A DNA stretch of 64,000 bases from positions 1,798,001 to 1,862,000 of the forward strand of contig NZ_CP054492.1 in NCBI RefSeq assembly GCF_015265455.1, read 5' to 3'. Under the pieces are notes generated by a model, which worked only from the letters and a program-made list of their open reading frames with translations, had not been told where the DNA came from and made no database searches. This document shows positions 1 through 64,000 of this stretch, one piece after another. Position numbers and translations under genes: made by a program. This DNA comes from Candidatus Sulfurimonas baltica (GTDB lineage Bacteria > Campylobacterota > Campylobacteria > Campylobacterales > Sulfurimonadaceae). Position 1 is the stretch's first letter. Each line of letters starts with the position of its first letter.

Positions 1-1138
1 ATATTTGTGCAAAACCTTTTTTGCTCTTTAGTTTTGGATGATTAGATTCTAACATCTTTTGTAGAGTAACAATCTGATTTTTAGCAATATTTACTTTTGA
101 ATCAATAATATGAGGGAAGCTCTCTTTAACACTTTGCATCTCTTTGGAAAAGTTTTGCATTTTAAACGATATTGTCTGGTAAAATGACTCTTTTATCTGT
201 TTTATTTCGTAAAGTTTTTGCGTAATTTTTCTCTCTACAGAGTGCTGCGAGTATGAGTTTATCAGGTGAGTAAGTTCTTGTTTTGAGTTAAATAGCTTCT
301 GTGACAATATTTGTGAATACTGCGTTGATAAAGAGTCCATATATTGGTACAACTCATTGGTATCTGGAAGAATCATCTCCATTGCGGCACTAGGTGTTGG
401 TGCTCGCAAATCTGAAACAAAATCACTTATAACCCAGTCTATTTCATGACCGACTGCGGAGACTACAGGAGTTTTAGCTTTAAATATTGCATCTGCTACA
501 ATCTCTTCATTAAAAGCCCATAAATCCTCAATACTTCCACCGCCACGACCTATAACGATAATATCATACTCTTTTTTATCACTATATCCAATTGCATTTG
601 CTATGGAATAAGCCGCACTCTCACCTTGAACTAAAACATCATATATATCTATCTCCAAAGCTCTGTATCTTGTATTTGCTACTCTTAACATATCTTGCAA
701 GGCTGCACCAGTTGCGGAGGTAATAAGTGCTATTTTTTTAGGAAATCTTGGAAGTTGTTGTTTTCTTTGCGTATCAAAATATCCTTGTTCTGACAACTTA
801 CTTTTTAGTTGCTCATAGGCCAAGGCCAAAGCACCTTGTCCTGATGGTTCAATGCTAAAACAGTTAATCTGATACTCGCCGCGTGGTTTATAAAGAGTAA
901 CTGCACCATCGAGTATAACTTTTAGCCCCTCTTTGAGTTGAAATTTCAACTTTGAAGCATTGCCTTTAAACATTACTGCTTTAATTGTTGATGTTGAATC
1001 TTTTAGAGTGAAGTAGATATGTCCACTGTTATGAAAAGTTATGCGGGAGAGCTCTCCATCAACCAATACACGAGAGAAAGTACTCTCAAGAAGAGTCTTA
1101 ATCTGCTCATTCAGCGATGAAACATTTAATATATTCAA
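1..1138 (-). CDS. xseA: Exodeoxyribonuclease VII large subunit, 3' end cut by window edge
   Basis: Large catalytic subunit of exonuclease VII, which degrades single-stranded DNA to oligonucleotides together with XseB. I translated this from the minus strand: an N-terminal OB-fold region (about residues 1-95) is followed by the catalytic-domain signature GRGGGSIEDLW, then VGHEID and the SDLRAPTPSAA block typical of XseA. About 379 codons are present, and the C-terminal coiled-coil end lies outside the window. No ATG fits the frame near the 5' end; the most plausible start is TTG at 1138, reading L-N-I-L-N-V-S-S-L-N-E-Q, 20 bases after the ubiE stop. No strong ribosome binding site is seen, so coupling to ubiE is likely. 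The family call is firm; the start is less certain. Confidence 0.9.
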   Translation of the reverse strand, partial: MNILNVSSLNEQIKTLLESTFSRVLVDGELSRITFHNSGHIYFTLKDSTSTIKAVMFKGNASKLKFQLKEGLKVILDGAVTLYKPRGEYQINCFSIEPSGQGALALAYEQLKSKLSEQGYFDTQRKQQLPRFPKKIALITSATGAALQDMLRVANTRYRALEIDIYDVLVQGESAAYSIANAIGYSDKKEYDIIVIGRGGGSIEDLWAFNEEIVADAIFKAKTPVVSAVGHEIDWVISDFVSDLRAPTPSAAMEMILPDTNELYQYMDSLSTQYSQILSQKLFNSKQELTHLINSYSQHSVERKITQKLYEIKQIKESFYQTISFKMQNFSKEMQSVKESFPHIIDSKVNIAKNQIVTLQKMLESNHPKLKSKKGFAQI

Positions 1139-1158
1139 AGTTTCATCTTTGTAGGAAA

Positions 1159-1869
1159 TTATATTTTTTTAGCAATAAGAAGAGTTGAAATATCCATTGA
1201 AAAACTTTTCACGTAAAGCATTTCAAAACCTGCATTTTCAAGCTCTTTTTTCATATTCTCAACTGTTGAAAAATCTTCTATTGAATTTGGTAAATACTCA
1301 TATGCTTCTAAATTTTTAGAGATAAATCCACCAATCTTTGGCAATATTTTATTCATATAAAAATCTCTAATTTTTCCAAATATTGAAGGATTTTCATTTT
1401 TCATAAACTCCAATATTACAACAAGTCCATCTTTTTTAAGAACTCTGTTGAACTCTATTAGCGCTTCTGCTCTCTCAACAACATTTCTGATTCCATATGT
1501 AATACTTAAAATATCTGCACCACAATCTGGCATTGGGATTTCTGTCGCCTTTGATATATGGTACATAAACTTTGGATATTTTTCTCTTGCAACATTGACC
1601 ATGCCATTAGAGGGATCAACACCGACTATTTCACCAATTGATATGCCGTTTACTTCTGCTCTTTTTTTCCAGAAGTCCATCATATCACCAGTTCCACAAG
1701 CAACATCTACAATTTTATCCAAAGAGTCTTTAGCATAAAACTCATAAGCTAAATCACAAGCTTTGCGTCTCCAGCTTTTGTCTACTCCCATACTCATAAC
1801 ACGATTTGCGGTATCGTATGTTGGAGCTATGTTATCAAACATAGATACTATTTTTTCTTGTTTTTCCAT
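1159..1869 (-). CDS. ubiE: Demethylmenaquinone C-methyltransferase (UbiE/MenG)
   Basis: SAM-dependent methyltransferase of 236 aa that makes the last methylation in menaquinone (or ubiquinone) synthesis. The N-terminus (FDNIAPTYDTANRVMS), the SAM-binding motif VVDVACGTGDM and the later SITYGIRNV block are classic UbiE family features. Campylobacterota use menaquinone, so the substrate is probably demethylmenaquinone (family knowledge). It lies 3 bases downstream of ribD and 20 bases upstream of xseA on the same strand, so the three are probably co-transcribed. Length is normal for the family. Confidence 0.93.
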   Translation of the reverse strand: MEKQEKIVSMFDNIAPTYDTANRVMSMGVDKSWRRKACDLAYEFYAKDSLDKIVDVACGTGDMMDFWKKRAEVNGISIGEIVGVDPSNGMVNVAREKYPKFMYHISKATEIPMPDCGADILSITYGIRNVVERAEALIEFNRVLKKDGLVVILEFMKNENPSIFGKIRDFYMNKILPKIGGFISKNLEAYEYLPNSIEDFSTVENMKKELENAGFEMLYVKSFSMDISTLLIAKKI

Positions 1870-1872
1870 AAT

Positions 1873-2883
1873 TTATAATTCCCTTTTCATCCACATAATT
1901 ATATCTTGTGCTTCTTTTTGTACATTTAAAATCTTAAACTTATCATCTAATTTTGTGAAACTGTTACTTCCTCCGACTGTTGGAGCTAAGTAACATAGAT
2001 AATAATCAATAATGTCACGAGATAGCTCAAGCATTTTTGAACTTCCCTCTATCATAATATTTTTATAATCTCTACATGTAGAAAAATTATCTGATATTAT
2101 GACTTTTCTATTTTTTACACCAAACAGAGGGATACTCATGTCAAAATCTTTGCTTTTTGATATAATCAAAACATCCGGTGCCTTGCCGTTAATCAAACGA
2201 GCATCTAAAGTTGGTCTGTCAACTCTAACAGTATTTCCGCCAATAACCAATAAATCACATTTGTCTCTCATAGCGTGCACGTTTATTCTAGACTCTTGCG
2301 AGCTTATAATTCCACAATCTGTTGTGCCGTTGAGCCTTTGTGCCCATTTGAAAAAAACAAAACTTTTTTGAGTCCATTTATTAAAAGGTCTTAATAAAGC
2401 ATCACACTCATCTTTTAAAATATTCATCTCTACATGTAGGCCTGATTTACTTAGAATTTCATTGCCGCCGGAGGCTTCTTCATTTGTATCATTTGAGCCG
2501 ACAAAAAGAGTTTTTATCCCCAATGAAGATATAAGCGTGGCACATGATGGTGTTTTACCAATGTGTGAACATGGCTCTAGTGTTGTATAAAGTGAAACAT
2601 TTTTAAAACAGTTTTTGTGATTTTTTAAAAGGTAAGCGTGTATTTCAGATGAAGATAAAATATTTAAAATACCTTCATCATTTGTTAGTTTAAAGTATGC
2701 AGTTTTAAGAGCTTCAACTTCAGCATGTGGTCCCCCCGCACGCTTATGAGCCTCTACAGCAAGAATTTCTCCGCTAAGTCCGACAACTGTACAGCCAACT
2801 GCCGGATTTGGATAAGTTAAACCTTGATATCTCCAAGCCTCTCTAACGGCTAGGTCCATATAAAAGTTAGCGTTGATTACCAT
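1873..2883 (-). CDS. ribD: Bifunctional riboflavin biosynthesis deaminase/reductase RibD
   Basis: 336-aa enzyme for two consecutive steps of riboflavin synthesis. The N-terminal half is a zinc deaminase with GGPHAEVEAL and EPCSHIGKTPSC supplying the His, the proton-shuttling Glu and two Cys ligands. The C-terminal half (about 150-336) is the NADPH-dependent reductase, with KWAQRLNGTTD and the INVHAMRDKCD stretch. It overlaps the rimP stop by 7 bases (start ATG at 2883), which implies translational coupling to the ribosome maturation/initiation genes upstream. It is slightly shorter than the E. coli protein but both domains look complete. Confidence 0.94.
   Translation of the reverse strand: MVINANFYMDLAVREAWRYQGLTYPNPAVGCTVVGLSGEILAVEAHKRAGGPHAEVEALKTAYFKLTNDEGILNILSSSEIHAYLLKNHKNCFKNVSLYTTLEPCSHIGKTPSCATLISSLGIKTLFVGSNDTNEEASGGNEILSKSGLHVEMNILKDECDALLRPFNKWTQKSFVFFKWAQRLNGTTDCGIISSQESRINVHAMRDKCDLLVIGGNTVRVDRPTLDARLINGKAPDVLIISKSKDFDMSIPLFGVKNRKVIISDNFSTCRDYKNIMIEGSSKMLELSRDIIDYYLCYLAPTVGGSNSFTKLDDKFKILNVQKEAQDIIMWMKREL
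2072..2081. repeat. CTACATGTAG palindrome, first of at least nine copies
   Basis: Exact copies begin at 2072, 2430, 16180, 21762, 35647, 40804, 49680, 55790 and 62867. All lie inside genes, in both gene orientations, often coding for Leu-His-Val-Glu. Many one-mismatch forms also occur (for example near 3590, 11389, 13329, 17617, 24126, 27693, 39170, 49300 and 57430). Positions were found by reading, so the list may be incomplete. Confidence 0.85.
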
Positions 2884-3338
2884 TCAAAATATGTTCTAGC
2901 TTTTGAAATTTCTCCATAATCTATAGAGATCTCTTCACCATCAATTTCTAGAAAAATTTTAGAGTCTTCAACTTTTGTAAGCAAACCTCTAATTTTATCC
3001 CTAATTTTATCGACAGCCTTTAAACTAATAGAAACTTTTTCACCAACACACATTTCAAACTGTTTAACAGAAGATATTTTTCTCTCAATTCCAGGACTAC
3101 CAACTTCAAGTCTGTAATCTCCTGAAATTGGAGGTGTTACATCAAGAAGCGGAGATATAAGATGAGTCAACTCAACGCATGAATCGAGACTCACACCTTT
3201 TCTTTTCCCATCTTCTATCTCAGAAGACAAAACACTGACTCTATAGATTGTATCATCACCTTCTCTAACTATTGATGTATCATATAGTTCTAAATCAACC
3301 GACTTGACTAATGAATTAATATCACTCTCTAGACTCAT
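2877..3338 (-). CDS. rimP: Ribosome maturation factor RimP
   Basis: 153-aa RimP/YlxS family protein, needed for 30S subunit maturation. The signature GDYRLEVGSPGIERKI, just past the middle of the N-terminal domain, is diagnostic, and the C-terminal part is the small SH3-like barrel. It starts 2 bases after the rbfA stop and overlaps ribD by 7 bases. The order infB-rbfA-rimP is the one found in Campylobacter, reversed relative to the E. coli rimP-nusA-infB order. Confidence 0.92.
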   Translation of the reverse strand: MSLESDINSLVKSVDLELYDTSIVREGDDTIYRVSVLSSEIEDGKRKGVSLDSCVELTHLISPLLDVTPPISGDYRLEVGSPGIERKISSVKQFEMCVGEKVSISLKAVDKIRDKIRGLLTKVEDSKIFLEIDGEEISIDYGEISKARTYFEW

Positions 3339-3340
3339 GT

Positions 3341-3691
3341 TTAATCCTTAGCTATTTTTTTAAAAAGTTCTTCTATACTTTGAGATTTTTTTAGTTGTTC
3401 GTCAAACTCAAATGTTAATTTCGGACTACGAAACCAACCCTGATCTTTAAGACAAAATGTTTCAACAATCGGGCGTGCATTACGGAGTAATTTCATATAC
3501 TCTTTTTTTTCTTCTTCTGTAAATGAAGCTGGATCAAGATAAACTTTAGCATCACTTTTTCCGCGAGAACATTTAACTTCAATGACACTCAGTACATGTA
3601 GCCTTTTATCATTTAAACTGCCTAAAGCTTCAGGAATCAACTCCAAAAGAAGTGATTCTGTTCTTTTTAGCTTTATTTGAGCTTCTGTCAC
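3341..3691 (-). CDS. rbfA: Ribosome-binding factor A
   Basis: 116-aa single KH-like domain protein that binds the 30S subunit near helix 1 of 16S rRNA during late maturation and cold adaptation. The ORF has the expected size and the family pattern: a Ser/Leu-rich first helix, then [21 protein letters not shown], a central strand typical of RbfA. Its start overlaps the infB stop by 4 bases (ATGA), so translation is probably coupled. Recognition rests on the sequence pattern and the infB-rbfA-rimP context. Confidence 0.88.
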
Positions 3692-6318
3692 AGAGAAACT
3701 TTTTGCTCAACTTTTTTGAATGTTTCAATAACATCGCCAGCTATTACATCATCGTAACCACTTATAACGACACCACACTCATAACCGCGTCCAATCTCTT
3801 CAACATCATCTTTAAAACGTTTTAGAGATGTCAATTTACCCTCGTAAATTACGACGCCTTCACGTATAACACGAACCATTCCGCCACGTACAAGTTTACC
3901 ATCCACAACTGTACAACCAGCAACCATACCTTTTGGTATTTTAAACACATCTTTAACTTCTGCTTGTCCAGTGTTTTCTTCAGTGTATTTAGGAGCCATC
4001 ATACCAGTAAGCATTCCTGTAATATCATCTAATAATTGGTAGATAATTGAGTAAGTTTTTATCTCAACATTTTTCTGTTTTGCTAGTGCCTTAACACTAC
4101 CTGTTGGACGAACATTGAAACCAAGAAGTACACAATTTTCACTGTTGTTTACTAGTTCTACATCATTTTCTGTAATTCCACCAACACCAGAACTAATTAC
4201 ATTTACTTTAACTTCTTCATTTCTCAATTCATTAAGTGAACTTTGGATAGCCTCTAGTGAACCGTGAACATCTGTTTTAAGTACAACTTTAAGAGATTTA
4301 AGTCTACCCTCTGCAATCATAGAAGTCATATCTTCTAATGACGACTTAGTACTATGTGAAAGCTCTTTATGTCTATCATACTCATGTCTTTTTTGAGCAT
4401 ACTCTTTTGCTTCTTTTTCATTAGCCATAGCCATCATAACTTCACCTGAAGCTGGAACTTCATTAAGACCTGCAACAACAGCAGTATGACTAGGTTTTAA
4501 AAATTTAACTTGTTTATTGTTCTCATCTATAAGCGCTTTAACACGACCATAAGCACTACCACAAACAACAAAATCACCAACTTTAAGTGTACCGTTTTGA
4601 ACTATTACTGTTGCAACAGGACCACGACCTTTTTCAAGTGATGATTCAACAACAGCTGCTTTAGCCATAGCATTTTCATTTGCCTTAAGCTCTAATACAT
4701 CTGCTACAAGAAGAATATTTTCAAGTAAGTCATCAATTCCCATTCCGCTTTTTGCAGAAACTGGAATAAACTCAATATCTCCACCCCAATCAACAGGGTT
4801 CATTCCACGCTCTGCCATTTGACCTTTAACCATATCTGGTTGAGCAGTCTCTTTATCCATTTTATTTAAAGCTATTATAACCGGAGCACCCGACTCTTTA
4901 GCAAGCTTAATAACCTCTTCAGTTTGAGGCTTAACACCATCATCAGCCGCAACAACGATTACGATAATATCTGTCACATCTGTACCGCGCTGACGCATAT
5001 GAGAGAATGCTGCGTGACCAGGAGTATCAATAAATGTAATCGCTTTACCATGTTGTTCTATAGTATAAGCACCAATATGTTGAGTTATCCCACCAGCTTC
5101 TGCTTGAGTAACTTTTGCCTTACGAATAGCATCTAAAAGTGAAGTTTTACCATGATCTACGTGACCCATTATCGTAATTACAGGAGGTCTTTCAGTAGCA
5201 TCTGGATCCTCTTCTATGTCTTCTTCAGTATGAGTAAACTCATCTTTAGGATCAATAATAGTAACCTCTACACCAAACTCTTCAGAAAGAATTTCAATCT
5301 CATCATTTCCTAAAAAATCATTTTTTGTCATCATCATACCAAGATCGAAAAGAACTTTAATAATATCTGATATAGGACGGTTTAGTTTTTCTGCAAATTC
5401 ATAAACACGAATATCTTCGGGTATCTCTACATGAGTTACTATTACATCTTCAGGTTTATTTTTCAGGTATGTTTTTCTCTTATCACGAGAAACTTTTCTT
5501 CCTCTTGGTGCTGCTTTTTTGTTGGCATTTCTACCTATTGGTTTAGGCTCTCTTGGTTTTCTTGGTTGTTCAGGCATCATATCTCTACGCTCTGTAGAGT
5601 TAAGGTCTAGAAGTGTAACCTGATTGTCCATATCCATAGAAACTTCTGCCATTGAACCACCAAAAACATCTATTTTTGTACCTTGAGTTTGTTTTTTAGC
5701 TGTAGCGGAATGCTGCTTTGTTTTTTTCTTAGTAGCCAATTCTTCTAAAGCTTCTGCGCTCATTTTACCATATGAAGATATTGTTGCTTGTTTTTCAGGA
5801 AGAGCAAATTTTTCTTCAACTTTTGGCTGTTTCTTTTTTACAATCTTAAGCCCTGATCTCTTAATCAACATTTTTTTAGGTTCTACTATATTAAGAGCAG
5901 TTTTATTAACTTCTTTTAATTCCGTCTCAGGCTTTTCTGCTACTTCTTTTTTTACTTCTTTTTCTTCTGTAGGAGTAGTCTTCTCGACATGGCTCTCCTC
6001 TTGTGTCTCTATTTTTACTTTATTTGGCACAATTTTTTTAACATCAGAAGTTTCTTTATTTGCTTCGTTTTTTTCAGGAGTTTCGTTTACACTAGGAGTC
6101 TCACTTGTAACTTTTGCAGGCGATTTACTTACCGATGTAGGAGCCTCTGCAACTTCACCATTCATAATATAGTTCATCAATCCTTCAGCTTCTTCCATAG
6201 ACACTGTACTATTTGCTGATTTTACTTCGATACCCATATCTGAGGCTTTTTTAACTACATCTTTAGAAGCTATTCCTAGCTCTTTTGCAATTTCGTGTAC
6301 TCTAACTTTTTCTGTCAT
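3688..6318 (-). CDS. infB: Translation initiation factor IF-2
   Basis: 876-aa GTPase that places initiator fMet-tRNA on the 30S subunit. Residues 1-50 form an IF2 N-terminal domain ([21 protein letters not shown]). A long Lys/Glu-rich linker to about residue 290 follows, then a second IF2_N-like block. The G domain starts near residue 385 with GHVDHGKTS (G1), DTPGHAAF (G3) and ALNKMD (G4); domains II-IV follow with the GxVxxG-type strand blocks. The linker is Lys-rich and variable, as usual for the family. It overlaps ylxR by 17 bases and rbfA by 4. Confidence 0.97.
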
Positions 6319-6565
6319 CAGTGATGATCTCCTTTAGTATATTCGAAAATTTATCTTTATCGCCACTTTTACACTGTCGCATAAGTGCTTTTAAGACTTT
6401 TTTTTGGTCTTGTTGACAAATTTTACATAAATAAAAACTTCTACCGGTTCCTCTAAAAAGACTAAGTTGCGTTTCAACACACTGAAGTCTAAGAAGATTA
6501 CTCTGCGTATCTCTCTCTCTACAAGATATACACATTCTAAGAGGTTGGTTAAATTTTTTCGCCAT
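6302..6565 (-). CDS. ylxR: YlxR/RnpM family RNA-binding protein
   Basis: 87-aa protein of the YlxR (DUF448) family, usually encoded just before infB. The N-terminal [10 protein letters not shown] carries the family R-x-C-x-x-C-R motif, and [10 protein letters not shown] corresponds to the conserved GRGAYLC motif, here with Ser-Phe in place of Gly-Ala. In Bacillus the family member RnpM binds the RNase P RNA; whether that holds here is not known. The 3' end overlaps infB by 17 bases, so the two are coupled. Confidence 0.87.
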
Positions 6566-6606
6566 TGTACCTAAAAGTTCCTTGATTTATAGATGATATT
6601 AACAAC

Positions 6607-7488
6607 TTATCTCTCTATTATTAGACCATCATTGTCAAAATCTAACTCTTTAACTATAAAATCAGGAAATTTTTGCTTTAGTTTACTTGCAATAACTGCT
6701 GAGTCTTCATCATACACCATTGAAAAAAACGTAGAACCGCTTCCAGACAGAGTACTCATCAATGCCCCACTCTCATATGCTATTTTTTGAACACTAAACA
6801 GTTCCGGTAAAGATTTCATTCTAGCTTTTTGATGAAATCTGTCTTGTGATGCCAATTTTAAAATTTCCCAATCTTCATTGAAAAATGCAGCAACACTAAG
6901 CGCTGTATGTGACAGATTATATATTGCATTCTCTTTGGAATACGATTTTGGAAGAAGCGTTCTAGCTTTAGCTGTACTAATCGGTTTGTTTGGAATAACT
7001 ACAACCGCTTTAATATAATTTGGTAAATGTTTTTTTTGAGAAAATACTTTATTTTTTTCTACTGTTGCAGCATTAAACCCACCCATAACGGCTGGAGTAA
7101 TATTGTCAGGATGCGATTCATACACTAAGGCATGATTAAGTATTCTTCTTTTAGAAACTCTTATTCCGGCAGCTTCATGTGCGCTTGCTATTGCAGAAAC
7201 AATTACAGCAGATGAACTTCCAAGTCCTCTTGACATTGGTATTTGATTGTAAAAAGTAAACTTAAAATTTTGCTTTTTTTTAGTCAATCTATCGTAGTGT
7301 TCATTAAAGATACTAACGAAAAGATTATTTCCTTTTAGTCTTGGGTTATTTTCACCCTCGCCTTTTATACATACACTAAAAAATTTCGATTGATGAAATT
7401 CAACTATATTTCTTAAATCAACCGCCAATCCCAATGAATCAAATCCTGGTCCAAGGTTGGCACTTGTTGCTGGTACACTTATTGTCAC
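6607..7488 (-). CDS. thrB: Homoserine kinase
   Basis: 293-aa GHMP kinase that phosphorylates homoserine on the way to threonine. It shows the three family motifs in order: [16 protein letters not shown] at the N-terminus, the ATP-binding [13 protein letters not shown] loop near residue 85, and [13 protein letters not shown] near residue 240. It starts 7 bases after tsaB and ends 41 bases before ylxR. The thrB-ylxR-infB order matches Campylobacter and Helicobacter. Confidence 0.94.
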
Positions 7489-7495
7489 TTTGCTC

Positions 7496-7957
7496 CTATC
7501 CTACAGCTCCAATACCATAAACGGGTGTTGCTGTTGTGCTAAACTCATTATAATCAAGCACATCTGGAAGCCTAAAATTAGGCTCAGGTGCTATTTCTAA
7601 CTTTATTGTTTTTATTTCTGACGAAATTTTAACAAAATGTAGCTTTCCAATCGCTTTTATTGGTGTATTATCATTGAAATAAAATGCATCTGTAGCAAAA
7701 AGAGGTATATTTTTTAAAATACTTATTGATTTTAAAAAAATATATGCAATTTTTATAGCCATAAAGCTGCCAGGTCCATTTGTATAAAAAAGTTTTTCTA
7801 TTTTATATCTGCCCAAAAGTTCACTGAATATTTTTGGCAAAACATCCGAACTTTTATCTTTAGAGAGTATAGTCTCTATTAATTTACTCTCTTCATATAT
7901 TCCAATCTGTATAGGGGAAGAGAGAGTTATAAAAACTAAATCAACGCTCTTAAGCAT
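7496..7957 (-). CDS. tsaB: TsaB-like tRNA t6A modification protein, short form
   Basis: 153-aa protein with the TsaB/YeaZ signature [13 protein letters not shown] (compare GPGSFTGLRIG in other bacteria). TsaB is the non-catalytic partner of TsaD in making threonylcarbamoyl-adenosine at position 37 of ANN-decoding tRNAs. It is much shorter than the roughly 230-aa E. coli protein and lacks most of the C-terminal lobe; such short forms seem usual in this phylum, judging from the same locus in Campylobacter. It overlaps the lpxC stop by 8 bases. Family call is by motif and position. Confidence 0.78.
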
Positions 7958-8834
7958 ACGCTTTTTCTAACTCTTTTGTTTTTTCACCAACAAGTTCTAT
8001 TACTTCATAATTATCCGGATTTTTTAGTAGCTCCAACGTGAGCTTATGGTTTAAATCATGGCTACCTGCCATAGCCTCATAATTTCCTACAAAATTCATA
8101 CCAATAAGTGCCATATCACCAATAGCATCTAAAATTTTATGTCGAACAAACTCATCTGGGAACCTCAGTCCTTCTGGGTTAAGAACTTTTTTTTCATCCA
8201 ATACTACAGCATTTTCAAGTGAGCCTCCAAGAGCTAACCCTTTTGAACGCAAATATTGCACCTCATGCAAAAAGCCGAAAGTTCTTGCACGTGATATTTC
8301 TTCCTTGTAGCTTTGCTTATTAAAATGTAAAACATACTCTTGTTTTTGTATAACCGGATGAGCAAATTTGATAGTAAAATCATACTTTAAATCAGGTGAT
8401 GGAGAAAGTTTAACATACTTATCACCCTCTTGAATTATGACATCTTTTTTAATTTTCATTACTTTTTTAGGTTCATCCAACTCTTGTCTGCCTGCTTCGT
8501 CCAAAAGCATACAAAAACTTGCACTGCTTCCATCCATAACCGGAACTTCATCTGCATCAACTATGATTTTAAGATTATCTATTCCATATGCGTAGACCGC
8601 AGAAAGCATATGCTCTATTGTAGAGATAACATAACCATCTCTTCCTATTACAGTTGCCATCCTTGTATCAACTACATTCGCCGGAATAAGAGGTATTGCG
8701 ACATCTACATCGCTGCGATAAAATATTATGCCACTGTTTGAATCCAATGGTTCTAGTCTTAACTTAACTGCTGATCCCTTATGAAGACCAATTCCTACTA
8801 ACTCGACAGGTTTTTTTATAGTTGTTTGATACAT
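7950..8834 (-). CDS. lpxC: UDP-3-O-acyl-N-acetylglucosamine deacetylase LpxC
   Basis: 294-aa zinc deacetylase that commits UDP-acyl-GlcNAc to lipid A synthesis. Zinc ligands and catalytic residues are visible: [14 protein letters not shown] (first His, with the catalytic Glu), [15 protein letters not shown] (His and Asp) and [10 protein letters not shown] (catalytic His). Length is normal. It overlaps tsaB by 8 bases. About 85 bases separate its start from the M23 peptidase gene upstream, so a promoter or read-through is possible there. Confidence 0.96.
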
Positions 8835-8920
8835 TATTTATCTCCTTGACCAAAGAAGTGAATTCTTTGATAAATTATCCTCACTGAAACTAGACCTAAT
8901 TGATGAAAAAATATCATTTC

Positions 8921-10288
8921 TCATCCTCTGTCTATAATATCTTTAGCACTCTTTATTATATTACTTATGTTTAACTTCATCCAAGTAGTGTCCATCCACT
9001 CTGCTGGACGAACTTCCACACCTTGAATTATTACTCCAAAATGCAAATGATCTCCCATAGCATATCCGCTTTTGCCTGTATTTGCTATATGTGAACCGCC
9101 CTTTACTGTGTCTCCACTGTTAATATTAAGGCTTGAGCAGTGACCGTAAAGTGTATACAATCCTAAACCATGAGATATTATTGGCATATTTCCATAAAGT
9201 CCATTGTAATCAGCATAAACAACTTCTCCACCATTTTGTGGTTTTATCTCTGCCATTGCATTACTTGCCATGTCTAAACCCAAATGGTATGCCTCACTTA
9301 CTTGTTTTCCTTTGTAGGAGTAATATCTATGGTCGCCAAAATGTGCAACAATAGCTGCATTTTTCAACGGGTACATCTCTTTAATTTTAAAATCACTAAT
9401 CATATTATCTGAAATTTTAGATGTTATGTCATGAATAAGGTTTTCATTTTTAGCTCTTATATCCTCATTAATAATCTTAAACTGCTCAATTCTGTCTGTC
9501 ACACCTTGAGTCTCAGAAAATTCTGCAGCTAATTCAGCAATTTTTCCATCTAAGAACTTATCACTTAACTCAATATTTGACAATTTATATTTATTATCTT
9601 TTAGGTATAGCGGTATATAACTTTTTGACTCATTATCCGCAAAATCATTTACAATGATAGTAGCTTTAAAGTCTGACTGAGTAACTGGCCAAGCAAGCAG
9701 GGAAATATAATAACCATCCTTATAAAATGGCTGTGCTTTAAAGTTTTTTCCAAAGTTTGTTTGGATATAAATATCTTTTAAATTCTCATCAGCAGCATTA
9801 AAAATAACAAGTGCTGCTCCCCCTTTTTTAATCTTATAAGAGTGTGCAACAATATTAAGCTTTGGTTTTCTCTTGTCAATCTTTAACTTATACTCTGCTA
9901 CCGTGCTGTTACCATTAAGAAAGTTCCACTTACTTGCATCGGTTGCCTCAACTAAAATAGAAATTTCTTTCTCTTTCATGTTATACACACTTCTAGGAAC
10001 TTCAATTTTTGTTTTTACAGACTCTTTAAACACCAAAAACCGCTCATGTTCTAAAGTTGTTTCGTCATTACCGTTTTTCAAAGTAATTTTATATGATTTT
10101 AATCCACTTGTATCTTCTATCAAAACTTCAAGTGGGTTTTTCAGGTTCCAATAACCATTATTTTTAATAGAAACATTAGGCATCTCTCTTTCAAACATTG
10201 CAGAGTTGTATACATATAACGCCACTACTATTATTGTTGCGAACAACAATGATGCAACAAGAGAAGATTTACTTTTTCTTTTTCTCAA
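8921..10288 (-). CDS. Membrane-anchored M23 (LytM) peptidoglycan endopeptidase
   Basis: 455-aa protein with one N-terminal membrane segment (about residues 10-28), a long periplasmic region and a C-terminal M23 domain. All zinc and catalytic residues are present: HLGLD in the first motif, YTLYGH, and GDHLHFGV. It should cut peptide cross-links in peptidoglycan; the syntenic gene next to lpxC in Campylobacter is also an M23 peptidase, and M23 enzymes control helical cell shape in related bacteria. The start is TTG at 10288, immediately after the nrnA stop and preceded by AAGGAA at good spacing. The exact substrate bond cannot be read from sequence. Confidence 0.9.
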   Translation of the reverse strand: MRKRKSKSSLVASLLFATIIVVALYVYNSAMFEREMPNVSIKNNGYWNLKNPLEVLIEDTSGLKSYKITLKNGNDETTLEHERFLVFKESVKTKIEVPRSVYNMKEKEISILVEATDASKWNFLNGNSTVAEYKLKIDKRKPKLNIVAHSYKIKKGGAALVIFNAADENLKDIYIQTNFGKNFKAQPFYKDGYYISLLAWPVTQSDFKATIIVNDFADNESKSYIPLYLKDNKYKLSNIELSDKFLDGKIAELAAEFSETQGVTDRIEQFKIINEDIRAKNENLIHDITSKISDNMISDFKIKEMYPLKNAAIVAHFGDHRYYSYKGKQVSEAYHLGLDMASNAMAEIKPQNGGEVVYADYNGLYGNMPIISHGLGLYTLYGHCSSLNINSGDTVKGGSHIANTGKSGYAMGDHLHFGVIIQGVEVRPAEWMDTTWMKLNISNIIKSAKDIIDRG

Positions 10289-11227
10289 CTATAATTCCTT
10301 CTTTATCAAATTTAAAACTTCTTTTTGTACATCTTCTATCTGTACAACAGAGTTTATGTTAAAACCAGCTCTGCTGGCATGTCCTCCGCCTCCAAAGTTT
10401 GATGCTATTTTTGAAGCATCAACGCCAGAGGTACAACGGATAGAGCCTTTTAATGTAAAATCACTATTTTGTTTTAAAAGCAATGCAACTTCTACATGTG
10501 GCAAATAAAGTGACTCTTCAAGAGGACTTTCACAATCTTGTCCGATAGCTCCGGTAGATTTCATATCTTCATCACTTACACAGAAGATTGCGATTCGCGC
10601 CTCGGCTTCTAGTCTCATATTTTTAAACATTATCGCTTTTAACCTCAGTGCGGCCAAAGAGACACTCTTCATAATAAATTTATTACAAATATTATGCTCT
10701 GCACCGCACTCTAACAATTCCCCGATTGTAGCAAATATTGTGCCATCAACATTCTCATCCATAAACCCATTGGAGTCATCTAAAAGACCACCATACAGAG
10801 CTGTTGCCATCTTTTTATTTATCTTAATGCCGTTTGTTTTAAACAAATCAAATAAGACCATAGTCGTACTTATCGCATTACTGTCAACAAGATTAAGCAT
10901 ACCAAAATTCGTATTGCTTGCATGATGGTCTATGTTTATTAAATCACACTCTAACTCTACACCCAACCTCTTTATATCTCCACAATCTAGAGAGATGGCT
11001 AAATCAGCAGATGATGGGAATGAATCTCTTATTTTCTCAAACCATGGAATAAATGACAATTTACTATCTATTTTTTTAGTTTTACAAAACCATGAAACTT
11101 TTTTGTGTTCTTGAAGTAGGTAAGTGTACATAGCACTCGCACTGCAAATAGAGTCGGCATCAGGATTTACATGCGAGATAACAACAATATGGTTTGCATT
11201 CTTTATTCTTTGTATAATTTCATTCAT
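10289..11227 (-). CDS. DHH/DHHA1 phosphoesterase, NrnA-like
   Basis: 312-aa DHH-family phosphoesterase. The motifs appear in order: SHVNPDADSICSA, LDCGD, NIDHHASNTNFG and the C-terminal DHHA1 motif FGGGGHASRAG. This architecture fits NrnA-type enzymes, which degrade short oligoribonucleotides and dephosphorylate pAp in bacteria lacking Orn. Its stop codon TAG abuts the TTG start of the M23 peptidase. It ends the string that begins with flhB, 28 bases downstream of it. The NrnA substrate assignment is from family resemblance only. Confidence 0.87.
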   Translation of the reverse strand: MNEIIQRIKNANHIVVISHVNPDADSICSASAMYTYLLQEHKKVSWFCKTKKIDSKLSFIPWFEKIRDSFPSSADLAISLDCGDIKRLGVELECDLINIDHHASNTNFGMLNLVDSNAISTTMVLFDLFKTNGIKINKKMATALYGGLLDDSNGFMDENVDGTIFATIGELLECGAEHNICNKFIMKSVSLAALRLKAIMFKNMRLEAEARIAIFCVSDEDMKSTGAIGQDCESPLEESLYLPHVEVALLLKQNSDFTLKGSIRCTSGVDASKIASNFGGGGHASRAGFNINSVVQIEDVQKEVLNLIKKEL

Positions 11228-11255
11228 AAAGCTCTTTTATTTTTAAAATTATATA

Positions 11256-12308
11256 CTATTTCTTATTCATCTTGTAAACATACGCCAACACCTCTGCTAC
11301 TGCTGCAAAAAGCTCGGTAGGTATTGGTTTATCTATCTCGACTTGGGCGTACAAACTTCTAGCAAGTGGTGGATTTTGCACTACATGTACATTGTTTTCG
11401 CGGGCTATCTTTTTAATCTGCTGAGCAATATTATCCATCCCCTTTGCTACAACAATGGGTGCATGTGACTTCTCTTCATCATATTTTATAGCCACTGCAT
11501 AGTGGGTTGGATTTGTTATAACAACATCTGCATTTGGAACTTGCGACATCATTCTTTTTCTTGATGCCTGCATCTGAATTTGACGAATTTTTGCTTTTAT
11601 AAGCGGATCACCGTCCATATTTTTCATCTCATCTTTAATCTCTTGCTTACTCATTTTAAGCCCATCGAAGTATTGTTTTCTGACAATAATAATATCTATT
11701 ATTGCAAAAATAAAAATAATTAAAAGCATTACAAAGGCTATTATCAACATCTTGTCCTTAAGCCAATCGAGCTGATCGCCTAGTCCAAAAAGTGCAACTG
11801 TAGGTAGTTCCAAAATAAATATAAAGAAAAATAAAAACCCTATTCCTAGAGTAGTAAAAGACTTAAAGGTCACCTTAACGCCCTCTATAAGTTTCTTCAT
11901 AGAAAAAAGATTTTTTGTCCCCTTAATTGGGTCAATCTTTTTAAAATCTGGCATAATGGCTTTTGTTGTAAATAAAAAACCAAACTGGGCAAGTGCAGCA
12001 ACAACACCAGATATGGCAACCGTAATAGCAAGAGGCATGATAATTAAAAGAAACTCTCTGATTGTAATAATCGCTATATCTATCATAAATGCTTTGTCGA
12101 GTGGTGAACCAATAAGTGAAAAGTAATATTTAAATAAAAACACTACATGTGAGCTCATATATGGAAAAAGCATTAAAAAAGCAAGTATTGCAACAAAGAG
12201 AGTAATTACACCTGAAGTATCTTGCGACTTAGGTACATTCCCCTCTTCTCTGGCATCCTCAATCTTCTTGGGGGTGGGTTCTTCTGTCTTTTCAGCATCA
12301 TCAGCCAT
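11256..12308 (-). CDS. flhB: Flagellar export apparatus protein FlhB
   Basis: 350-aa substrate-specificity switch protein of the flagellar type III export gate. An acidic-basic N-terminus (EKTEEPTPKKIEDAREEGNVPKS) is typical, four membrane segments lie between about residues 30 and 215, and the self-cleavage motif NPTH is in VVITNPTHYAVAIKY near residue 265. The ATG at 12308 is preceded by TAGGAG, where the TAG is the stop of the small ORF upstream, so the two are probably coupled. It sits next to nadA-nadC rather than other flagellar genes. Confidence 0.96.
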   Translation of the reverse strand: MADDAEKTEEPTPKKIEDAREEGNVPKSQDTSGVITLFVAILAFLMLFPYMSSHVVFLFKYYFSLIGSPLDKAFMIDIAIITIREFLLIIMPLAITVAISGVVAALAQFGFLFTTKAIMPDFKKIDPIKGTKNLFSMKKLIEGVKVTFKSFTTLGIGFLFFFIFILELPTVALFGLGDQLDWLKDKMLIIAFVMLLIIFIFAIIDIIIVRKQYFDGLKMSKQEIKDEMKNMDGDPLIKAKIRQIQMQASRKRMMSQVPNADVVITNPTHYAVAIKYDEEKSHAPIVVAKGMDNIAQQIKKIARENNVHVVQNPPLARSLYAQVEIDKPIPTELFAAVAEVLAYVYKMNKK

Positions 12309-12318
12309 CTAAAATCTC

Positions 12319-12450
12319 CTAGAAGAACTCAATAAAATTTTGCAAAAATTTCACTTTAGTAGCCATAGCGGCTTTAGCGCAGAAAAAGGGGCTAGTCCCT
12401 TTTTCGTTCAAAATAATGTAATCTTCTTCTTTTTTAGCATCAGCAACCAT
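12319..12450 (-). CDS. Small 43-aa protein between nadC and flhB
   Basis: I see an uninterrupted ORF of 43 codons on the minus strand, ATG at 12450 to TAG at 12319. The product begins MVADAKKEED, has NEKGTSPFFCAKAAMATK in the middle and ends FLQNFIEFF: an acidic-lysine start, one Cys and an aromatic tail. An in-frame TAA just upstream fixes the start. Its stop codon is embedded in the flhB ribosome binding site (TAGGAG), and its start lies 11 bases after the nadC stop, with no clear ribosome binding site of its own. It fills the whole gap between the two genes. Function unknown; it may be a coupling leader for flhB or a small protein in its own right. Confidence 0.55.
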   Translation of the reverse strand: MVADAKKEEDYIILNEKGTSPFFCAKAAMATKVKFLQNFIEFF

Positions 12451-12461
12451 TGGTTATAACT

Positions 12462-13277
12462 TTAGTCCATTTTCATAGATAAGTCTATCCAATTTGCCTG
12501 ATGAATCAGTGCCCCACTGCTAATAGCATCGACACCTGTTTTAGCATAAGACTCTATAGTGTCAAGTGAAATATTTCCGCTTGCTTCTAAAAGTACATGT
12601 GAAAAATTTTCATCTCTGTATTTGACAATTTCTACTATCTGATCTGGCGTCATATTGTCACACATCACTATGTCACATCCGCTGGAAAAAGCCTCTTTTG
12701 CAATCTCAAATGTTTCAGCTTCAACCTCTATCTTTGATGTAAATGGGATATGTTTTCTAGCCTTTTGTATATACTCTTTTAGGTTTCTAATAGTTTTTAA
12801 ATGCGTGTCTTTTATCATAAGCGAGTCATCTAAACCCATTCTATGGTTTACAGCACCTCCACATCTCGTAGCATACTTCTCAAAGACTCTTAAGAGCGGT
12901 CTTGTTTTTCTTGTATCTAAAAGCTTAACACCATAAGGTTCTACAACATCTACATACTTTCTAGTAAGTGTTGCGATTGAACTTGCATGTAAAAGCATAT
13001 TTAAGAGAGTTCTCTCTATGCGTAGAAGTACATGTGAAGTTCCACTAATAGTTGCTAAAATATCGCCTTTAACAAAGCTTTCGCTATCTTTTACGTTCCA
13101 TGTAATCTCAAAATCTTCTAGTTTTGCCAAAACATTTATATATTCAACTCCTGAGACAATACCATCACTCTTGGCTATAATTCTGGCACTTGCACTTATA
13201 CTTGGCTCTACTAAAGCATATAAATCTCCACGTCCAACATCTTGAGCAAGTGACTCTTTTACAAAATCATCCATCAT
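12462..13277 (-). CDS. nadC: Nicotinate-nucleotide pyrophosphorylase (carboxylating)
   Basis: 271-aa quinolinate phosphoribosyltransferase, converting quinolinate and PRPP to nicotinate mononucleotide in NAD synthesis. Family features: ARIIAKSDGIVSGVEY, the catalytic RKTRPLLRVFEKYA loop and GGAVNHRMGLDD. I chose ATG at 13277, which overlaps the nadA stop as ATGA and has AGAGAA at suitable spacing; a start 12 codons upstream would overlap nadA by 40 bases and adds residues not typical of the family. nadA and nadC form one unit for de novo NAD synthesis; nadB is not in the window. Confidence 0.94.
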   Translation of the reverse strand: MMDDFVKESLAQDVGRGDLYALVEPSISASARIIAKSDGIVSGVEYINVLAKLEDFEITWNVKDSESFVKGDILATISGTSHVLLRIERTLLNMLLHASSIATLTRKYVDVVEPYGVKLLDTRKTRPLLRVFEKYATRCGGAVNHRMGLDDSLMIKDTHLKTIRNLKEYIQKARKHIPFTSKIEVEAETFEIAKEAFSSGCDIVMCDNMTPDQIVEIVKYRDENFSHVLLEASGNISLDTIESYAKTGVDAISSGALIHQANWIDLSMKMD

Positions 13278-14272
13278 AATGCCAACATTCTCTCTAGTGC
13301 AATTTTTGCCCATTTTTGTGTATTTTCATCTACATGTATCTCGTTTAGCGGTGTACCCTCATCAATTGATTTAAGTATGTCATATAAATCCTGAAGTGTT
13401 GTCTCATTCATTGTAGGGCATTCAGGCTTAGTGGAAGACAATATATAAGTATTGCTAGGACGAAGGCGATTTACCATATTAAATTCTGTTCCAACAGCAA
13501 CTTTTTGCTCTGCGGGCAACTCTTTTATATACTTTATAAGTTGAGAAGTTGAACCGACAAAATCAGATGCGTCACAAATTGCCGGATCGCATTCAGGATG
13601 AGTTGCTATAAGAATTCCTGGAAACTTTTTACGGTAAAAGGTTATGTCATCTACTGAGAAAAGCTGATGAACTGAGCAGAAACCATTAAAACAGATTATG
13701 TCAGAATCAGCAGGGTTTGAGCCGTCCCCGATAACACAAGATTTCAGTCCCATCTGGTTTGCTATATTTTGCCCTAAACATCTGTCTGGTACAAAAAGAA
13801 TTTTTTTACCCTCTTTAAGTGCAGTTGTTATAATTTTTTTTGCATTTGAGCTGGTACAAACCATACCGCCCATTTCACCGACTTTTGCTTTTACATCTGC
13901 ATTTGAGTTGATATAAGTGATTGGTAAAATATTGTCATTAGTTATACCGCTTTCGTTTAAAGCTTTTACAGACTCATCAAACTGAATACCATCAATCATG
14001 GTAGCCATAGCACAGCAAGCTGCTTTTGGCATAACTACTCGTTTGTTCGGAGAAAGTACTTTCACGCTTTGTCCCATAAAGCCGACACCGCAAAAAACTA
14101 CAAATTCTGCATTATCATCTCTCGTTCTAATAGCAAGCTCTAGTGAATCGCCAGTAATGTCTGCCATCTCAAAAACTTCATCTCTTTGATAAAAGTGCGC
14201 AACAACAGCTACACTTAACTTTTTTTTATATTCATTAATTTTATCTTTTAATTCTTCATTTGTAAGTTGCAA
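13274..14272 (-). CDS. nadA: Quinolinate synthase NadA
   Basis: About 332-aa iron-sulfur enzyme that condenses iminoaspartate with dihydroxyacetone phosphate. The three cysteines that hold the 4Fe-4S cluster are visible in KAACCAMA, NGFCSVHQ and STKPECPTM, and the early AHFYQRDEVFEMAD block is typical. No ATG is available; the start is TTG at 14272 (with GAGGG seven bases upstream) or TTG at 14278. It overlaps nadC by 4 bases. The start of the nadA-nadC-small ORF-flhB run lies in the AT-rich stretch above 14280. Confidence 0.94.
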   Translation of the reverse strand: MQLTNEELKDKINEYKKKLSVAVVAHFYQRDEVFEMADITGDSLELAIRTRDDNAEFVVFCGVGFMGQSVKVLSPNKRVVMPKAACCAMATMIDGIQFDESVKALNESGITNDNILPITYINSNADVKAKVGEMGGMVCTSSNAKKIITTALKEGKKILFVPDRCLGQNIANQMGLKSCVIGDGSNPADSDIICFNGFCSVHQLFSVDDITFYRKKFPGILIATHPECDPAICDASDFVGSTSQLIKYIKELPAEQKVAVGTEFNMVNRLRPSNTYILSSTKPECPTMNETTLQDLYDILKSIDEGTPLNEIHVDENTQKWAKIALERMLAL

Positions 14273-14400
14273 AAACAATCCCTCTGCTAAATATTTTTGT
14301 AATTATATCAGTTTCTTCACTCTTTCTTCATAGTAAGAACATAATATTACCCTCTTAAACATTTAGTTTTATATATGTTAAATTAAAACGAGGATGGAGA

Positions 14401-14574
14401 ATGAAACGATTGCCTTTACTATTACTAATTCTGTTGCCGGTGGTTGCCAGCTCTATATCAGTAGCACAAAATGATTATATTTTATTTACTGATTTTATAA
14501 ACAGCATAATTGTTTATATATTGGAAATATTTGAAAACTTGATAAAGGACTTAAGCATCAAACCTCTTTATTAA
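14401..14574 (+). CDS. Small 57-aa exported or membrane protein
   Basis: A complete ORF of 57 codons starting ATG at 14401, preceded by AGGATGGAG. The first 22 residues (MKRLPLLLLILLPVVASS and on) form a Sec-type signal peptide or membrane anchor. The rest is short, with a second hydrophobic stretch (FINSIIVYILEIF) and a polar end (LIKDLSIKPLY). It is the only plus-strand gene between nadA and plsY and is followed by a hairpin with a T tract. Not recognised as any family; the signal-like start, ribosome site and terminator make it likely real. Confidence 0.6.
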   Translation: MKRLPLLLLILLPVVASSISVAQNDYILFTDFINSIIVYILEIFENLIKDLSIKPLY

Positions 14575-14597
14575 ATGACAAAAAAGTATATGGCAGG

Positions 14598-14622
14598 TTA
14601 AGGGGTTATTAAAAACCCTTAA
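14598..14622 (+). terminator. Rho-independent terminator after the 57-aa ORF
   Basis: Inverted repeat TTAAGGG (14598-14604) and CCCTTAA (14616-14622), followed by a T-rich run reading ATAAATTTTTTG. It sits 24 bases after the small ORF and overlaps the stop codon of the convergent DUF2062 gene, so it could serve the plus strand best. Confidence 0.5.
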
Positions 14623-16870
14623 ATAAATTTTTTGCCTTATCTTTAAGCCCGTCACCTGCCTTGTTTTTAATAGTATCTTCAATTTTATTTGTACCTGAGA
14701 GCATATTTTCAAGTCCAAGACCTTGAGTGTTTAGCAATTTATCTATATCGCCGAGACCATCTTGTCCAATTTTCAACTCGTTTAACTTACTTTTTACTTG
14801 AGTATCAATCAAGTCCTTCAGCTCACTTTGGTACTTTTTAACCTCATTTTCAAAAACACTTGAAAAAACGCTAGAGAGTTTTTTATCCAGATTTGATTTT
14901 ACAGACACCTCAGGGTTTTCAACTGATCCATTTAGTTTAACATCCAAATCAAAGTTATCAATTTTACTTACAACAGCAGCAAGACTTTTCATTAATTTAC
15001 TGTCAGTTTGTTTCAAACTAAGAGATACATTAGAAAACAGAATTTTTGTCTGAGCGTTTAAATTAATATAGTCATCTGCATTTAATTCTCCCTTAAAACT
15101 GTATTTTGCCTTCTCTAAATTCATGAAACTCATATCTGTATTTTCTAAAACACCCTGAACAAGTGAAAAACTCGATGTAGTTTTGACATGTTCTTTTAGA
15201 TGATTATCTTCACCTTTTGCTACCAAGCCTTTTAACTCATCCCCATCACTGCTAAACAAAAATGTCATTGGAGCCTTTAACAACTTTTGATTTGAACTTA
15301 TGTCTTTTACTGCCAATTTGAAATCTTGCTTTTGAAGCTCGCCACTAATATTTGTACTTTTGATTAAAAAATCAACAGTTGGGATTGTGTATTTAAAAGC
15401 CACCCATCGTCCCTCGCCACGAGGTGGAATAGGTTGTTCTATTTTTTTAGGACCACTTTTAAGATATGGCTTTGCTATTTCATAGTACTTTAAAAAACTG
15501 CCTAAATAAGTTTTTAGTTTATCGCCAAACAGTACACCGACAATATTTACACCACCCTCTGAATCAAAAGTGTATTGTGATTTTAAATTATTGTAATCCT
15601 TTGCAGCACCTTTAGTCAAATCTTTATAATCTTGTTGTATGCTATTTTTATCTTGGGAAAACTCTTTTTTAGTTTTGTTTAAAAGCTCTTTTTTGTCTTT
15701 TATTTTTTTGTTTAATGCAGAGACATCTTCTTTTAGTTGAAGCATTGAGCTAATATCTTTTGATTTTAATCTCTCTTGTATATCTTTAATCTCACTGCTT
15801 ATCTTAGTCAACTCATCTTTGGAAAAATCATTTTCTATTATGTTTTTATATTTTGTATTAATTGCGCTAATTTTTTCTTTTGTAGCATCAAAACTACCCA
15901 GTGAACTTAGTCCCATTCTTGCTATTAAAGCCTTAGGGTCTTCCAATGAGAGAGATGGGATTTTAAATACATCTTCACTCTTTTTTTCTTTTATTTGTTG
16001 GGCTGATTCTGGTGATGCTTCTTGAGGAGCAATATATAGAAGTTCAGGTTTCACCTCTTTGTTGAAAGCCATTCCTGAGACATTTATACTTTCAATATGA
16101 TAACGCTTAAAAAGAAGTTGATTTAAATCTATATCAACATTTATGTTTTTAGTGCTCACTACTGCTTTTTTATCATCTGCTACATGTAGGTTGTCTATAT
16201 TGATTTTTCCCTCTGTAAATGACACATCCAAATTCTCAATAGTTACTTTTTTCTTGAGAGTTTTTGTGAAATTTTCTTCAATGGCATATTTTAGCAGTGC
16301 ATCAAAAAACAAAATATTAAATACTACTACAACACCACCAAGAATTAAAAATAGACCTATTCCAGATACTCTAAAGAATTTGTCTTTTTTATCACTTACT
16401 GAGATGCCAAGTTTTCTAAGAATTGTGTATTGTTGCAACTTAGAAGCAATTTTATCTCTGTAAATGTATACGACTCTGTTTAAAACAAAAAACATTGGCA
16501 ACACAAATATAAACGCAATAATATTTGAGCCTAAAACAATAGTGTTGTTAAAGTATGTCAAACGAAGAAGTGCTGAGTTATACGCAGCTGTAAACACCCC
16601 ATCAAGCGCTTGCATATTTAGTAAAGAATAACCTAGTTGCTCAAAGTATGGATCAAACATATACCCTATACCTGCGAAAAAAGCAGATGAAATTAGGAAA
16701 AGACCTATATGTATATTAACTACCAAAACAATAAATATCAAGATTATTGTCTGAAGACCACTATATGGTGTAAGTCCCATAGCCATACCCAAAGATAAAG
16801 CAAGCGACATTTGCCATGGTGTCTGAGAAGAGTTAAGTGCCTTAAAAAATTTCATAAAAGTTTTTACCAT
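14609..16870 (-). CDS. DUF2062 membrane domain fused to AsmA-like TIGR03545 domain
   Basis: 753-aa protein with two parts. Residues 1-160 are a DUF2062-like membrane domain (SLALSLGMAMGLTPYSGLQ is the characteristic start) with several hydrophobic segments. A further membrane segment near residues 170-190 leads into a large periplasmic AsmA-like region: VTIENLDVSFTEGKINIDNLHV and IDLNQLLFKRYHIESINVSGM are AsmA-family repeats, interrupted by a Lys/Glu-rich coiled coil (about 310-430). It resembles the families TIGR03546 and TIGR03545, usually two adjacent genes, joined in one chain. AsmA-like proteins are linked to lipid transport between membranes; the role here is unknown. Confidence 0.75.
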   Translation of the reverse strand: MVKTFMKFFKALNSSQTPWQMSLALSLGMAMGLTPYSGLQTIILIFIVLVVNIHIGLFLISSAFFAGIGYMFDPYFEQLGYSLLNMQALDGVFTAAYNSALLRLTYFNNTIVLGSNIIAFIFVLPMFFVLNRVVYIYRDKIASKLQQYTILRKLGISVSDKKDKFFRVSGIGLFLILGGVVVVFNILFFDALLKYAIEENFTKTLKKKVTIENLDVSFTEGKINIDNLHVADDKKAVVSTKNINVDIDLNQLLFKRYHIESINVSGMAFNKEVKPELLYIAPQEASPESAQQIKEKKSEDVFKIPSLSLEDPKALIARMGLSSLGSFDATKEKISAINTKYKNIIENDFSKDELTKISSEIKDIQERLKSKDISSMLQLKEDVSALNKKIKDKKELLNKTKKEFSQDKNSIQQDYKDLTKGAAKDYNNLKSQYTFDSEGGVNIVGVLFGDKLKTYLGSFLKYYEIAKPYLKSGPKKIEQPIPPRGEGRWVAFKYTIPTVDFLIKSTNISGELQKQDFKLAVKDISSNQKLLKAPMTFLFSSDGDELKGLVAKGEDNHLKEHVKTTSSFSLVQGVLENTDMSFMNLEKAKYSFKGELNADDYINLNAQTKILFSNVSLSLKQTDSKLMKSLAAVVSKIDNFDLDVKLNGSVENPEVSVKSNLDKKLSSVFSSVFENEVKKYQSELKDLIDTQVKSKLNELKIGQDGLGDIDKLLNTQGLGLENMLSGTNKIEDTIKNKAGDGLKDKAKNLFKGF

Positions 16871-16993
16871 CGTTTATTCCTATTTAAAAATATTCTTTAA
16901 AGTATAGCTAAAAAAACAAATAATTAAAATCTATTTTATATGCTTGTTATGATATATCAAGTAAAATGTCAAAAATAATTTACAAGGTAATTA

Positions 16994-17608
16994 ATGGATT
17001 TTTTATTTAACACAAATGTGCAGTTTTTTATAGCAGCTTATTTAGTCGGGGGAATCCCTTTTGGTCTGCTTTTAGCAAAAAAGTTTGCCGGAGTAGATAT
17101 TAAATCTAGTGGCTCAGGGAGCATTGGTGCTACTAATGTTTTAAGAGTTGTAAAAGAGAGTAACCCTGTTTTAGCAAAAAAACTAGGTGCTGCAACTTTA
17201 GCGCTTGATGCTCTTAAAGGTGTTTTAGTTTTAGCTGTAGCATACTTTTTTGGTGTTAGTGAAGCAACACTTTGGGGGATATCAGTATTAGCAGTAATAG
17301 GTCACTGCTTTAGTCCTTACCTTAACTTTGAAGGTGGAAAAGGTGTTGCAACGGGGATGGGTGTAATGATGTTTATGCTTCCTGTCGAGACAATAATTGC
17401 ACTTATGGTTTGGGCAGTTGGTGCAAAAGTTATAAGAATCTCTTCTCTCTCTTCACTTACTGCGTTAGCTGCTCTAATAGCTGCTAGCTTTGTTCTTCAC
17501 CCAGAGATGGCACACGCTCCTGTTGTTTTAATAGGATTTATTCTCTTTTATAAACATATTCCAAATATTATTCGTCTAATTAAAGGTGAAGAAAAAAGAG
17601 TAGTTTAA
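16994..17608 (+). CDS. plsY: Glycerol-3-phosphate acyltransferase PlsY
   Basis: 204-aa integral membrane acyltransferase using acyl-phosphate to acylate glycerol-3-phosphate, the first step of phospholipid synthesis. Family motifs: YLVGGIPFGLLLAKKFAGVD, SGSIGATNVLR, and FEGGKGVATGMG, with five or six membrane segments. ATG at 16994 has AAGG seven bases upstream. The stop overlaps the folB start (TAATG). It begins the plsY-folB-hsrA block known from Campylobacter. Confidence 0.95.
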   Translation: MDFLFNTNVQFFIAAYLVGGIPFGLLLAKKFAGVDIKSSGSGSIGATNVLRVVKESNPVLAKKLGAATLALDALKGVLVLAVAYFFGVSEATLWGISVLAVIGHCFSPYLNFEGGKGVATGMGVMMFMLPVETIIALMVWAVGAKVIRISSLSSLTALAALIAASFVLHPEMAHAPVVLIGFILFYKHIPNIIRLIKGEEKRVV

Positions 17609-17937
17609 TGACTATACATGTAGAAGATTTAAAGTTCCAATGCATTATTGGAATTTTAGATTTTGAAAGAATTAAAAAGCAAGATGTAATAGTTAATTTG
17701 ACTATTAATTATAACTATGAAAATGGCTTTATAAATTATGCAGACATAGTACAAATTGTCAAAGAAAACATGACAAAAAGTGAATTTTTTCTTATAGAAG
17801 ATGCTTTAAATAGCTTAAATTTAAAGTTAATTAAAGAATACAACTCCATAAATAACATAAAAATAAAGATAACAAAACCTTCGATTTTACCCGACTGCAA
17901 GGTCAGTGTAGGCAATCATTATAAATCTCAATCTTAA
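17608..17937 (+). CDS. folB: Dihydroneopterin aldolase, divergent
   Basis: 109-aa FolB-like protein of folate synthesis, cleaving dihydroneopterin to hydroxymethyl-dihydropterin. It starts MTIHVEDLKFQCIIGILDFER, matching the FolB pattern of a short strand, then C-I-I-G-I-x-x-x-E-R. Later NIKIKITKPSILPDCK carries the family K-P strand. It is shorter and more divergent than the E. coli enzyme, but its position directly behind plsY with a one-base overlap is the conserved one. Confidence 0.82.
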   Translation: MTIHVEDLKFQCIIGILDFERIKKQDVIVNLTINYNYENGFINYADIVQIVKENMTKSEFFLIEDALNSLNLKLIKEYNSINNIKIKITKPSILPDCKVSVGNHYKSQS

Positions 17938-17955
17938 TTATAAGTTAAAATTTTA

Positions 17956-17981
17956 TTAAAGAAAATTGAATTTTTCTTTAA
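17956..17981. other. AT-rich perfect inverted repeat upstream of hsrA-like gene
   Basis: TTAAAGAAAA (17956-17965) and TTTTCTTTAA (17972-17981) form a perfect 10-base inverted repeat with a 6-base loop, between folB and the response regulator gene. It may be a weak terminator for folB or a regulator binding site, perhaps for autoregulation by the downstream gene. The sequence alone does not decide. Confidence 0.4.
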
Positions 17982-18038
17982 AGTTTTCTAAAATTATGAT
18001 ATCATTCCGCCAAAATATTCAAATATAGGACATAAATA

Positions 18039-18713
18039 ATGCGCATTCTTATTATAGAAGATGAAGTTACATTAAACAAAATGCTTGCTGAAGGATTAAA
18101 AGAATTTGGCTACCAAAGCGATGTTGTTGAAACACTTAAAGACGGTGAATATTACTTAGATATCAGAAACTACGATTTAGTATTAATGGACTGGATGCTT
18201 CCTGATGGAAACTCTGTAGATATTATAGGTGACATAAAAACAAAGACTCCAAAAACTACTGTAATAGTTTTATCTGCAAGAGATGACAACGAGAGTGAAA
18301 TTGAAGCATTAAGAAGCGGTGCTGATGATTATATTAGAAAGCCATTCGATTTTGATGTTCTTATTGCTCGTATTGAAGCTCGTCTTCGTTTTGGAGGAAG
18401 TAATATAATTTCAATAGACGATTTAGTTATCAACCCAGAAGAAGAAAAAATTACTTACAAAGAGCAAGATATAGAGCTTAAAGGTAAACCTTTTGAAGTT
18501 CTTACTCACCTAGCTCGTCACCGTGATCAAATTGTTTCTAAAGAGCAATTACTAGACGCGATTTGGGAAGAGCCAGAGCTTGTTACTCCAAACGTTATTG
18601 AAGTTGCTATCAACCAAATTCGTCAAAAAATGGACAAACCATTAGGAATAACTACAATTGAAACTGTTCGTCGTCGTGGATACCGTTTCTGTTTTCCAAA
18701 AGAAATCAACTAA
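18039..18713 (+). CDS. hsrA: HsrA/CosR-like OmpR-family response regulator with intact receiver
   Basis: 224-aa regulator. The DNA-binding half is nearly the Helicobacter HsrA/Campylobacter CosR sequence as I remember it (KGKPFEVLTHLARHRDQIVS, VIEVAINQIRQKMDKPLGI, RRRGYRFCFP). That protein is essential in those hosts and controls oxidative stress and central metabolism. Unlike the orphan homologues, which lack the phospho-acceptor, this receiver has the full set: acidic E7/D8, Asp51 in VLMDWMLPDG, Ser79 and Lys101. It ends before a strong terminator and is followed by a histidine kinase gene. Position after plsY-folB is conserved. Confidence 0.92.
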   Translation: MRILIIEDEVTLNKMLAEGLKEFGYQSDVVETLKDGEYYLDIRNYDLVLMDWMLPDGNSVDIIGDIKTKTPKTTVIVLSARDDNESEIEALRSGADDYIRKPFDFDVLIARIEARLRFGGSNIISIDDLVINPEEEKITYKEQDIELKGKPFEVLTHLARHRDQIVSKEQLLDAIWEEPELVTPNVIEVAINQIRQKMDKPLGITTIETVRRRGYRFCFPKEIN

Positions 18714-18722
18714 TTTTAATAA

Positions 18723-18744
18723 GAAAAGGAGTTCACTCCTTTTC
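18723..18744 (+). terminator. Terminator hairpin after the hsrA-like gene
   Basis: GAAAAGGAG (18723-18731), loop TTCA, CTCCTTTTC (18736-18744): a perfect 9-base stem ten bases after the regulator stop. The T run is inside the 3' arm. It separates the regulator from the histidine kinase, so the kinase probably has its own promoter or relies on read-through. Confidence 0.7.
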
Positions 18745-18854
18745 TCCACATTATAAAAAAATGCTTCCCTTAAAAACTTCACCATTTTGCATAAACATAT
18801 TAGTTTTAAACTAATTTGCTATACTTACATATATCACTTATAAATTGGGCAAAA

Positions 18855-20150
18855 ATGTTTTCAAAAAAAAGTATTAGAAAAGTTTTTCTAATAAAATTAA
18901 TTTTCTCTCTAGCATCTCTTATACTTATATTTTCATCTTTTTTATATTTTTATATAGAAAATTCTATTTTAGAAGAGAAGTATCAGGAGATTGTGAAATA
19001 TGCAAAAAATATTGCACATAATAAATCACTATATGACTCAGTAACCCCTTTGATACCGGATTTATATCTTGGGTTAGATGTAGAAATTGTACAACTTAAA
19101 AAATCACATATTGAAGAAGATTTATATCAAACTAGCAAAATAGACAAGACCTACCTTACCCTTATTTACCCTTTTAATTTAGATGACTTAAGTTATCTAA
19201 AAATAACAAAGGATATTTCAGGAACAAAAAAACTGCTGGATAAAATTCTTCATTATATTTTTATAATAAATATTGCAGGTTTTTTACTTGCAGTAGTATA
19301 TTCAATAACACTTTCTAAAATGTTGGTAAGTCCAATCAAAGCTCTTAGTAATAAACTCTCAGATATGAATGAGCATCTAATAAGACCGATAAAGACCGAG
19401 AACCTTCCTGAAGAGTTTGAATCTCTAGGTGCTACAATTAATCATCTTATCTTAAGAATTCAAAATTTTGTCAAGTATCAAAAAGAACTTTTTATAGGTA
19501 CTGCTCACGAGCTAAAGACCCCGCTAGCTGTCATTAAATTAAAAAATCAAGTAACCTTATTAAAAAAACGCTCTCCTGATGAGTATATAGAAGCTCTGCG
19601 AGTTACAAATAAAACTATTGATGAGATGAACAACATAGTTTCAAATATACTAAACATAGGCAGACAAGAGGGTATGCAACTCGATAAACCTCAAGAAGTG
19701 GATGTTATCGCTATTCTGTCGAAAAAAGCTGATGATTTTAAACTTCTAGCTGAAAATGAAGGTAAAGAGTTACAAATGAACTTTGAACCCAGTGGTTTTA
19801 CTGCAATGCTTCAAGTAGGCTTGCTGAACCAAATAGTTCAAAACTTTTTGCAAAATGCACTAAAATTCACACCTAAGGATGGCAAAGTTACGCTACAAAG
19901 TTCATTAAATAAGTATGGGTTACTTATTGAAGTCATTGACGAGGGGTGCGGAGTAGATGAAAGCGTTGACCTATATGCACCGTTCAAAAGACAAGGGAAT
20001 AAACAAGGAGTTGGGCTGGGTCTTTTTCTAGCTAAAAGTGCTGCGGATGCCCTTGGAGCAAATATTAGCATAAAAAATAGAACAGATGGGACAAATGGAA
20101 CGATTGCTTCTTTAAACCTAAGTTCAAAACTTTCTTGTACTTTACCCTAA
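18855..20150 (+). CDS. Sensor histidine kinase next to HsrA-like regulator
   Basis: 431-aa membrane kinase. A first membrane segment near residues 10-30, a short periplasmic loop of about 90 residues and a second segment near 130-150 are followed by the H-box GTAHELKTPLAVIKL, N-box LQNALKFTP, G1 EVIDEGCGVDE and G2 GVGLGLFLAKSAAD. The ATG at 18855 (with GGGC upstream) begins MFSKKSIRKVF; an upstream in-frame start at 18816 is possible but lacks a ribosome site. A TATACT-like -10 lies near 18820. It sits between the HsrA-like regulator and ferredoxin, where Campylobacter and Helicobacter have no kinase. It is the natural candidate partner of the regulator; this is inference from position. Confidence 0.9.
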   Translation: MFSKKSIRKVFLIKLIFSLASLILIFSSFLYFYIENSILEEKYQEIVKYAKNIAHNKSLYDSVTPLIPDLYLGLDVEIVQLKKSHIEEDLYQTSKIDKTYLTLIYPFNLDDLSYLKITKDISGTKKLLDKILHYIFIINIAGFLLAVVYSITLSKMLVSPIKALSNKLSDMNEHLIRPIKTENLPEEFESLGATINHLILRIQNFVKYQKELFIGTAHELKTPLAVIKLKNQVTLLKKRSPDEYIEALRVTNKTIDEMNNIVSNILNIGRQEGMQLDKPQEVDVIAILSKKADDFKLLAENEGKELQMNFEPSGFTAMLQVGLLNQIVQNFLQNALKFTPKDGKVTLQSSLNKYGLLIEVIDEGCGVDESVDLYAPFKRQGNKQGVGLGLFLAKSAADALGANISIKNRTDGTNGTIASLNLSSKLSCTLP

Positions 20151-20269
20151 AGTCAATAGAATATTAAAATTTAAAAAATAATAAAGCTTTATTTTGCTAT
20201 AAATCGAACACCAAAAAATATATCAAAACATATATTTCAAGATGAACTTCTAAATTACAAGGTGAACTA

Positions 20270-20521
20270 ATGGCTTTAATTATAAATGACGAGTGTATTG
20301 CGTGCGATGCATGCCGAGAAGAGTGCCCTACAGAAGCGATTGAAGAAGGAGATCCTATATACTATATTGATCCAGATCGCTGTACAGAGTGTGTGAATAT
20401 ATATGATGAGCCTGCATGTATTTCTGTTTGTCCTGTTGACTGTATCATACCAGACAAAGATAATGTAGAGTCAATCGCTGAGCTTCAGTTTAAGTACAAA
20501 AACCTCCAACTAGAAGAGTAG
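20270..20521 (+). CDS. fdxA: 2[4Fe-4S] ferredoxin, YfhL/FdxA type
   Basis: 83-aa bacterial-type ferredoxin. The first cluster motif is CIACDACREECP and the second CTECVNIYDEPACISVCPVDC, the latter with the long insertion between second and third Cys that is typical of YfhL-like ferredoxins. ATG at 20270 has AAGGTG upstream. It lies 10 bases before ppx, as in Campylobacter where a ferredoxin gene sits between the CosR gene and a phosphatase gene. Electron partner unknown. Confidence 0.92.
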   Translation: MALIINDECIACDACREECPTEAIEEGDPIYYIDPDRCTECVNIYDEPACISVCPVDCIIPDKDNVESIAELQFKYKNLQLEE

Positions 20522-20531
20522 AAGAGCATTT

Positions 20532-21998
20532 ATGGCACAACGAGTAGCAGTCATAGACATAGGTTCTAACTCAGTTAGAATGGTAGTCTATGAAAAAACT
20601 TCTCGTTTTGCATTTCGTATACTTCATGAGGAAAAAAGCAGGGTTAGAATATCTGAAAATGCCTACCAAAATGATGGGATTCTTCAAGAAAAAGCTATGC
20701 AAAGAACCCTTTATGCTCTTGAAAACTTTTTAACAATCATATCCTCATTTAAAGCAAGAAAAACTCTGTGTGTAGCAACATCGGCACTTAGAGATGCTCC
20801 GAATAAAAAAGAGTTCTTACATAAAGCCAGACATAATCTTGGGCTAAAAATAAAAATAATTGATGGGCAAAGAGAGTCTTACCTAGGAGCCATTGCCTGT
20901 GCAAACTTATTACCACAACAAGATAGAGCCTTAAGTATAGATATTGGTGGCGGATCAACTGAATTTTCAATAATATCTAAAAATGATATAGCCAACAATA
21001 TATCACTCAACCTAGGAACTGTAAGGCTCAAAGAACTTTTTTTTGACAACAATGAGATAAGTGGTGCAAAAGAGCTTATAGATTTGCAGTTAAAGCAACT
21101 TGATAATATTGATATATCAACTATAATCGGAATTGGCGGAACATTCAGGGCAATTTCACTTGCTCTTATGAACAATAACAAATACCCTATGAAAAAATTA
21201 CATGCTTATGAGTCATACTATAGTGAATTTAGTAAATTTTTAACAAAAATTTTAAAATCTGATGAAAATGGATTAAAAAAACTAGGGATTAAAAGTGCAA
21301 GATTTGACACCATAAAACCAGGTGCTTTAATTCTAGACAGGGTTCTAAACAAATTCAAAGTAGATAATTTAATAACAAGCGGTGTAGGCTTAAGAGAAGG
21401 GGTTTATCTAGCTGATTTACTTAGAAATTCAAAAGACAAATTTCCGATTAACTACAACACCTCCGTAAGACAAATCCTTGACTCACATGTGGATGATTCA
21501 GCTTACTCCAATCAACTAAGCAAGCTCTCAAAACAATTATTTGATATAACGCACAAAAAACTTGGCATAGATATAAAATACCGCTATGAGCTAGCAATAG
21601 CTGCAAAACTTTGTATAAGTGGCTCTAGTATGCACTTTTATTCACAGAACAGACACAGCTATTTTCTTATACAAGACGCTCTGGAGTTTGGATTTACACA
21701 TAAGCAGATAACGCTTATTTCAACCCTTGCAAAATATGCAAAAAAAAGATTCCCATCATCTCTACATGTAGAAAAGTATAAGGAATTACTTCCTAGCAAA
21801 GATGAACTAAATGGACTTAGTTACCTTTTATCACTGAGCATTGCACTTTTATCTCATAAACCTAGAAATATTGACTTTATGTTTGAGTTAAGTGACAAAA
21901 ACTTGACAGTTACATCAAAAAATAGTTTATTTTTGGCAAAAGAGAGTGTAAAAAAATTAAATTCACTAAAAAATTTCAACATTATTTTCTCTTCTTAA
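20532..21998 (+). CDS. ppx: Ppx/GppA family exopolyphosphatase
   Basis: 488-aa phosphatase of the Ppx/GppA family acting on polyphosphate or pppGpp. The actin-like ATPase fold motifs are clear: AVIDIGSNSVRMVVYE at the N-terminus, LSIDIGGGSTEFSI near residue 140, and IIGIGGTFRAIS near 200. The C-terminal half (from about 310) fits the HD-like helical extension. It follows ferredoxin closely and ends about 30 bases before the sigma-54 promoter of the secretion operon. Substrate choice between polyphosphate and pppGpp cannot be read from sequence. Confidence 0.9.
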   Translation: MAQRVAVIDIGSNSVRMVVYEKTSRFAFRILHEEKSRVRISENAYQNDGILQEKAMQRTLYALENFLTIISSFKARKTLCVATSALRDAPNKKEFLHKARHNLGLKIKIIDGQRESYLGAIACANLLPQQDRALSIDIGGGSTEFSIISKNDIANNISLNLGTVRLKELFFDNNEISGAKELIDLQLKQLDNIDISTIIGIGGTFRAISLALMNNNKYPMKKLHAYESYYSEFSKFLTKILKSDENGLKKLGIKSARFDTIKPGALILDRVLNKFKVDNLITSGVGLREGVYLADLLRNSKDKFPINYNTSVRQILDSHVDDSAYSNQLSKLSKQLFDITHKKLGIDIKYRYELAIAAKLCISGSSMHFYSQNRHSYFLIQDALEFGFTHKQITLISTLAKYAKKRFPSSLHVEKYKELLPSKDELNGLSYLLSLSIALLSHKPRNIDFMFELSDKNLTVTSKNSLFLAKESVKKLNSLKNFNIIFSS

Positions 21999-22029
21999 AA
22001 ACCTGCATTTTTTACGCTTTCACTTTTTT

Positions 22030-22045
22030 TGGCACAATAATTGCT
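22030..22045 (+). promoter_or_regulatory. Sigma-54 (RpoN) promoter of the cts-like operon
   Basis: TGGCACAATAATTGCT matches the -24/-12 consensus TGGCAC-N5-TTGC exactly, with ten bases between the GG (22031-22032) and the GC (22043-22044). It is intergenic, correctly oriented, and its expected start site near 22056 leaves a leader of about 25 bases to the ATG at 22082. This is a direct sequence match; activity is inferred. It implies control by an enhancer-binding protein such as FlgR. Confidence 0.85.
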
Positions 22046-22081
22046 TTAATTTAAAACAATTAGCAAAAAAGGGATTTGTGT

Positions 22082-22483
22082 ATGCAAAAGATATTCATTA
22101 CTTTGATTATTATGCCTATGTTTATTTATGCATCATACAATCCTTTTTTTACAGACATACAGGCTCAAAAGCCTATAGAACCTTCGGTGAAGGTTATTAT
22201 CCAGAAGCAGAAACCTGAAATAAAAAGAACAGACATAAAAATAAATTACTTCGGTTTTATAGAGAGCAACAAAGGGAAATTCGCTCTAGTAAAAATAAAT
22301 GGAAAAAATATCGTCTTAAAACAAAAAGACTCAGTGTATATTGGAGAAAAAGTAGTAAAGGTTCTTACTCTCTCTAGTAACTTCATAATTTTAAAAGATG
22401 GATACAATTCTCCACAAACAATATACTTTAGTTCAAGAACACCTGAGTACAATAATCAAGAGCGCAATAATAATGTTAAGTAA
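22082..22483 (+). CDS. Small exported protein, first gene of secretion/uptake operon
   Basis: 133-aa protein with a signal peptide (about residues 1-18, ending FIYAS) and a small C-terminal beta domain (INYFGFIESNKGKFALVKIN and on). That arrangement resembles PilP/GspC-type periplasmic proteins that dock to a secretin, and the gene stands where ctsR stands in Campylobacter. Start ATG at 22082 with GGG eight bases upstream; the in-frame TTG six bases earlier is less likely. Its 3' end overlaps the secretin gene by 11 bases. Confidence 0.6.
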   Translation: MQKIFITLIIMPMFIYASYNPFFTDIQAQKPIEPSVKVIIQKQKPEIKRTDIKINYFGFIESNKGKFALVKINGKNIVLKQKDSVYIGEKVVKVLTLSSNFIILKDGYNSPQTIYFSSRTPEYNNQERNNNVK

Positions 22484-23987
22484 AACTAATTTATTTATCT
22501 TATTTGTAGTAACACTTTTTATGTATGGTTGCTCTAATGAATATAAAAAAGAAGTGCTAAAAAAAGAGTTAAAGCAAGAATTCAATGATTTAACAAAGCA
22601 AGTGCCGCAAGAGTCTGCTATAAAGGTTATAGAAGTTAGTGCTGAAAACTTTCAGGTTAGTGAAAATATAATTCCAGATAACGAGCAGATAAAACGTATA
22701 AAAATTCTTGGTGCGCCACTTGATGATGTAATTGCATTACTTAGTGAAGCTACAAATCAAGATATAATATTTCAGACTCAATCTCCAGTAGCTCAATCAG
22801 GAATTAACAATCAATATACAAACAATACAAACAATACAAACAATAGATATCAAAATAATACAAACAATAGATATCAAAACAATAGATATCAAAACAATAC
22901 AACAAATGACACCAATTTAGATGTTGGAAATAGAGAAACAGGTACGGCTAATGTTTTCTTATCAGCATCAAATATTGGATTTGGAAAACTACTACAAAAG
23001 ACCGTTGGTGAAAAACTTAGCATTAACTATGATGATGGAACATATTACCTTGGTTATGTAAAAACTGTCACTCTTAAAATACCATCTATAACTGAACTAG
23101 CATCACAACTAAAAGGCACACTATCTACTCTTGGTGCACTTAATGTTGTATTAGATAACGTAACTTCAACTGTTACATTTTCTGCAAGGGAAAAAGAGTA
23201 TCAAGATATAATGAAGTATCTTACAATACTTAGAAACAACCTTTATGTTATAGAGTATGACATAGCTATTTATGATGTAGCCCTTAATGATAACTACAAC
23301 CTAGGTATAGACTGGAGTCTGATACCAACAGGAGCAAGAAACTTGGAGTTTACTTCTACTACTTCTTCTACTTTTGGTGCGGCAGGGGCAGTAGCAACAT
23401 CAGCAGTATTTGGTACATTACTTAATAATAAGTATTTTTCCGCATCCATGATAGGAGAGGCGTTAACAAAGTTTGGAACTGTTGAGAGTATTCAAAAACC
23501 AAAACTTCTTGGAATAGCAGGAACAGACGTAACTCTTATTGATGGTCAGTCAGAGCAGTACATATCTGGCTTAACAACTACTGCTGTTGGAGATACTGGC
23601 ATACAAACAACAACTCAAAATGCAACTGCACAAAGCGGTCTGCAAATTACACTAAACTCTAATATCATGGATGGAACTGTTATTACAAACATAGATTTAA
23701 TAGTCAACGATATTGTTGGGTATAGTGACTTTAGTGTAGGGGATACATCTTATACTCAACCAAAAGTTCGCACTAAGACCATTAGCAATAATATAAGAGT
23801 ACAACCTGGTGTACCTATTGTTATTTCAGGACTATTTAGACACAAAAACGACAAAGGGTATAAAGGAATACCTGGTTTAGCAGCTACTGAAGCTCGCATA
23901 CTTGGGGGCAGTGAATATAAATCAATGTCTAAAAGTGAAATGGTCATCATAGTAACTCCTAGAGTTATTAAGTATGTGATGAAGTGA
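22473..23987 (+). CDS. ctsD: Secretin (GspD/PilQ family), CtsD-like lipoprotein
   Basis: 504-aa outer-membrane secretin. I start it at ATG 22473, which gives a lipoprotein signal ending LFMYGC. An N-terminal secretin domain (ILGAPLDDVIALLSEATNQD), an Asn-rich repeat insert near residues 112-142, and a second domain lead to the C-terminal secretin core with VESIQKPKLLGIAG and VPIVISGLFRHKNDKGYKGI, the classic signature. It should form the outer-membrane pore for DNA uptake or pseudopilus passage. It overlaps the preceding gene by 11 bases. Confidence 0.9.
   Translation: MLSKTNLFILFVVTLFMYGCSNEYKKEVLKKELKQEFNDLTKQVPQESAIKVIEVSAENFQVSENIIPDNEQIKRIKILGAPLDDVIALLSEATNQDIIFQTQSPVAQSGINNQYTNNTNNTNNRYQNNTNNRYQNNRYQNNTTNDTNLDVGNRETGTANVFLSASNIGFGKLLQKTVGEKLSINYDDGTYYLGYVKTVTLKIPSITELASQLKGTLSTLGALNVVLDNVTSTVTFSAREKEYQDIMKYLTILRNNLYVIEYDIAIYDVALNDNYNLGIDWSLIPTGARNLEFTSTTSSTFGAAGAVATSAVFGTLLNNKYFSASMIGEALTKFGTVESIQKPKLLGIAGTDVTLIDGQSEQYISGLTTTAVGDTGIQTTTQNATAQSGLQITLNSNIMDGTVITNIDLIVNDIVGYSDFSVGDTSYTQPKVRTKTISNNIRVQPGVPIVISGLFRHKNDKGYKGIPGLAATEARILGGSEYKSMSKSEMVIIVTPRVIKYVMK
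22818..22898 (+). repeat. Tandem repeat coding for an Asn-rich insert in the secretin
   Basis: Three head-to-tail copies of ACAAACAAT (22818-22844) run into alternating units of AGATATCAAAACAAT and ACAAACAAT, ending near 22898. All units are multiples of three bases and code for TNN and RYQNN repeats, so copy changes would keep the reading frame. Confidence 0.85.
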
Positions 23988-23997
23988 TGGACTAGTC

Positions 23998-24792
23998 ATG
24001 GCAATTTTTACAGCAGGATGTATTGAATCTACTAACAATAGCAATATTATACGTAATCGTGTATATGAATTAGCAAAGCATGATCTCGACTCGCCGGCAA
24101 TGAAAATATCCGTTAGAAAATCACCTACATGTATAAACTTTATAGCGTTCTTGCCAAAAGACAAAATAAACCAAGAGAACATTTTAAAGAAAGTTTCTGA
24201 ATGCAAAAATAAAACTGTAGTAATTTTCGAGCTGGACTATAAACATGTAGGCGTAGTATGTGAATACAGAAGAATAATAGACTACATACTTGATAAACCA
24301 AAAGAGTTTGCTCAGGAGAGAGGATATGAAACAGCTTTTGTTGATAATGCTGATGGTGTAAAGCTAGTATCATTTAACCTAGACAAGACTAGCCGTGCAG
24401 CAAAAGCAGGTTTTGTCTCTCTTGGATTTACAATTCTTTTAACGACAACAATTTTCTATAGTGGTTTTTACTACATGCAAGATACAAAAATAAATAGCGG
24501 AAACAAAGCATCTTTGGAAAGTCAGTATAAAAAGATAGTGACAAGCAAATTTAAACAGTCTGAAAAAATTCTTGAAAAAGTTGATTTAGTTGACATACTT
24601 GAGAATATTGAACACCTAACAAAATCATCACATTCTACTCTTGAGAAAGTAGAATACAATAAAGGAGATATATGCGTAAAAGTAAATGCACCGGAGATTG
24701 AGCAGTTTATAGGAATGTTACCTAAAAAAACTAGTGTAAAAAATAAAGACAATCTCAATGGGAAAGTGGAGTACTGTTATGAAACAATATAA
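23998..24792 (+). CDS. Single-span inner-membrane protein of secretion/uptake operon, PilN/GspL-like position
   Basis: 264-aa protein with a cytoplasmic N-terminal half (about 1-135), one membrane segment (about 138-158) and a periplasmic C-terminal domain. This topology, and its place between the secretin and a PilO-like protein, fit an assembly-platform protein of the GspL/PilM-PilN type. No Walker motif is seen. In Campylobacter this position holds ctsP/ctsX; I do not assign a symbol. It overlaps the next gene by 14 bases. Confidence 0.6.
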   Translation: MAIFTAGCIESTNNSNIIRNRVYELAKHDLDSPAMKISVRKSPTCINFIAFLPKDKINQENILKKVSECKNKTVVIFELDYKHVGVVCEYRRIIDYILDKPKEFAQERGYETAFVDNADGVKLVSFNLDKTSRAAKAGFVSLGFTILLTTTIFYSGFYYMQDTKINSGNKASLESQYKKIVTSKFKQSEKILEKVDLVDILENIEHLTKSSHSTLEKVEYNKGDICVKVNAPEIEQFIGMLPKKTSVKNKDNLNGKVEYCYETI

Positions 24793-25219
24793 TATAGTTA
24801 TTCTATTTATTCTCATTTTGATTACAATAAGTGTATCAAGCTACTTCTTTTATTTGGACATCATATATAAAGATAAGCTTGTGAAAAAAGATGTTGAATC
24901 ACTATACGATTTAACACGCATAGCTGGCAAACCTATAGTGGCTTATGCGAATGCTACAGAAATTGAAGAAAAAGTTTTTAAGTACAATGAAATTATACAA
25001 GAACTAAATATAGATGCTATCGCTGAGGCAGATAGCAGTTTTATGGTTGTTCGCGGTGAGATTCACAATAGTTATTCATACATTCTACTTAAAAGACTAC
25101 TAAACATCATCAAAAACGATGAAGTAAATCTAATGACCGCGTGTGTGGGAAAGGAGTGTACAGATAACGACTACGGATTTTTAATCAAATTTAGACCATA
25201 CTTGTTAAAGTTAAAATAA
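24779..25219 (+). CDS. Single-span periplasmic protein, PilO/GspM-like
   Basis: 146-aa protein with an N-terminal membrane segment (IVILFILILITISVSSYFF) and a small periplasmic domain ending LIKFRPYLLKLK. The size, topology and place after the preceding platform protein fit PilO/GspM. The start ATG at 24779 overlaps the upstream gene; the in-frame start at 24758 would lie further inside it. No sequence motif confirms the family. Confidence 0.55.
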   Translation: MKQYNIVILFILILITISVSSYFFYLDIIYKDKLVKKDVESLYDLTRIAGKPIVAYANATEIEEKVFKYNEIIQELNIDAIAEADSSFMVVRGEIHNSYSYILLKRLLNIIKNDEVNLMTACVGKECTDNDYGFLIKFRPYLLKLK

Positions 25220-25286
25220 TAGTTGCCGATATAGGTACATCTTGATACGAAAAAAAAAGGACACACACATGACACAAGGAAGTAAA

Positions 25287-25934
25287 ATGACAAGAAGTCA
25301 TAATAAAATCGGAATGAGAAAAGGTATCTCTTTAATGGAGATGTTAGTTGCAATTATTTTGCTAGGAATTTTATCGTCAGTAGGTTTCACATACTACAAA
25401 AACTACTATGATACAAGCTTAGCTGCAAAACAGATTAAAGTTGCTATTATTCTTGATCAAGCTGCACAGCTGAAAAATGGTCTTGAGTTATATAATGTAA
25501 AAACTGGTATTGACGCAATTACATCAGTTGATGCAAATGCTTCAACTGGTTTAGAGTTGCTTGTAGCTCAAAGTATTATTACTTCTGTACCTGCTAGAGT
25601 TCCAGATATGTCAGCATATGGCTGGAGAGTATCAACTAGTGTATCAGATATTAATAGTACATTTCTTACTACTCAGGGAGATACAGATACTGAAGATCAG
25701 TTTCTTACTTACAATCTAGATGGTGACGCTACAGGTTCTGATAGACAAGACTTCTGTAATGCTCTTAATAATATAGCATCTAATGGTGTAATACTGTATA
25801 CTGCAGTTGAAGCTAGTTTAGGGACTACTCTAAGTTTAGGCGCAGCACAAGGTAACAATACATTCTTCTGTTGGGATAGCAATGTTACTACTGGTGCTGG
25901 TCAACAGTTAGTATTCTTAACTAAGATTCAATAA
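25287..25934 (+). CDS. Type II pseudopilin / type IV pilin-like protein, major candidate
   Basis: 215-aa prepilin. The leader MTRSHNKIGMRKG is cut after Gly, followed by ISLMEMLVAIILLGILS with Glu5, the standard N-methylation signal and hydrophobic helix. Two in-frame starts lie upstream, but the ATG at 25287 has AAGGAAG at good spacing and gives a leader of normal length. A pair of Cys residues (FCNALNN and FFCWDSN) could form the C-terminal disulfide loop. It is the longest pseudopilin of the operon. Confidence 0.85.
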   Translation: MTRSHNKIGMRKGISLMEMLVAIILLGILSSVGFTYYKNYYDTSLAAKQIKVAIILDQAAQLKNGLELYNVKTGIDAITSVDANASTGLELLVAQSIITSVPARVPDMSAYGWRVSTSVSDINSTFLTTQGDTDTEDQFLTYNLDGDATGSDRQDFCNALNNIASNGVILYTAVEASLGTTLSLGAAQGNNTFFCWDSNVTTGAGQQLVFLTKIQ

Positions 25935-26423
25935 TTGCGTCAAGCATTTTCTCTGCTTGAACTCTTACTCGCTATAGCCCTCTCAGGGGTTATGGCATAT
26001 ACTGCATCTTTCTACCTAGACATAGACTCAATCTCAAAACAAAACATTAAGACTCAGTTTCAATCACACTTAAATATTATCACATCAGTAATTTTGCAAT
26101 GTAAAGAGTACAGTAATGTATTTCCCATACAAAACAATGGTTCACTAGCGAGTGCAACTCTTTTAAGTACATTAGAGTGTAATACTTCTACACCATATTT
26201 GCTCGACGGCGGTAAAGGCAGTTTTATACCACCGGCTCTTGAAAATTTCACACAATATCGTGCGACACAAAATGGCAGTGAATTTTATTTTACTACAACT
26301 ACAGCTATAAATTCTACAAGTGATGAAGTATTAATTGATTTAAACACTACGTATTCTCAAAATCAATATGAACTGACACATGATGCCTCAACAGCTTATT
26401 TAAATTTCTATCTATCTCGTTAA
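25935..26423 (+). CDS. Minor pseudopilin with TTG start
   Basis: 162-aa pseudopilin with a very short leader: TTG at 25935 directly after the preceding stop codon gives MRQA, then FSLLELLLAIALSGVMAYTA with Glu at position 5. The residue before the cleavage point is Ala rather than Gly. Two Cys residues lie in the globular part. No separate ribosome site is visible, so translation is probably by coupling. The fold assignment is good; whether it is processed by the usual peptidase is open. Confidence 0.75.
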   Translation: MRQAFSLLELLLAIALSGVMAYTASFYLDIDSISKQNIKTQFQSHLNIITSVILQCKEYSNVFPIQNNGSLASATLLSTLECNTSTPYLLDGGKGSFIPPALENFTQYRATQNGSEFYFTTTTAINSTSDEVLIDLNTTYSQNQYELTHDASTAYLNFYLSR

Positions 26424-26457
26424 ATATAATGGTATAATTATTTAAAAAAAAGCAACT

Positions 26458-28020
26458 ATGAATATAAACAAAATCTTAACTCCAAAACAAATAGAGATAT
26501 GTAAAGAAGAAAAATCTTACTATCAACGTATTGGTATAAAAAAAAATATTTTACAAATAGCTATAGAACATAATTTTATAAAGAAAAAAGAGAAAAAAGC
26601 TCAATACAGTTTAGAATTACTAAAAAAATATGAAATAATAATCATAAATGAAGATGAAAAAAACTTTTATATAGAGTGTAAAGAACTACTAGGTCCCAAT
26701 AGATTAAAAGAACTAGAATCTCAACTACATAAAAAAATAATCCAGACTTCAATTCCAGTAAGAGAATTTAATGAAAAATTCGATGCAATTCTTAGCATAG
26801 ACCCTGATATAATTGAAAAAAAAATTAAACAATTTAATGCATTTGATTCTGATGATACTGAAATATTAGAATTATTAAGAATGATATTGAAACATGCTGT
26901 AAGAAACAATATAAGCGATATTCATATAAATGCTTATGAAGAATTCTCATGGCTTAGATATAGAGAAAATGGGAAAATTAATGCAAAATATCTTTTAAAT
27001 AAAGATTTAGCTGACAGATTCTCTCTTATACTAAAAGAAAAAGCAAGAATAGATCTTATAGATGTAAAATCACCAAAAAGTGGTGGATTTACAGAAAATA
27101 TCGGCATTGACAATGTAGATTTTCGTATTGAGATAGCACCATCACACTTTGGTGAAAATATTGTTATTCGTATACTCGATAAATCAAATAATCTTAAATC
27201 ACTTGAACAACTATTTCCAAAAGATCATCCTATGAGTGAGCATATTTTTCGCTACATAAATCAAAAAAATGGTTTTTTCTTAGCTGTTGGTCCTACTGGT
27301 AGCGGTAAAACGACAACTCTAAATGCTATACTCACACAACGAGACAGACTACATGAAGTTATTTATACAATTGAAGACCCTATTGAGTATAAAATAGACT
27401 TTATTACTCAATATCAAGTGAATGAAGCTGTTGGATTTAATTTTGACACTGCTATGAAGTCTATAATGCGTCAAGATCCAGATGTTATTGTAATTGGAGA
27501 GATGAGAGATAAATTAAGTATTGAAATTGCTCTCAAAGCTTCGCATAGTGGACATATGGTCTACTCTACTCTTCACACTACAAACTCATATATGGCTCTA
27601 GAGCGTATCAGAGATGAAGGTGGTGACCTTTTTATATTAGCATACTCTCTTAGTGGAGTAATTGCTCAAAGGCTTGTTCCAAAACTATGTACATGTAAGA
27701 CACAATCAACAGATGAAATTGGAAAAAAGTATTTTAAATCAGATGATTTTGGCTTTAACAAAAGAGGATGTATAAAGTGTAATTTCAGTGGTTACAACAG
27801 TAGAGTATTGCTTACGGATATCGTATTTATACCACCAGATATGAAAACTAGATATACATTTTATATGGCACTTAAAAATAGCACTGTTTTGCAAGCATGG
27901 GACCAACTAATTACTTTTAGTTACTACCAATCTGCTCAGTACCTTTATGAGCAAGGTCTATGTGACTATGAATCACTGTCATCAGAGTTATTCTCCTTAG
28001 GATATGTAGATGAAGATTAA
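26458..28020 (+). CDS. ctsE: GspE/PilB family assembly ATPase, CtsE-like
   Basis: 520-aa cytoplasmic ATPase powering pseudopilus assembly. Walker A GPTGSGKTTTLNA near residue 278, the Asp box IEDPIEYKI, Walker B region RQDPDVIVIGEMRD, and the His box YSTLHTTNSYMAL are all present. The tetracysteine zinc motif appears as CTCK and CIKC near residues 415-445. An N-terminal region of about 150 residues resembles the GspE_N domain only loosely. No second ATPase (PilT) is in the window, as in secretion rather than twitching systems. Confidence 0.92.
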   Translation: MNINKILTPKQIEICKEEKSYYQRIGIKKNILQIAIEHNFIKKKEKKAQYSLELLKKYEIIIINEDEKNFYIECKELLGPNRLKELESQLHKKIIQTSIPVREFNEKFDAILSIDPDIIEKKIKQFNAFDSDDTEILELLRMILKHAVRNNISDIHINAYEEFSWLRYRENGKINAKYLLNKDLADRFSLILKEKARIDLIDVKSPKSGGFTENIGIDNVDFRIEIAPSHFGENIVIRILDKSNNLKSLEQLFPKDHPMSEHIFRYINQKNGFFLAVGPTGSGKTTTLNAILTQRDRLHEVIYTIEDPIEYKIDFITQYQVNEAVGFNFDTAMKSIMRQDPDVIVIGEMRDKLSIEIALKASHSGHMVYSTLHTTNSYMALERIRDEGGDLFILAYSLSGVIAQRLVPKLCTCKTQSTDEIGKKYFKSDDFGFNKRGCIKCNFSGYNSRVLLTDIVFIPPDMKTRYTFYMALKNSTVLQAWDQLITFSYYQSAQYLYEQGLCDYESLSSELFSLGYVDED

Positions 28021-29059
28021 TATATACACTATGCTTAAAACACTTCATTTTACTATCAAAAATGGGAAAAGTATATCAAGTGGCATGCAACTTCTTTCTA
28101 CTACTTCTAATACAAAAAAAGAAAAAAAAGTATTTAAAAAAATTTACACTGATATAAAAAATGGACATACCCTTTCTCAAGCATTATCTATACATAAGAT
28201 TTGTTCAGCTGATATAATTAATTTTATCAATATGGCTGAAAAAGGTACTGATTTTAAAGCTGCTTTAGAAAAAATTTTACACTATATTGAAGTTAAAGAT
28301 GAGTTTGAAAGAGAATCGAATGAAAAAACTACACTTCCAGTAATTTACTTTAGCATTGCAGCGCTCATTGTGCTTGGAGTAAAGTTTTTTGCTGTTCCGT
28401 ATCAAATGAAAGAAGTTGCAGGATATAATAAACTAGTAAGAGACTTGGTAGAAAATCACCTGCAACTTGCGCAAACAATGACAGATGTGCTGTTTATAAT
28501 ACTTGTAGTACTTGCTAGTTACTTTTTTATTCTATTAGGTTCTCTCTTTGGTCAATCAAAAAATATGCAAGCAATTTCTAAGCAGCTAGCTTTAATTCTT
28601 CCATTAACATCATCAATTGTTATGAAATTTGAAAAATTTATGCTTTTTAGTATGCTAGGAGAGATGCTTCAAAGTGGTATTTCTTTTCAAAAGTCAATGA
28701 GTACTGCCATTTCTACTACATCAGTTACAAAATTTAAAAAAGCAATAAAAAGTACCTTAGATAATATAAAATACAATGGTAAGTTAATCTTACACTCTCA
28801 TCTATATGATGATATAGAAAAAGGTCTTCTAACAGGTGTTGGATCTTCAAAACAAGTAGGTTCTGTGATGATAGAGATAAGTGATAGAGCTAGAACTGAT
28901 GCATTAAAATTAAGCACAAAGTTTTTTAGACTGATTACTATAATGTCAATTTTCATGATGGCATTTGCTGTATTTATAGAATACTACACAGTCGTGCTAA
29001 CACAAATTATTATACAAAAAGGTTTTATAGATGCTAGCAGAACAGGTATGTTCAGCTAA
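28010..29059 (+). CDS. ctsF: GspF/PilC family inner-membrane platform protein, CtsF-like
   Basis: 349-aa polytopic membrane protein with two GspF domains. The first (about 10-110) has the pattern KNGKSISSGMQLLS and GHTLSQALS; the second (about 210-310) has LLQ-S-G-I-S-like FSMLGEMLQSGISFQKSM. Three membrane segments lie near 112-130, 158-180 and 315-335. It overlaps ctsE by 11 bases, and its stop overlaps the next start (TAATG). Confidence 0.9.
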   Translation: MKINIYTMLKTLHFTIKNGKSISSGMQLLSTTSNTKKEKKVFKKIYTDIKNGHTLSQALSIHKICSADIINFINMAEKGTDFKAALEKILHYIEVKDEFERESNEKTTLPVIYFSIAALIVLGVKFFAVPYQMKEVAGYNKLVRDLVENHLQLAQTMTDVLFIILVVLASYFFILLGSLFGQSKNMQAISKQLALILPLTSSIVMKFEKFMLFSMLGEMLQSGISFQKSMSTAISTTSVTKFKKAIKSTLDNIKYNGKLILHSHLYDDIEKGLLTGVGSSKQVGSVMIEISDRARTDALKLSTKFFRLITIMSIFMMAFAVFIEYYTVVLTQIIIQKGFIDASRTGMFS

Positions 29060-29715
29060 TGCGCAAAGGATATTTTTTAGTCGAAGCAATGATTGCAATC
29101 ATTATAACTGGTATTGTTGCTGGTGCATTTACTATGATGAACTACTATACTAAAATCCAATCAGATTTGCTTAAACAACAAAATACTAAAACTCTACTAG
29201 AGGTAATCAGAAGCAGGTTAATTAATTTATCATCAGATCCAGATAGAGACTCATACTTTGAACTACTTAAAGAAGATGCAAACAATACGCTACCAGTAAG
29301 TGTAGGGATTGGAGTAGATGCTTGGGGCAAAGCAATTTATTATTCTACTATAGACCTTGGTGATACAAACCTGATTGATTCAACATATGCTAATACCAAT
29401 ACAAGTATATCACCAAATTCAAATATTGCAGGTAGGTTAATCAGTTATGGTCAAGATTCAACACTAGATACTAATGCTACGCATACTTCTTCGCAGGGAG
29501 ATGATATTATGCTTGAGATTGGTGTTGGTGAGATTAACCATTTCAAGCTTTATGGAAGCTCCGAAATAATTACTGAGACAAGAGGTTATAATAGTGCTAT
29601 AGTCTCTGCTACAGAGCCTACAACACCTATTAATGGTGCCCTTTGGTATGATACCAGCATCTCTAAATTAAAGATATATTCTCAGACTGATGCTAATTGG
29701 ACAAACTTAAACTAA
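29059..29715 (+). CDS. Pseudopilin with phage-tail-like WYDT C-terminal module
   Basis: 218-aa prepilin: leader MRKG, then YFLVEAMIAIIITGIVAG with Glu5 after the cleavage Gly. The globular part ends in a separate-looking module of about 40 residues (TEPTTPINGALWYDTSISK onward, ending DANWTNLN) that resembles the P-x-x-P-x-x-G-x-L-W-Y-D-T segment common in phage tail and surface proteins. This suggests an adhesive or ligand-binding tip. The likeness is from memory, not a search. The gene starts inside the ctsF stop. Confidence 0.78.
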   Translation: MRKGYFLVEAMIAIIITGIVAGAFTMMNYYTKIQSDLLKQQNTKTLLEVIRSRLINLSSDPDRDSYFELLKEDANNTLPVSVGIGVDAWGKAIYYSTIDLGDTNLIDSTYANTNTSISPNSNIAGRLISYGQDSTLDTNATHTSSQGDDIMLEIGVGEINHFKLYGSSEIITETRGYNSAIVSATEPTTPINGALWYDTSISKLKIYSQTDANWTNLN

Positions 29716-29729
29716 CAAAAAGGAAAATT

Positions 29730-30152
29730 ATGAACTTACTGAAAATATCACTAGTACTACCAGGACTTTTATTTATAGGCTGTAGCTCACCAAAAGATGC
29801 TGTATCTAATATGTATGATGCTCTTAAAGAAGGAGATATGGCAAAAGTATCTAGGAATGCAAATGACAATGCTAGTATTTTTTTCCTCTCTAGAGCTTTA
29901 GATACATGTAGTGTTGATAAAAAAAGTTATACTGATGATATAAAGCTAGCTAATGTCTGCTTAAAAGAAAAATACCAAGATTTAAAGTATAAAAACATTA
30001 AAATAGAAAAATTGACCGAAAAAAACACCTATGCAGATGTAGAAGTGACCAACAATAACAAAACAAGTAGCGTGACACTACTCGTACAAAATATAGATGG
30101 CAAATGGATGGTTTTAGGGTTTAAAGAACCGACTAAAACCTTTGACCCATAG
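29730..30152 (+). CDS. Small lipoprotein, DUF4878/NTF2-like
   Basis: 140-aa predicted lipoprotein with signal ending LLFIGCSSP; Cys is at about residue 18. The mature part starts DAVSNMYDALKEGDMAKVSR and ends DGKWMVLGFK, the pattern of DUF4878 lipoproteins of NTF2-like fold. ATG at 29730 has AAGGAAA upstream; an in-frame start at 29697 is inside the pseudopilin gene and spoils the signal. Last gene of the operon; it overlaps the bamA 3' end by 20 bases on the opposite strand. Confidence 0.72.
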   Translation: MNLLKISLVLPGLLFIGCSSPKDAVSNMYDALKEGDMAKVSRNANDNASIFFLSRALDTCSVDKKSYTDDIKLANVCLKEKYQDLKYKNIKIEKLTEKNTYADVEVTNNNKTSSVTLLVQNIDGKWMVLGFKEPTKTFDP

Positions 30153-32403
30153 TGAACTCAAACACTGCTGTTTTGTCACCCTCTTCTTGTCCTATTGGTT
30201 TTGAGAACATCAACTGAATCGGCCCGACAGGAGAGAACCACTCTAGACCAAAACCAAAACCACCGCGGGTAATATCATTTGATTTATACACTGAAGTGCC
30301 TGTACTGCTCTTTAGTTCATTACCTGAAGCACCTATATATCCATAGTCAAGATATGTAACTAGACGCATTTTAGCCTTTGGAACAAGAGGTAAACTAAGC
30401 TCCAAACTATTTGAAGCTGTCAACTCACCGCCGACTCTTCTTAAGTTATCAACTGCTGCATCATCCTCTGTTGTCGGAGATAGAGAGTATGATTCATACC
30501 CTCTTACACTTCCAATACCACCCATATAAAATCTCTCTGCCAGTGGTAAAAAGCCTGTCTCTTTAGCATAATAAACTCTAGCCTTATATCTTATTATGGC
30601 ATCGAAACCTAAATAGCTCTCCAGACCTTTAAAAATACCAAAATTTGTTCTGGCTTTAATAAAACTAGCATCTCCGCCAATTCCTGCATCTTCAAAACTT
30701 TGACTTAGTGTAAATCCACTTCTAGGGAGATAAAAATCATCTGTATTGTCAAATTTAACACTAGCCGTAACTGAACTTTTTGAGTAATCTTCAAAGAGCG
30801 TAGTATCAACTGTTGTATTCTGATCAAACGTGTAACTATTATCTGAAAATCCATAACCTAGGTAACCACTTATGTGCCTAGTAAATCTATGTCCTAATCC
30901 GGTACTTATACCATTTGAAGAGACAGAGTAATCATTATATTCAGTATCGTTTGTATATACCGAAAAGTTACCGCTAAAGTCACTATCATTTAATCTTGGA
31001 TTAGAAATGTTAAATGAATAGCTTGATGTAAGCTCTGAACGTTCAGCTTTTACACCTACATTTATACCAGAACCCCAAACATTTCTGTCATCAACTGATA
31101 CACTTACCAGAAGACCTCCATAGCTTCCATATCCACCACCTAGTTGAATATTTCCAGTAGGTGCCTCTTTAAGCTTTACCACAAGGTCCATAGTCTTGTT
31201 GTCAACTCTTCTCTCTTCAATAGTGTTACCATCAAAGAAACCAAGTCGCCCAAGTGCATTTCTTGAGTCTGTAAGGTCTGTAAGTGAGTACATGTCGTTA
31301 GGTCCCAAATACAACTCTCTTCTAACAATTCTATCAAGCGTCCTTGTGTTGCCTGATATTATTACATTTCTTATCATAACCCTCTCACCAGGCATAACTT
31401 TAAAAATTACTTCAACTGTTTGTTTCTCTTTATCTTTTTTCAAATCTGGGATAACCTGAACAAAAGCATAACTTAAGTCTGCTATAAGAGTTTTAATTTT
31501 TTGTGAATCATCACGAAATGTTTTAATATTAAAAGGCTTACCGATTTCTAGTTTTATCAACTCTTTTATAAGTTCATCATCAATAACATGTTTAGTCTGG
31601 TTGATTGTTATTGCACTAATTGTATACACTTCACCTTCGCTAATCTGATAACTCATATCAGCTGTGTAATTATCAAAATTAACTTTTACAAACGGCTCTT
31701 TTACATCAGCATCAAGATATCCATTTTGCATATACAAATCACGAATTCTAAGAGGATCATTTGCTAAATCCGGAAGTCTCATTTTTCCATCATTTTGCCC
31801 CCAGAACCAGCCCATAAACTCTCTCTCTTTATTTGCTAAAACTTCATTAAACTCATCACTCTCAAGACCAAAAACACCGCTGTAATCTAAATTTTCTATA
31901 GTAATCTCTTCACCTTCGTTCACTACAAAAATTATTTTAATACTTCCATTTTCAAGAATCTCTTTTTGAATCTCAACTACACTGTCTATTTTACCATCTT
32001 GACTTATTGCCTCAATAATTCTTTTTTTTGCCTCTTCGAGTTTTTGCTCATCATACAAAGAGCCTTTTTTTATCTTAATAACACTGTCATTAATTTCAGC
32101 ATCATTCTCTTTCCACCCTTTTAGCTCAATCTTGGAGATAAGGGCTTTCTCTTTAAAGTTGAATGTTAAATTTCCATTTTCCATTTCAACCCATACATCT
32201 TCAAAATACCCCTGATTATAGTAAGTTTTAATCGACTTATCAATCATCTCATCATCGATTGTATCACCAATTTCAAACTTCAGCATTCTTAGTGCGACTG
32301 GCTCTGATATATGAACCATGCCATTGTATTTAATAGATTCAATTGTGTATGCGAAAGAGTTTACGGCTAGTAGGGTTAGCAATGTTGCTAAAAATATTCT
32401 CAT
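30133..32403 (-). CDS. bamA: Outer membrane protein assembly factor BamA
   Basis: 756-aa Omp85 protein that inserts beta-barrel proteins into the outer membrane. A signal peptide (about 1-18) is followed by five POTRA domains (about 20-425), seen as repeated IESIKYNGMVHISE, GNTRTLDRIVRREL-like units. The barrel then shows GNIQLGGGYGSYGG, the lid-loop motif VRGYES, and GFGLEWFSPVGPI, ending in Phe (MGQRF) as needed for barrel insertion. It is divergent from tyrA, as in Campylobacter. Confidence 0.96.
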   Translation of the reverse strand: MRIFLATLLTLLAVNSFAYTIESIKYNGMVHISEPVALRMLKFEIGDTIDDEMIDKSIKTYYNQGYFEDVWVEMENGNLTFNFKEKALISKIELKGWKENDAEINDSVIKIKKGSLYDEQKLEEAKKRIIEAISQDGKIDSVVEIQKEILENGSIKIIFVVNEGEEITIENLDYSGVFGLESDEFNEVLANKEREFMGWFWGQNDGKMRLPDLANDPLRIRDLYMQNGYLDADVKEPFVKVNFDNYTADMSYQISEGEVYTISAITINQTKHVIDDELIKELIKLEIGKPFNIKTFRDDSQKIKTLIADLSYAFVQVIPDLKKDKEKQTVEVIFKVMPGERVMIRNVIISGNTRTLDRIVRRELYLGPNDMYSLTDLTDSRNALGRLGFFDGNTIEERRVDNKTMDLVVKLKEAPTGNIQLGGGYGSYGGLLVSVSVDDRNVWGSGINVGVKAERSELTSSYSFNISNPRLNDSDFSGNFSVYTNDTEYNDYSVSSNGISTGLGHRFTRHISGYLGYGFSDNSYTFDQNTTVDTTLFEDYSKSSVTASVKFDNTDDFYLPRSGFTLSQSFEDAGIGGDASFIKARTNFGIFKGLESYLGFDAIIRYKARVYYAKETGFLPLAERFYMGGIGSVRGYESYSLSPTTEDDAAVDNLRRVGGELTASNSLELSLPLVPKAKMRLVTYLDYGYIGASGNELKSSTGTSVYKSNDITRGGFGFGLEWFSPVGPIQLMFSKPIGQEEGDKTAVFEFTMGQRF

Positions 32404-32472
32404 TAAGGTTCCATAGTTATAAAATTAAGAAGGGATTTTACCTTTTATGAGGTTAATGTTAAGTAAACTTTG

Positions 32473-32478
32473 TATAAT
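32473..32478 (+). promoter_or_regulatory. -10 element of tyrA
   Basis: TATAAT preceded by TG, about 27 bases upstream of the tyrA ATG at 32505, in the 100-base gap between divergent bamA and tyrA. It fits the vegetative promoters of this phylum, which rely mainly on an extended -10. Confidence 0.5.
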
Positions 32479-32504
32479 TTGACAAATAAAAGAAAAGAAT
32501 TGAT

Positions 32505-33335
32505 ATGAATGTAGCAATAGTAGGGTTAGGGCTTATGGGTGGCTCACTTGCCCTTAGTTTAAAAAAATTAGATTTCATTAAAAGTATTGTCGGTAGCGAT
32601 CACAATCTACTCCACCAAAAAGATGCATTAGAACTCGGCTTGGTTGAAAAAATTGTAGAGTTTGATGATATAAAAAGTTACGATGTAATATTTCTTGCGA
32701 TTCCTGTTGATGGAGTAATCTCAGCATTGCAAAATCTCTGTGATGTCTCAAAAAACACAACTATCATAGACTTGGGAAGTACAAAAGCTAAAATTGTCTC
32801 CTCTATACCAGCTGAGATAAGAGAAAATTTTGTAGCAGCTCATCCAATGACCGGAACAGAGAACTTTGGACCACATGCAGCGATTGAAGGTCTTTATGAA
32901 AATCAGGTAGTAGTTTTATGTGACTTACAAAATAGTGGAGAAACACAGACTAAAGTTGCTAAAAAAATATTTAAAGAACTAAAAATGAAAAAATATTTTA
33001 TGGATGCAGAGGAACACGACAGACATGCAGCGTTTATATCGCATATGCCACATGCTATCTCTTACTCAATTGCCAATACGGTTATGAACCAAGAGAATAA
33101 GCACAATATTTTAGCCCTAGCTGCCGGTGGTTTTCGTTCTATGAGCCGTTTGGCAAAAAGTTCTGCAAACATGTGGGAAGATATTTTCAGACAAAATAAA
33201 TCAAACCTCATAGAGGCAATAGAACTTTTTGAAGATGAGCTAAAACTTCTTAAAAAAAATATAGAAGATGACAACTGGAGCGAGGTTCATAACAATATAA
33301 AAAGTGGAAACAGACTTCACGATATTTTAGATTAG
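32505..33335 (+). CDS. tyrA: Prephenate dehydrogenase TyrA
   Basis: 276-aa NAD-dependent dehydrogenase for tyrosine synthesis. The Rossmann motif VGLGLMGGSLALSL is at the N-terminus, HPMTGTENFGP near residue 112 carries the catalytic His, and the ISHMPHAISY block follows near residue 175. No fused chorismate mutase. It overlaps the convergent batD by 4 bases at its 3' end and is divergent from bamA. Confidence 0.95.
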   Translation: MNVAIVGLGLMGGSLALSLKKLDFIKSIVGSDHNLLHQKDALELGLVEKIVEFDDIKSYDVIFLAIPVDGVISALQNLCDVSKNTTIIDLGSTKAKIVSSIPAEIRENFVAAHPMTGTENFGPHAAIEGLYENQVVVLCDLQNSGETQTKVAKKIFKELKMKKYFMDAEEHDRHAAFISHMPHAISYSIANTVMNQENKHNILALAAGGFRSMSRLAKSSANMWEDIFRQNKSNLIEAIELFEDELKLLKKNIEDDNWSEVHNNIKSGNRLHDILD

Positions 33336-34750
33336 TCTATTTCATATCTCTTTAGAAGCCCTTTTAAAGCTTTTTTATCTAACTCTAGCTTCTGCCCTGA
33401 GTAGATGTTTTTCTCTAAGATGTCAACTATCTCTTTAACTTCTGTATCATCTTTATATGGAAGTAATTTCATCAAAAGAATTTTCGGCTCTTTTACGGAT
33501 AAGCTCTTCTTTTTTTTCAATAGTTTTAACGGCTTTAAAAGCATAATTAAAATTCCACATGTTAAGCCTGCTAAAAAAGTAACAAGCAGAGTAAATCTAT
33601 CATTTTGAGTATTTACATGTGACACATCATCAGAAAGAGGCTTCTCCTCTTTTTGTATATTTAACTCCTCTTTTAATTTTGCATTATTAACTTTTATGCT
33701 TATCTTATCTGTAGCAATGGTTTTTGTCTCTTTTGTCTTTGGATTAAAAAACTTTATACTAAATGATGGTATAACAAAGTCTCTCTCTGCTACAAAGGCA
33801 ATGTTCTGAGTTAGCAACTTCTCTTTAATAGATATTTTTTCATCAAAGACACTAACTCCATCTATGGAGGGCTTAAAGCTTTTTATATCCTCTAAATTGC
33901 CGGCTCCTAAAACCTTTATTGTAATATTTACAGCCTCATTTACATCTACAACTTTTTTATCAACCGCTGTTGATATAGTAAAGTCGCCAACTAAATTTAC
34001 TCCTGCTGGAAGCGGTTTAATATTTAACTCCAACTCATTTGAAAAATATGTTTTCCATTTTATTGATGGAGACCAAGCACCCCAAATATCAGTTTTGCCA
34101 CCTCTTGAAGCTATGCGCATCTGAGCTTTTGGAATATTTAACTTCCCTGCCCTTTGAGCAGCCATTGTGTAGGTAAGCTTTGTAATAGTATATTTACCCT
34201 CTTGATGCCTTAGCGGTTTAGATTCATTTTTTATCCAAAATCCACTTAACTCAGGTGGTAAAAATTCACTATCTACAGCGCCAGCGTCTGCTTTTTGTTT
34301 AAAGGTAAGAGTTAAATCAAATGTTTCACCGACAAACAACTCTTTTTTCTCACTGCTTAGCGTTAGCAAAAAGTCTGAATCTTTTGCGGCTGTTGCCGGT
34401 TTGACCTCTACACTGACTGAGTTGCTCAACTCTGTTTTAGAATTAATTTCAACCTTTACGGGTTCTATTGTACAACTCTTTAGTGGCAAAAATTTATAGC
34501 TTAGTATATAACTTTTTGTTACATCTCCGTTTATTATCTGTACACTTGTTTGAGAGCTTGTAGATATTACGTCTGTGTCGCATAATCTTTGAATAACAGG
34601 TCTTGCAATATTCTCGCCAGATACATTCAAAGAGTAGGTAACCATCTCTCCTAGTTCTACACTTTTTGAATCTACCCTTGCTGTAACCGCTGCATGTGTG
34701 ATATTTGCAGATATAAGTAATAAAAATAGTATTTTAAATATATTGTTCAT
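33332..34750 (-). CDS. batD: BatD-like protein, first Bat cluster
   Basis: 472-aa exported protein of the BatD (oxygen tolerance) family: signal peptide (about 1-20), tandem Ig-like beta domains (AAVTARVDSKSVELGEMVTYS, later KKELFVGETFDLTLTFKQKA), one membrane segment near 390-408, and a cytoplasmic tail. BatD is part of the MoxR-Bat operon, which affects envelope and stress fitness in several bacteria; its molecular role is unclear. It follows batB by 25 bases and ends against tyrA with a 4-base overlap. Confidence 0.85.
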   Translation of the reverse strand: MNNIFKILFLLLISANITHAAVTARVDSKSVELGEMVTYSLNVSGENIARPVIQRLCDTDVISTSSQTSVQIINGDVTKSYILSYKFLPLKSCTIEPVKVEINSKTELSNSVSVEVKPATAAKDSDFLLTLSSEKKELFVGETFDLTLTFKQKADAGAVDSEFLPPELSGFWIKNESKPLRHQEGKYTITKLTYTMAAQRAGKLNIPKAQMRIASRGGKTDIWGAWSPSIKWKTYFSNELELNIKPLPAGVNLVGDFTISTAVDKKVVDVNEAVNITIKVLGAGNLEDIKSFKPSIDGVSVFDEKISIKEKLLTQNIAFVAERDFVIPSFSIKFFNPKTKETKTIATDKISIKVNNAKLKEELNIQKEEKPLSDDVSHVNTQNDRFTLLVTFLAGLTCGILIMLLKPLKLLKKKKSLSVKEPKILLMKLLPYKDDTEVKEIVDILEKNIYSGQKLELDKKALKGLLKRYEID

Positions 34751-34774
34751 TGTTTCCTCTTTTATTTATTTTTT

Positions 34775-36667
34775 CTACCAAGGTTTCTCATCTGAGTCGC
34801 TGTTTTTTGGTTTTTCATTATTTAGCTGATATAAGTATGTATTACTGTCTGTATTGAGCTGTTGCATCCACTTCTGTTCCTCTGCTTCACTCATTTTCGA
34901 TGTGTCAAACTCTTGAGTTTTATCTTTAGAATTATCTTTTTCATCCTTGTTCAACTCTTTTAAATCATCTTTTTTCTTCTCTTTATTTTCTTTTTCTCTC
35001 TTCTCTTTCTCTTCTTTTTCTTTCTCTTCTTTGCTTTTCATATCATCTTTGTTTTTTTGCTTATCTTCTGAGTTTTCACTTTTTGAACTATCTTTTTCCT
35101 CTTTATTTTCATCTTTTTCATCTGACTCTTTTTTTTGTTTATCTTCAGACTCTTTTTTGTCGCCATCTTTTTTATCGTTCTCTTTTGACTCTTTATCTTT
35201 TTTATCTTGGTCTTTATCTTTATCTTTTTTGTCACTATCCTCTTTATTATCCTCTTTGGAATCTTGCTTTTGTTTTTCTATAAGCTTCTTAACTGCTTCT
35301 AGATTCTCTCTTGTGTTTTTGTCTTCACTCTCTTCTAAAGATTTTTCATAAGCCTCAACGGCTTTTTCAAGTGAGCCTTGTGAGGCTTCTTTAACATGAG
35401 CATTTCCTATGTTAGAAAAGTTTTTTGCTCTGCCCTCTGGAGTATCAAAAGTCGCTTTCTTATAAGATTCTAATGCCTCTTTGTATTTCTTTTGTTTATA
35501 GTAAGAGTTACCTGAATTATAATAACCCTCGCCACTTCCACTCTCTTTTGCATACTCTTCATAAAGTTTTGCGGAGTTCTCAAAATCACCTTTTTCATAA
35601 GCCTCTTTTGCCTTGTTCAGTTCCATAAAATCGAGCATTCCTGCTTCTACATGTAGATTTGAAAACAGCAGTATAAAAAGAACGAAAACTGACGGCAGAC
35701 TTGACTTTTGCCTCTTGCTTATTGAACTTGTTGCAATCAGTAAAATCATAAGTGCTATTGCCAGTGGATAGTAAAAAAGAGGTATAAATCTTTGAATCTC
35801 TTCACTCTTTAACTCTTTTTCATCACTAATATTTGTAATCTCTCTGAGCATTGTTTTTATATCATTTGATGATGTAGAACTCTCTATGTACACTCCGCCG
35901 GTCTTTGTAGCTAACTCTATAATATTTTCATTTAGTTTTGAGATGATTATATCTCCGTTGTGCTTTATAAAAGTTCCATCACTAAGCTTTATAGGAGCAC
36001 CTTTTTTCGTAGCAACACCCAAGATAAAAACAGTAACACCCTGCTCTTTTGCCAGCTCTATCTCCTGCGAGAAGTCACTTTTATCTCCACCGTCACTCAG
36101 TATTAACAGATACTTTTTCTTTTGCTCTTTTTGCGACTTACTTACAATATCAATCACAGATAAAAAGTCAGTCCCCTTTTCTGTTATAGAGGTAGTGTCT
36201 AGTTGGCGAAGCAAAAAAGAAACAGCGCTTGTATCAAAACTCAGAGGTGAGACAAGGTATGAGTTTTTAGCAAATGCCACTATTCCTATCCGCTCATTTG
36301 GCGCTTCGTCTAAAAGGGTTAGTGCTTTTTGTTTTGCAGACTCTAAACGGTTTGGATAGATATCTTCTGCCAGCATTGAGTCTGATATATCAAGTGCAAT
36401 CATAATATCTGCACTCTTTGCTTTAACTTCTACAGTACCCTCTTTTATAACAGGCTGTGCAAGTGCCAAAATCATAAACACTCCCATAAGTAAAAACAGA
36501 GTATTTCTTGCTTTTAAAGTAAGAGAGTTTGCACTTACACGCAATTTACTCATCACCTCTTCACTAAAGTACTCTGCTTGAGACTCCTTTTGGGTAAGGA
36601 GTAAAGCAAAAAGTATAAATAGCGGTGGCAACATGTAGTATAAAAACTCAGGGTGTAAAAAACTCAT
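34775..36667 (-). CDS. batB: BatB-BatC fusion: VWA domain, TPR repeats and charged tail
   Basis: 630-aa protein. Two membrane segments (about 8-25 and 55-75) lead to a periplasmic or cytoplasmic von Willebrand A domain with an intact MIDAS, DISDSM. Another membrane segment follows (near 300), then two or three TPR units (YEKGDFENSAKLYEEYAKES, YYNSGNSYYKQKKYKEALES). The last 170 residues are almost all Lys, Glu, Asp and Ser and look disordered, ending in a short conserved-looking WMQQLNTD... stretch. In many genomes BatB and BatC are separate; here they are one chain. It overlaps batA by 4 bases. Confidence 0.87.
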   Translation of the reverse strand: MSFLHPEFLYYMLPPLFILFALLLTQKESQAEYFSEEVMSKLRVSANSLTLKARNTLFLLMGVFMILALAQPVIKEGTVEVKAKSADIMIALDISDSMLAEDIYPNRLESAKQKALTLLDEAPNERIGIVAFAKNSYLVSPLSFDTSAVSFLLRQLDTTSITEKGTDFLSVIDIVSKSQKEQKKKYLLILSDGGDKSDFSQEIELAKEQGVTVFILGVATKKGAPIKLSDGTFIKHNGDIIISKLNENIIELATKTGGVYIESSTSSNDIKTMLREITNISDEKELKSEEIQRFIPLFYYPLAIALMILLIATSSISKRQKSSLPSVFVLFILLFSNLHVEAGMLDFMELNKAKEAYEKGDFENSAKLYEEYAKESGSGEGYYNSGNSYYKQKKYKEALESYKKATFDTPEGRAKNFSNIGNAHVKEASQGSLEKAVEAYEKSLEESEDKNTRENLEAVKKLIEKQKQDSKEDNKEDSDKKDKDKDQDKKDKESKENDKKDGDKKESEDKQKKESDEKDENKEEKDSSKSENSEDKQKNKDDMKSKEEKEKEEKEKREKENKEKKKDDLKELNKDEKDNSKDKTQEFDTSKMSEAEEQKWMQQLNTDSNTYLYQLNNEKPKNSDSDEKPW

Positions 36668-37596
36668 GCATATCCCCTTTTGTTTCTTATAAATATATAT
36701 AGCATTAAAGATATTAGTGAGATAAACAGCGGAAACATAAAATAGTAGTTTATATATGTAAAACTCTCGCTCTTAATCTCTGATTTTTCAAGCTCATCAA
36801 TCTTTTTATATACAGCTTTCAGCTCTGCGGCACTTGAAGCTCCAAATGCAACTCCACTAGTCTCCTTGGCAATTTTTAGTAAAACGTGTTGATTATACTC
36901 GTTAGAGTTGCCTATTCCTATTGGGTAAACTTTTACTCCCTCTTTTTTTGCCATCTCTATAGCAATATCCAGAGGAATTTTATCTATCTCTGGCGTACTG
37001 TACCCATCGGTAAGTAAAATTGCCACCTTGCTTTTAGACTTACTCATCTTTAAAAGGTTTACACCTTGAGCCAAAGAGGTATTTAGCGCTGTATATTTTC
37101 CTGCCATCCCTATGTAGAGTTGAGAGACTATTTTATTTAAAATGTTTTCATCATAAGTTAGCGGAGAAGCAATAAAAGAGTATGCTCCAAAAACTACAAG
37201 ACCGATATTGTCGCTTTTTCTCTGATTTATAAAGTCACTAACTATCTCTTTTACGGCATCAAATCTTGTAAGCATAGGGTTGTTTGTGTCAAACCCTCTG
37301 GCTTGCATTGATTGGGAAGCATCTAAAATCAGAGCTATCTCATACCCCTCTTTTGGCTCAAGTTCATAAGGCTCATCTTTCACAGGAGACATAAGAGCTA
37401 TAATCATCATCGTGATTCCAAGCCATTTAAGAAATAAAAGAGGTTTTGAAGCCGAAACGGAGTTCTTTAAAAAACTCCCTGTATGAGGAAAATATATAGA
37501 TGGTATCTTCATCTTACACACTCTGGCACAAACCATAAAAACCAAGAGTATTAAAATCAGATATGGGAACTCAAAATAAAGTCCGTCAAACATCAA
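36664..37596 (-). CDS. batA: BatA-like VWA membrane protein, first Bat cluster
   Basis: 310-aa protein with N-terminal membrane segments (about 10-25, 55-72), a VWA domain holding MIDAS DASQSM and the TDG loop (LLTDGYSTPE), and a C-terminal membrane segment near 285-305. It overlaps batB by 4 bases and the DUF4381-like gene by 11, indicating tight co-translation. VWA pairs such as BatA and BatB are thought to interact with MoxR-family ATPases. Confidence 0.88.
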   Translation of the reverse strand: MMFDGLYFEFPYLILILLVFMVCARVCKMKIPSIYFPHTGSFLKNSVSASKPLLFLKWLGITMMIIALMSPVKDEPYELEPKEGYEIALILDASQSMQARGFDTNNPMLTRFDAVKEIVSDFINQRKSDNIGLVVFGAYSFIASPLTYDENILNKIVSQLYIGMAGKYTALNTSLAQGVNLLKMSKSKSKVAILLTDGYSTPEIDKIPLDIAIEMAKKEGVKVYPIGIGNSNEYNQHVLLKIAKETSGVAFGASSAAELKAVYKKIDELEKSEIKSESFTYINYYFMFPLFISLISLMLYIFIRNKRGYA

Positions 37597-37999
37597 TCAT
37601 GCCCTTATATAGCTCTATATAACCTAGTGTTTCACTATCAAACTTATCAACATGTTTTTTGTATTTATAAACTTCAAGTCTGTTGGTTATATTTGTATAC
37701 ATCTCCTGATGCCTTGGACTGTCATCTTTAAATGTCAGACCATAACTTGTAATGGCATATGCGCTATGTTTTGTATCACTTAAATCAAGTTCATGCAGAA
37801 GTCTGTAGTGCTCTTTTTTGATATTAAAAGCATTTCTTTTTTTATACCACATGTATAAAAGATATAACCCTAAAAACAAAACAATAAGCACAACAGAACT
37901 TACACCTAAAAGATAGTATAAAGAGTACTCAGTCACATCAACTATGGTCTTAATATCGTGTAGGGGAATGTCATAACTTTGAGCTTGTTGTGCTTTCAT
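37586..37999 (-). CDS. Small membrane protein of the Bat cluster, DUF4381-like
   Basis: 137-aa protein with one membrane segment (VSSVVLIVLFLGLYLLYMWY, about 34-53) and a basic, helical cytoplasmic part. Size, topology and place between the DUF58 and batA genes match the DUF4381 proteins of MoxR operons. It begins one base before the DUF58 stop and overlaps batA by 11 bases. No catalytic motif is visible. Confidence 0.65.
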   Translation of the reverse strand: MKAQQAQSYDIPLHDIKTIVDVTEYSLYYLLGVSSVVLIVLFLGLYLLYMWYKKRNAFNIKKEHYRLLHELDLSDTKHSAYAITSYGLTFKDDSPRHQEMYTNITNRLEVYKYKKHVDKFDSETLGYIELYKGMIDV

Positions 38000-38851
38000 T
38001 TATCTACCCTCAAACAATCTGCGAAGTTCTACACCTGCAAGAGAGTCAGTATATATTTTACAAAATCTAATTTGATCTTTTCTAAGAGAGTCATAAAGTA
38101 TGTGGTCGTGTGCCTGAACTTTTTTACTGTAAGCTTTTACACTTGAAGAGTTAAAGTCCCCCTCTAAAACAGCTCCGCTCTCAGGGTCAACCAAAGAGGC
38201 GAAACCCATAGCCGGAGGATTCTCTTCTAGTCTATCTCTAACAATTATGGAGAGCACTTCATGTTTTCTAGCCAGAAGTCTAAAATCTGGAATCTCAAAA
38301 TAGTCACCGATAACCAAAATTACAGATTTTCTTTTTAGTCTCTTAAACAAAGTGTCTGCAATAACTTTAAAATCTACTTTTTTGTTTATTGCATCAAAAC
38401 TTAAGATATCTTCTACGCTTTTTTGAATCTGGTGGAGTTTTTTGCTTGGTTTTGAGCTAGAGATCATCTCGTCGGTAAAAATATATGAACTAAGCAAATC
38501 TCCATTTTTTAGAGTTGAGTAGCTAAGCAGTGCAGCTACTTCAGCAATAGACTCTTGTTTAAACTTTTTTGAGCCAAAATGTACACTTCCGTTTAAAACA
38601 GAGACTATAACAACATTTAGCTCTCTCTCTTCACGAAATATTTTAATAAAAGGCTTCTGAAGTTTTGCTGTAATATTCCAGTCGATATGGCGGATATCAT
38701 CCCCTGGCATATACTCACGAAGCTCTATAAAGTCATACCCCTCGCCTTGAAAAATCGACGGGTTGTTACCGACCATTTCACTAAAGACTTGACGCTTTGC
38801 TCGAACTAATATTTTTTGCACGGATAAACCGTATTGAGATAGCTTGCTCAT
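38000..38851 (-). CDS. DUF58 domain protein of the MoxR-Bat cluster
   Basis: 283-aa soluble protein with the DUF58 signature GDDIRHIDWNITAKLQKPFIK near residue 50, and a degenerate VWA-like fold after it. DUF58 proteins are nearly always encoded after a MoxR ATPase and are presumed to work with it. It lies 7 bases after moxR and directly abuts the next gene. Confidence 0.9.
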   Translation of the reverse strand: MSKLSQYGLSVQKILVRAKRQVFSEMVGNNPSIFQGEGYDFIELREYMPGDDIRHIDWNITAKLQKPFIKIFREERELNVVIVSVLNGSVHFGSKKFKQESIAEVAALLSYSTLKNGDLLSSYIFTDEMISSSKPSKKLHQIQKSVEDILSFDAINKKVDFKVIADTLFKRLKRKSVILVIGDYFEIPDFRLLARKHEVLSIIVRDRLEENPPAMGFASLVDPESGAVLEGDFNSSSVKAYSKKVQAHDHILYDSLRKDQIRFCKIYTDSLAGVELRRLFEGR

Positions 38852-38858
38852 TTACGAC

Positions 38859-39806
38859 CTACGGAATTGCTACAGTCTCTAAAACTTTTTGAATAATTTC
38901 ATCTGTTGTAACACCCTCAGCCTCTGCTTCATAAGTTAAAACTATACGATGTCTCATAAGCTCTTTTGCGATATATGCCACATCAACAGGAGTAACAAAA
39001 TCTTTTCCGCGCATAAACGCCATAGCTTTTACAGCCTTAAACATATCTATACTTACACGAGGTGAAGCACCAAACTGGATATAATCTTTTATATCATCAA
39101 GACCATAAAGTGTAGGATTTCTGGTTGCATTAACAAGTTCTATCATGTACTCTTCAACTTCTTCATCTACATGTACATTTTTTATGGCCTGTTTTATCTC
39201 TTGCAAGTCATCATTTGTAACTACTGCTTTTATAGATTCAAAGTTTCCGCTTGAGATTCGTCTTGCTATCTCCAGTTCCTCTTTTTTTGTATTATAGTCA
39301 ACTATCAGTTTTAGCATAAATCTGTCTAGTTGAGCTTCTGGAAGCTGGTAAACACCCTCTTGCTCAACCGGATTTTGAGTAGCCATAACAAAAAATGGAG
39401 GCTCTATTTTAAAAGTCGTATCACCTAGCGTAACCTGTTTCTCTTGCATAACCTCAAGAAGAGCAGATTGTACTTTCGCAGGAGCACGGTTAATCTCATC
39501 TGCTAATAGCAGGTTTGTAAAAATAGGACCTTTTTTGATTTTAAAACTGTTATTTTGCGGGTCATAAATCTCTGCACCAAGTATATCTGATGGGAGTAAG
39601 TCCGGAGTAAATTGGGCACGTTTAAAGTTAAGACCTAAACTTTGTGCCAATGCATTTACGGTTGTAGTCTTTGCAAGTCCAGGGACACCCTCGATAAGGA
39701 TATGTCCATCACAAAGAAGTGCTATAAGAAGAGAATCTATCATCTTCTCTTGTCCTACAACTACTTTAGAAACTTCTTTTTTTATTAACTCAATCTTAGA
39801 AATCAT
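38859..39806 (-). CDS. moxR: MoxR-family AAA+ ATPase
   Basis: 315-aa AAA+ ATPase. Walker A is GVPGLAKTTTV near residue 40, Walker B LLLADEINRAPAKVQ near 98, sensor 1 ATQNPVEQEGVYQLPEAQLDRF near 142, and sensor 2 GASPR near 248. MoxR proteins act as chaperone-like ATPases with VWA partners, here BatA and BatB. It starts the six-gene Bat cluster; a 77-base gap separates it from the lipoprotein gene upstream. Confidence 0.95.
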   Translation of the reverse strand: MISKIELIKKEVSKVVVGQEKMIDSLLIALLCDGHILIEGVPGLAKTTTVNALAQSLGLNFKRAQFTPDLLPSDILGAEIYDPQNNSFKIKKGPIFTNLLLADEINRAPAKVQSALLEVMQEKQVTLGDTTFKIEPPFFVMATQNPVEQEGVYQLPEAQLDRFMLKLIVDYNTKKEELEIARRISSGNFESIKAVVTNDDLQEIKQAIKNVHVDEEVEEYMIELVNATRNPTLYGLDDIKDYIQFGASPRVSIDMFKAVKAMAFMRGKDFVTPVDVAYIAKELMRHRIVLTYEAEAEGVTTDEIIQKVLETVAIP

Positions 39807-39883
39807 AAGTATTAGACCTTGTGTTAAAGTTAGGGAAGTATAACGAATTGGGAGTAAATGGATGGTAATATTAAACTGCTTTT

Positions 39884-40894
39884 TTAATTGACTCCAAGAA
39901 TCTTTAAAACATCTCTTTTTTGTATCTCTTGTTTGAAATTTTCAACAGAATCAGACATAGCAATATCATCACTTTGTGGCGAGTAGCCAACAACATTTAT
40001 TTGCTCACTGTGTATAATATTTTTTTTCTCATCTTTAACCTCGATCAGCACGGAACTCTTGGCGATATAAACTCCATGAGAGAAAGCTTTGTCTAGTTTA
40101 TGTGAGAGCGATATGTTAATATTGTTTTTATCATTTTGGCTGTTTGGTTTTATAGCTATTTTAGTCTCACTTAAAGCTGTTTTCACTGCATTTGCAAATG
40201 CTCTTGATTCTTTAGAGCTAGAAAAAGAGATACTCATGTTTTTAAGTAACAAATCAAAATCATTATTAAGAATCTGCATTGTTTTTAAGTAAGGTGCATC
40301 ATCAAAGTCTTTATCTAATGAGTCAAGAACCAAAAGTGTTGAGAGTGTTTGTGAGAGTGTTTGCTGCGACTCTTTGTAAAAAGAATATCGGCTTAGTATA
40401 TTCATATCACTGATATATTTTTGCTTATCTTCAATCTTTTTATATATTTGATTTAAAGTTTTTAACAAACTTTCTGTCAATATTTTTTTATCTGAACTCA
40501 CAAGAGTTACAAAGTGCTTATAGTTTTGTTTATGAACCTCAACAACCTCATAATTGCTAATTCTTATTTTACTTACTTCACTTCTGATATCAGAACTGCT
40601 AGTTTGTGTGAAATACTCCCTATACCCTTTTTGAGTGTTTGTTGCAGAGTTATACTGAGACGATATGGTAATTCCAAGCTTTGAAACAAGGTTGTCCAGT
40701 GCACTTTTAATTGCTTCTTCTCTATTTATTCCATCTCCAACACCATAAATAAAGACTCCGTTGTTCACTGGTGGAGTTATATACCACAAAGGGAGTTGTT
40801 TTTCTACATGTAGAGCCTGAGATGGTTTGCCCACGCTGCATCCGCCAAATGAAAGAGCCAACAGTGCGAGTAAAATGTTTACTGATATTCTCAT
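39884..40894 (-). CDS. LPP20-family lipoprotein A
   Basis: 336-aa predicted outer-membrane lipoprotein, lipobox LSFGGC near residue 19. The N-terminal mature part shows the LPP20 pattern: PLWYITPP, GVGDGINREEAIKSALDNLVSKLG. A helical middle region and a C-terminal beta domain follow. It starts inside the stop of the CsgG-like gene (ATGA) and is the last gene of the lipoprotein island before the first Bat cluster. Related proteins at 46666-47541 and 62076-62636 share the LPP20 pattern. Confidence 0.78.
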   Translation of the reverse strand: MRISVNILLALLALSFGGCSVGKPSQALHVEKQLPLWYITPPVNNGVFIYGVGDGINREEAIKSALDNLVSKLGITISSQYNSATNTQKGYREYFTQTSSSDIRSEVSKIRISNYEVVEVHKQNYKHFVTLVSSDKKILTESLLKTLNQIYKKIEDKQKYISDMNILSRYSFYKESQQTLSQTLSTLLVLDSLDKDFDDAPYLKTMQILNNDFDLLLKNMSISFSSSKESRAFANAVKTALSETKIAIKPNSQNDKNNINISLSHKLDKAFSHGVYIAKSSVLIEVKDEKKNIIHSEQINVVGYSPQSDDIAMSDSVENFKQEIQKRDVLKILGVN

Positions 40895-41889
40895 TGTTGC
40901 ATCTGTTCTTGAGCATGTCTATGCGACGATATTGAGCTGTTTATACGTAAAATTGCCAAATCAACGGCTTCTACAGGTTTTACAGTTAAAGAATCAGCAA
41001 GTTCAAAAAGTTGTCTTGCACTTGTGAGGTCACCTTGAACCTCTTTGACTATTGCCAGATTGTATGCTGCTACATAACTTTTATCAGAAGTTGATTCAAG
41101 GAGTTTGCTTAAAAGCTCTTCTGCTCTGTCGTAGCGTTTATGCTGTATATATTCAAGTGCATGCTCAAGTTCATCTTCTTGTTTATCTGAATACTCTATG
41201 TCAGGTTCATCAAGAAGTAAAACTCTGTATGTGGCATAATATGGAACAAGCTTTTGAACGAAACTTCTGCTTACCTCATCAGCCAACATATTCAAACCAT
41301 AAGCTTTTGAGGGGAGATCATCTGTGTCATCTGAACAATGTTTCCATGCTCCATTTTTGCTTAGAGTCTCTGCATAGATAATATCCCCTTTTTGTATATC
41401 AACAATTTTTATTTGAGCAACTATAGCCATATCACGTCTTATGCAGCGAACACTATATTTGTAAGTCTCTTTGCACTTCTCATCTGAACATTTGGTTCTT
41501 TTTTCATAAAAAGATTTGTCACTCATCGATGCTGCCGAGATATCACCGCTGATAAGCGCTTGAGCACCGAGCAATCTGCCCATTTTTACAGAGCTTGACT
41601 CATCAAAAAGACCTGAATTTTGAAGACGTTGCTCCTCTATCACTTTATTTATATCGCTGCGGCTGATTGTTGTAAAATAGTTCTTTTCGTCAACCTTCTT
41701 ACCCGCCAACTCAACCTCAATCTTATTAGATAGTCCCACTGTATCATGTGAAAAAGTGCTAACCGCAACCTTTTTAGTACTTGCCATACGGTCAACTTCC
41801 GCTGGCTGTATTGCGTAAACTGTCGCCTTTTGGGCACACCCGCTTATTAGCAGTGCTGCCGTTGCAATCGCCAGTATGTAATATTTCAT
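40891..41889 (-). CDS. CsgG-like lipoprotein with C-terminal TPR region
   Basis: 332-aa predicted lipoprotein, lipobox LLISGC. Residues 30-215 resemble the CsgG fold: KKVAVSTF, DINKVIEEQRLQNSGLFDE, LLGAQALISGDI. A helical TPR-like tail (about 235-320: ALEYIQHKRYDRAEELLSKL, AAYNLAIVKEVQGDLTSARQ) follows. CsgG itself is the curli export pore, but no curli genes are here, and the membrane-spanning beta segments are not evident, so a structural or regulatory role is as likely. It overlaps the LPP20 gene by 4 bases. Confidence 0.78.
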   Translation of the reverse strand: MKYYILAIATAALLISGCAQKATVYAIQPAEVDRMASTKKVAVSTFSHDTVGLSNKIEVELAGKKVDEKNYFTTISRSDINKVIEEQRLQNSGLFDESSSVKMGRLLGAQALISGDISAASMSDKSFYEKRTKCSDEKCKETYKYSVRCIRRDMAIVAQIKIVDIQKGDIIYAETLSKNGAWKHCSDDTDDLPSKAYGLNMLADEVSRSFVQKLVPYYATYRVLLLDEPDIEYSDKQEDELEHALEYIQHKRYDRAEELLSKLLESTSDKSYVAAYNLAIVKEVQGDLTSARQLFELADSLTVKPVEAVDLAILRINSSISSHRHAQEQMQQ

Positions 41890-41917
41890 ATTTTTTTTAC
41901 CAGATTCATAAAAGTTT

Positions 41918-42535
41918 TTACCACGCTACAGATTTATTACTGCCGCGTTTTCCTATAATACGCTCATCTTCCCAAAAAGCCAAGCCTGTCTTGATATCTG
42001 TCAAAGACATTTGAAAATAGTACTCAACACGCTGGGTAGATTTATCTACACTAATATTACGCTGAAGAATTTTTCCAGAGAGACTCAAATCAGGTGCTAT
42101 CATAGACCCTTTTCCTGCAACAGTTTTTTGATTAAACTCATCATCTCCTCTAAGCTCTTTTCTCGTTTTCATAGCCATCGTATCTTCAGCACCGTTTGCC
42201 CCTACAGCAGTTGTCACAACAACTTTACCGCTGCGCAAAAGACCTACACGTATTTTCTTAACAAGCTGATCTGTGTCAATATGCTGCATCGTATCATTGA
42301 TAATTCTAGAGACCACAAGAACATAACGCTCGCCATTTGGTTTATTTACAGCTCCTGAAGCTAGAAGTGACTCTATCATGTCTTGAGCCGCGCCTTGAAA
42401 ATCACGGTAATCAAGACCCATCACAGCATCGCCTTTGTCGTTGTTTATATCAATATTTGTGGTTTTTGTTGCACATCCACTAAATAAAAGTCCAACTGCA
42501 CCTAAAATTATTGTCCATCGTATTGTTTGTCGCAT
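41918..42535 (-). CDS. lpoB: LpoB-like penicillin-binding-protein activator lipoprotein
   Basis: 205-aa lipoprotein, lipobox LLFSGC. The pattern DYRDFQGAAQDMIESLLASG, RYVLVVSRIINDTMQHIDTDQL and IAPDLSLSGKI is that of LpoB, which activates PBP1B from the outer membrane in E. coli. The neighbouring ycfL gene supports this, since ycfL-lpoB are adjacent in E. coli too. AAGGAG precedes the ATG at 42535. It overlaps ycfL by 28 bases. Confidence 0.85.
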   Translation of the reverse strand: MRQTIRWTIILGAVGLLFSGCATKTTNIDINNDKGDAVMGLDYRDFQGAAQDMIESLLASGAVNKPNGERYVLVVSRIINDTMQHIDTDQLVKKIRVGLLRSGKVVVTTAVGANGAEDTMAMKTRKELRGDDEFNQKTVAGKGSMIAPDLSLSGKILQRNISVDKSTQRVEYYFQMSLTDIKTGLAFWEDERIIGKRGSNKSVAW

Positions 42536-42915
42536 GTTATCTCCTTGTCTTGTTTTATATATAAGCGAAACGTTGTCGCTTTTGTATTTGGTGATGTTGC
42601 ATTAATGTAAAAAGGCTGGTTTGCATATGCCGGAGCTTTTTTCCAGCCTGAGAGAATACTCTCTATTTTAAAACCCTCTTTATCAAGCCAAACTACACGG
42701 TACTCAAGAGCCTGATAGTTGTTGGAACTATTTTCACCGATAACCTGAGCCTGCATAAAACCATCAGGTTTTTTTCTCCCTTTTATATCTGTGATGACAA
42801 TACCTCCACTGCCACACCCATCTACAACTTTTACTATTGCACCGGCAGGTTCCGGCGATTTACTACAGCCAAAAAAAGCAACCAATGCTAAAACAATTAA
42901 TATATGAGACCTCAT
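42508..42915 (-). CDS. ycfL: YcfL-like (DUF1425) lipoprotein
   Basis: 135-aa lipoprotein, lipobox LVAFFGC. The mature part has the DUF1425 pattern: FMQAQVIGENSSNNYQALEY, RVVWLDKEGFKIESILSGWK, and FYINATSPNTKATTFRLYI. Start ATG at 42915 has AAGGAG at good spacing; a GTG two codons upstream lies inside that ribosome site. YcfL has no settled function; its repeated pairing with LpoB points to cell-wall synthesis control. Confidence 0.8.
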   Translation of the reverse strand: MRSHILIVLALVAFFGCSKSPEPAGAIVKVVDGCGSGGIVITDIKGRKKPDGFMQAQVIGENSSNNYQALEYRVVWLDKEGFKIESILSGWKKAPAYANQPFYINATSPNTKATTFRLYIKQDKEITCDKQYDGQ

Positions 42916-42963
42916 CAACACTCCTTATTGCTCTTTATATTCTAACATAAACAATCTTTGGCA

Positions 42964-45174
42964 TCAACTTACATTATTGTTCTTGTTTACAGGTAGGGTA
43001 ATAATAAAGATTGCTCCTTTATCATGATTATTCTCTGTTGAATTATAAACTACTATTGTTCCATTCATATGGTCAGTAATGATTTGGTGACTCATATTCA
43101 GCCCAAGACCTGTCCCTTTAGATTTATGTTTAGTCGTAAAATAGGGTTCATATATTTTATCGATAATATCAAGCGGTATCCCATCTCCATTATCTTCTAT
43201 TGCAATAATTATTTCGTCATTAATTTTTTTGATTTTTATCTCTATATGTCCAACTTTTTCTTTATCACTGTTTTGGCACTGTAAAATAGCATCTTTTGAA
43301 TTGTTTACTATGTTTATAATAACTTGCTTGAACTCATTCGCATAACCATACAGAATCAACTCCTCATCGGAGGAATCATCTATAATGCTAAGTGTTATCG
43401 AATGGCTGTTTAATTGAGGGGTTATTAAATTATAAACATCCTGTATGCTTTGTTTAACACAAAAGTTTTCTTTTAATTTATTTGGATTGTAATAACTTCT
43501 GAAATCATCAATAGTTTTTGTCATATACTCAAGCTGACCTGCTATTGCCTCTGACATCGGTTTATAATCTTCATAACTCACGCTTCCGTTTAGCTCTAAC
43601 ATAAATTCCACTTTCATATTCATAACGCTTATTATATTTAGAGGCTGTCTCCACTGATGAGCTATATTACCTATCATCTCTCCCATTGAGGCCATTTTAG
43701 CCTGTTGAAACAGTTGTTTCTCTTTGTCTTTAACACTATTATTTAACTCTACTTCATTTGTTATATCGATCAACTGGATTATGTCTGTAGTCTCATTTTG
43801 ATAGATAACTTCTCTCGCTTTAACGGCAAAGTGATACTCTTTGCCATCTTTTATTATCATGGCTTTGTGTACTTTATCTTTGTTTTTTATATAGTCTGTC
43901 CAGTAGACTCCATTTATATACTTACTCTGAATATAGTTTTTATCATCGTGCACTTCAAACAAATCGCAAACACACTCATATTGATTTAAAAATTCTTCCA
44001 AGTCTTTATATTGATTAAAAAACATTAAAAACTTTAAATTGACCTCTATAATATTTTTATTTCTATAGAGTATAATTATTGAGGGCAAAAAATTAATAAT
44101 TGATTTTGTCTCCTTTTGTGCAATCTTTATATTAATATTTGATTTTAAAATTCTATAAAGAAAATAAAATAACACCATTAAGGCGATAGCGATTATTGCA
44201 TTAATATGTTTATAGTCGCTGATAATATTCTTTAGCTCATCATTCATTGCATATGAAACAAAATATGCAACAACACTTTTATTGTCAGTGTGCCTAACAG
44301 GTATAAAAGTAACCACCTGCACGGAATCGTCAAACTCATGACACAAAGCAAAAGACTTTTCATGTTTAAAGTTTTTTTCTATATCTTTTTTCATGTATTT
44401 ATCTATGATTGCTTTTTCTTTTTTTCTTGCCTCCTCTATATCAAGTTTTGAGGTGACCGTGTATAAATAGTCTTCATGCTCAAGACTTTGGAGATATTTG
44501 TTGAAAATCTCCGGTTTCCACAGGTTTGTATCAAAAAGTTTTTTATTTACAATAAAGTGCGTATGTGTTTTATGATTCTCTTCAATAGACTTTTGCAATG
44601 CTCCTGAGGAAAATGAGATTTCAACAGCCCCCAAGTAGATGTTTTTGCTTGAAAAAACAGGATAAACAAATCTGTAGGCATGTATAGTTCTCCCTCCCTC
44701 AAACCCCTCTATAAACTCTTTGTGCTTATTAACATAATCAAAACTGTATCTAATACCTTTCAAATCATCCCCGAATTTTTCGTGCTTGTGCGTCCTTAAA
44801 AAATTCTGACTGTTTGGAAAGACAAATTGAAATTGCAAAACACCCAATTTTACCAACTTTGCATAATCCCCTTTTGTCAAATCATAGAGTTTTTCTCTCA
44901 AAACACCTCTTCTGATATCGTCTGCATTTAGCGCCTCTTCCAAAATATTTAAAATATCGGGCTCTTGAACTATTAAATCAAATGTATGTTGTGCTATTTT
45001 TTTATACAATCTTAAATTTGTATCATAATTCATCTGGTTGGCTGAAATAGTTTGGCGCAAGTGTTCTTTAACTCTTTGTTTTTTGTCGTTCGTGAGGACA
45101 AAGAACACAATAAAAAATGAAACAAGAAAAGCTAAAACAAGTAAAAATTGGTACTTAAATGTATTTGTTGACAT
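42964..45174 (-). CDS. Cache-domain sensor histidine kinase in the lipoprotein island
   Basis: 736-aa kinase. One membrane segment (about 8-27), a periplasmic double-Cache type domain (NSQNFLRTHKHEKFGDDLKG is typical of dCACHE_3), a second segment near 335-350, a PAS-like domain, then the kinase core: H-box MASMGEMIGNIAHQWRQPLN, N-box INIVNNSKDAIL, G1 AIEDNGDGIP and G2 STGLGLNMS-like SKGTGLGLNMSHQI. No response regulator is adjacent. About 40 bases separate it from ycfL, and 50 from the gene upstream, so it may be co-transcribed with the lipoproteins. Confidence 0.9.
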   Translation of the reverse strand: MSTNTFKYQFLLVLAFLVSFFIVFFVLTNDKKQRVKEHLRQTISANQMNYDTNLRLYKKIAQHTFDLIVQEPDILNILEEALNADDIRRGVLREKLYDLTKGDYAKLVKLGVLQFQFVFPNSQNFLRTHKHEKFGDDLKGIRYSFDYVNKHKEFIEGFEGGRTIHAYRFVYPVFSSKNIYLGAVEISFSSGALQKSIEENHKTHTHFIVNKKLFDTNLWKPEIFNKYLQSLEHEDYLYTVTSKLDIEEARKKEKAIIDKYMKKDIEKNFKHEKSFALCHEFDDSVQVVTFIPVRHTDNKSVVAYFVSYAMNDELKNIISDYKHINAIIAIALMVLFYFLYRILKSNINIKIAQKETKSIINFLPSIIILYRNKNIIEVNLKFLMFFNQYKDLEEFLNQYECVCDLFEVHDDKNYIQSKYINGVYWTDYIKNKDKVHKAMIIKDGKEYHFAVKAREVIYQNETTDIIQLIDITNEVELNNSVKDKEKQLFQQAKMASMGEMIGNIAHQWRQPLNIISVMNMKVEFMLELNGSVSYEDYKPMSEAIAGQLEYMTKTIDDFRSYYNPNKLKENFCVKQSIQDVYNLITPQLNSHSITLSIIDDSSDEELILYGYANEFKQVIINIVNNSKDAILQCQNSDKEKVGHIEIKIKKINDEIIIAIEDNGDGIPLDIIDKIYEPYFTTKHKSKGTGLGLNMSHQIITDHMNGTIVVYNSTENNHDKGAIFIITLPVNKNNNVS

Positions 45175-45225
45175 GAGAATCTTTGTGTATAAAATTAGTT
45201 ATTAACAAAATGCAGTTTATCGCCT

Positions 45226-46641
45226 TTAATAAAAGCTGATAACACTAATGCCTGGTGTTGAAATTACTGCTGGAATTTTAACATAAATCATAGAATGTTT
45301 GGCATTGATATCAATCTTTACATCCAAATTTTTAACTCCGGCTTTAAGAAGCAGTTTTCCGTCAGATGGCATTTTTACCCTTGCAATTTGAAAATTTTTT
45401 GGCAAAGAGTTCCAAACTCTAGTGTCGGCATGAGTAGTTAAAGACTGAAAAATGCCGGTTGCGAGACCAAGAACAGCTCCCCCTTTCTCGTTTGCCCTAT
45501 ACTGCGCATAAGTTTTTAATATTGCCGAGAAAACTGCCCGGGTCAAAATATCGTTATACGAATAGTTAAACTCTGTTAACACTACTCTGTCCATGTCGGC
45601 GACTAATGATGTATCTTCTAGTTTTTCCCCATGAGAAAAAACGGTTATGTTTGATGTTGCCTGCTCTCTTGTATTCATTTTTGGCAGGGCTATCCCTGCA
45701 TATACTAATTTAGGAGTGAAAAGAAACATTGGTATATTTACTCTATACTCAGACTTGATAGCTCCTAAACCGTTCTCGTATATCACCCATACATACTTTT
45801 CACTAATGGGCTTGCCCGAGAGTGCATCTTCTACCATCTCAAAATCAGCTTTTACTGTTTTATTTTTGGGCACCATCCCATGAACCTCTTTTAAAAGTGA
45901 TGATGATTTTGAGTAGTCACCCTCTATTGCAAAAAACAGACCTGCCAAATAGGTTGTAAAGGGATTCACAAAATCAGGATAGGCCTGAAACTGCTCCAAA
46001 GATGAGTAGTTTCTTTGCGCTATGTTTTTAATTGTTGCATTGGAGAGTGTTTTATCAAACCCGGCACTTCTTTTCTCTCTCCTTTTTTCTGCTATTGCAT
46101 CTTTTTGCTTGCCTATCAACTCTGCATATGTCTCTTTTGCACGTCTTTGACGGTCAATAGCGCGGTTTAGTTCGACTCTAGCCTCTGCGTATTTTCCTAG
46201 TGCCATATAATCGAGAGACTTGTATGTGTTTACCATTATCGCTTCACTTATAGTTGCATGATAATCTATCGCCGCATCATTAAGCATCAGCTGTGACATG
46301 TAGTCTGCCACACTCCCCCCTATTGTCTCCTCATGGTGAAATTTGATAATATTTTCTGATTCATCAAGCATCTTAATGCTGTTAATATAATCTTTTGCAT
46401 AAAAATATGAGTTTCCTGCTTTTAGAATTGAGAGTAAATTTGCCTCATCTAATGAAGCTCTCTTATCTTTGCTCTCATATGCCAGAGTTGCCGCTTCTGC
46501 GTAATGACCCGCAATATACATTTTATCCTGCTGTGAGGAGTTACTTAAATCAACACCTATGGAGTTTGCAAGATTAGATACACATCCAGAGAACAATAGA
46601 GGCAAGAGAGTAACAAAAAGTAAATGTTTTAATAGTTTCAT
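45226..46641 (-). CDS. COG3014-like lipoprotein with TPR-like helices
   Basis: 471-aa lipoprotein, lipobox LLFSGC. Residues 30-290 are helical and TPR-like (MYIAGHYAEAATLAYESKDK, YMALGKYAEARVELNRAIDR, YLAGLFFAIEGDYSKSSSLL). The C-terminal part (from about 285: KYVWVIYENGLGAIKSEYRV) is a beta domain. This layout is that of COG3014 proteins. Such genes often sit with LPP20 and LpoB-like genes, as here. Function unknown. Confidence 0.75.
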   Translation of the reverse strand: MKLLKHLLFVTLLPLLFSGCVSNLANSIGVDLSNSSQQDKMYIAGHYAEAATLAYESKDKRASLDEANLLSILKAGNSYFYAKDYINSIKMLDESENIIKFHHEETIGGSVADYMSQLMLNDAAIDYHATISEAIMVNTYKSLDYMALGKYAEARVELNRAIDRQRRAKETYAELIGKQKDAIAEKRREKRSAGFDKTLSNATIKNIAQRNYSSLEQFQAYPDFVNPFTTYLAGLFFAIEGDYSKSSSLLKEVHGMVPKNKTVKADFEMVEDALSGKPISEKYVWVIYENGLGAIKSEYRVNIPMFLFTPKLVYAGIALPKMNTREQATSNITVFSHGEKLEDTSLVADMDRVVLTEFNYSYNDILTRAVFSAILKTYAQYRANEKGGAVLGLATGIFQSLTTHADTRVWNSLPKNFQIARVKMPSDGKLLLKAGVKNLDVKIDINAKHSMIYVKIPAVISTPGISVISFY

Positions 46642-46665
46642 TTATATACTTTGTATTTTATTTTT

Positions 46666-47541
46666 TTAATTATTAACAATCCAAACATACAGCTCACAAC
46701 TCTGCGGATCAAGCCATATATCTTTTACAGTCGTTGGTTGGGATCTATTTGCACTTCTTACAATTGACGATGTTTCAAAGATTTCTCCTGATGTATCATT
46801 ATGTAAGATTTCCAATGCTTCATGTTCTGATGCAATTTGTGTTTTTTTTCGCTTTGAAAGAGCTGATTTCGCCAAGATTGTAGCAACTTTTTTTTGCTCT
46901 TCATAACTTTTCAAACTCTCTTTTTCTGCGATACCGACACTTCCCTGATAAGTATTTTGATTTGGTCTAAAAAACCATACAGGTTTGTTTTGGTACAAGT
47001 CGGCTTTAGTATCAATTGTTTTTAATATATTCTGAGGATAACATCTGCTTTGCATAAGTTCATCTTTGTCAAACGCTCTCGTATTTAGTTTTGGCAGAGT
47101 CTGCATAGTTTTTGCGTACTCGCTCTTTATGCCTAAAAGATTGTTTAGCCTTGGTTTTGAAAGTTCCACTAGAACATATAGTTTTCTGTTCTCATCAAAG
47201 TATGCATCGACCTGATAACTCTCATTTAAAAAAATTTCCGATAAAGCTGTAATCTTATTATGGTTTTTATTTAAGATTTTATCTTCATTGATTTTTTCAC
47301 TACTGTTGTATACTGAGGTAATGTATGATTTTAAACTATGCGCCAAATCACTTTTTGCCTTATTAACAGCTGCAAGACGTTGAGTATATACACCCTGAAA
47401 ATTAACTTCACTCGAGCCCACTCCTCGTAAAGCGTCAGGAGAATCAACCCATTTTGGAAGTTGTTCACTAGGCTTTACTTGAACTGCCGGAGCACACCCT
47501 GCAAAAAAATAGATTAAAATTAATAAAAAAACTTTGTACAT
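46666..47541 (-). CDS. LPP20-like lipoprotein B
   Basis: 291-aa lipoprotein, lipobox YFFAGC near residue 15. The mature start reads LPKWVDSPDALRGVGSSEVN, then a helical A-A-V-N-K-A-K-S-D-L-A-H-S-L-K-S-Y stretch, the same order as LPP20-type domains. It is 24 bases upstream of the COG3014-like gene and 24 bases downstream of the next. A second copy of the family in one island suggests duplication or a hetero-oligomer. Confidence 0.7.
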   Translation of the reverse strand: MYKVFLLILIYFFAGCAPAVQVKPSEQLPKWVDSPDALRGVGSSEVNFQGVYTQRLAAVNKAKSDLAHSLKSYITSVYNSSEKINEDKILNKNHNKITALSEIFLNESYQVDAYFDENRKLYVLVELSKPRLNNLLGIKSEYAKTMQTLPKLNTRAFDKDELMQSRCYPQNILKTIDTKADLYQNKPVWFFRPNQNTYQGSVGIAEKESLKSYEEQKKVATILAKSALSKRKKTQIASEHEALEILHNDTSGEIFETSSIVRSANRSQPTTVKDIWLDPQSCELYVWIVNN

Positions 47542-47565
47542 GTAACTCCCAAATTGTTAAAAAGA

Positions 47566-48588
47566 CTATTGTTCTCTATATAGAGTCCCTCTGGCTACCT
47601 CTTTATTCTCTTCATTATATTGCATCAAGAGAAGTTGTGTATTATTTAATTTCTTTAAATCTATAAAATGTTTATCTACACATTTATCTTCACCATAAGT
47701 AAGAATCTCTTTAAACTTAACTATATTTGCAGTTTTGCTTTGTATAATAAGTTCTCCTCCGCAATTTAATGAGTTGTAGTCAATTGTCCCGACACCGCTT
47801 TGTGTTATCTCTATCATAACATCTCCGCTTCCGCCGTTTGAACGCATAATAAAGCCACTCCAAACCCCATAAAAACCACGTTTTACTTTTTGTATACGCT
47901 CTTGGGAACTATATAAAATATTTTTACTGTTTTCTACTGTCTCTTCGTTGCTCTTGCTTAAATCAGCATTTCTTAAAAATGCCGGAATATACTCTACTGC
48001 TCCAGACATAGTATAGGTTGCAGACTCCTCATCATAACTGGCTTTTGTAATCTCAACCGATAGGACAAGCTTACGTGCCTCATCTGCAGAAGTATTTCTA
48101 GCAGAAGGTTTTTTTGATGATATTGCCTCAACAATAAATGCACCCTCTGCTGCCCCTTTTAGGTCTCTTTGCGCAATATCGGCATTGGTGTATGTAAAAT
48201 CATCCAACCTTATAAACTGCGGAGTCATATCTTGAATCTCCTCATCTGTTGCATATGCCTCTATAGTTACCTGCAAGTCACCGAAATTTTCACCGTTTTG
48301 AAACTTTGGCTCACCTTTTATGTGAACTACTCCTCCAGATTTTTCACGAACAACATCATCAAGGATTTTTCCGTTAACCATCACTGTCTCGGAGAGTAAA
48401 AATTCCCCGAAAATTTCCTTTGCGGCTGAGAGTTTTGCTTTTTGTACAGCTATCTCTTTAAGCTCAGAGAGTGTTTTATTCGGATATAGCATCTGGTTTA
48501 CAGTTATTGTTTTTATAACCGTTTTATCTGCAAAAGATTGTGTCAGTAGCAGAGTAATAATAATTAAAAATATTTTCATTTTTTTCAC
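47566..48588 (-). CDS. Periplasmic protein of the lipoprotein island, unknown family
   Basis: 340-aa protein with a cleavable signal peptide (about 1-20, ending QSFA) and no lipobox. The N-terminal part has a pattern like LPP20/DUF4384 proteins: LYPNKTLSELKEIAVQKAKL followed by AAKEIFGEFLLSETVMVNGK. The C-terminal 110 residues (from GFYGVWSGFIMRSNGGSGDV) look like a small beta-barrel domain. I do not recognise the family. It is the first gene of the island, 43 bases downstream of the second batD gene. Confidence 0.65.
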   Translation of the reverse strand: MKKMKIFLIIITLLLTQSFADKTVIKTITVNQMLYPNKTLSELKEIAVQKAKLSAAKEIFGEFLLSETVMVNGKILDDVVREKSGGVVHIKGEPKFQNGENFGDLQVTIEAYATDEEIQDMTPQFIRLDDFTYTNADIAQRDLKGAAEGAFIVEAISSKKPSARNTSADEARKLVLSVEITKASYDEESATYTMSGAVEYIPAFLRNADLSKSNEETVENSKNILYSSQERIQKVKRGFYGVWSGFIMRSNGGSGDVMIEITQSGVGTIDYNSLNCGGELIIQSKTANIVKFKEILTYGEDKCVDKHFIDLKKLNNTQLLLMQYNEENKEVARGTLYREQ

Positions 48589-48630
48589 TTTATTAAGATT
48601 TAAATCATTTTAGTTCAATTGCATTTAATA

Positions 48631-49734
48631 CTATATTAAACCAATTTCTTTTTTGATTTTGTTTATGTTTGTAGCCTTTTTAGTCTCTATTTCCAATATC
48701 AGTTTTTCATACTTTTTTCTATCTTTTAAAGCCAAAATAACCGAAAGCTCCCCCAGAGAATCTGTATTTTTTACTTTCTCTTTAAAAGCTTCATCCTCAA
48801 GGAGCTGTTTTTTTGGCTTTTTCAACTTGATTTTTGAAATTAAAAATCCTAAAACAAAGGCGAAAAAATAGTAAAAATACTCATAATTTATTTTAAAATC
48901 TTCATCAGCCTTGTCTAAAAGTTCCTCTGCCTTAAAACCTTTTTCAACCTCAACTTTAACGGCGTTTACAACCAAAGCATCCTCTTTTTTTAGCTTCAAA
49001 TTAACATATTTTATATTTAACTTAGGAATTATAAACTCTTCACTCCCCACAAACGCAAATTTTTGACTCAAAATTCCGCTGTAACCATCTTTTGTAAGTT
49101 GAATGTCTTTTATAACTTTACCGGCAAATACTTTTACATTATCTATTTTGAACTCAAGGGGCTTAATCTCATCCAAATTCCCCTCACCCTTGATTATTAT
49201 CTCCATATGGTAAGGCTCATAAGCTTTTACATGTGGGGTATCTTTTTTAACTTCAAGTACAAGGTTTCCAACTAGAGCTATATCTGTTTTTACTACCTCT
49301 ACATGTAAGTTTTTTTGTTTTATTTTTGTTTTTGTATACTCTTCATAAGAAGCATTATCACGGCCCAAAACAGTATTTTTGATAGAGTCTTTATTTGTTT
49401 TTTTCATAACCGTATCAAAGGCAAAGTCAACATCAATAGATTTTTTTATAAATGCAACAAACTCATAGCTATTTACTTTTTTATTATTTATTAGTCTTTC
49501 ACTCTTAGTTAAAAGTTTTATAGTGTAGTTTTCATAATCCCCATCAGGATTAAACTCAATACTATAAAGTTCAGCATCATCGCTGAATCTACATATATAA
49601 CTAAGATGTATTGCTTCATTTACATAGGCTTTATTTTTACTTGCTGTCGCACTCCACTCATAAGTTGAAGCGAATATCTCTACATGTAGAAATATTAACA
49701 GTATTAAAAGAACCTTACCATGGCTGTTTTTCAT
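48631..49734 (-). CDS. BatD-like protein, second Bat cluster
   Basis: 367-aa exported protein: signal peptide, Ig-like beta domains including the BatD pattern NKAYVNEAIHLSYICRFS and HMEIIIKGEGNLDEIKPLEF, one membrane segment near 285-300 and a Lys-rich tail. It is shorter than the first batD product by about 100 residues. It overlaps the second batB by 20 bases. Confidence 0.78.
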   Translation of the reverse strand: MKNSHGKVLLILLIFLHVEIFASTYEWSATASKNKAYVNEAIHLSYICRFSDDAELYSIEFNPDGDYENYTIKLLTKSERLINNKKVNSYEFVAFIKKSIDVDFAFDTVMKKTNKDSIKNTVLGRDNASYEEYTKTKIKQKNLHVEVVKTDIALVGNLVLEVKKDTPHVKAYEPYHMEIIIKGEGNLDEIKPLEFKIDNVKVFAGKVIKDIQLTKDGYSGILSQKFAFVGSEEFIIPKLNIKYVNLKLKKEDALVVNAVKVEVEKGFKAEELLDKADEDFKINYEYFYYFFAFVLGFLISKIKLKKPKKQLLEDEAFKEKVKNTDSLGELSVILALKDRKKYEKLILEIETKKATNINKIKKEIGLI

Positions 49735-51139
49735 CTATTACCTTTTTATTAATCAGCTCATACTGTTTTGAGCTTAGTTTTGCCTTGCCGCTGTTTAAGT
49801 CAAGCATACTTTGGGACTCACTCTTTTTGCCGCCATCATCTGCTCCGCTACTAGCTGCTGCACTTACTTTCATATTTGAACCACCGCCCTCTTTTTGTTC
49901 TTTTGAGCTCTTCTCTTTTTTTGCCAATGATGATTTTTTATCTGTTTTTTGCTGACCTGTATTCATCTCTACTTTTTCACCTACATCTTTTATATAAGCC
50001 AAGTTTTCGTCTGCCTCTTTAGTGTAAGTTAGAGTAAGAGACTTTAAGTAGGCTTCTCTTGCTTTTTCAAACTCTTGAAGTCTTATATATGCATTTCCCA
50101 TATTATAATAAACTATCGATTTAATCTCTACATGTGAGGATTTCACGCCTCTATAACCATCTAGTGCTTTTTCATAGTTTCCATTTTTGTAAAACTCATT
50201 TGCCTCACTGAAAAGCTTTGTGTATCTGTCTGCATGTAGATTAACTCCAACCAGAAGCAAAAAGCCCAAAACATACCGCTTAAGTGTTGTCACACTTACC
50301 AAAAATGTAAGAATTGCCAAAAATACAAAGTAGTAAAACAGTTCTAAATTTTGAACTATTGTTGTTTCACTCTCTTTGTCCTTCTCTTTTTGTGAACTAA
50401 TGGCCTCAAGGAGTTCGCTGAAATCTTTTGTATAAACTCCCCCGGTTGCATCTGATATCTCTTTAATTGCACTATTTTCTCTGCTTACTACAATATCTCC
50501 AAGTTCATCTTTTAAAAGCTCACCATTTTCAAGTCTTAAAGTTGCTCCTATTGCTGAGCCAAGCATAAAAATATTGACTCTCATTGAGTTCTCTTTTGCG
50601 TATATAGCTTCACTCTCATAACCAAACTCATCTGCACCATCTGTTAAAAGAACAACGCTCAGCATCTTAGAATTTGACATTTTTCTAGCTAACTTTAGAG
50701 CCGGCATAACGTTGCTCCCTTTAGTAATTATAAACTTTTCATCAAGTGAGTTAAATAGATGTAGCAAAAGCTCTTTATCTTGTGTTAGAGGGGACAATAC
50801 AATAGCATTTGTTGTAAAGCCCAAAACTCCAAAACGAGTTTTGTACTCTGACATAAGCAGCTCTTTTAAAACTTCTTTCGCTTTTGCAAGTCTTGAGGGT
50901 TCTATATCTTGTGCAAACATTGAAAAAGATAAATCGACTGCTACTACAACATCGCTAAGTGCCTGCTTTGACTTAATAGGCTCCTGCTCGATAACCGGAC
51001 GAGAAAGAGCTAAAACTATTAGAATAAAGGTTAAAATATATCCTATTGCTGTAATACTAAAGTTTCTGAAATCTTTTTTTATAAACAGAGGCAGAAGAAG
51101 CACTAAAAGCCAAAAATATTCAGGAGATAAAAAACTCAT
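49715..51139 (-). CDS. BatB-BatC-like VWA/TPR protein, second Bat cluster
   Basis: 474-aa protein with membrane segments near 8-22 and 30-48, a VWA domain with MIDAS DLSFSM and TDG loop, a third membrane segment near 270, then TPR units (ANEFYKNGNYEKALDGYRGV, YYNMGNAYIRLQEFEKAREA) and a charged but much shorter tail than the first copy. The ending ELINKKVIDEKQPW shares the terminal PW with the first BatB (EKPW), a hint of common descent. It overlaps the second batA by 4 bases. Confidence 0.85.
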   Translation of the reverse strand: MSFLSPEYFWLLVLLLPLFIKKDFRNFSITAIGYILTFILIVLALSRPVIEQEPIKSKQALSDVVVAVDLSFSMFAQDIEPSRLAKAKEVLKELLMSEYKTRFGVLGFTTNAIVLSPLTQDKELLLHLFNSLDEKFIITKGSNVMPALKLARKMSNSKMLSVVLLTDGADEFGYESEAIYAKENSMRVNIFMLGSAIGATLRLENGELLKDELGDIVVSRENSAIKEISDATGGVYTKDFSELLEAISSQKEKDKESETTIVQNLELFYYFVFLAILTFLVSVTTLKRYVLGFLLLVGVNLHADRYTKLFSEANEFYKNGNYEKALDGYRGVKSSHVEIKSIVYYNMGNAYIRLQEFEKAREAYLKSLTLTYTKEADENLAYIKDVGEKVEMNTGQQKTDKKSSLAKKEKSSKEQKEGGGSNMKVSAAASSGADDGGKKSESQSMLDLNSGKAKLSSKQYELINKKVIDEKQPW

Positions 51140-52059
51140 TTTTCAATCTCCCTAAATAGTAAAAATAGTAACAGAGGAAGAACTAAAAGTAAAACTATCC
51201 AATAGTAATAATCTTTTAAAATATACTCTCTGCTTTTAATTTTTGAAGATTCAAGCATGTCAATCTCTTCATAAACACTCTGTAACTCTTTTGCTGAGAC
51301 AGCAGTGTAAAATTTCCCTCCGCTCTCTTGTGCAATTTTTTCTAAAAGTTTCTCATCCGATTCGCCCTTTTTACCAAGACCAATTGTATAGATTTTAATA
51401 TTTTGCTCTTTTGCAAGCTTTAGAGCATCTTTTGGGGAAATTTTCCCGCTGTTATGCTCGCCGTCTGTTAAGAGGATTATCACCTTTGTCTTTGCCGAGG
51501 AGTGTTTAAATGCTCTCACACTCATAGCCACTGCTTCACCAATTGCAGTATTTTGCCCCGCCATCCCTTGAGAGAGATAACTCAACATATCACTTACAAT
51601 CTCTTTTTCATAGGTTATAGGAGAAGCTATAAAAGCAAAATCTCCATACAAGACTACGCCAACATTGTCGCTAACTCTTTTATGAATAAACTCTGTTGCT
51701 ATTATTTTTGTAATTTCAAACCTGCTTAATCTCTCGCCTTTGCCCAGTTCATTTTCAAAATCAAGTCCTGATGAGTTCATAGAACCACTTGCATCTATGC
51801 ACAAAACTATATCTTTTCCATGTCTGTTAAGCGGGTTGAATTTATCTATTACTATAGGAGAAGCCAGAGCGATACAAAGCAATATAAAAACAATTACCTT
51901 TAAAATCCACTCCAGCTTTAAAAAACTTTTTTTTGAAGACAAAAACTGCAGATGTACAAAAAATATTGGCTTCATATACTCTTTACATCTATATAGACAG
52001 TAAATGATTGGGAGTAACAATAATATCAGATATGCATGTTCAAAACTATAGTAATTCAT
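51136..52059 (-). CDS. BatA-like VWA protein, second Bat cluster
   Basis: 307-aa protein with N-terminal membrane segments, a VWA domain with MIDAS DASGSM and LLTDGEHNSG, and a C-terminal membrane segment. I start it at ATG 52059 (MNYYSFEHAYLILLLLP); a TTG six codons earlier is possible. It opens the second cluster, which lacks its own moxR, DUF58 and DUF4381 genes, so it would have to share the ATPase of the first cluster or work without one. Confidence 0.85.
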   Translation of the reverse strand: MNYYSFEHAYLILLLLPIIYCLYRCKEYMKPIFFVHLQFLSSKKSFLKLEWILKVIVFILLCIALASPIVIDKFNPLNRHGKDIVLCIDASGSMNSSGLDFENELGKGERLSRFEITKIIATEFIHKRVSDNVGVVLYGDFAFIASPITYEKEIVSDMLSYLSQGMAGQNTAIGEAVAMSVRAFKHSSAKTKVIILLTDGEHNSGKISPKDALKLAKEQNIKIYTIGLGKKGESDEKLLEKIAQESGGKFYTAVSAKELQSVYEEIDMLESSKIKSREYILKDYYYWIVLLLVLPLLLFLLFREIEK

Positions 52060-52153
52060 TGGCAATATTTTAGCCAAAATGTAACAATTTTCGGCAAAAC
52101 TGTGGCAATAGAGAACAAATTTTAAAATATGTGCAAATTCTGCCTTTTTTTTC

Positions 52154-52182
52154 TTGACTTAGAAAATATTTTTGCCTATAAT
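52154..52182 (+). promoter_or_regulatory. Sigma-70 promoter of the tRNA pair
   Basis: TTGACT (52154-52159), 17-base spacer, TATAAT (52177-52182), about 30 bases before tRNA-Lys. A full -35/-10 pair at ideal spacing is uncommon in this phylum and fits a stable RNA promoter. Confidence 0.8.
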
Positions 52183-52212
52183 TCCCATCCACAAACAATA
52201 TGTTTGTAACAA

Positions 52213-52288
52213 GTCTTGTTAGCTCAGCTGGTAGAGCACGTCACTTTTAATGATGTGGCCGATGGTTCGAATCCATCACAGGACACCA
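52213..52288 (+). tRNA. tRNA-Lys (anticodon TTT)
   Basis: Full cloverleaf of 76 bases with encoded CCA. The acceptor stem is GTCTTGT with ACAGGAC (one G-T pair), the anticodon loop CTTTTAA lies within stem CGTCA/TGATG, and the T loop GGTTCGAATCC is standard. Confidence 0.96.
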
Positions 52289-52303
52289 TTTTTTTTATTT
52301 TGT

Positions 52304-52378
52304 GGCCCCGTCGTCTAGCGGTCAGGATCCATGGTTTTCATCCATGTTACAGGAGTTCAATTCTCCTCGGGGTCACCA
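52304..52378 (+). tRNA. tRNA-Glu (anticodon TTC)
   Basis: 75 bases with encoded CCA. Acceptor stem GGCCCCG with CGGGGTC, anticodon stem CATGG/CCATG around loop TTTTCAT, T arm AGGAGTTCAATTCTCCT. It lies 15 bases after tRNA-Lys and probably shares its promoter. Confidence 0.96.
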
Positions 52379-52476
52379 CTTAATACTTCAAACTCTTTTC
52401 AAAACAATTCAAAAAAAAATTTATCATCTCACAATATTAATAACTAATTCTATACTTGTTTACAAATATATTTAGC

Positions 52477-55167
52477 CTATAATATTGCCACTACTCTGTT
52501 TCGACCTTCATGTTTTGCTTTGTACAGACAATCATCTGCACGTTTTATAAAACTGTTTTCAGTATCGTCTTCTCTGTATGATGTAACTCCAAAACTAGAG
52601 GTTACATTTCCAGCTACTCCAAAAGTAGTGCTCTCTATCTTTATTCTAAGCTTTTGCGCTAAAATCACTGCATTTTCCGAGTCAGTTTCAGGGCATAAAA
52701 TTAGGAACTCTTCACCGCCCCATCTTACAAATATATCTATGTTTCTAATATTTTCAATTACTACACTTACAATGCTTTTTAAAACCGTATCACCTACGTC
52801 ATGTCCATGAGTGTCATTAATTTTTTTAAAAAAATCTATATCAAAAAGAATTATTGAAAGTGGATTTTTATATCTTGCGACACGCTCAAGCTCTAATTTA
52901 AACAACTCTTCAAATTTATGTCTGTTGTAAATGCCTGTAAGTTGATCTGTTGAAGCAAGTTTTTCCAGGTCTTGCTGCATCTCAATTCTTTGAGTGATGT
53001 CTTTACCTGTTGAGACAAAAGAGATTATTTCATCCTCTTCATTTTTGATTGCACTTATTGTTTTCTCTTCATAATAAAGTTCTCCATCTTTTTTTCTATT
53101 GACGAAAACTCCACGAAAAACTTTATCGCTAAGAATCTGTTTCCACATATCAGTATAAAAAGTTTTATCATGTTTGCCGGATTTCAATATGCTAGCTGTT
53201 TTGCCTATGCTCTCCTCGCGCGTAAAACCTGTATGCACCACATATGCATCATTAACAAAGGTTAAAACACCGGTTCTGTCGGAAATCATAATAATATCAT
53301 CAATCTCTTCAATAGCTTTTGATAGTTTTGTTATCTCTTGCATAGATTTTTTTGATTCAGTTATATCCATAACTATTCCGGAGATTATTTCTCCTTCAAT
53401 ATGTGCACTTAGAAGTACTATTTTTTCATCATTATTTTTAGTCAGTACATGTATCTCTATCTCTTCTACCTTACCTTTTGCGGTGAGTTCTTTAAGAAAT
53501 TCTATACGTTCATTAGAGTACTTATATATTCTTGATGAATTATAACTGCACATATCTTCTGCCGACTCATAATCCATTATATGTACCATAGCATCATTGA
53601 CATAAATAATTTTTCCGCCGATTGTACTGGTAAAAATGCCGACTTGGGAGTTTTCTACTAAAGTTCTATATCTTTTTTCTGATATTTTAAGACTCATATC
53701 CATAATTTTTCTCTCGCTGATGTCTCTTGCTATACTGATAATATAAGTTTTATTTCCTTCATTCATTAATCTGCTTGTGACTTCCAATGGTATAGAAGTG
53801 CCACTCTTGCATTTGTGCGATACTTCAAAAACGGCATGGTGGTTTTTTTCTAACTGAGCTTTAATTTTTTTAATATTTTCATTATATATCTCACTGCCCT
53901 CTTTCTCATCGCTGTAATCAAGGTCTTGAACTTTCATACTCATTAATTCATCTTTTGTATACCCTCTGGTTGCATATGCAGACTCATTAACGTAGATAAA
54001 ACTTCCATCAATATTGTGTACCAGTATTGAGTCTGTTACAGAATTAAGCAGTCTTGACTGAAATTCAAGTTCTTGTTCTCTTTTAAAGCTTTGAGTAATG
54101 TCCTGTACTGTTCCCATCATTCTAATAGGCTTGTTATTTTCATCTAACTCTACTTTTCCTTTTTCATATACAACTCTTTCGCTCCCGTCTGGAAGCACAA
54201 TTCTATGTTTAACAGAGTACTCCTCTCCACTTTGCAATGCTTTACTTACAGCGTCTTGTACCAGTGCTTTATCCTCTGCATGTACAGTGTTTATAAATGT
54301 CTCATATGTTGCTAGGAACTCTTGTGGCTGCAGTCCAAAAATTACATATATTTCATCAGACCACACAATTGTATTGTCCGATAGATTCCACTCCCAATTG
54401 CCTATTTTTGTTAGTTTTTGAGCTTCTTTGAAAAGTATGTTAGTTTTTGAGACCAACTTTGTTCTATTGGCAACTTTGTCTTCTAGTGTCTTGTTTAGAA
54501 GGGCAATCTCATTATATTTTGAAGTAAAGGAGTTATAGAGAGAGGCATAATCTTTTATAAAAAAGTTTATTGGATAAAATTCATTTCTTTTTACATATTT
54601 GCTAAGCCTGAGTATCGGCAAAATATTTATATAATACAAAGCTATAAGAAATACTGCCATCAGAATAATAAAATATATTAAAATCGTAATAACAAAAGAA
54701 GGCAGCTCCTTATTATCACTTTTAATATAATCATCATTTAAATCAATTATTAAATTTAAATATACTCTTTTGCCTTTATCAAAATATGCAAACTCTTTAT
54801 AAAAAACTTTATGCCCTTCAAGTTCATAGTCATATAACGTATCAAGGTGAGAATCCGCATAGTAATCCGTATTTATTTTATTTATATCTGTAGAAACCAC
54901 TATTTTATCATCTATGGCTATAGAGAGGGTTTTATACTCTTTATTTGCCTGTAAACTTTTTTGCAGCAGTTTTTTTGAACTCTCAACTCCGTTATTTTCA
55001 ATCAGAGTTGCTATAGAATATCCAAGCTCAAGAATATCTTTTTTCATTCTTTGTAAGCTTTCATTTTCAAAATACTTGTTAGTAGCACTGTATGTGTAGA
55101 AAAAACCTCCATACATAACTATACCTAAGACTAAAACAAACAGTAAATTTACTCTTTTTAATGACAT
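52477..55167 (-). CDS. Multi-PAS diguanylate cyclase
   Basis: 896-aa membrane protein. A membrane segment near 8-26, a periplasmic sensor of about 130 residues, a second segment near 160-180, then four PAS/PAC units (for example KIGNWEWNLSDNTIVWSDEI, VENSQVGIFTSTIGGKIIYV) and a C-terminal GGDEF domain with active-site RWGGEEF. The DxLTG start of the domain is DQLTGIYNRHKFEELF. No EAL domain, so it should make cyclic di-GMP. It stands alone after the tRNA genes, convergent to them. Confidence 0.92.
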   Translation of the reverse strand: MSLKRVNLLFVLVLGIVMYGGFFYTYSATNKYFENESLQRMKKDILELGYSIATLIENNGVESSKKLLQKSLQANKEYKTLSIAIDDKIVVSTDINKINTDYYADSHLDTLYDYELEGHKVFYKEFAYFDKGKRVYLNLIIDLNDDYIKSDNKELPSFVITILIYFIILMAVFLIALYYINILPILRLSKYVKRNEFYPINFFIKDYASLYNSFTSKYNEIALLNKTLEDKVANRTKLVSKTNILFKEAQKLTKIGNWEWNLSDNTIVWSDEIYVIFGLQPQEFLATYETFINTVHAEDKALVQDAVSKALQSGEEYSVKHRIVLPDGSERVVYEKGKVELDENNKPIRMMGTVQDITQSFKREQELEFQSRLLNSVTDSILVHNIDGSFIYVNESAYATRGYTKDELMSMKVQDLDYSDEKEGSEIYNENIKKIKAQLEKNHHAVFEVSHKCKSGTSIPLEVTSRLMNEGNKTYIISIARDISERKIMDMSLKISEKRYRTLVENSQVGIFTSTIGGKIIYVNDAMVHIMDYESAEDMCSYNSSRIYKYSNERIEFLKELTAKGKVEEIEIHVLTKNNDEKIVLLSAHIEGEIISGIVMDITESKKSMQEITKLSKAIEEIDDIIMISDRTGVLTFVNDAYVVHTGFTREESIGKTASILKSGKHDKTFYTDMWKQILSDKVFRGVFVNRKKDGELYYEEKTISAIKNEEDEIISFVSTGKDITQRIEMQQDLEKLASTDQLTGIYNRHKFEELFKLELERVARYKNPLSIILFDIDFFKKINDTHGHDVGDTVLKSIVSVVIENIRNIDIFVRWGGEEFLILCPETDSENAVILAQKLRIKIESTTFGVAGNVTSSFGVTSYREDDTENSFIKRADDCLYKAKHEGRNRVVAIL

Positions 55168-55229
55168 CAGAACCCTTACTTTGAATATAATATTGGATTT
55201 TATCTTTATTATATTAAATATAAAACTGT

Positions 55230-55970
55230 TTATTCACTCAAGTTATAATTTATCGGTACATTTAAAATGATTTTTTTATCAGGTTTTGGAAATTTTCCTG
55301 ATAAATCTTCTATTGTTTTAACTGCCGCACGACTTAAAATATTATTTTTTGAGTTCACAATCTCAATATCATAAACTTCACAATCAACTCCAAGTGTAAA
55401 TCTTATAATTACCTCACCGGTTATGTTCCTTTTTCTGGCACTTCTTGGATAGTACAAATTATCTTGTAAAAGTTGGGTGATTTTTTTTGTGTTAATTTTC
55501 AGATACTCTTTTGCAACTTCCTCTTTTTTAGGCTCTACATGTGACACTTTATCGGCAATATTTACAGCTATTTTTTCTTCTATAACTATTTTCTTTTCTA
55601 TTACATCTTCTTTAACAATTACTTTTTCTTTGATTTTGTGAATCTCTTTTATTTTTTCACTATCTTGTGCTTTGGGCTCAACAACTTCTTCAATTATCGG
55701 CGCTATAACTGGAGCTATCTCTATTTTTTTGGATGGAATTTTATCTTCTGTGGTTGTATTTTTTGGTTTTGTTTGAGGCTTTTTATTTTCTACATGTAGT
55801 GGCTCTTTGGTAATTTCTTTAGCTTGTAGCGCACTGAGTTGAACACAAATTGTAGTTTCACACTCTGCTTTTTTATTTTCAGAATAATATCTCCATGTAA
55901 ACAGCACTGTTAATATAAGAATGGAGTGAAAGATAAGTGATATTATTAATGGGCGTCTGTGGTTAATCAT
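55230..55970 (-). CDS. tonB: TonB energy transducer
   Basis: 246-aa protein with one N-terminal membrane segment (PLIISLIFHSILILTVLFTW), a Lys/Glu/Pro-rich periplasmic spacer (about 60-160) and a C-terminal TonB domain: LYYPRSARKRNITGEVIIRF and KTIEDLSGKFPKPDKKIILN. It couples the proton motive force to outer-membrane receptors; exbB and exbD are not adjacent. The gene lies between the cyclase gene and a REP-like element. Confidence 0.9.
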   Translation of the reverse strand: MINHRRPLIISLIFHSILILTVLFTWRYYSENKKAECETTICVQLSALQAKEITKEPLHVENKKPQTKPKNTTTEDKIPSKKIEIAPVIAPIIEEVVEPKAQDSEKIKEIHKIKEKVIVKEDVIEKKIVIEEKIAVNIADKVSHVEPKKEEVAKEYLKINTKKITQLLQDNLYYPRSARKRNITGEVIIRFTLGVDCEVYDIEIVNSKNNILSRAAVKTIEDLSGKFPKPDKKIILNVPINYNLSE

Positions 55971-56030
55971 GATGGTAATAGTAACAAAAAGATTGTTACT
56001 ATTTTGTTAAGATGTGAATTAAAGAATAAA

Positions 56031-56139
56031 TGAGATTCCAAATCAAGTTTGGAATGACGACAACCCCGTCAACCTGAAACAGCAACTCGGTCACTCTGAA
56101 ACAGCAACTACGTCACCCTGAACTTGATTCAGGGTCTAG
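56031..56139. repeat. Paired REP-like hairpin element A
   Basis: Two hairpins: ATTCCAAA/TTTGGAAT around TCAAG (56035-56055) and CCCTGAA/TTCAGGG around CTTGA (56116-56134), separated by imperfect direct repeats of about 25 bases (cgtcaacctgaaacagcaac-type). After the second hairpin comes TCTAG, which touches the stop codon of amt. Element B at 59321-59383 has the same order of parts. It may also end transcription of amt. Confidence 0.75.
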
Positions 56140-57315
56140 TTAGATAGCACGTTTGAATTCTGGATAAGCTTCTACACCACACTCGTTAACATCCATACCT
56201 TCAACTTGAGCATCATCTTCTGCTCTAAATCTTGATATTTTATTTATAACATATAGAACTACAAATGAAACACTAAATGCAAAAACCGCTACGATTACAA
56301 CACCTTTTAACTGTGCCATAAAAGAGACGCTATCTACAAATATTCCAACTGCCAATGTTCCCCATATACCATTCACCAAGTGTACAGAGAGTGCTCCAAC
56401 AGGATCATCTAATTTTAGTTTATCAAAAATAGGAACTGCAAAGACAACTAAAGCACCACCGATAAGACCAATTAAAATAGGTGTGTACATGTCATACAAA
56501 TCAGGTCCAGCAGTAACTGCAACTAAACCACCCAGCGCACCATTTAAAATCATAGTAATATCAAGAAGTTTATATCTGAAGTACATAATAAAACCAGCGA
56601 TAATTGCACCTGCGAGACCTGCTGTATTAGTATTCATAATAGTTTTAGCAACACTGTTCGCATTCTCAACAGAAGAGATGGAGCCAACACTTCCACCATT
56701 AAATCCAAACCAACCTATCCATAAAAGAAGTGCACCTAAAACAACAAGTGGTATGTTTGAAGCTGGAATAACTCTAATTTTTCCATCTACATAACGACCC
56801 TTTCTTGGACCCATTATCATAATAGCAGCAAGAAGAGCCCAGCCACCTGTTGAGTGAATCACAGTTGAGCCTGCTAAGTCATACATGTCAATATCAAGCA
56901 TTGTACCTGCAATAATATCTGCACCCCAAGTGACATTTACTACCAAAGGATATATTACTGCACCCATTACAACTGTAAAAATAGCTAGAGGAATAATGCG
57001 AACACGCTCACTAACACCACCACTCATAATATTTACAGTTTTACCAACAAATGCCATTTGAAACATAAAAACAGCCCATATACTCTGAGTATCACTCTCC
57101 CAGCTACCAAAAGCAAGCTCATAACCTACTAACAAAAATGCCAAAGAGGCAACTGCGTAAATCATTACATTTATTGTAAGAACGGCAGAGACATTTTTTG
57201 TACGTACAAGTCCAGCTTCAAGCATTGCAAAACCAGGAACCATAAAGATTATTAAGACCATTGTGAATAGCGTAAAGAAAGTATCGATTATATATTTAAA
57301 ATCAGCTTCTAACAT
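56140..57315 (-). CDS. amt: Ammonium transporter, second gene of its kind in the module
   Basis: 391-aa Amt family protein with eleven or so membrane segments and no signal peptide. Typical motifs: FWMVPGFAMLEAGLVRTKN-type (FMVPGFAMLEAGLVRTKNVS), GSTVIHSTGGWALLAA with the conserved His, and GWFGFNGGSVGS. The C-terminal tail after residue 365 is acidic. It lies at the end of the amt-glnB-amt group but has its own operator and -10. It is clearly different in sequence from the 418-aa copy at 57927-59183. Confidence 0.93.
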   Translation of the reverse strand: MLEADFKYIIDTFFTLFTMVLIIFMVPGFAMLEAGLVRTKNVSAVLTINVMIYAVASLAFLLVGYELAFGSWESDTQSIWAVFMFQMAFVGKTVNIMSGGVSERVRIIPLAIFTVVMGAVIYPLVVNVTWGADIIAGTMLDIDMYDLAGSTVIHSTGGWALLAAIMIMGPRKGRYVDGKIRVIPASNIPLVVLGALLLWIGWFGFNGGSVGSISSVENANSVAKTIMNTNTAGLAGAIIAGFIMYFRYKLLDITMILNGALGGLVAVTAGPDLYDMYTPILIGLIGGALVVFAVPIFDKLKLDDPVGALSVHLVNGIWGTLAVGIFVDSVSFMAQLKGVVIVAVFAFSVSFVVLYVINKISRFRAEDDAQVEGMDVNECGVEAYPEFKRAI

Positions 57316-57344
57316 GTAAGTATCCTTTTAAAATTTAAGGAAGT

Positions 57345-57398
57345 ATTATAGCTTAATGATTATACAGGATTTTATTTTATTGATTATTTTTTAATCAA
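57345..57398 (-). promoter_or_regulatory. Operator and -10 of the 391-aa amt gene
   Basis: Palindrome TTGATTA-N5-TAATCAA (57380-57398) centred about 74 bases before the start codon, and a TATAAT (57345-57350) 30 bases before it. A second TATAAT lies at 57359-57364. The same two elements stand at the same distances before the other amt gene, pointing to a shared regulator of unknown identity. Confidence 0.65.
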
Positions 57399-57443
57399 TT
57401 GTGAATATTTAAAGTTTTTGGAAGTCTCTACATGTAAGTACAG

Positions 57444-57467
57444 CTAAAAGGAATTTCTCCCTTTTAG
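57444..57467 (-). terminator. Hairpin after glnB
   Basis: CTAAAAGG (57444-57451) and CCTTTTAG (57460-57467) form a perfect 8-base stem with an 8-base loop, 8 bases beyond the glnB stop. There is no clear T run, so it may be a partial terminator or an RNA end-stabilising hairpin. Confidence 0.5.
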
Positions 57468-57475
57468 TGTGTGTT

Positions 57476-57871
<396 letters not shown>

Positions 57872-57926
57872 TTATCATATCTCTATTCCTAAAGGGGGAA
57901 TTAACTTCTCCCTCTAAGCGTTCCAG

Positions 57927-59183
57927 TTATAGGTTAATCGCTTTTTCACCGTGAACTGTTTCATCAAGACCTTTTGCTTCAGTCTCTTCATCAACTCTAC
58001 CACCACCAGTTAAAGCAGACGCAATAAAGTAAACTATTGCTGTTACTACACCACTGTAAACAATTGTTAATCCGATTGCTTTAAATTGACTTAGAAGTTG
58101 AGACATCATGTCATAATCTTTAGCCATTGCATAATCAGCAATAAAGATTGCCGTAGCAATTGAACCCCAGATACCAACTAAACCGTGAATCCAGAATGCA
58201 TCTAAAGAGTCATCAACTTTGAACATGTTTTTAAGCTTAGAAACACCATAAAAACCTAATGCACCACCAACTAAACCTATGATAATCGCACCCTCAACAC
58301 CAGCAGAACCAGCAGCAGGAGTGATAGCAACAAGACCAGCAACAGCACCAGAAGCACCACCAACTAGAGTAGCTTTTTTGTAAACTAACCACTCAACTGC
58401 AATCCAGCCTATAACACCAAGAGACGCAGCAACATTTGTAACTAAAAAAGCAGATGCAGCAACGCCATCAGCAGCTAGTTCAGATCCAGCATTAAAACCG
58501 AACCAACCAAACCATAATAGAGCAGCACCTAAAGATACTAATACAGGAGAAAATGGCTTAATAGCAACTTTTCCATAATCTTTTCTTCTTCCTAAAATCA
58601 TTGCAACAACAAAACCTGCAACACCAGCATTTAAGTGAACAACAGTACCACCGGCAAAGTCCATCTCACCAAAGTTTAATGTAGTCGAATTACCACTCCA
58701 CGCCCAGTGTGTAATAGGAGCATAAACAGCTACAATCCATAATGCAACAAACACCATAAATGTAGAGAATTTAACTCTCTCAATCATTGAACCACTAGCA
58801 ATAGCAACTGCAATCGCTGCAAATGTCCCTTGAAATGCTACAAACAGTAACTCAGGAATTGTTCCACTTAAAGTGTCTGAAGTAATTCCAGAAAGTAAAA
58901 CTTTACCACTACCAATTAAATCACCATCACCAAATGCTACTGAGTAACCAACTAATACCCACACTAAACTACCAACTGCGAAAGCACCTAAACTCATACT
59001 TATAGTATTAATAACATTTTTACTACGAGTAAGACCGCCATAAAATAGTGCTAACCCCGCAGGTGTCATTAACATTACTAAAGCCGTAGCAACTAACATC
59101 CAAGCAGTGTCACCGCTGCTTAACGTATCCTCTGCAAATACAAATGTTGGCAATGCCAACAGAGCAAGAAAAAATCTCTTCAT
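57927..59183 (-). CDS. amt: Ammonium transporter with signal peptide
   Basis: 418-aa Amt channel. Unlike its neighbour it starts with a signal peptide (about 1-18, ending TFVFA). Motifs: MLMTPAGLALFYGGLTRSKN, GGTVVHLNAGVAGFV and WFGFNAGSELAADG. It is first in the amt-glnB-amt group, 112 bases before glnB, and is the more typical partner of PII. The promoter region repeats that of the other amt. Confidence 0.94.
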   Translation of the reverse strand: MKRFFLALLALPTFVFAEDTLSSGDTAWMLVATALVMLMTPAGLALFYGGLTRSKNVINTISMSLGAFAVGSLVWVLVGYSVAFGDGDLIGSGKVLLSGITSDTLSGTIPELLFVAFQGTFAAIAVAIASGSMIERVKFSTFMVFVALWIVAVYAPITHWAWSGNSTTLNFGEMDFAGGTVVHLNAGVAGFVVAMILGRRKDYGKVAIKPFSPVLVSLGAALLWFGWFGFNAGSELAADGVAASAFLVTNVAASLGVIGWIAVEWLVYKKATLVGGASGAVAGLVAITPAAGSAGVEGAIIIGLVGGALGFYGVSKLKNMFKVDDSLDAFWIHGLVGIWGSIATAIFIADYAMAKDYDMMSQLLSQFKAIGLTIVYSGVVTAIVYFIASALTGGGRVDEETEAKGLDETVHGEKAINL

Positions 59184-59212
59184 CTATTATCCTTTTTTGT
59201 TTAACTTCCAAA

Positions 59213-59266
59213 ATTATACAAGTTATGTGTGATGTATTAATCATAAAAGTGATTAATTTTTAATCA
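59213..59266 (-). promoter_or_regulatory. Operator and -10 of the 418-aa amt gene
   Basis: Three half-sites TTAATCA (59237-59243), TGATTAA (59250-59256) and TTAATCA (59260-59266). The last two form TGATTA-N5-TAATCA, centred about 75 bases before the start codon, with TATAAT (59213-59218) 30 bases before it. This copies the layout at the other amt gene to within a base. Confidence 0.65.
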
Positions 59267-59320
59267 ACATCACCAAATGCGCTATTTTGTGAATATAAAT
59301 ATTTGTATAAAGAGCAATTA

Positions 59321-59383
59321 GACTCTGAATCAAGTTCAGAGTGACAGAGTTGTTGTCATTCCAAGCTTGACTTGGAATCTAGT
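59321..59383. repeat. Paired REP-like hairpin element B
   Basis: CTCTGAA/TTCAGAG around TCAAG (59323-59341), spacer TGAC...GTCA, then ATTCCAAG/CTTGGAAT around CTTGA (59358-59378), ending TCTAG. Each hairpin's loop is the complement of the other's, so the element as a whole is an inverted pair. It matches element A on the other side of the amt module. Confidence 0.8.
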
Positions 59384-59544
59384 TTATGAATTTTGAAAAT
59401 ATTTTTCTAGAAGATTGTTGAGAGAAATTAGATACAACTACATAAAAAATAATTTATTTTGTATTTTTTATAAATTTTACAAATACCTTAAGGGACAATC
59501 AGATATTATAAAAGAATTTTATTTTTGAAAGACTAGGTGTGTAT

Positions 59545-62031
59545 ATGGGCGATTTGCTAAACAACGATGAGATACAAACTATAAATATTGAAGAGACTCT
59601 TCAAAACAGCTACCTTGATTACTCTATGAGTGTAATCGTAGGTCGGGCACTCCCTGATGTTCGTGACGGATTAAAACCTGTTCATAGAAGAATTCTATAT
59701 GCGATGGACAAACTAAACCTTTCTCACGGTGCGAAGTTTAAAAAATCTGCTCGTATAGTCGGTGACGTTATTGGTCAGTACCACCCTCACGGCGATACTG
59801 CAGTTTATGATGCTCTTGTTCGTATGGCTCAGGATTTCTCTATGAGAATGCAACTTGTTGACGGTCAAGGAAACTTCGGTTCTGTGGACGGCGACAGTGC
59901 GGCTGCTATGAGATATACAGAAGCTCGTATGACCAAGTACGCTGGTGAGCTTTTAAAAGATCTTGATAAAAACACAGTTAATATGATAGACAACTACGAC
60001 GGAACTACAAAAGAGCCTGATGTAATGCCAACCCGTGCTCCAAACCTTCTTATAAATGGTTCATCAGGTATTGCAGTTGGTATGGCAACAAATATTCCAC
60101 CTCATAATCCAACTGAAATCATGAATGGATTAAAAGCTCTTCTTAAAAATCCAGATATTGAACTGTCTGAAATAATGAGACATATCAAAGCTCCCGATTT
60201 TCCAACCGGCGGTATTATCTTTGGTAAAAAAGGGATTATGGATGCGTACGAAACTGGCCGTGGCCGTATAAAAGTTCGTGCTAAAACCCATATAGAGAAA
60301 AAAGGGCACAGAGATATTATTATTATTGATGAGCTTCCTTATCAAGTAAATAAGGCACGTTTAATAGAGAATATAGCTAACCTTGTTAAAGACAAAATGA
60401 TTGATGGTGTTTCAGAGATTCGTGATGAGTCTGACCGTGACGGTATGAGAGTTGTTATTGAACTAAAAAAAGATGCTATGAGTGAAATAGTTCTTAACAA
60501 TCTTTTCAAGCAAACGAGCATGCAGACTACATTTGGTATTATCATGCTTTCTATATTAAATCAAGAGCCAAGAATCTTTGGAATCATAACTATATTAAAA
60601 CACTTTATAAATCACCGTAAAACTATTATTATTCGCCGTACAATTTTTGACCTTGAAAAAGCAAAAGCGAGAGCGCATATTTTAGAAGGTCTTAAAAAAG
60701 CACTTGATATTATTGATCAAATTATAAAAGTAATCAAAGCAAGTAAAAATGTAGAAGAAGCACGTGACAATCTAGTTTCAGAGTTTGAATTCTCTCAAAT
60801 CCAAGCACAAAGCATTGTAGATATGCGTCTTGGGAAACTTACAGGTTTAGAGCGTGAGAAAATTGAAAATGAATTACTAGAGCTTCTTACACTTATTGAA
60901 TATCTAGAGTCAATTCTAAAGAGTGAAGAAATTTTACACGGGATAATTAATGATGAGTTTGATGAACTTCTTGTTACATATACTGATGCTAGACGTACAG
61001 AAATTGAGGATGATTACGACGATATAGATATTGAGGATTTAATCCCTAATGAGCCAATGGTTGTAACTATCACTCACAGAGGCTACATCAAAAGAGTTCC
61101 TCTAGCTTCTTATGAAAAACAAAAACGTGGTGGAAAAGGCAAAATTGCTGTAACTACTTACGAAGATGACTTTATAGAGAGATTCTTTACATGTAACACT
61201 CACGATACACTTCTGTTTGTAACAGACCGTGGTCAATTACACTGGTTGAAAGTTTACAAAATCCCTGAAGGAAGCAGAATTGCTAAAGGCAAAGCTGTTG
61301 TAAATCTTCTTAACCTTATGGCTGATGAAAAAATTCGCTCTATTATCCCTACAACTGATTTCAGTGAAGAGAAGGGTCTAGTATTTTTCACACAAAAAGG
61401 TATTGTTAAACGAACAAACCTTAGTGAGTTTTCAAATATCAGAAGCAACGGAGTTAGAGCAATAGTTCTTGATGATGATGATGCACTAATTACTGCAAAA
61501 ATAGCTGATCAAGATATTAAGTATCTATTTATAGTAACAAAACTTGCTCAATGTATTAAATTTGACATTGAAAAAACTCGTGAACAAGGTCGTAGTACTC
61601 GTGGTGTAAGAGGTATTAAGTTCAAACACGAAGATGATGAAGTGATTGATGCAAATATTATCGCAAGTGATGAGCAGGAGATTTTAATTGTTGCAGAAAA
61701 AGGTATCGGAAAAAGAACTGATGCTGGCGAATACAGATTGACAAATCGTGGTGGTTCTGGTGTTATAGCTATGAAAATGACTGCTAAAACTGGAAAGTAC
61801 ATTGTTGGATGTCTGATGGTTGATGAAGGTATGGATATGATGGCTCTTACAAAAGCCGGCAAGATGATTAGAGTAGATATGCAGACTATCTCAAAATCTA
61901 GCAGAAACACATCTGGAGTATATATTGTAAAGGGTGATGATGTTGCAAGTGTTTCTCGTTGTCCAAAACAACCGATAGATGATGAAGAAGAAGATGAGAA
62001 TCTTCTCCTTGATCCAAGTGAGTTGGTATAG
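59545..62031 (+). CDS. gyrA: DNA gyrase subunit A
   Basis: 828-aa topoisomerase subunit. The quinolone-resistance region [17 protein letters not shown] is intact with Thr at the position that is mutated in resistant Campylobacter, so no resistance change is visible there. The catalytic Tyr is in [10 protein letters not shown] near residue 122, and the GyrA box QKRGGKG near residue 527 marks gyrase rather than topoisomerase IV. ATG at 59545 has AGG at good spacing; a GTG two codons upstream is in frame. gyrA-flgP-flgQ-flgR order is as in Campylobacter. Confidence 0.97.
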
Positions 62032-62075
62032 TAGTTGCTTTAGCTCCTATATTAAATCATGCTAAGGGACAAACC

Positions 62076-62636
62076 ATGAAATATTCTATATTACTTGCAC
62101 TGCTTTTAAGTGTTTCTTCACTATTTGGAACTGATAAAATTCAATCAGTTGACACTTCGGTTATGGAGCAGACAAATGCAGAGCTTGCTAAAGCAAGAGC
62201 TGAAGCGAATCAAGCAAAAGCTGATCTTCTTCAAGTAAACCTTGAGAGAGAGCAAGAAGCTTTAAGTGCTGCTGAGGCTGATGAAGCAAGAGCAGCTATG
62301 CAAAGAGAAGCTGTTTTAAGTGCTAATCAAACTATTCATATAAGCGTTACAGGTCAAGGCGTTGCCCCTATGAATACTGTTTCTCCTGCTCAAGCTTATG
62401 CTTTAGCAAAAAGAGCAGCAATTGCAGATGCTTACAGAGCTATAGCTGAAAAAGTAAAAGGTGTTCGTATTGATGGTCAAGACTTAATCAAAAATATGAT
62501 GGTTCAAAGATCAGTTATTCGTACTTCTGTTAATGCAATGATTAGAAATGCCAATGTTGTTGAAACAACTTTTAAAGAGGGACTATGCGAAGTAGAGATG
62601 GAAATCGTAATTTCACACTCAGACTTTGCTCAATAA
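62076..62636 (+). CDS. flgP: FlgP-like LPP20-domain protein without lipobox
   Basis: 186-aa exported protein. A signal peptide (about 1-18, ending SSLFG) is followed by a heptad-like Ala/Glu/Lys-rich helix (about 30-85) and an LPP20 domain (IHISVTGQGVAPMNTVSPAQ, ALAKRAAIADAYRAIAEKVK). FlgP in Campylobacter forms the basal disk around the flagellar motor and is a lipoprotein; here no Cys follows the signal peptide. Assignment is by domain and by place after gyrA and before flgQ and flgR. Confidence 0.8.
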   Translation: MKYSILLALLLSVSSLFGTDKIQSVDTSVMEQTNAELAKARAEANQAKADLLQVNLEREQEALSAAEADEARAAMQREAVLSANQTIHISVTGQGVAPMNTVSPAQAYALAKRAAIADAYRAIAEKVKGVRIDGQDLIKNMMVQRSVIRTSVNAMIRNANVVETTFKEGLCEVEMEIVISHSDFAQ

Positions 62637-62995
62637 TATTTTTTAATTCACTTGCACTAAATGCGAGTGAATTCCTTATCTCCTACCGATATGTCGTAAA
62701 AGACTCTCTTCTTTACAATGAAACACTTAATATATCAGAAGCTATGACAAAATGCGATGGAAAACCATATGAATATTTTGTTTTAGAAAACAACAATAAT
62801 AAAAATTTAAAAAAACTCATCTCTCAAAACTCTGAAGATTTTTTAAAGTACATACATAAACTTGGTCTACATGTAGAACATAAAGAAGAGACTATAAACT
62901 TGCAAAACAGATCAACAACAATACTCACGCTTAAAACAACTTGTTTCAAAGTCGATTTTAATGATAATTTTGCTAGAATTTCACCATTAAAATAA
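62585..62995 (+). CDS. flgQ: FlgQ-like exported protein
   Basis: 136-aa protein starting ATG at 62585 with AGAGGG upstream, so its first 17 codons lie inside the flgP gene in another frame. A hydrophobic stretch (LCSIIFFNSLALNASEF) acts as signal peptide after a polar start of a dozen residues. The rest has YRYVVKDSLLYNETLNISEA and paired Cys residues. FlgQ is known to stabilise FlgP in Campylobacter; the sequence is poorly conserved, so the name rests mainly on position. Confidence 0.68.
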   Translation: MRSRDGNRNFTLRLCSIIFFNSLALNASEFLISYRYVVKDSLLYNETLNISEAMTKCDGKPYEYFVLENNNNKNLKKLISQNSEDFLKYIHKLGLHVEHKEETINLQNRSTTILTLKTTCFKVDFNDNFARISPLK

Positions 62996-63028
62996 GGGTT
63001 TAAATCACCCAAAAACATAGGGCTATTA

Positions 63029-64000
63029 GTGAAAATTGCAATCGTTGAAGATGATATTAATATGAGAAAATCTCTTGAGATTGCTATGAGCGACTATGAA
63101 GAGTTTGAAATTAAAACATTTAAAAATGCAAAAGATGCCCTAAAAAACCTTGATGATAGTTTTGATTTAGTCATAACTGATATCAACATGCCAGGAATGG
63201 ATGGTATAGAGTTTATTAAAACTTTAAATGGTAAATTTGAAGTTATTATGATGACAGGAAACGCAACTCTCCAAAGGGCAATAGAGTCTATTCATCTCGG
63301 AGTGAAAGATTTTTTACTTAAACCTTTTGACGTAGATACTTTAATTACAGCAATAAGAAGAGAAGACAAAGTTCAAAAAGCCAAAAAAAAGCTCCCTATT
63401 GCTAATACCAAGAACACTACTAACGGCTTTTTAGGAACATCAAAAGCACTAAAGTCTGTTTTAAACATTGCCGATAAAGCGTGTAAAACTGATGCAAGTA
63501 TTTTACTTTTAGGTCAAAGTGGTGTTGGGAAGGAAGTATTTGCCTCTTACATCCATGAAAATTCTCCAAGAGCAAAAAAAACCTTTTGTTGCTATAAATA
63601 TGGCTGCGATACCTGAAAATTTGATTGAGAGTGAGCTTTTTGGATTTGAAAAAGGTGCTTTTACTGACGCGAGTGAAGCAAAAGCAGGACTATTTGAGCT
63701 TGCGCAAGGTGGAACACTGTTTTTAGATGAGATTGGGGAAATGCCTTATGGTGTCCAAGCTAAACTGCTTCGTGCCCTTCAAGAAAAAGAGGTAAGAAGA
63801 CTTGGCTCTTCTAAAAGCATAAAAATAGATATAAGAGTAGTTTCAGCAACAAATGCAAATCTTAACAACAAGATTAAAGATGGGACATTTAGAGAAGATC
63901 TTTATTACCGTTTAAACACTATTCCACTAAATATTCCACCGCTAAAAGATAGAGTGGAAGAGATTTTAGAGATTGCTTATAAAGTACTTGAGCAAAACTG
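63029..64000 (+). pseudogene. flgR: FlgR-like sigma-54 activator, frameshifted at A8; runs off window
   Basis: NtrC-family regulator of flagellar sigma-54 genes. Start GTG at 63029 with AGGG seven bases upstream. The receiver has Asp51 (VITDINMPGMDG), and the AAA+ domain begins [16 protein letters not shown] (Walker A). At the A8 tract 63574-63581 the frame breaks: as written the protein ends at 63616. Removing one A restores [20 protein letters not shown], then [15 protein letters not shown] (the sigma-54 contact loop, GAFTDA form), [10 protein letters not shown] (Walker B) and REDLYYRLN up to the window end with no stop. It may be phase-variable, slippage-rescued or an assembly error. Confidence 0.88.
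63574..63581 (+). repeat. A8 homopolymer at the flgR frame break
   Basis: Eight A residues after GC, where seven would keep the FlgR frame. The break falls in the conserved K-K-P-F block of the AAA+ domain, so the required frame is unambiguous. Confidence 0.92.

Follow-up and report, generated by a model that had tools for sequence, protein, structure and literature searches.

Two envelope systems appear to be merged in one operon-like gene run of Candidatus Sulfurimonas baltica

Introduction

Six predicted outer-membrane lipoproteins, one secreted protein and a Cache-domain histidine kinase are encoded side by side in a 64,000-nucleotide stretch (the window) of the Candidatus Sulfurimonas baltica genome (contig NZ_CP054492.1, positions 1,798,001 to 1,862,000). 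An initial annotation, made from the sequence alone, read these genes as one candidate envelope system with no known name. We asked whether the eight genes belong together and whether the LpoB label carried by one of them describes how the set works.

Results and Discussion

Gene organization of the run

All eight ORFs were present as annotated, packed on the minus strand at 39884-48588. They lie within a run of 17 genes, all on the minus strand (52077-33332) and separated by intergenic gaps of at most 77 bases, in the order BatA-BatB-BatD (52077-48631), the lipoprotein set and MoxR-DUF58-BatX-BatA-BatB-BatD (39806-33332). The flanking Bat gene sets with MoxR had been overlooked in the initial annotation. 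The first gene encodes the VWA protein BatA1 (51136..52077), which matched VWA PF00092 with 82.3 bits and the BatA-type model NF047508 with 182.5 bits, below its cut-off of 380. It is followed by a BatB1/BatC-like VWA-TPR protein (49715..51139; VWA_2, 55.8 bits, plus TPR) and by a diverged BatD1 (48631..49734), which had no Pfam match and whose search found BatD2 of the same genome (9.8e-11). At the other end lie a MoxR AAA+ ATPase (38859..39806; AAA_3, 215 bits), a DUF58 protein (38000..38851; PF01882, 144.6 bits), a small Bat-locus protein labeled BatX in this analysis (37586..37999; assigned by position, no Pfam match), the VWA protein BatA2 (36664..37596; VWA, 72.1 bits), a BatB2/BatC-like VWA-TPR protein (34775..36667; VWA_2, 60 bits) and, as the last gene, BatD2 (33332..34750; PF13584, 103.5 bits).

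Between these sets, the run encodes a secreted protein that we labeled SecX (47566..48588), the LPP20b lipoprotein (46666..47541; PF02169, 30.7 bits, over the cut-off), a lipoprotein referred to here as COG3014, after the name given in the initial annotation (45226..46641), a sensor histidine kinase (42964..45174; HATPase_c, 76.5 bits; dCache_3, 23.4 bits, just below the cut-off of 25.7), a YcfL (DUF1425) lipoprotein (42508..42921; PF07233, 65.1 bits), an LpoB-family lipoprotein (41918..42535; PF13036, 147.6 bits, and TIGR02722, 152.6 bits, both over the cut-off), a CsgG-like lipoprotein with C-terminal TPR (40891..41889; PF03783) and the LPP20a lipoprotein (39884..40894; PF02169, 25.3 bits, just below the cut-off of 25.9). 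A simple pattern detected a lipobox with Cys in all six lipoproteins, the residue at +2 being S in LPP20a and YcfL, A in the CsgG-like protein, LpoB and LPP20b, and V in COG3014; by the same pattern, SecX, BatD1 and the kinase had none. A promoter scan returned 69 sites against a shuffle mean of 67.8, i.e., no excess, and terminator-like sites (14 versus 9.6 in shuffles, sd 3.0) were given no weight.

Two systems within the run

The eight-gene cluster very probably consists of two envelope systems merged within one operon-like run. The first is a cassette, SecX-LPP20b-COG3014-YcfL-LpoB, with the kinase inserted ahead of YcfL and with COG3014-YcfL-LpoB as its core; the second is Bat/MoxR, to which the CsgG-like and LPP20a lipoproteins belong. 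For comparison, 12 of the 27 genomes with a strong BatD1 were chosen by hand. In the 12 Sulfurimonas Bat loci that lack the cassette, the CsgG-like protein was present in 8/12, LPP20a in 10/12 and both in 8/12, and BatX was kept in 12/12. Because both lipoproteins remain in 8 of these 12 related loci, we assigned them to Bat/MoxR, and the claim that all eight genes form a single system was rejected. CsgG was absent from 5/10 loci in which the cassette adjoins MoxR, which would be compatible with mutual replacement of the two systems or with an interaction between them. The Bat/MoxR gene set itself comprises MoxR, DUF58, two VWA proteins and BatD. It has MoxR, DUF58, BatA, BatB and BatD in common with the Bat/MoxR (aerotolerance) operons, and differs from them in carrying two Bat sets in one run, lipoproteins of the CsgG-like and LPP20a types and a slot for exchangeable cassettes.

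Spread of the COG3014-YcfL-LpoB core

YcfL and LpoB directly followed COG3014 in 62 of the 65 genome-contig loci whose downstream sequence reached 1.5 kb or more. The 89 loci include two same-contig pairs (L014/L025 and L016/L071), a duplication that is contained in the corresponding count of 68/74 and from which 62/65 is free. Records of triplet loci came from Campylobacterota, Gammaproteobacteria, delta-type bacteria and Planctomycetota. The initial annotation had proposed profiling co-occurrence over genomes. In such a profile, a strong LpoB (E<1e-20) was found in 139/279 Campylobacterota genomes, COG3014 was present in all 139, and a strong LpoB never occurred alone. The only two genomes of the 279 with COG3014 and no strong LpoB both had marginal LpoB matches. 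Adjacency was calculated for the best 40 of the 141 COG3014 genomes. Both genes were also retained, without being neighbors, in a set of 14 presumed Helicobacter genomes; these were selected for distance calculation because both best matches lie on contig C1 and are not adjacent. The co-occurrence of COG3014 and LpoB is partly shared ancestry. YcfL was found in only 55/279 Campylobacterota genomes, indicating that it is dispensable or diverged. The view that the locus encodes an envelope lipoprotein system is thus supported by a core conserved across phyla and by the joint occurrence of COG3014 and LpoB.

Proteins of the cassette

The COG3014 protein was named by no Pfam or NCBIfam model and gave only weak TPR matches. 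Its AlphaFold model (pLDDT 89.4, pTM 0.88) comprises a TPR-type helical half and a C-terminal beta part. In a fold search, only the helical half matched well (TPR folds, Z up to 15.7); the modeled beta part had no good match, which is not read as a sign of a new fold. A sequence search of the PDB returned one match, at chance level. The COG3014 alignment (A2) held 72 sequences, 4 of the 76 listed proteins being left out, and alignments A5, A7 and A6 were built from 28/35, 9/11 and 3/4 proteins, respectively. SecX had no Pfam or NCBIfam match; it has a conserved N-terminal region and, in its model (pLDDT 71), a C-terminal small beta barrel, for which Foldseek returned small designed beta barrels and a lipocalin-family protein. 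The LPP20b profile matched the solved LPP20 lipoprotein 5ok8 (E 1.3e-5). SecX was tried as the counterpart of the CsgG-domain proteins in other module loci and rejected (hhalign probability only 6.2). The window CsgG-like protein reached a probability of 92.9 over 180 columns against those proteins, as is expected between two CsgG-domain proteins.

Proposed kinase-sensed and ring-forming structures

The initial annotation had suggested that the set may build a trans-envelope structure whose state the Cache kinase senses, and the kinase does lie between COG3014 and YcfL. However, it occupied this place in only 2/89 loci, the window and a relative with a 93% identical COG3014, and is thus not a conserved sensor or cassette part; no response regulator gene was present among the genes adjacent to it. 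We consider this reading very improbable. An outer-membrane ring or secretion channel built by the CsgG-like, LPP20 and module proteins, akin to curli CsgG or the FlgO/FlgP/FlgT rings, is less remote and still unlikely. It is favored by the CsgG and LPP20 domains (the latter of the FlgO/FlgP/FlgT type, over the cut-off in LPP20b and just below it in LPP20a) and by a CsgG-domain protein that follows the triplet, outside Bat loci, in 27/48 loci with 4.5 kb of room. One member of this post-triplet family had a FlgT_M match below the cut-off (19.9 of 31.2 bits), and the C-terminal part of the family resembled the LysM-domain protein 6ve2 (E 7.4e-9), presumably TsaP; the chain named TsaP, 3jc8, scored only 0.03. 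Against a ring, the window CsgG-like protein and LPP20a go with Bat/MoxR, and the CsgG match spans half of the domain (33 bits, positions 50-151 of 210). As annotated initially, no curli or flagellar genes are adjacent: the immediate neighbors are Bat/MoxR genes, the genes bordering the run are neither curli nor flagellar, and membership of either system by linkage was ruled out.

The LpoB label and PBP1b activation

LpoB and YcfL had also been taken to point to control of peptidoglycan synthesis. Drawn from the LpoB label, this reading is weak. Were the protein to activate a PBP in the way E. coli LpoB does, assisted by COG3014 and YcfL, the set would control peptidoglycan synthesis, and several observations agree with this: PF13036 and TIGR02722 are over the cut-off, ycfL directly precedes lpoB in E. 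coli, one class A PBP is encoded in the own genome, and HP1457 of H. pylori was proposed as such an activator (PMC11394524). In contrast, the own genome gave no UB2H match, with the E. coli control positive. Among 45 module genomes (44 of 80 genome-contig loci hand-picked for spread, plus the own genome), UB2H matched in 10, 8 of them over the cut-off, and lay beside a glycosyltransferase domain in just 4; the frames with the other matches were between 683 and 1214 residues long. UB2H matches (E<0.001) occurred in 98/279 Campylobacterota genomes, with only two over the cut-off, each at exactly 27 bits (positions 3-49 and 1-43 of 85). Frame length does not tell these matches from class A PBPs, which in this group also have about 660 residues; the nine that were opened, including the two over the cut-off, were seven UvrB and two Mfd proteins. 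LpoB with the UB2H dock has been described, at stringent cut-offs, as restricted to enterobacteria (PMC3060616).

A class A PBP domain was detected in 15/45 module genomes, including the own genome, and in none of the other 30, many of which are metagenome bins, whereas a class B transpeptidase was present in 45/45. Peptidoglycan synthesis is therefore present and the known target often absent. Measured from Cys to the anchor of the globular domain, the stalk of the window LpoB is 21 residues long, compared with 56 for the E. coli protein. Of 82 module LpoB proteins, 80 had a stalk of 20-25 residues; the two without Cys in the lipobox column were dropped. The long disordered stalk of LpoB (54 aa) spans the wall (PMC9593243). 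This argument draws on E. coli geometry, and contact with other enzymes would still be compatible with a short stalk. The E. coli locus (hinT-ycfL-lpoB-thiK-nagZ) has YcfL directly before LpoB, of the same families, but differs in having no COG3014 among its annotated neighbors, a long Pro-rich stalk and the UB2H partner PBP1b. With no UB2H-bearing PBP1b detected in the own genome, a short stalk and no class A PBP detected in most module genomes, the LpoB label is misleading here: the protein probably works unlike E. coli LpoB, and we regard an E. coli-type activator as rather improbable.

Presumed counterparts in Campylobacter and Helicobacter

The core is not without precedent. The C. jejuni cj0089-cj0090-cj0091 operon encodes three lipoproteins in the same order, of 453, 122 and 207 aa versus 471, 137 and 205 here, Cj0089 being a TPR protein and Cj0091 similar to HP1457 (PMC3100323). 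In the window, too, a TPR lipoprotein is followed by a small lipoprotein and an LpoB homologue, with the kinase as an interruption; there the set is a three-gene operon, here it sits within Bat/MoxR with SecX and LPP20b. Homologues of the module proteins were found in Campylobacterota, and the presumed C. jejuni counterparts were matched by place, size and, for Cj0089, TPR. H. pylori offers a partial match: HP0018 is the Cj0089 homologue and HP1457 is homologous to LpoB. According to the authors, the two are neighbors in many enterohepatic Helicobacter; hp0018 seems to stand alone in H. pylori, and HP1457 was read there as a PBP1B-type regulator (PMC11394524). Parts of the set were already known from two genera; what the present analysis adds is how widely it occurs, its composite nature and its uncoupling from PBP1b.

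An alternative that we hold to be improbable is that the module serves surface adhesion or contact with particles, along the lines proposed for Cj0091. It also occurs in Sulfurimonas and Planctomycetota records, which are not known to be host-bound. The cj0091 mutant did adhere less and was defective in early colonization of chickens, but the surface exposure of Cj0091 was left unsettled in that study (PMC3100323). There, Cj0091 was in the outer membrane fraction, Cj0089 fractionated with the inner membrane, and adherence was lost in the cj0091 mutant only (PMC3100323), which fits poorly with a tight single complex. Deletion of HP0018, in one strain, gave vesicle chains and less helical cells, and HP0018 coimmunoprecipitated with MltD and AmiA in one replicate, AmiA appearing weakly in one control too (PMC11394524). 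By analogy, mutants of these presumed counterparts suggest roles in adherence, vesiculation and shape.

A proposed role at the outer membrane

To the computed anatomy, composite nature, co-inheritance, short stalk and lack of a detected PBP1b partner, we add a candidate mechanism in which complex formation, protein location and targets would be as follows. We infer that outer-membrane lipoproteins form a complex that works on the envelope from the side of the outer membrane. COG3014, with its TPR and beta domains, would be the hub, YcfL and the short-stalked LpoB domain its partners, and SecX and LPP20b accessories in Sulfurimonas. The cassette would stay near the outer membrane, act there on the outer membrane-peptidoglycan contact and probably hold or restrain peptidoglycan enzymes, rather than span the wall and activate PBP1b; its loss would loosen the envelope, giving vesicles and altered shape. 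Bat/MoxR with the CsgG-like protein and LPP20a is very probably the second system in the same run. Composite anatomy and mechanism taken jointly are our best explanation, with an even chance of being right; the mechanism itself, action from the outer-membrane side with no PBP1b activation, is tentative and falls somewhat short of that. If it holds, it opens to testing a common outer-membrane system whose phenotypes concern vesiculation and shape.

It is conceivable, though doubtful, that E. coli LpoB branched off late from an old and widely distributed COG3014-YcfL-LpoB module working without class A PBPs and that, in addition, the AAA+ system Bat/MoxR of Sulfurimonas services interchangeable cassettes of outer-membrane lipoproteins. 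These cassettes (the module, TraT or a pair of unknown kind) would occupy a constant position between BatD1 and LPP20a/MoxR. Bat proteins would then gain outer-membrane lipoproteins as a client class, and the Bat/MoxR association offers a handle on their targets.

In the literature searched, no mention of COG3014 or DUF6844 was found. A plasmid search detected COG3014 in two records only. Plasmid p1 of Azospirillum TSH100 carries a five-gene set with a COG3014-like protein, YcfL and LpoB in the same order as here. LpoB-family proteins sit in a closely co-inherited module in bacteria where the UB2H dock was not found and where often no class A PBP was detected; if our reading is true, "penicillin-binding protein activator LpoB" annotations outside enterobacteria, such as that of the Azospirillum plasmid gene, would be misleading. 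Next in the Azospirillum set come DUF6844 and a protein of 402 aa whose LpoB match stayed below the threshold; neither gene is present in the window.

Gene Order and the Separation of Two Systems

Seventeen genes form a run on the minus strand from 52077 to 33332, with intergenic gaps of at most 77 bases, in the order BatA1, BatB1, BatD1, SecX, LPP20b, COG3014, kinase, YcfL, LpoB, CsgG-like, LPP20a, MoxR, DUF58, BatX, BatA2, BatB2, and BatD2 (SecX and BatX are our labels). The genome itself is a single contig of 2.74 Mb. Six proteins of the stretch from SecX to LPP20a (39884-48588) carry a lipobox and the secreted SecX does not. The lipoprotein cluster seen in the initial annotation stands. 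BatA, BatB, and BatD each occur twice within the run (33332-52077), a doubling also present in the fetched relatives.

The reading of this cluster as one envelope system was not borne out. Of 60 genomes from the genus, 27 had a strong BatD1 match (E below 1e-78); the Bat locus was compared in 12 hand-picked members of this subset, in all of which the fetched stretch lacked COG3014. The order BatA1-BatB1-BatD1-CsgG-LPP20a-MoxR-DUF58-BatX-BatA2-BatB2-BatD2 was found in 8 of the 12. Among these eight, L120 and L123 carried one added gene ahead of CsgG and L127 carried two, an LPP20 and a BatD-like gene. In the other four, LPP20a was kept but CsgG was not recognised in L122 and L126, and L117 and L121 had neither. 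Because CsgG and LPP20a are retained in Bat loci without COG3014, the CsgG-like protein and LPP20a are assigned to the Bat/MoxR locus; the cassette SecX-LPP20b-COG3014-YcfL-LpoB represents an insertion between BatD1 and CsgG. Ten distinct loci showed both the cassette and MoxR (the window, L012, L013, L014, L015, L022, L023, L024, L026, and L030); CsgG was present in 5/10 and LPP20a in 6/10, which counts against a strict rule, and L026 lacked SecX and LPP20b.

The Core Module across Phyla

A COG3014 profile search of genome contigs yielded 204 relatives, of which 80 were kept; adding the window and eight further loci gave a set of 89 whose gene neighbourhoods were scanned. YcfL and LpoB lay directly downstream of COG3014 in 62 of the 65 genome-contig loci with 1.5 kb of downstream sequence. 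By groups taken from record titles, this was the case in Campylobacterota (19/19), Gammaproteobacteria (5/6), delta-type (5/5), Planctomycetota (31/32), unspecified Proteobacteria (1/1), uncultured (1/1), and Lentisphaeria (0/1) loci. Among the 48 loci with 4.5 kb of room, a CsgG-domain protein came next after the triplet in 27 and a DUF6844 protein as well in 11; the window has neither of these two proteins. The DUF6844 protein profile matched the solved protein FTT_1539c (4qvr; E 6.7e-61), and a table in PMC8149597 lists as LpoB the gene neighbouring FTT_1539c in locus tag. A kinase between COG3014 and YcfL was found only in the window and L012 among the 89 loci.

Co-inheritance was examined in 279 genomes of Campylobacterota with a completeness of 90% or more. 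Matches to COG3014 occurred in 141, LpoB in 180 (177 over the cut-off), and YcfL in 55 (54 over the cut-off). The LpoB matches split into 139 at E 3.7e-26 or better and 41 at E 6.9e-11 or worse, the window's CsgG-like protein being a match of the weak kind. COG3014 was present in all 139 strong-LpoB genomes, and the remaining two COG3014 genomes had marginal matches (about 3e-4). Because the genomes are related, the Fisher value for this association overstates independence. The shared COG3014 and LpoB set contained 54 of the 55 YcfL genomes. The module is patchily distributed within the genus (COG3014 in 9/60 relatives and 7/37 in-genus genomes in a single-protein search).

In the 40 top-scoring COG3014 genomes, LpoB lay within 1.5 kb of COG3014 in 38, the other two being the window, where the kinase intervenes, and genome G053. 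Fourteen presumed Helicobacter genomes, chosen as unlinked and some with a second COG3014 copy, kept both genes; their best matches were separated by 95 kb to 1.5 Mb if the contig is taken as linear, and by less if it is circular. The core module has already been seen piecemeal in Campylobacter and Helicobacter; as far as open-licence literature searches show, its spread, close co-inheritance, occurrence without class A PBPs, and placement in the Bat/MoxR slot are new.

The LpoB Label

According to PMC9593243 and PMC6220978, a disordered 54-residue stalk lets E. coli LpoB cross the wall to the UB2H domain of PBP1b. In our alignment, the distance from the Cys to the globular-domain anchor was 56 in E. 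coli, whereas it was 21 in the window, 24 in an Azospirillum plasmid copy, and 20-25 in 80 of 82 module LpoB proteins. UB2H had no match in the window's own genome, which holds one class A PBP. UB2H matches at E<0.001 occurred in 98/279 Campylobacterota genomes, two of them over the cut-off; the nine inspected, including both of these, were UvrB (seven) and Mfd (two).

The class A glycosyltransferase domain was found in 15 of 45 module genomes (control, 10/14 named genomes). The 30 in which it was not found comprised 29 Planctomycetota and one Lentisphaeria. Many of them are metagenome bins, which makes any single absence unsafe, but the pattern is consistent; L095, a 6.2 Mb chromosome record, was among the 30, and L066 was the one planctomycete with the domain. 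A class B transpeptidase was present in 45/45, and UB2H adjoined a glycosyltransferase domain in 4/45 (L037, L093, L094, and L100). Typas et al. described LpoB and UB2H as confined to enterobacteria (PMC3060616). The LpoB label is probably misleading for the module proteins. Since ycfL precedes lpoB in E. coli with no COG3014 among the annotated neighbours, this pair may be a remnant of the module.

A Possible Role at the Cell Envelope

The COG3014 model (pLDDT 89.4, pTM 0.88) was helical and TPR-type at about residues 30-275, with a beta part and a long helix from 283 on; matches to the TPR fold were generic (Z up to 15.7). The SecX model (pLDDT 71) had a small beta barrel at the C-terminal end. 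Neither model by itself indicates a function.

Mutants of presumed counterparts have been published. Deletion of HP0018 in H. pylori gave vesicle chains and less helical cells, and co-immunoprecipitation suggested MltD and AmiA as partners, from one biological replicate and with AmiA weakly in one control too (PMC11394524). In C. jejuni, Cj0091 was recovered with the outer membrane, and a cj0091 mutant showed reduced adherence; Cj0089 was recovered with the inner membrane, and a cj0089 mutant lacked such a defect (PMC3100323). A Francisella FTT_1538c homologue was among vesicle-enriched proteins (PMC6795709). Taking these reports together, we propose that the module proteins may form a complex of outer-membrane lipoproteins, organised around COG3014 as the hub, that would act at the contact between outer membrane and peptidoglycan. 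The fractionation of Cj0089 speaks against a simple version of this model.

Other Contents of the Slot and Module-Linked Genes

The slot between BatD1 and LPP20a/MoxR carries differing lipoproteins among Sulfurimonas Bat loci. TraT lipoproteins occupied it in L120 (4562-5320, 281 bits) and L123 (5367-6149, 274 bits), and pairs of lipobox proteins of unknown kind in L122 (10101-12483) and L126 (9911-12212); in L117 it held a chemoreceptor and one further gene.

At L014:5803-7575, a locus that also adjoins MoxR, the module CsgG-domain protein has a VWA-like stretch inserted (weak DUF2201 match). In L028, L029, and L035, homologues of SecX are encoded close to COG3014-YcfL-LpoB, on the other strand, with no Bat genes in the stretch examined; SecX therefore accompanies the module outside Bat loci too. 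An Azospirillum plasmid carries a five-gene module (L103:7983-12986) near sugar/methyltransferase genes and a gene for a very long Ig-like protein.
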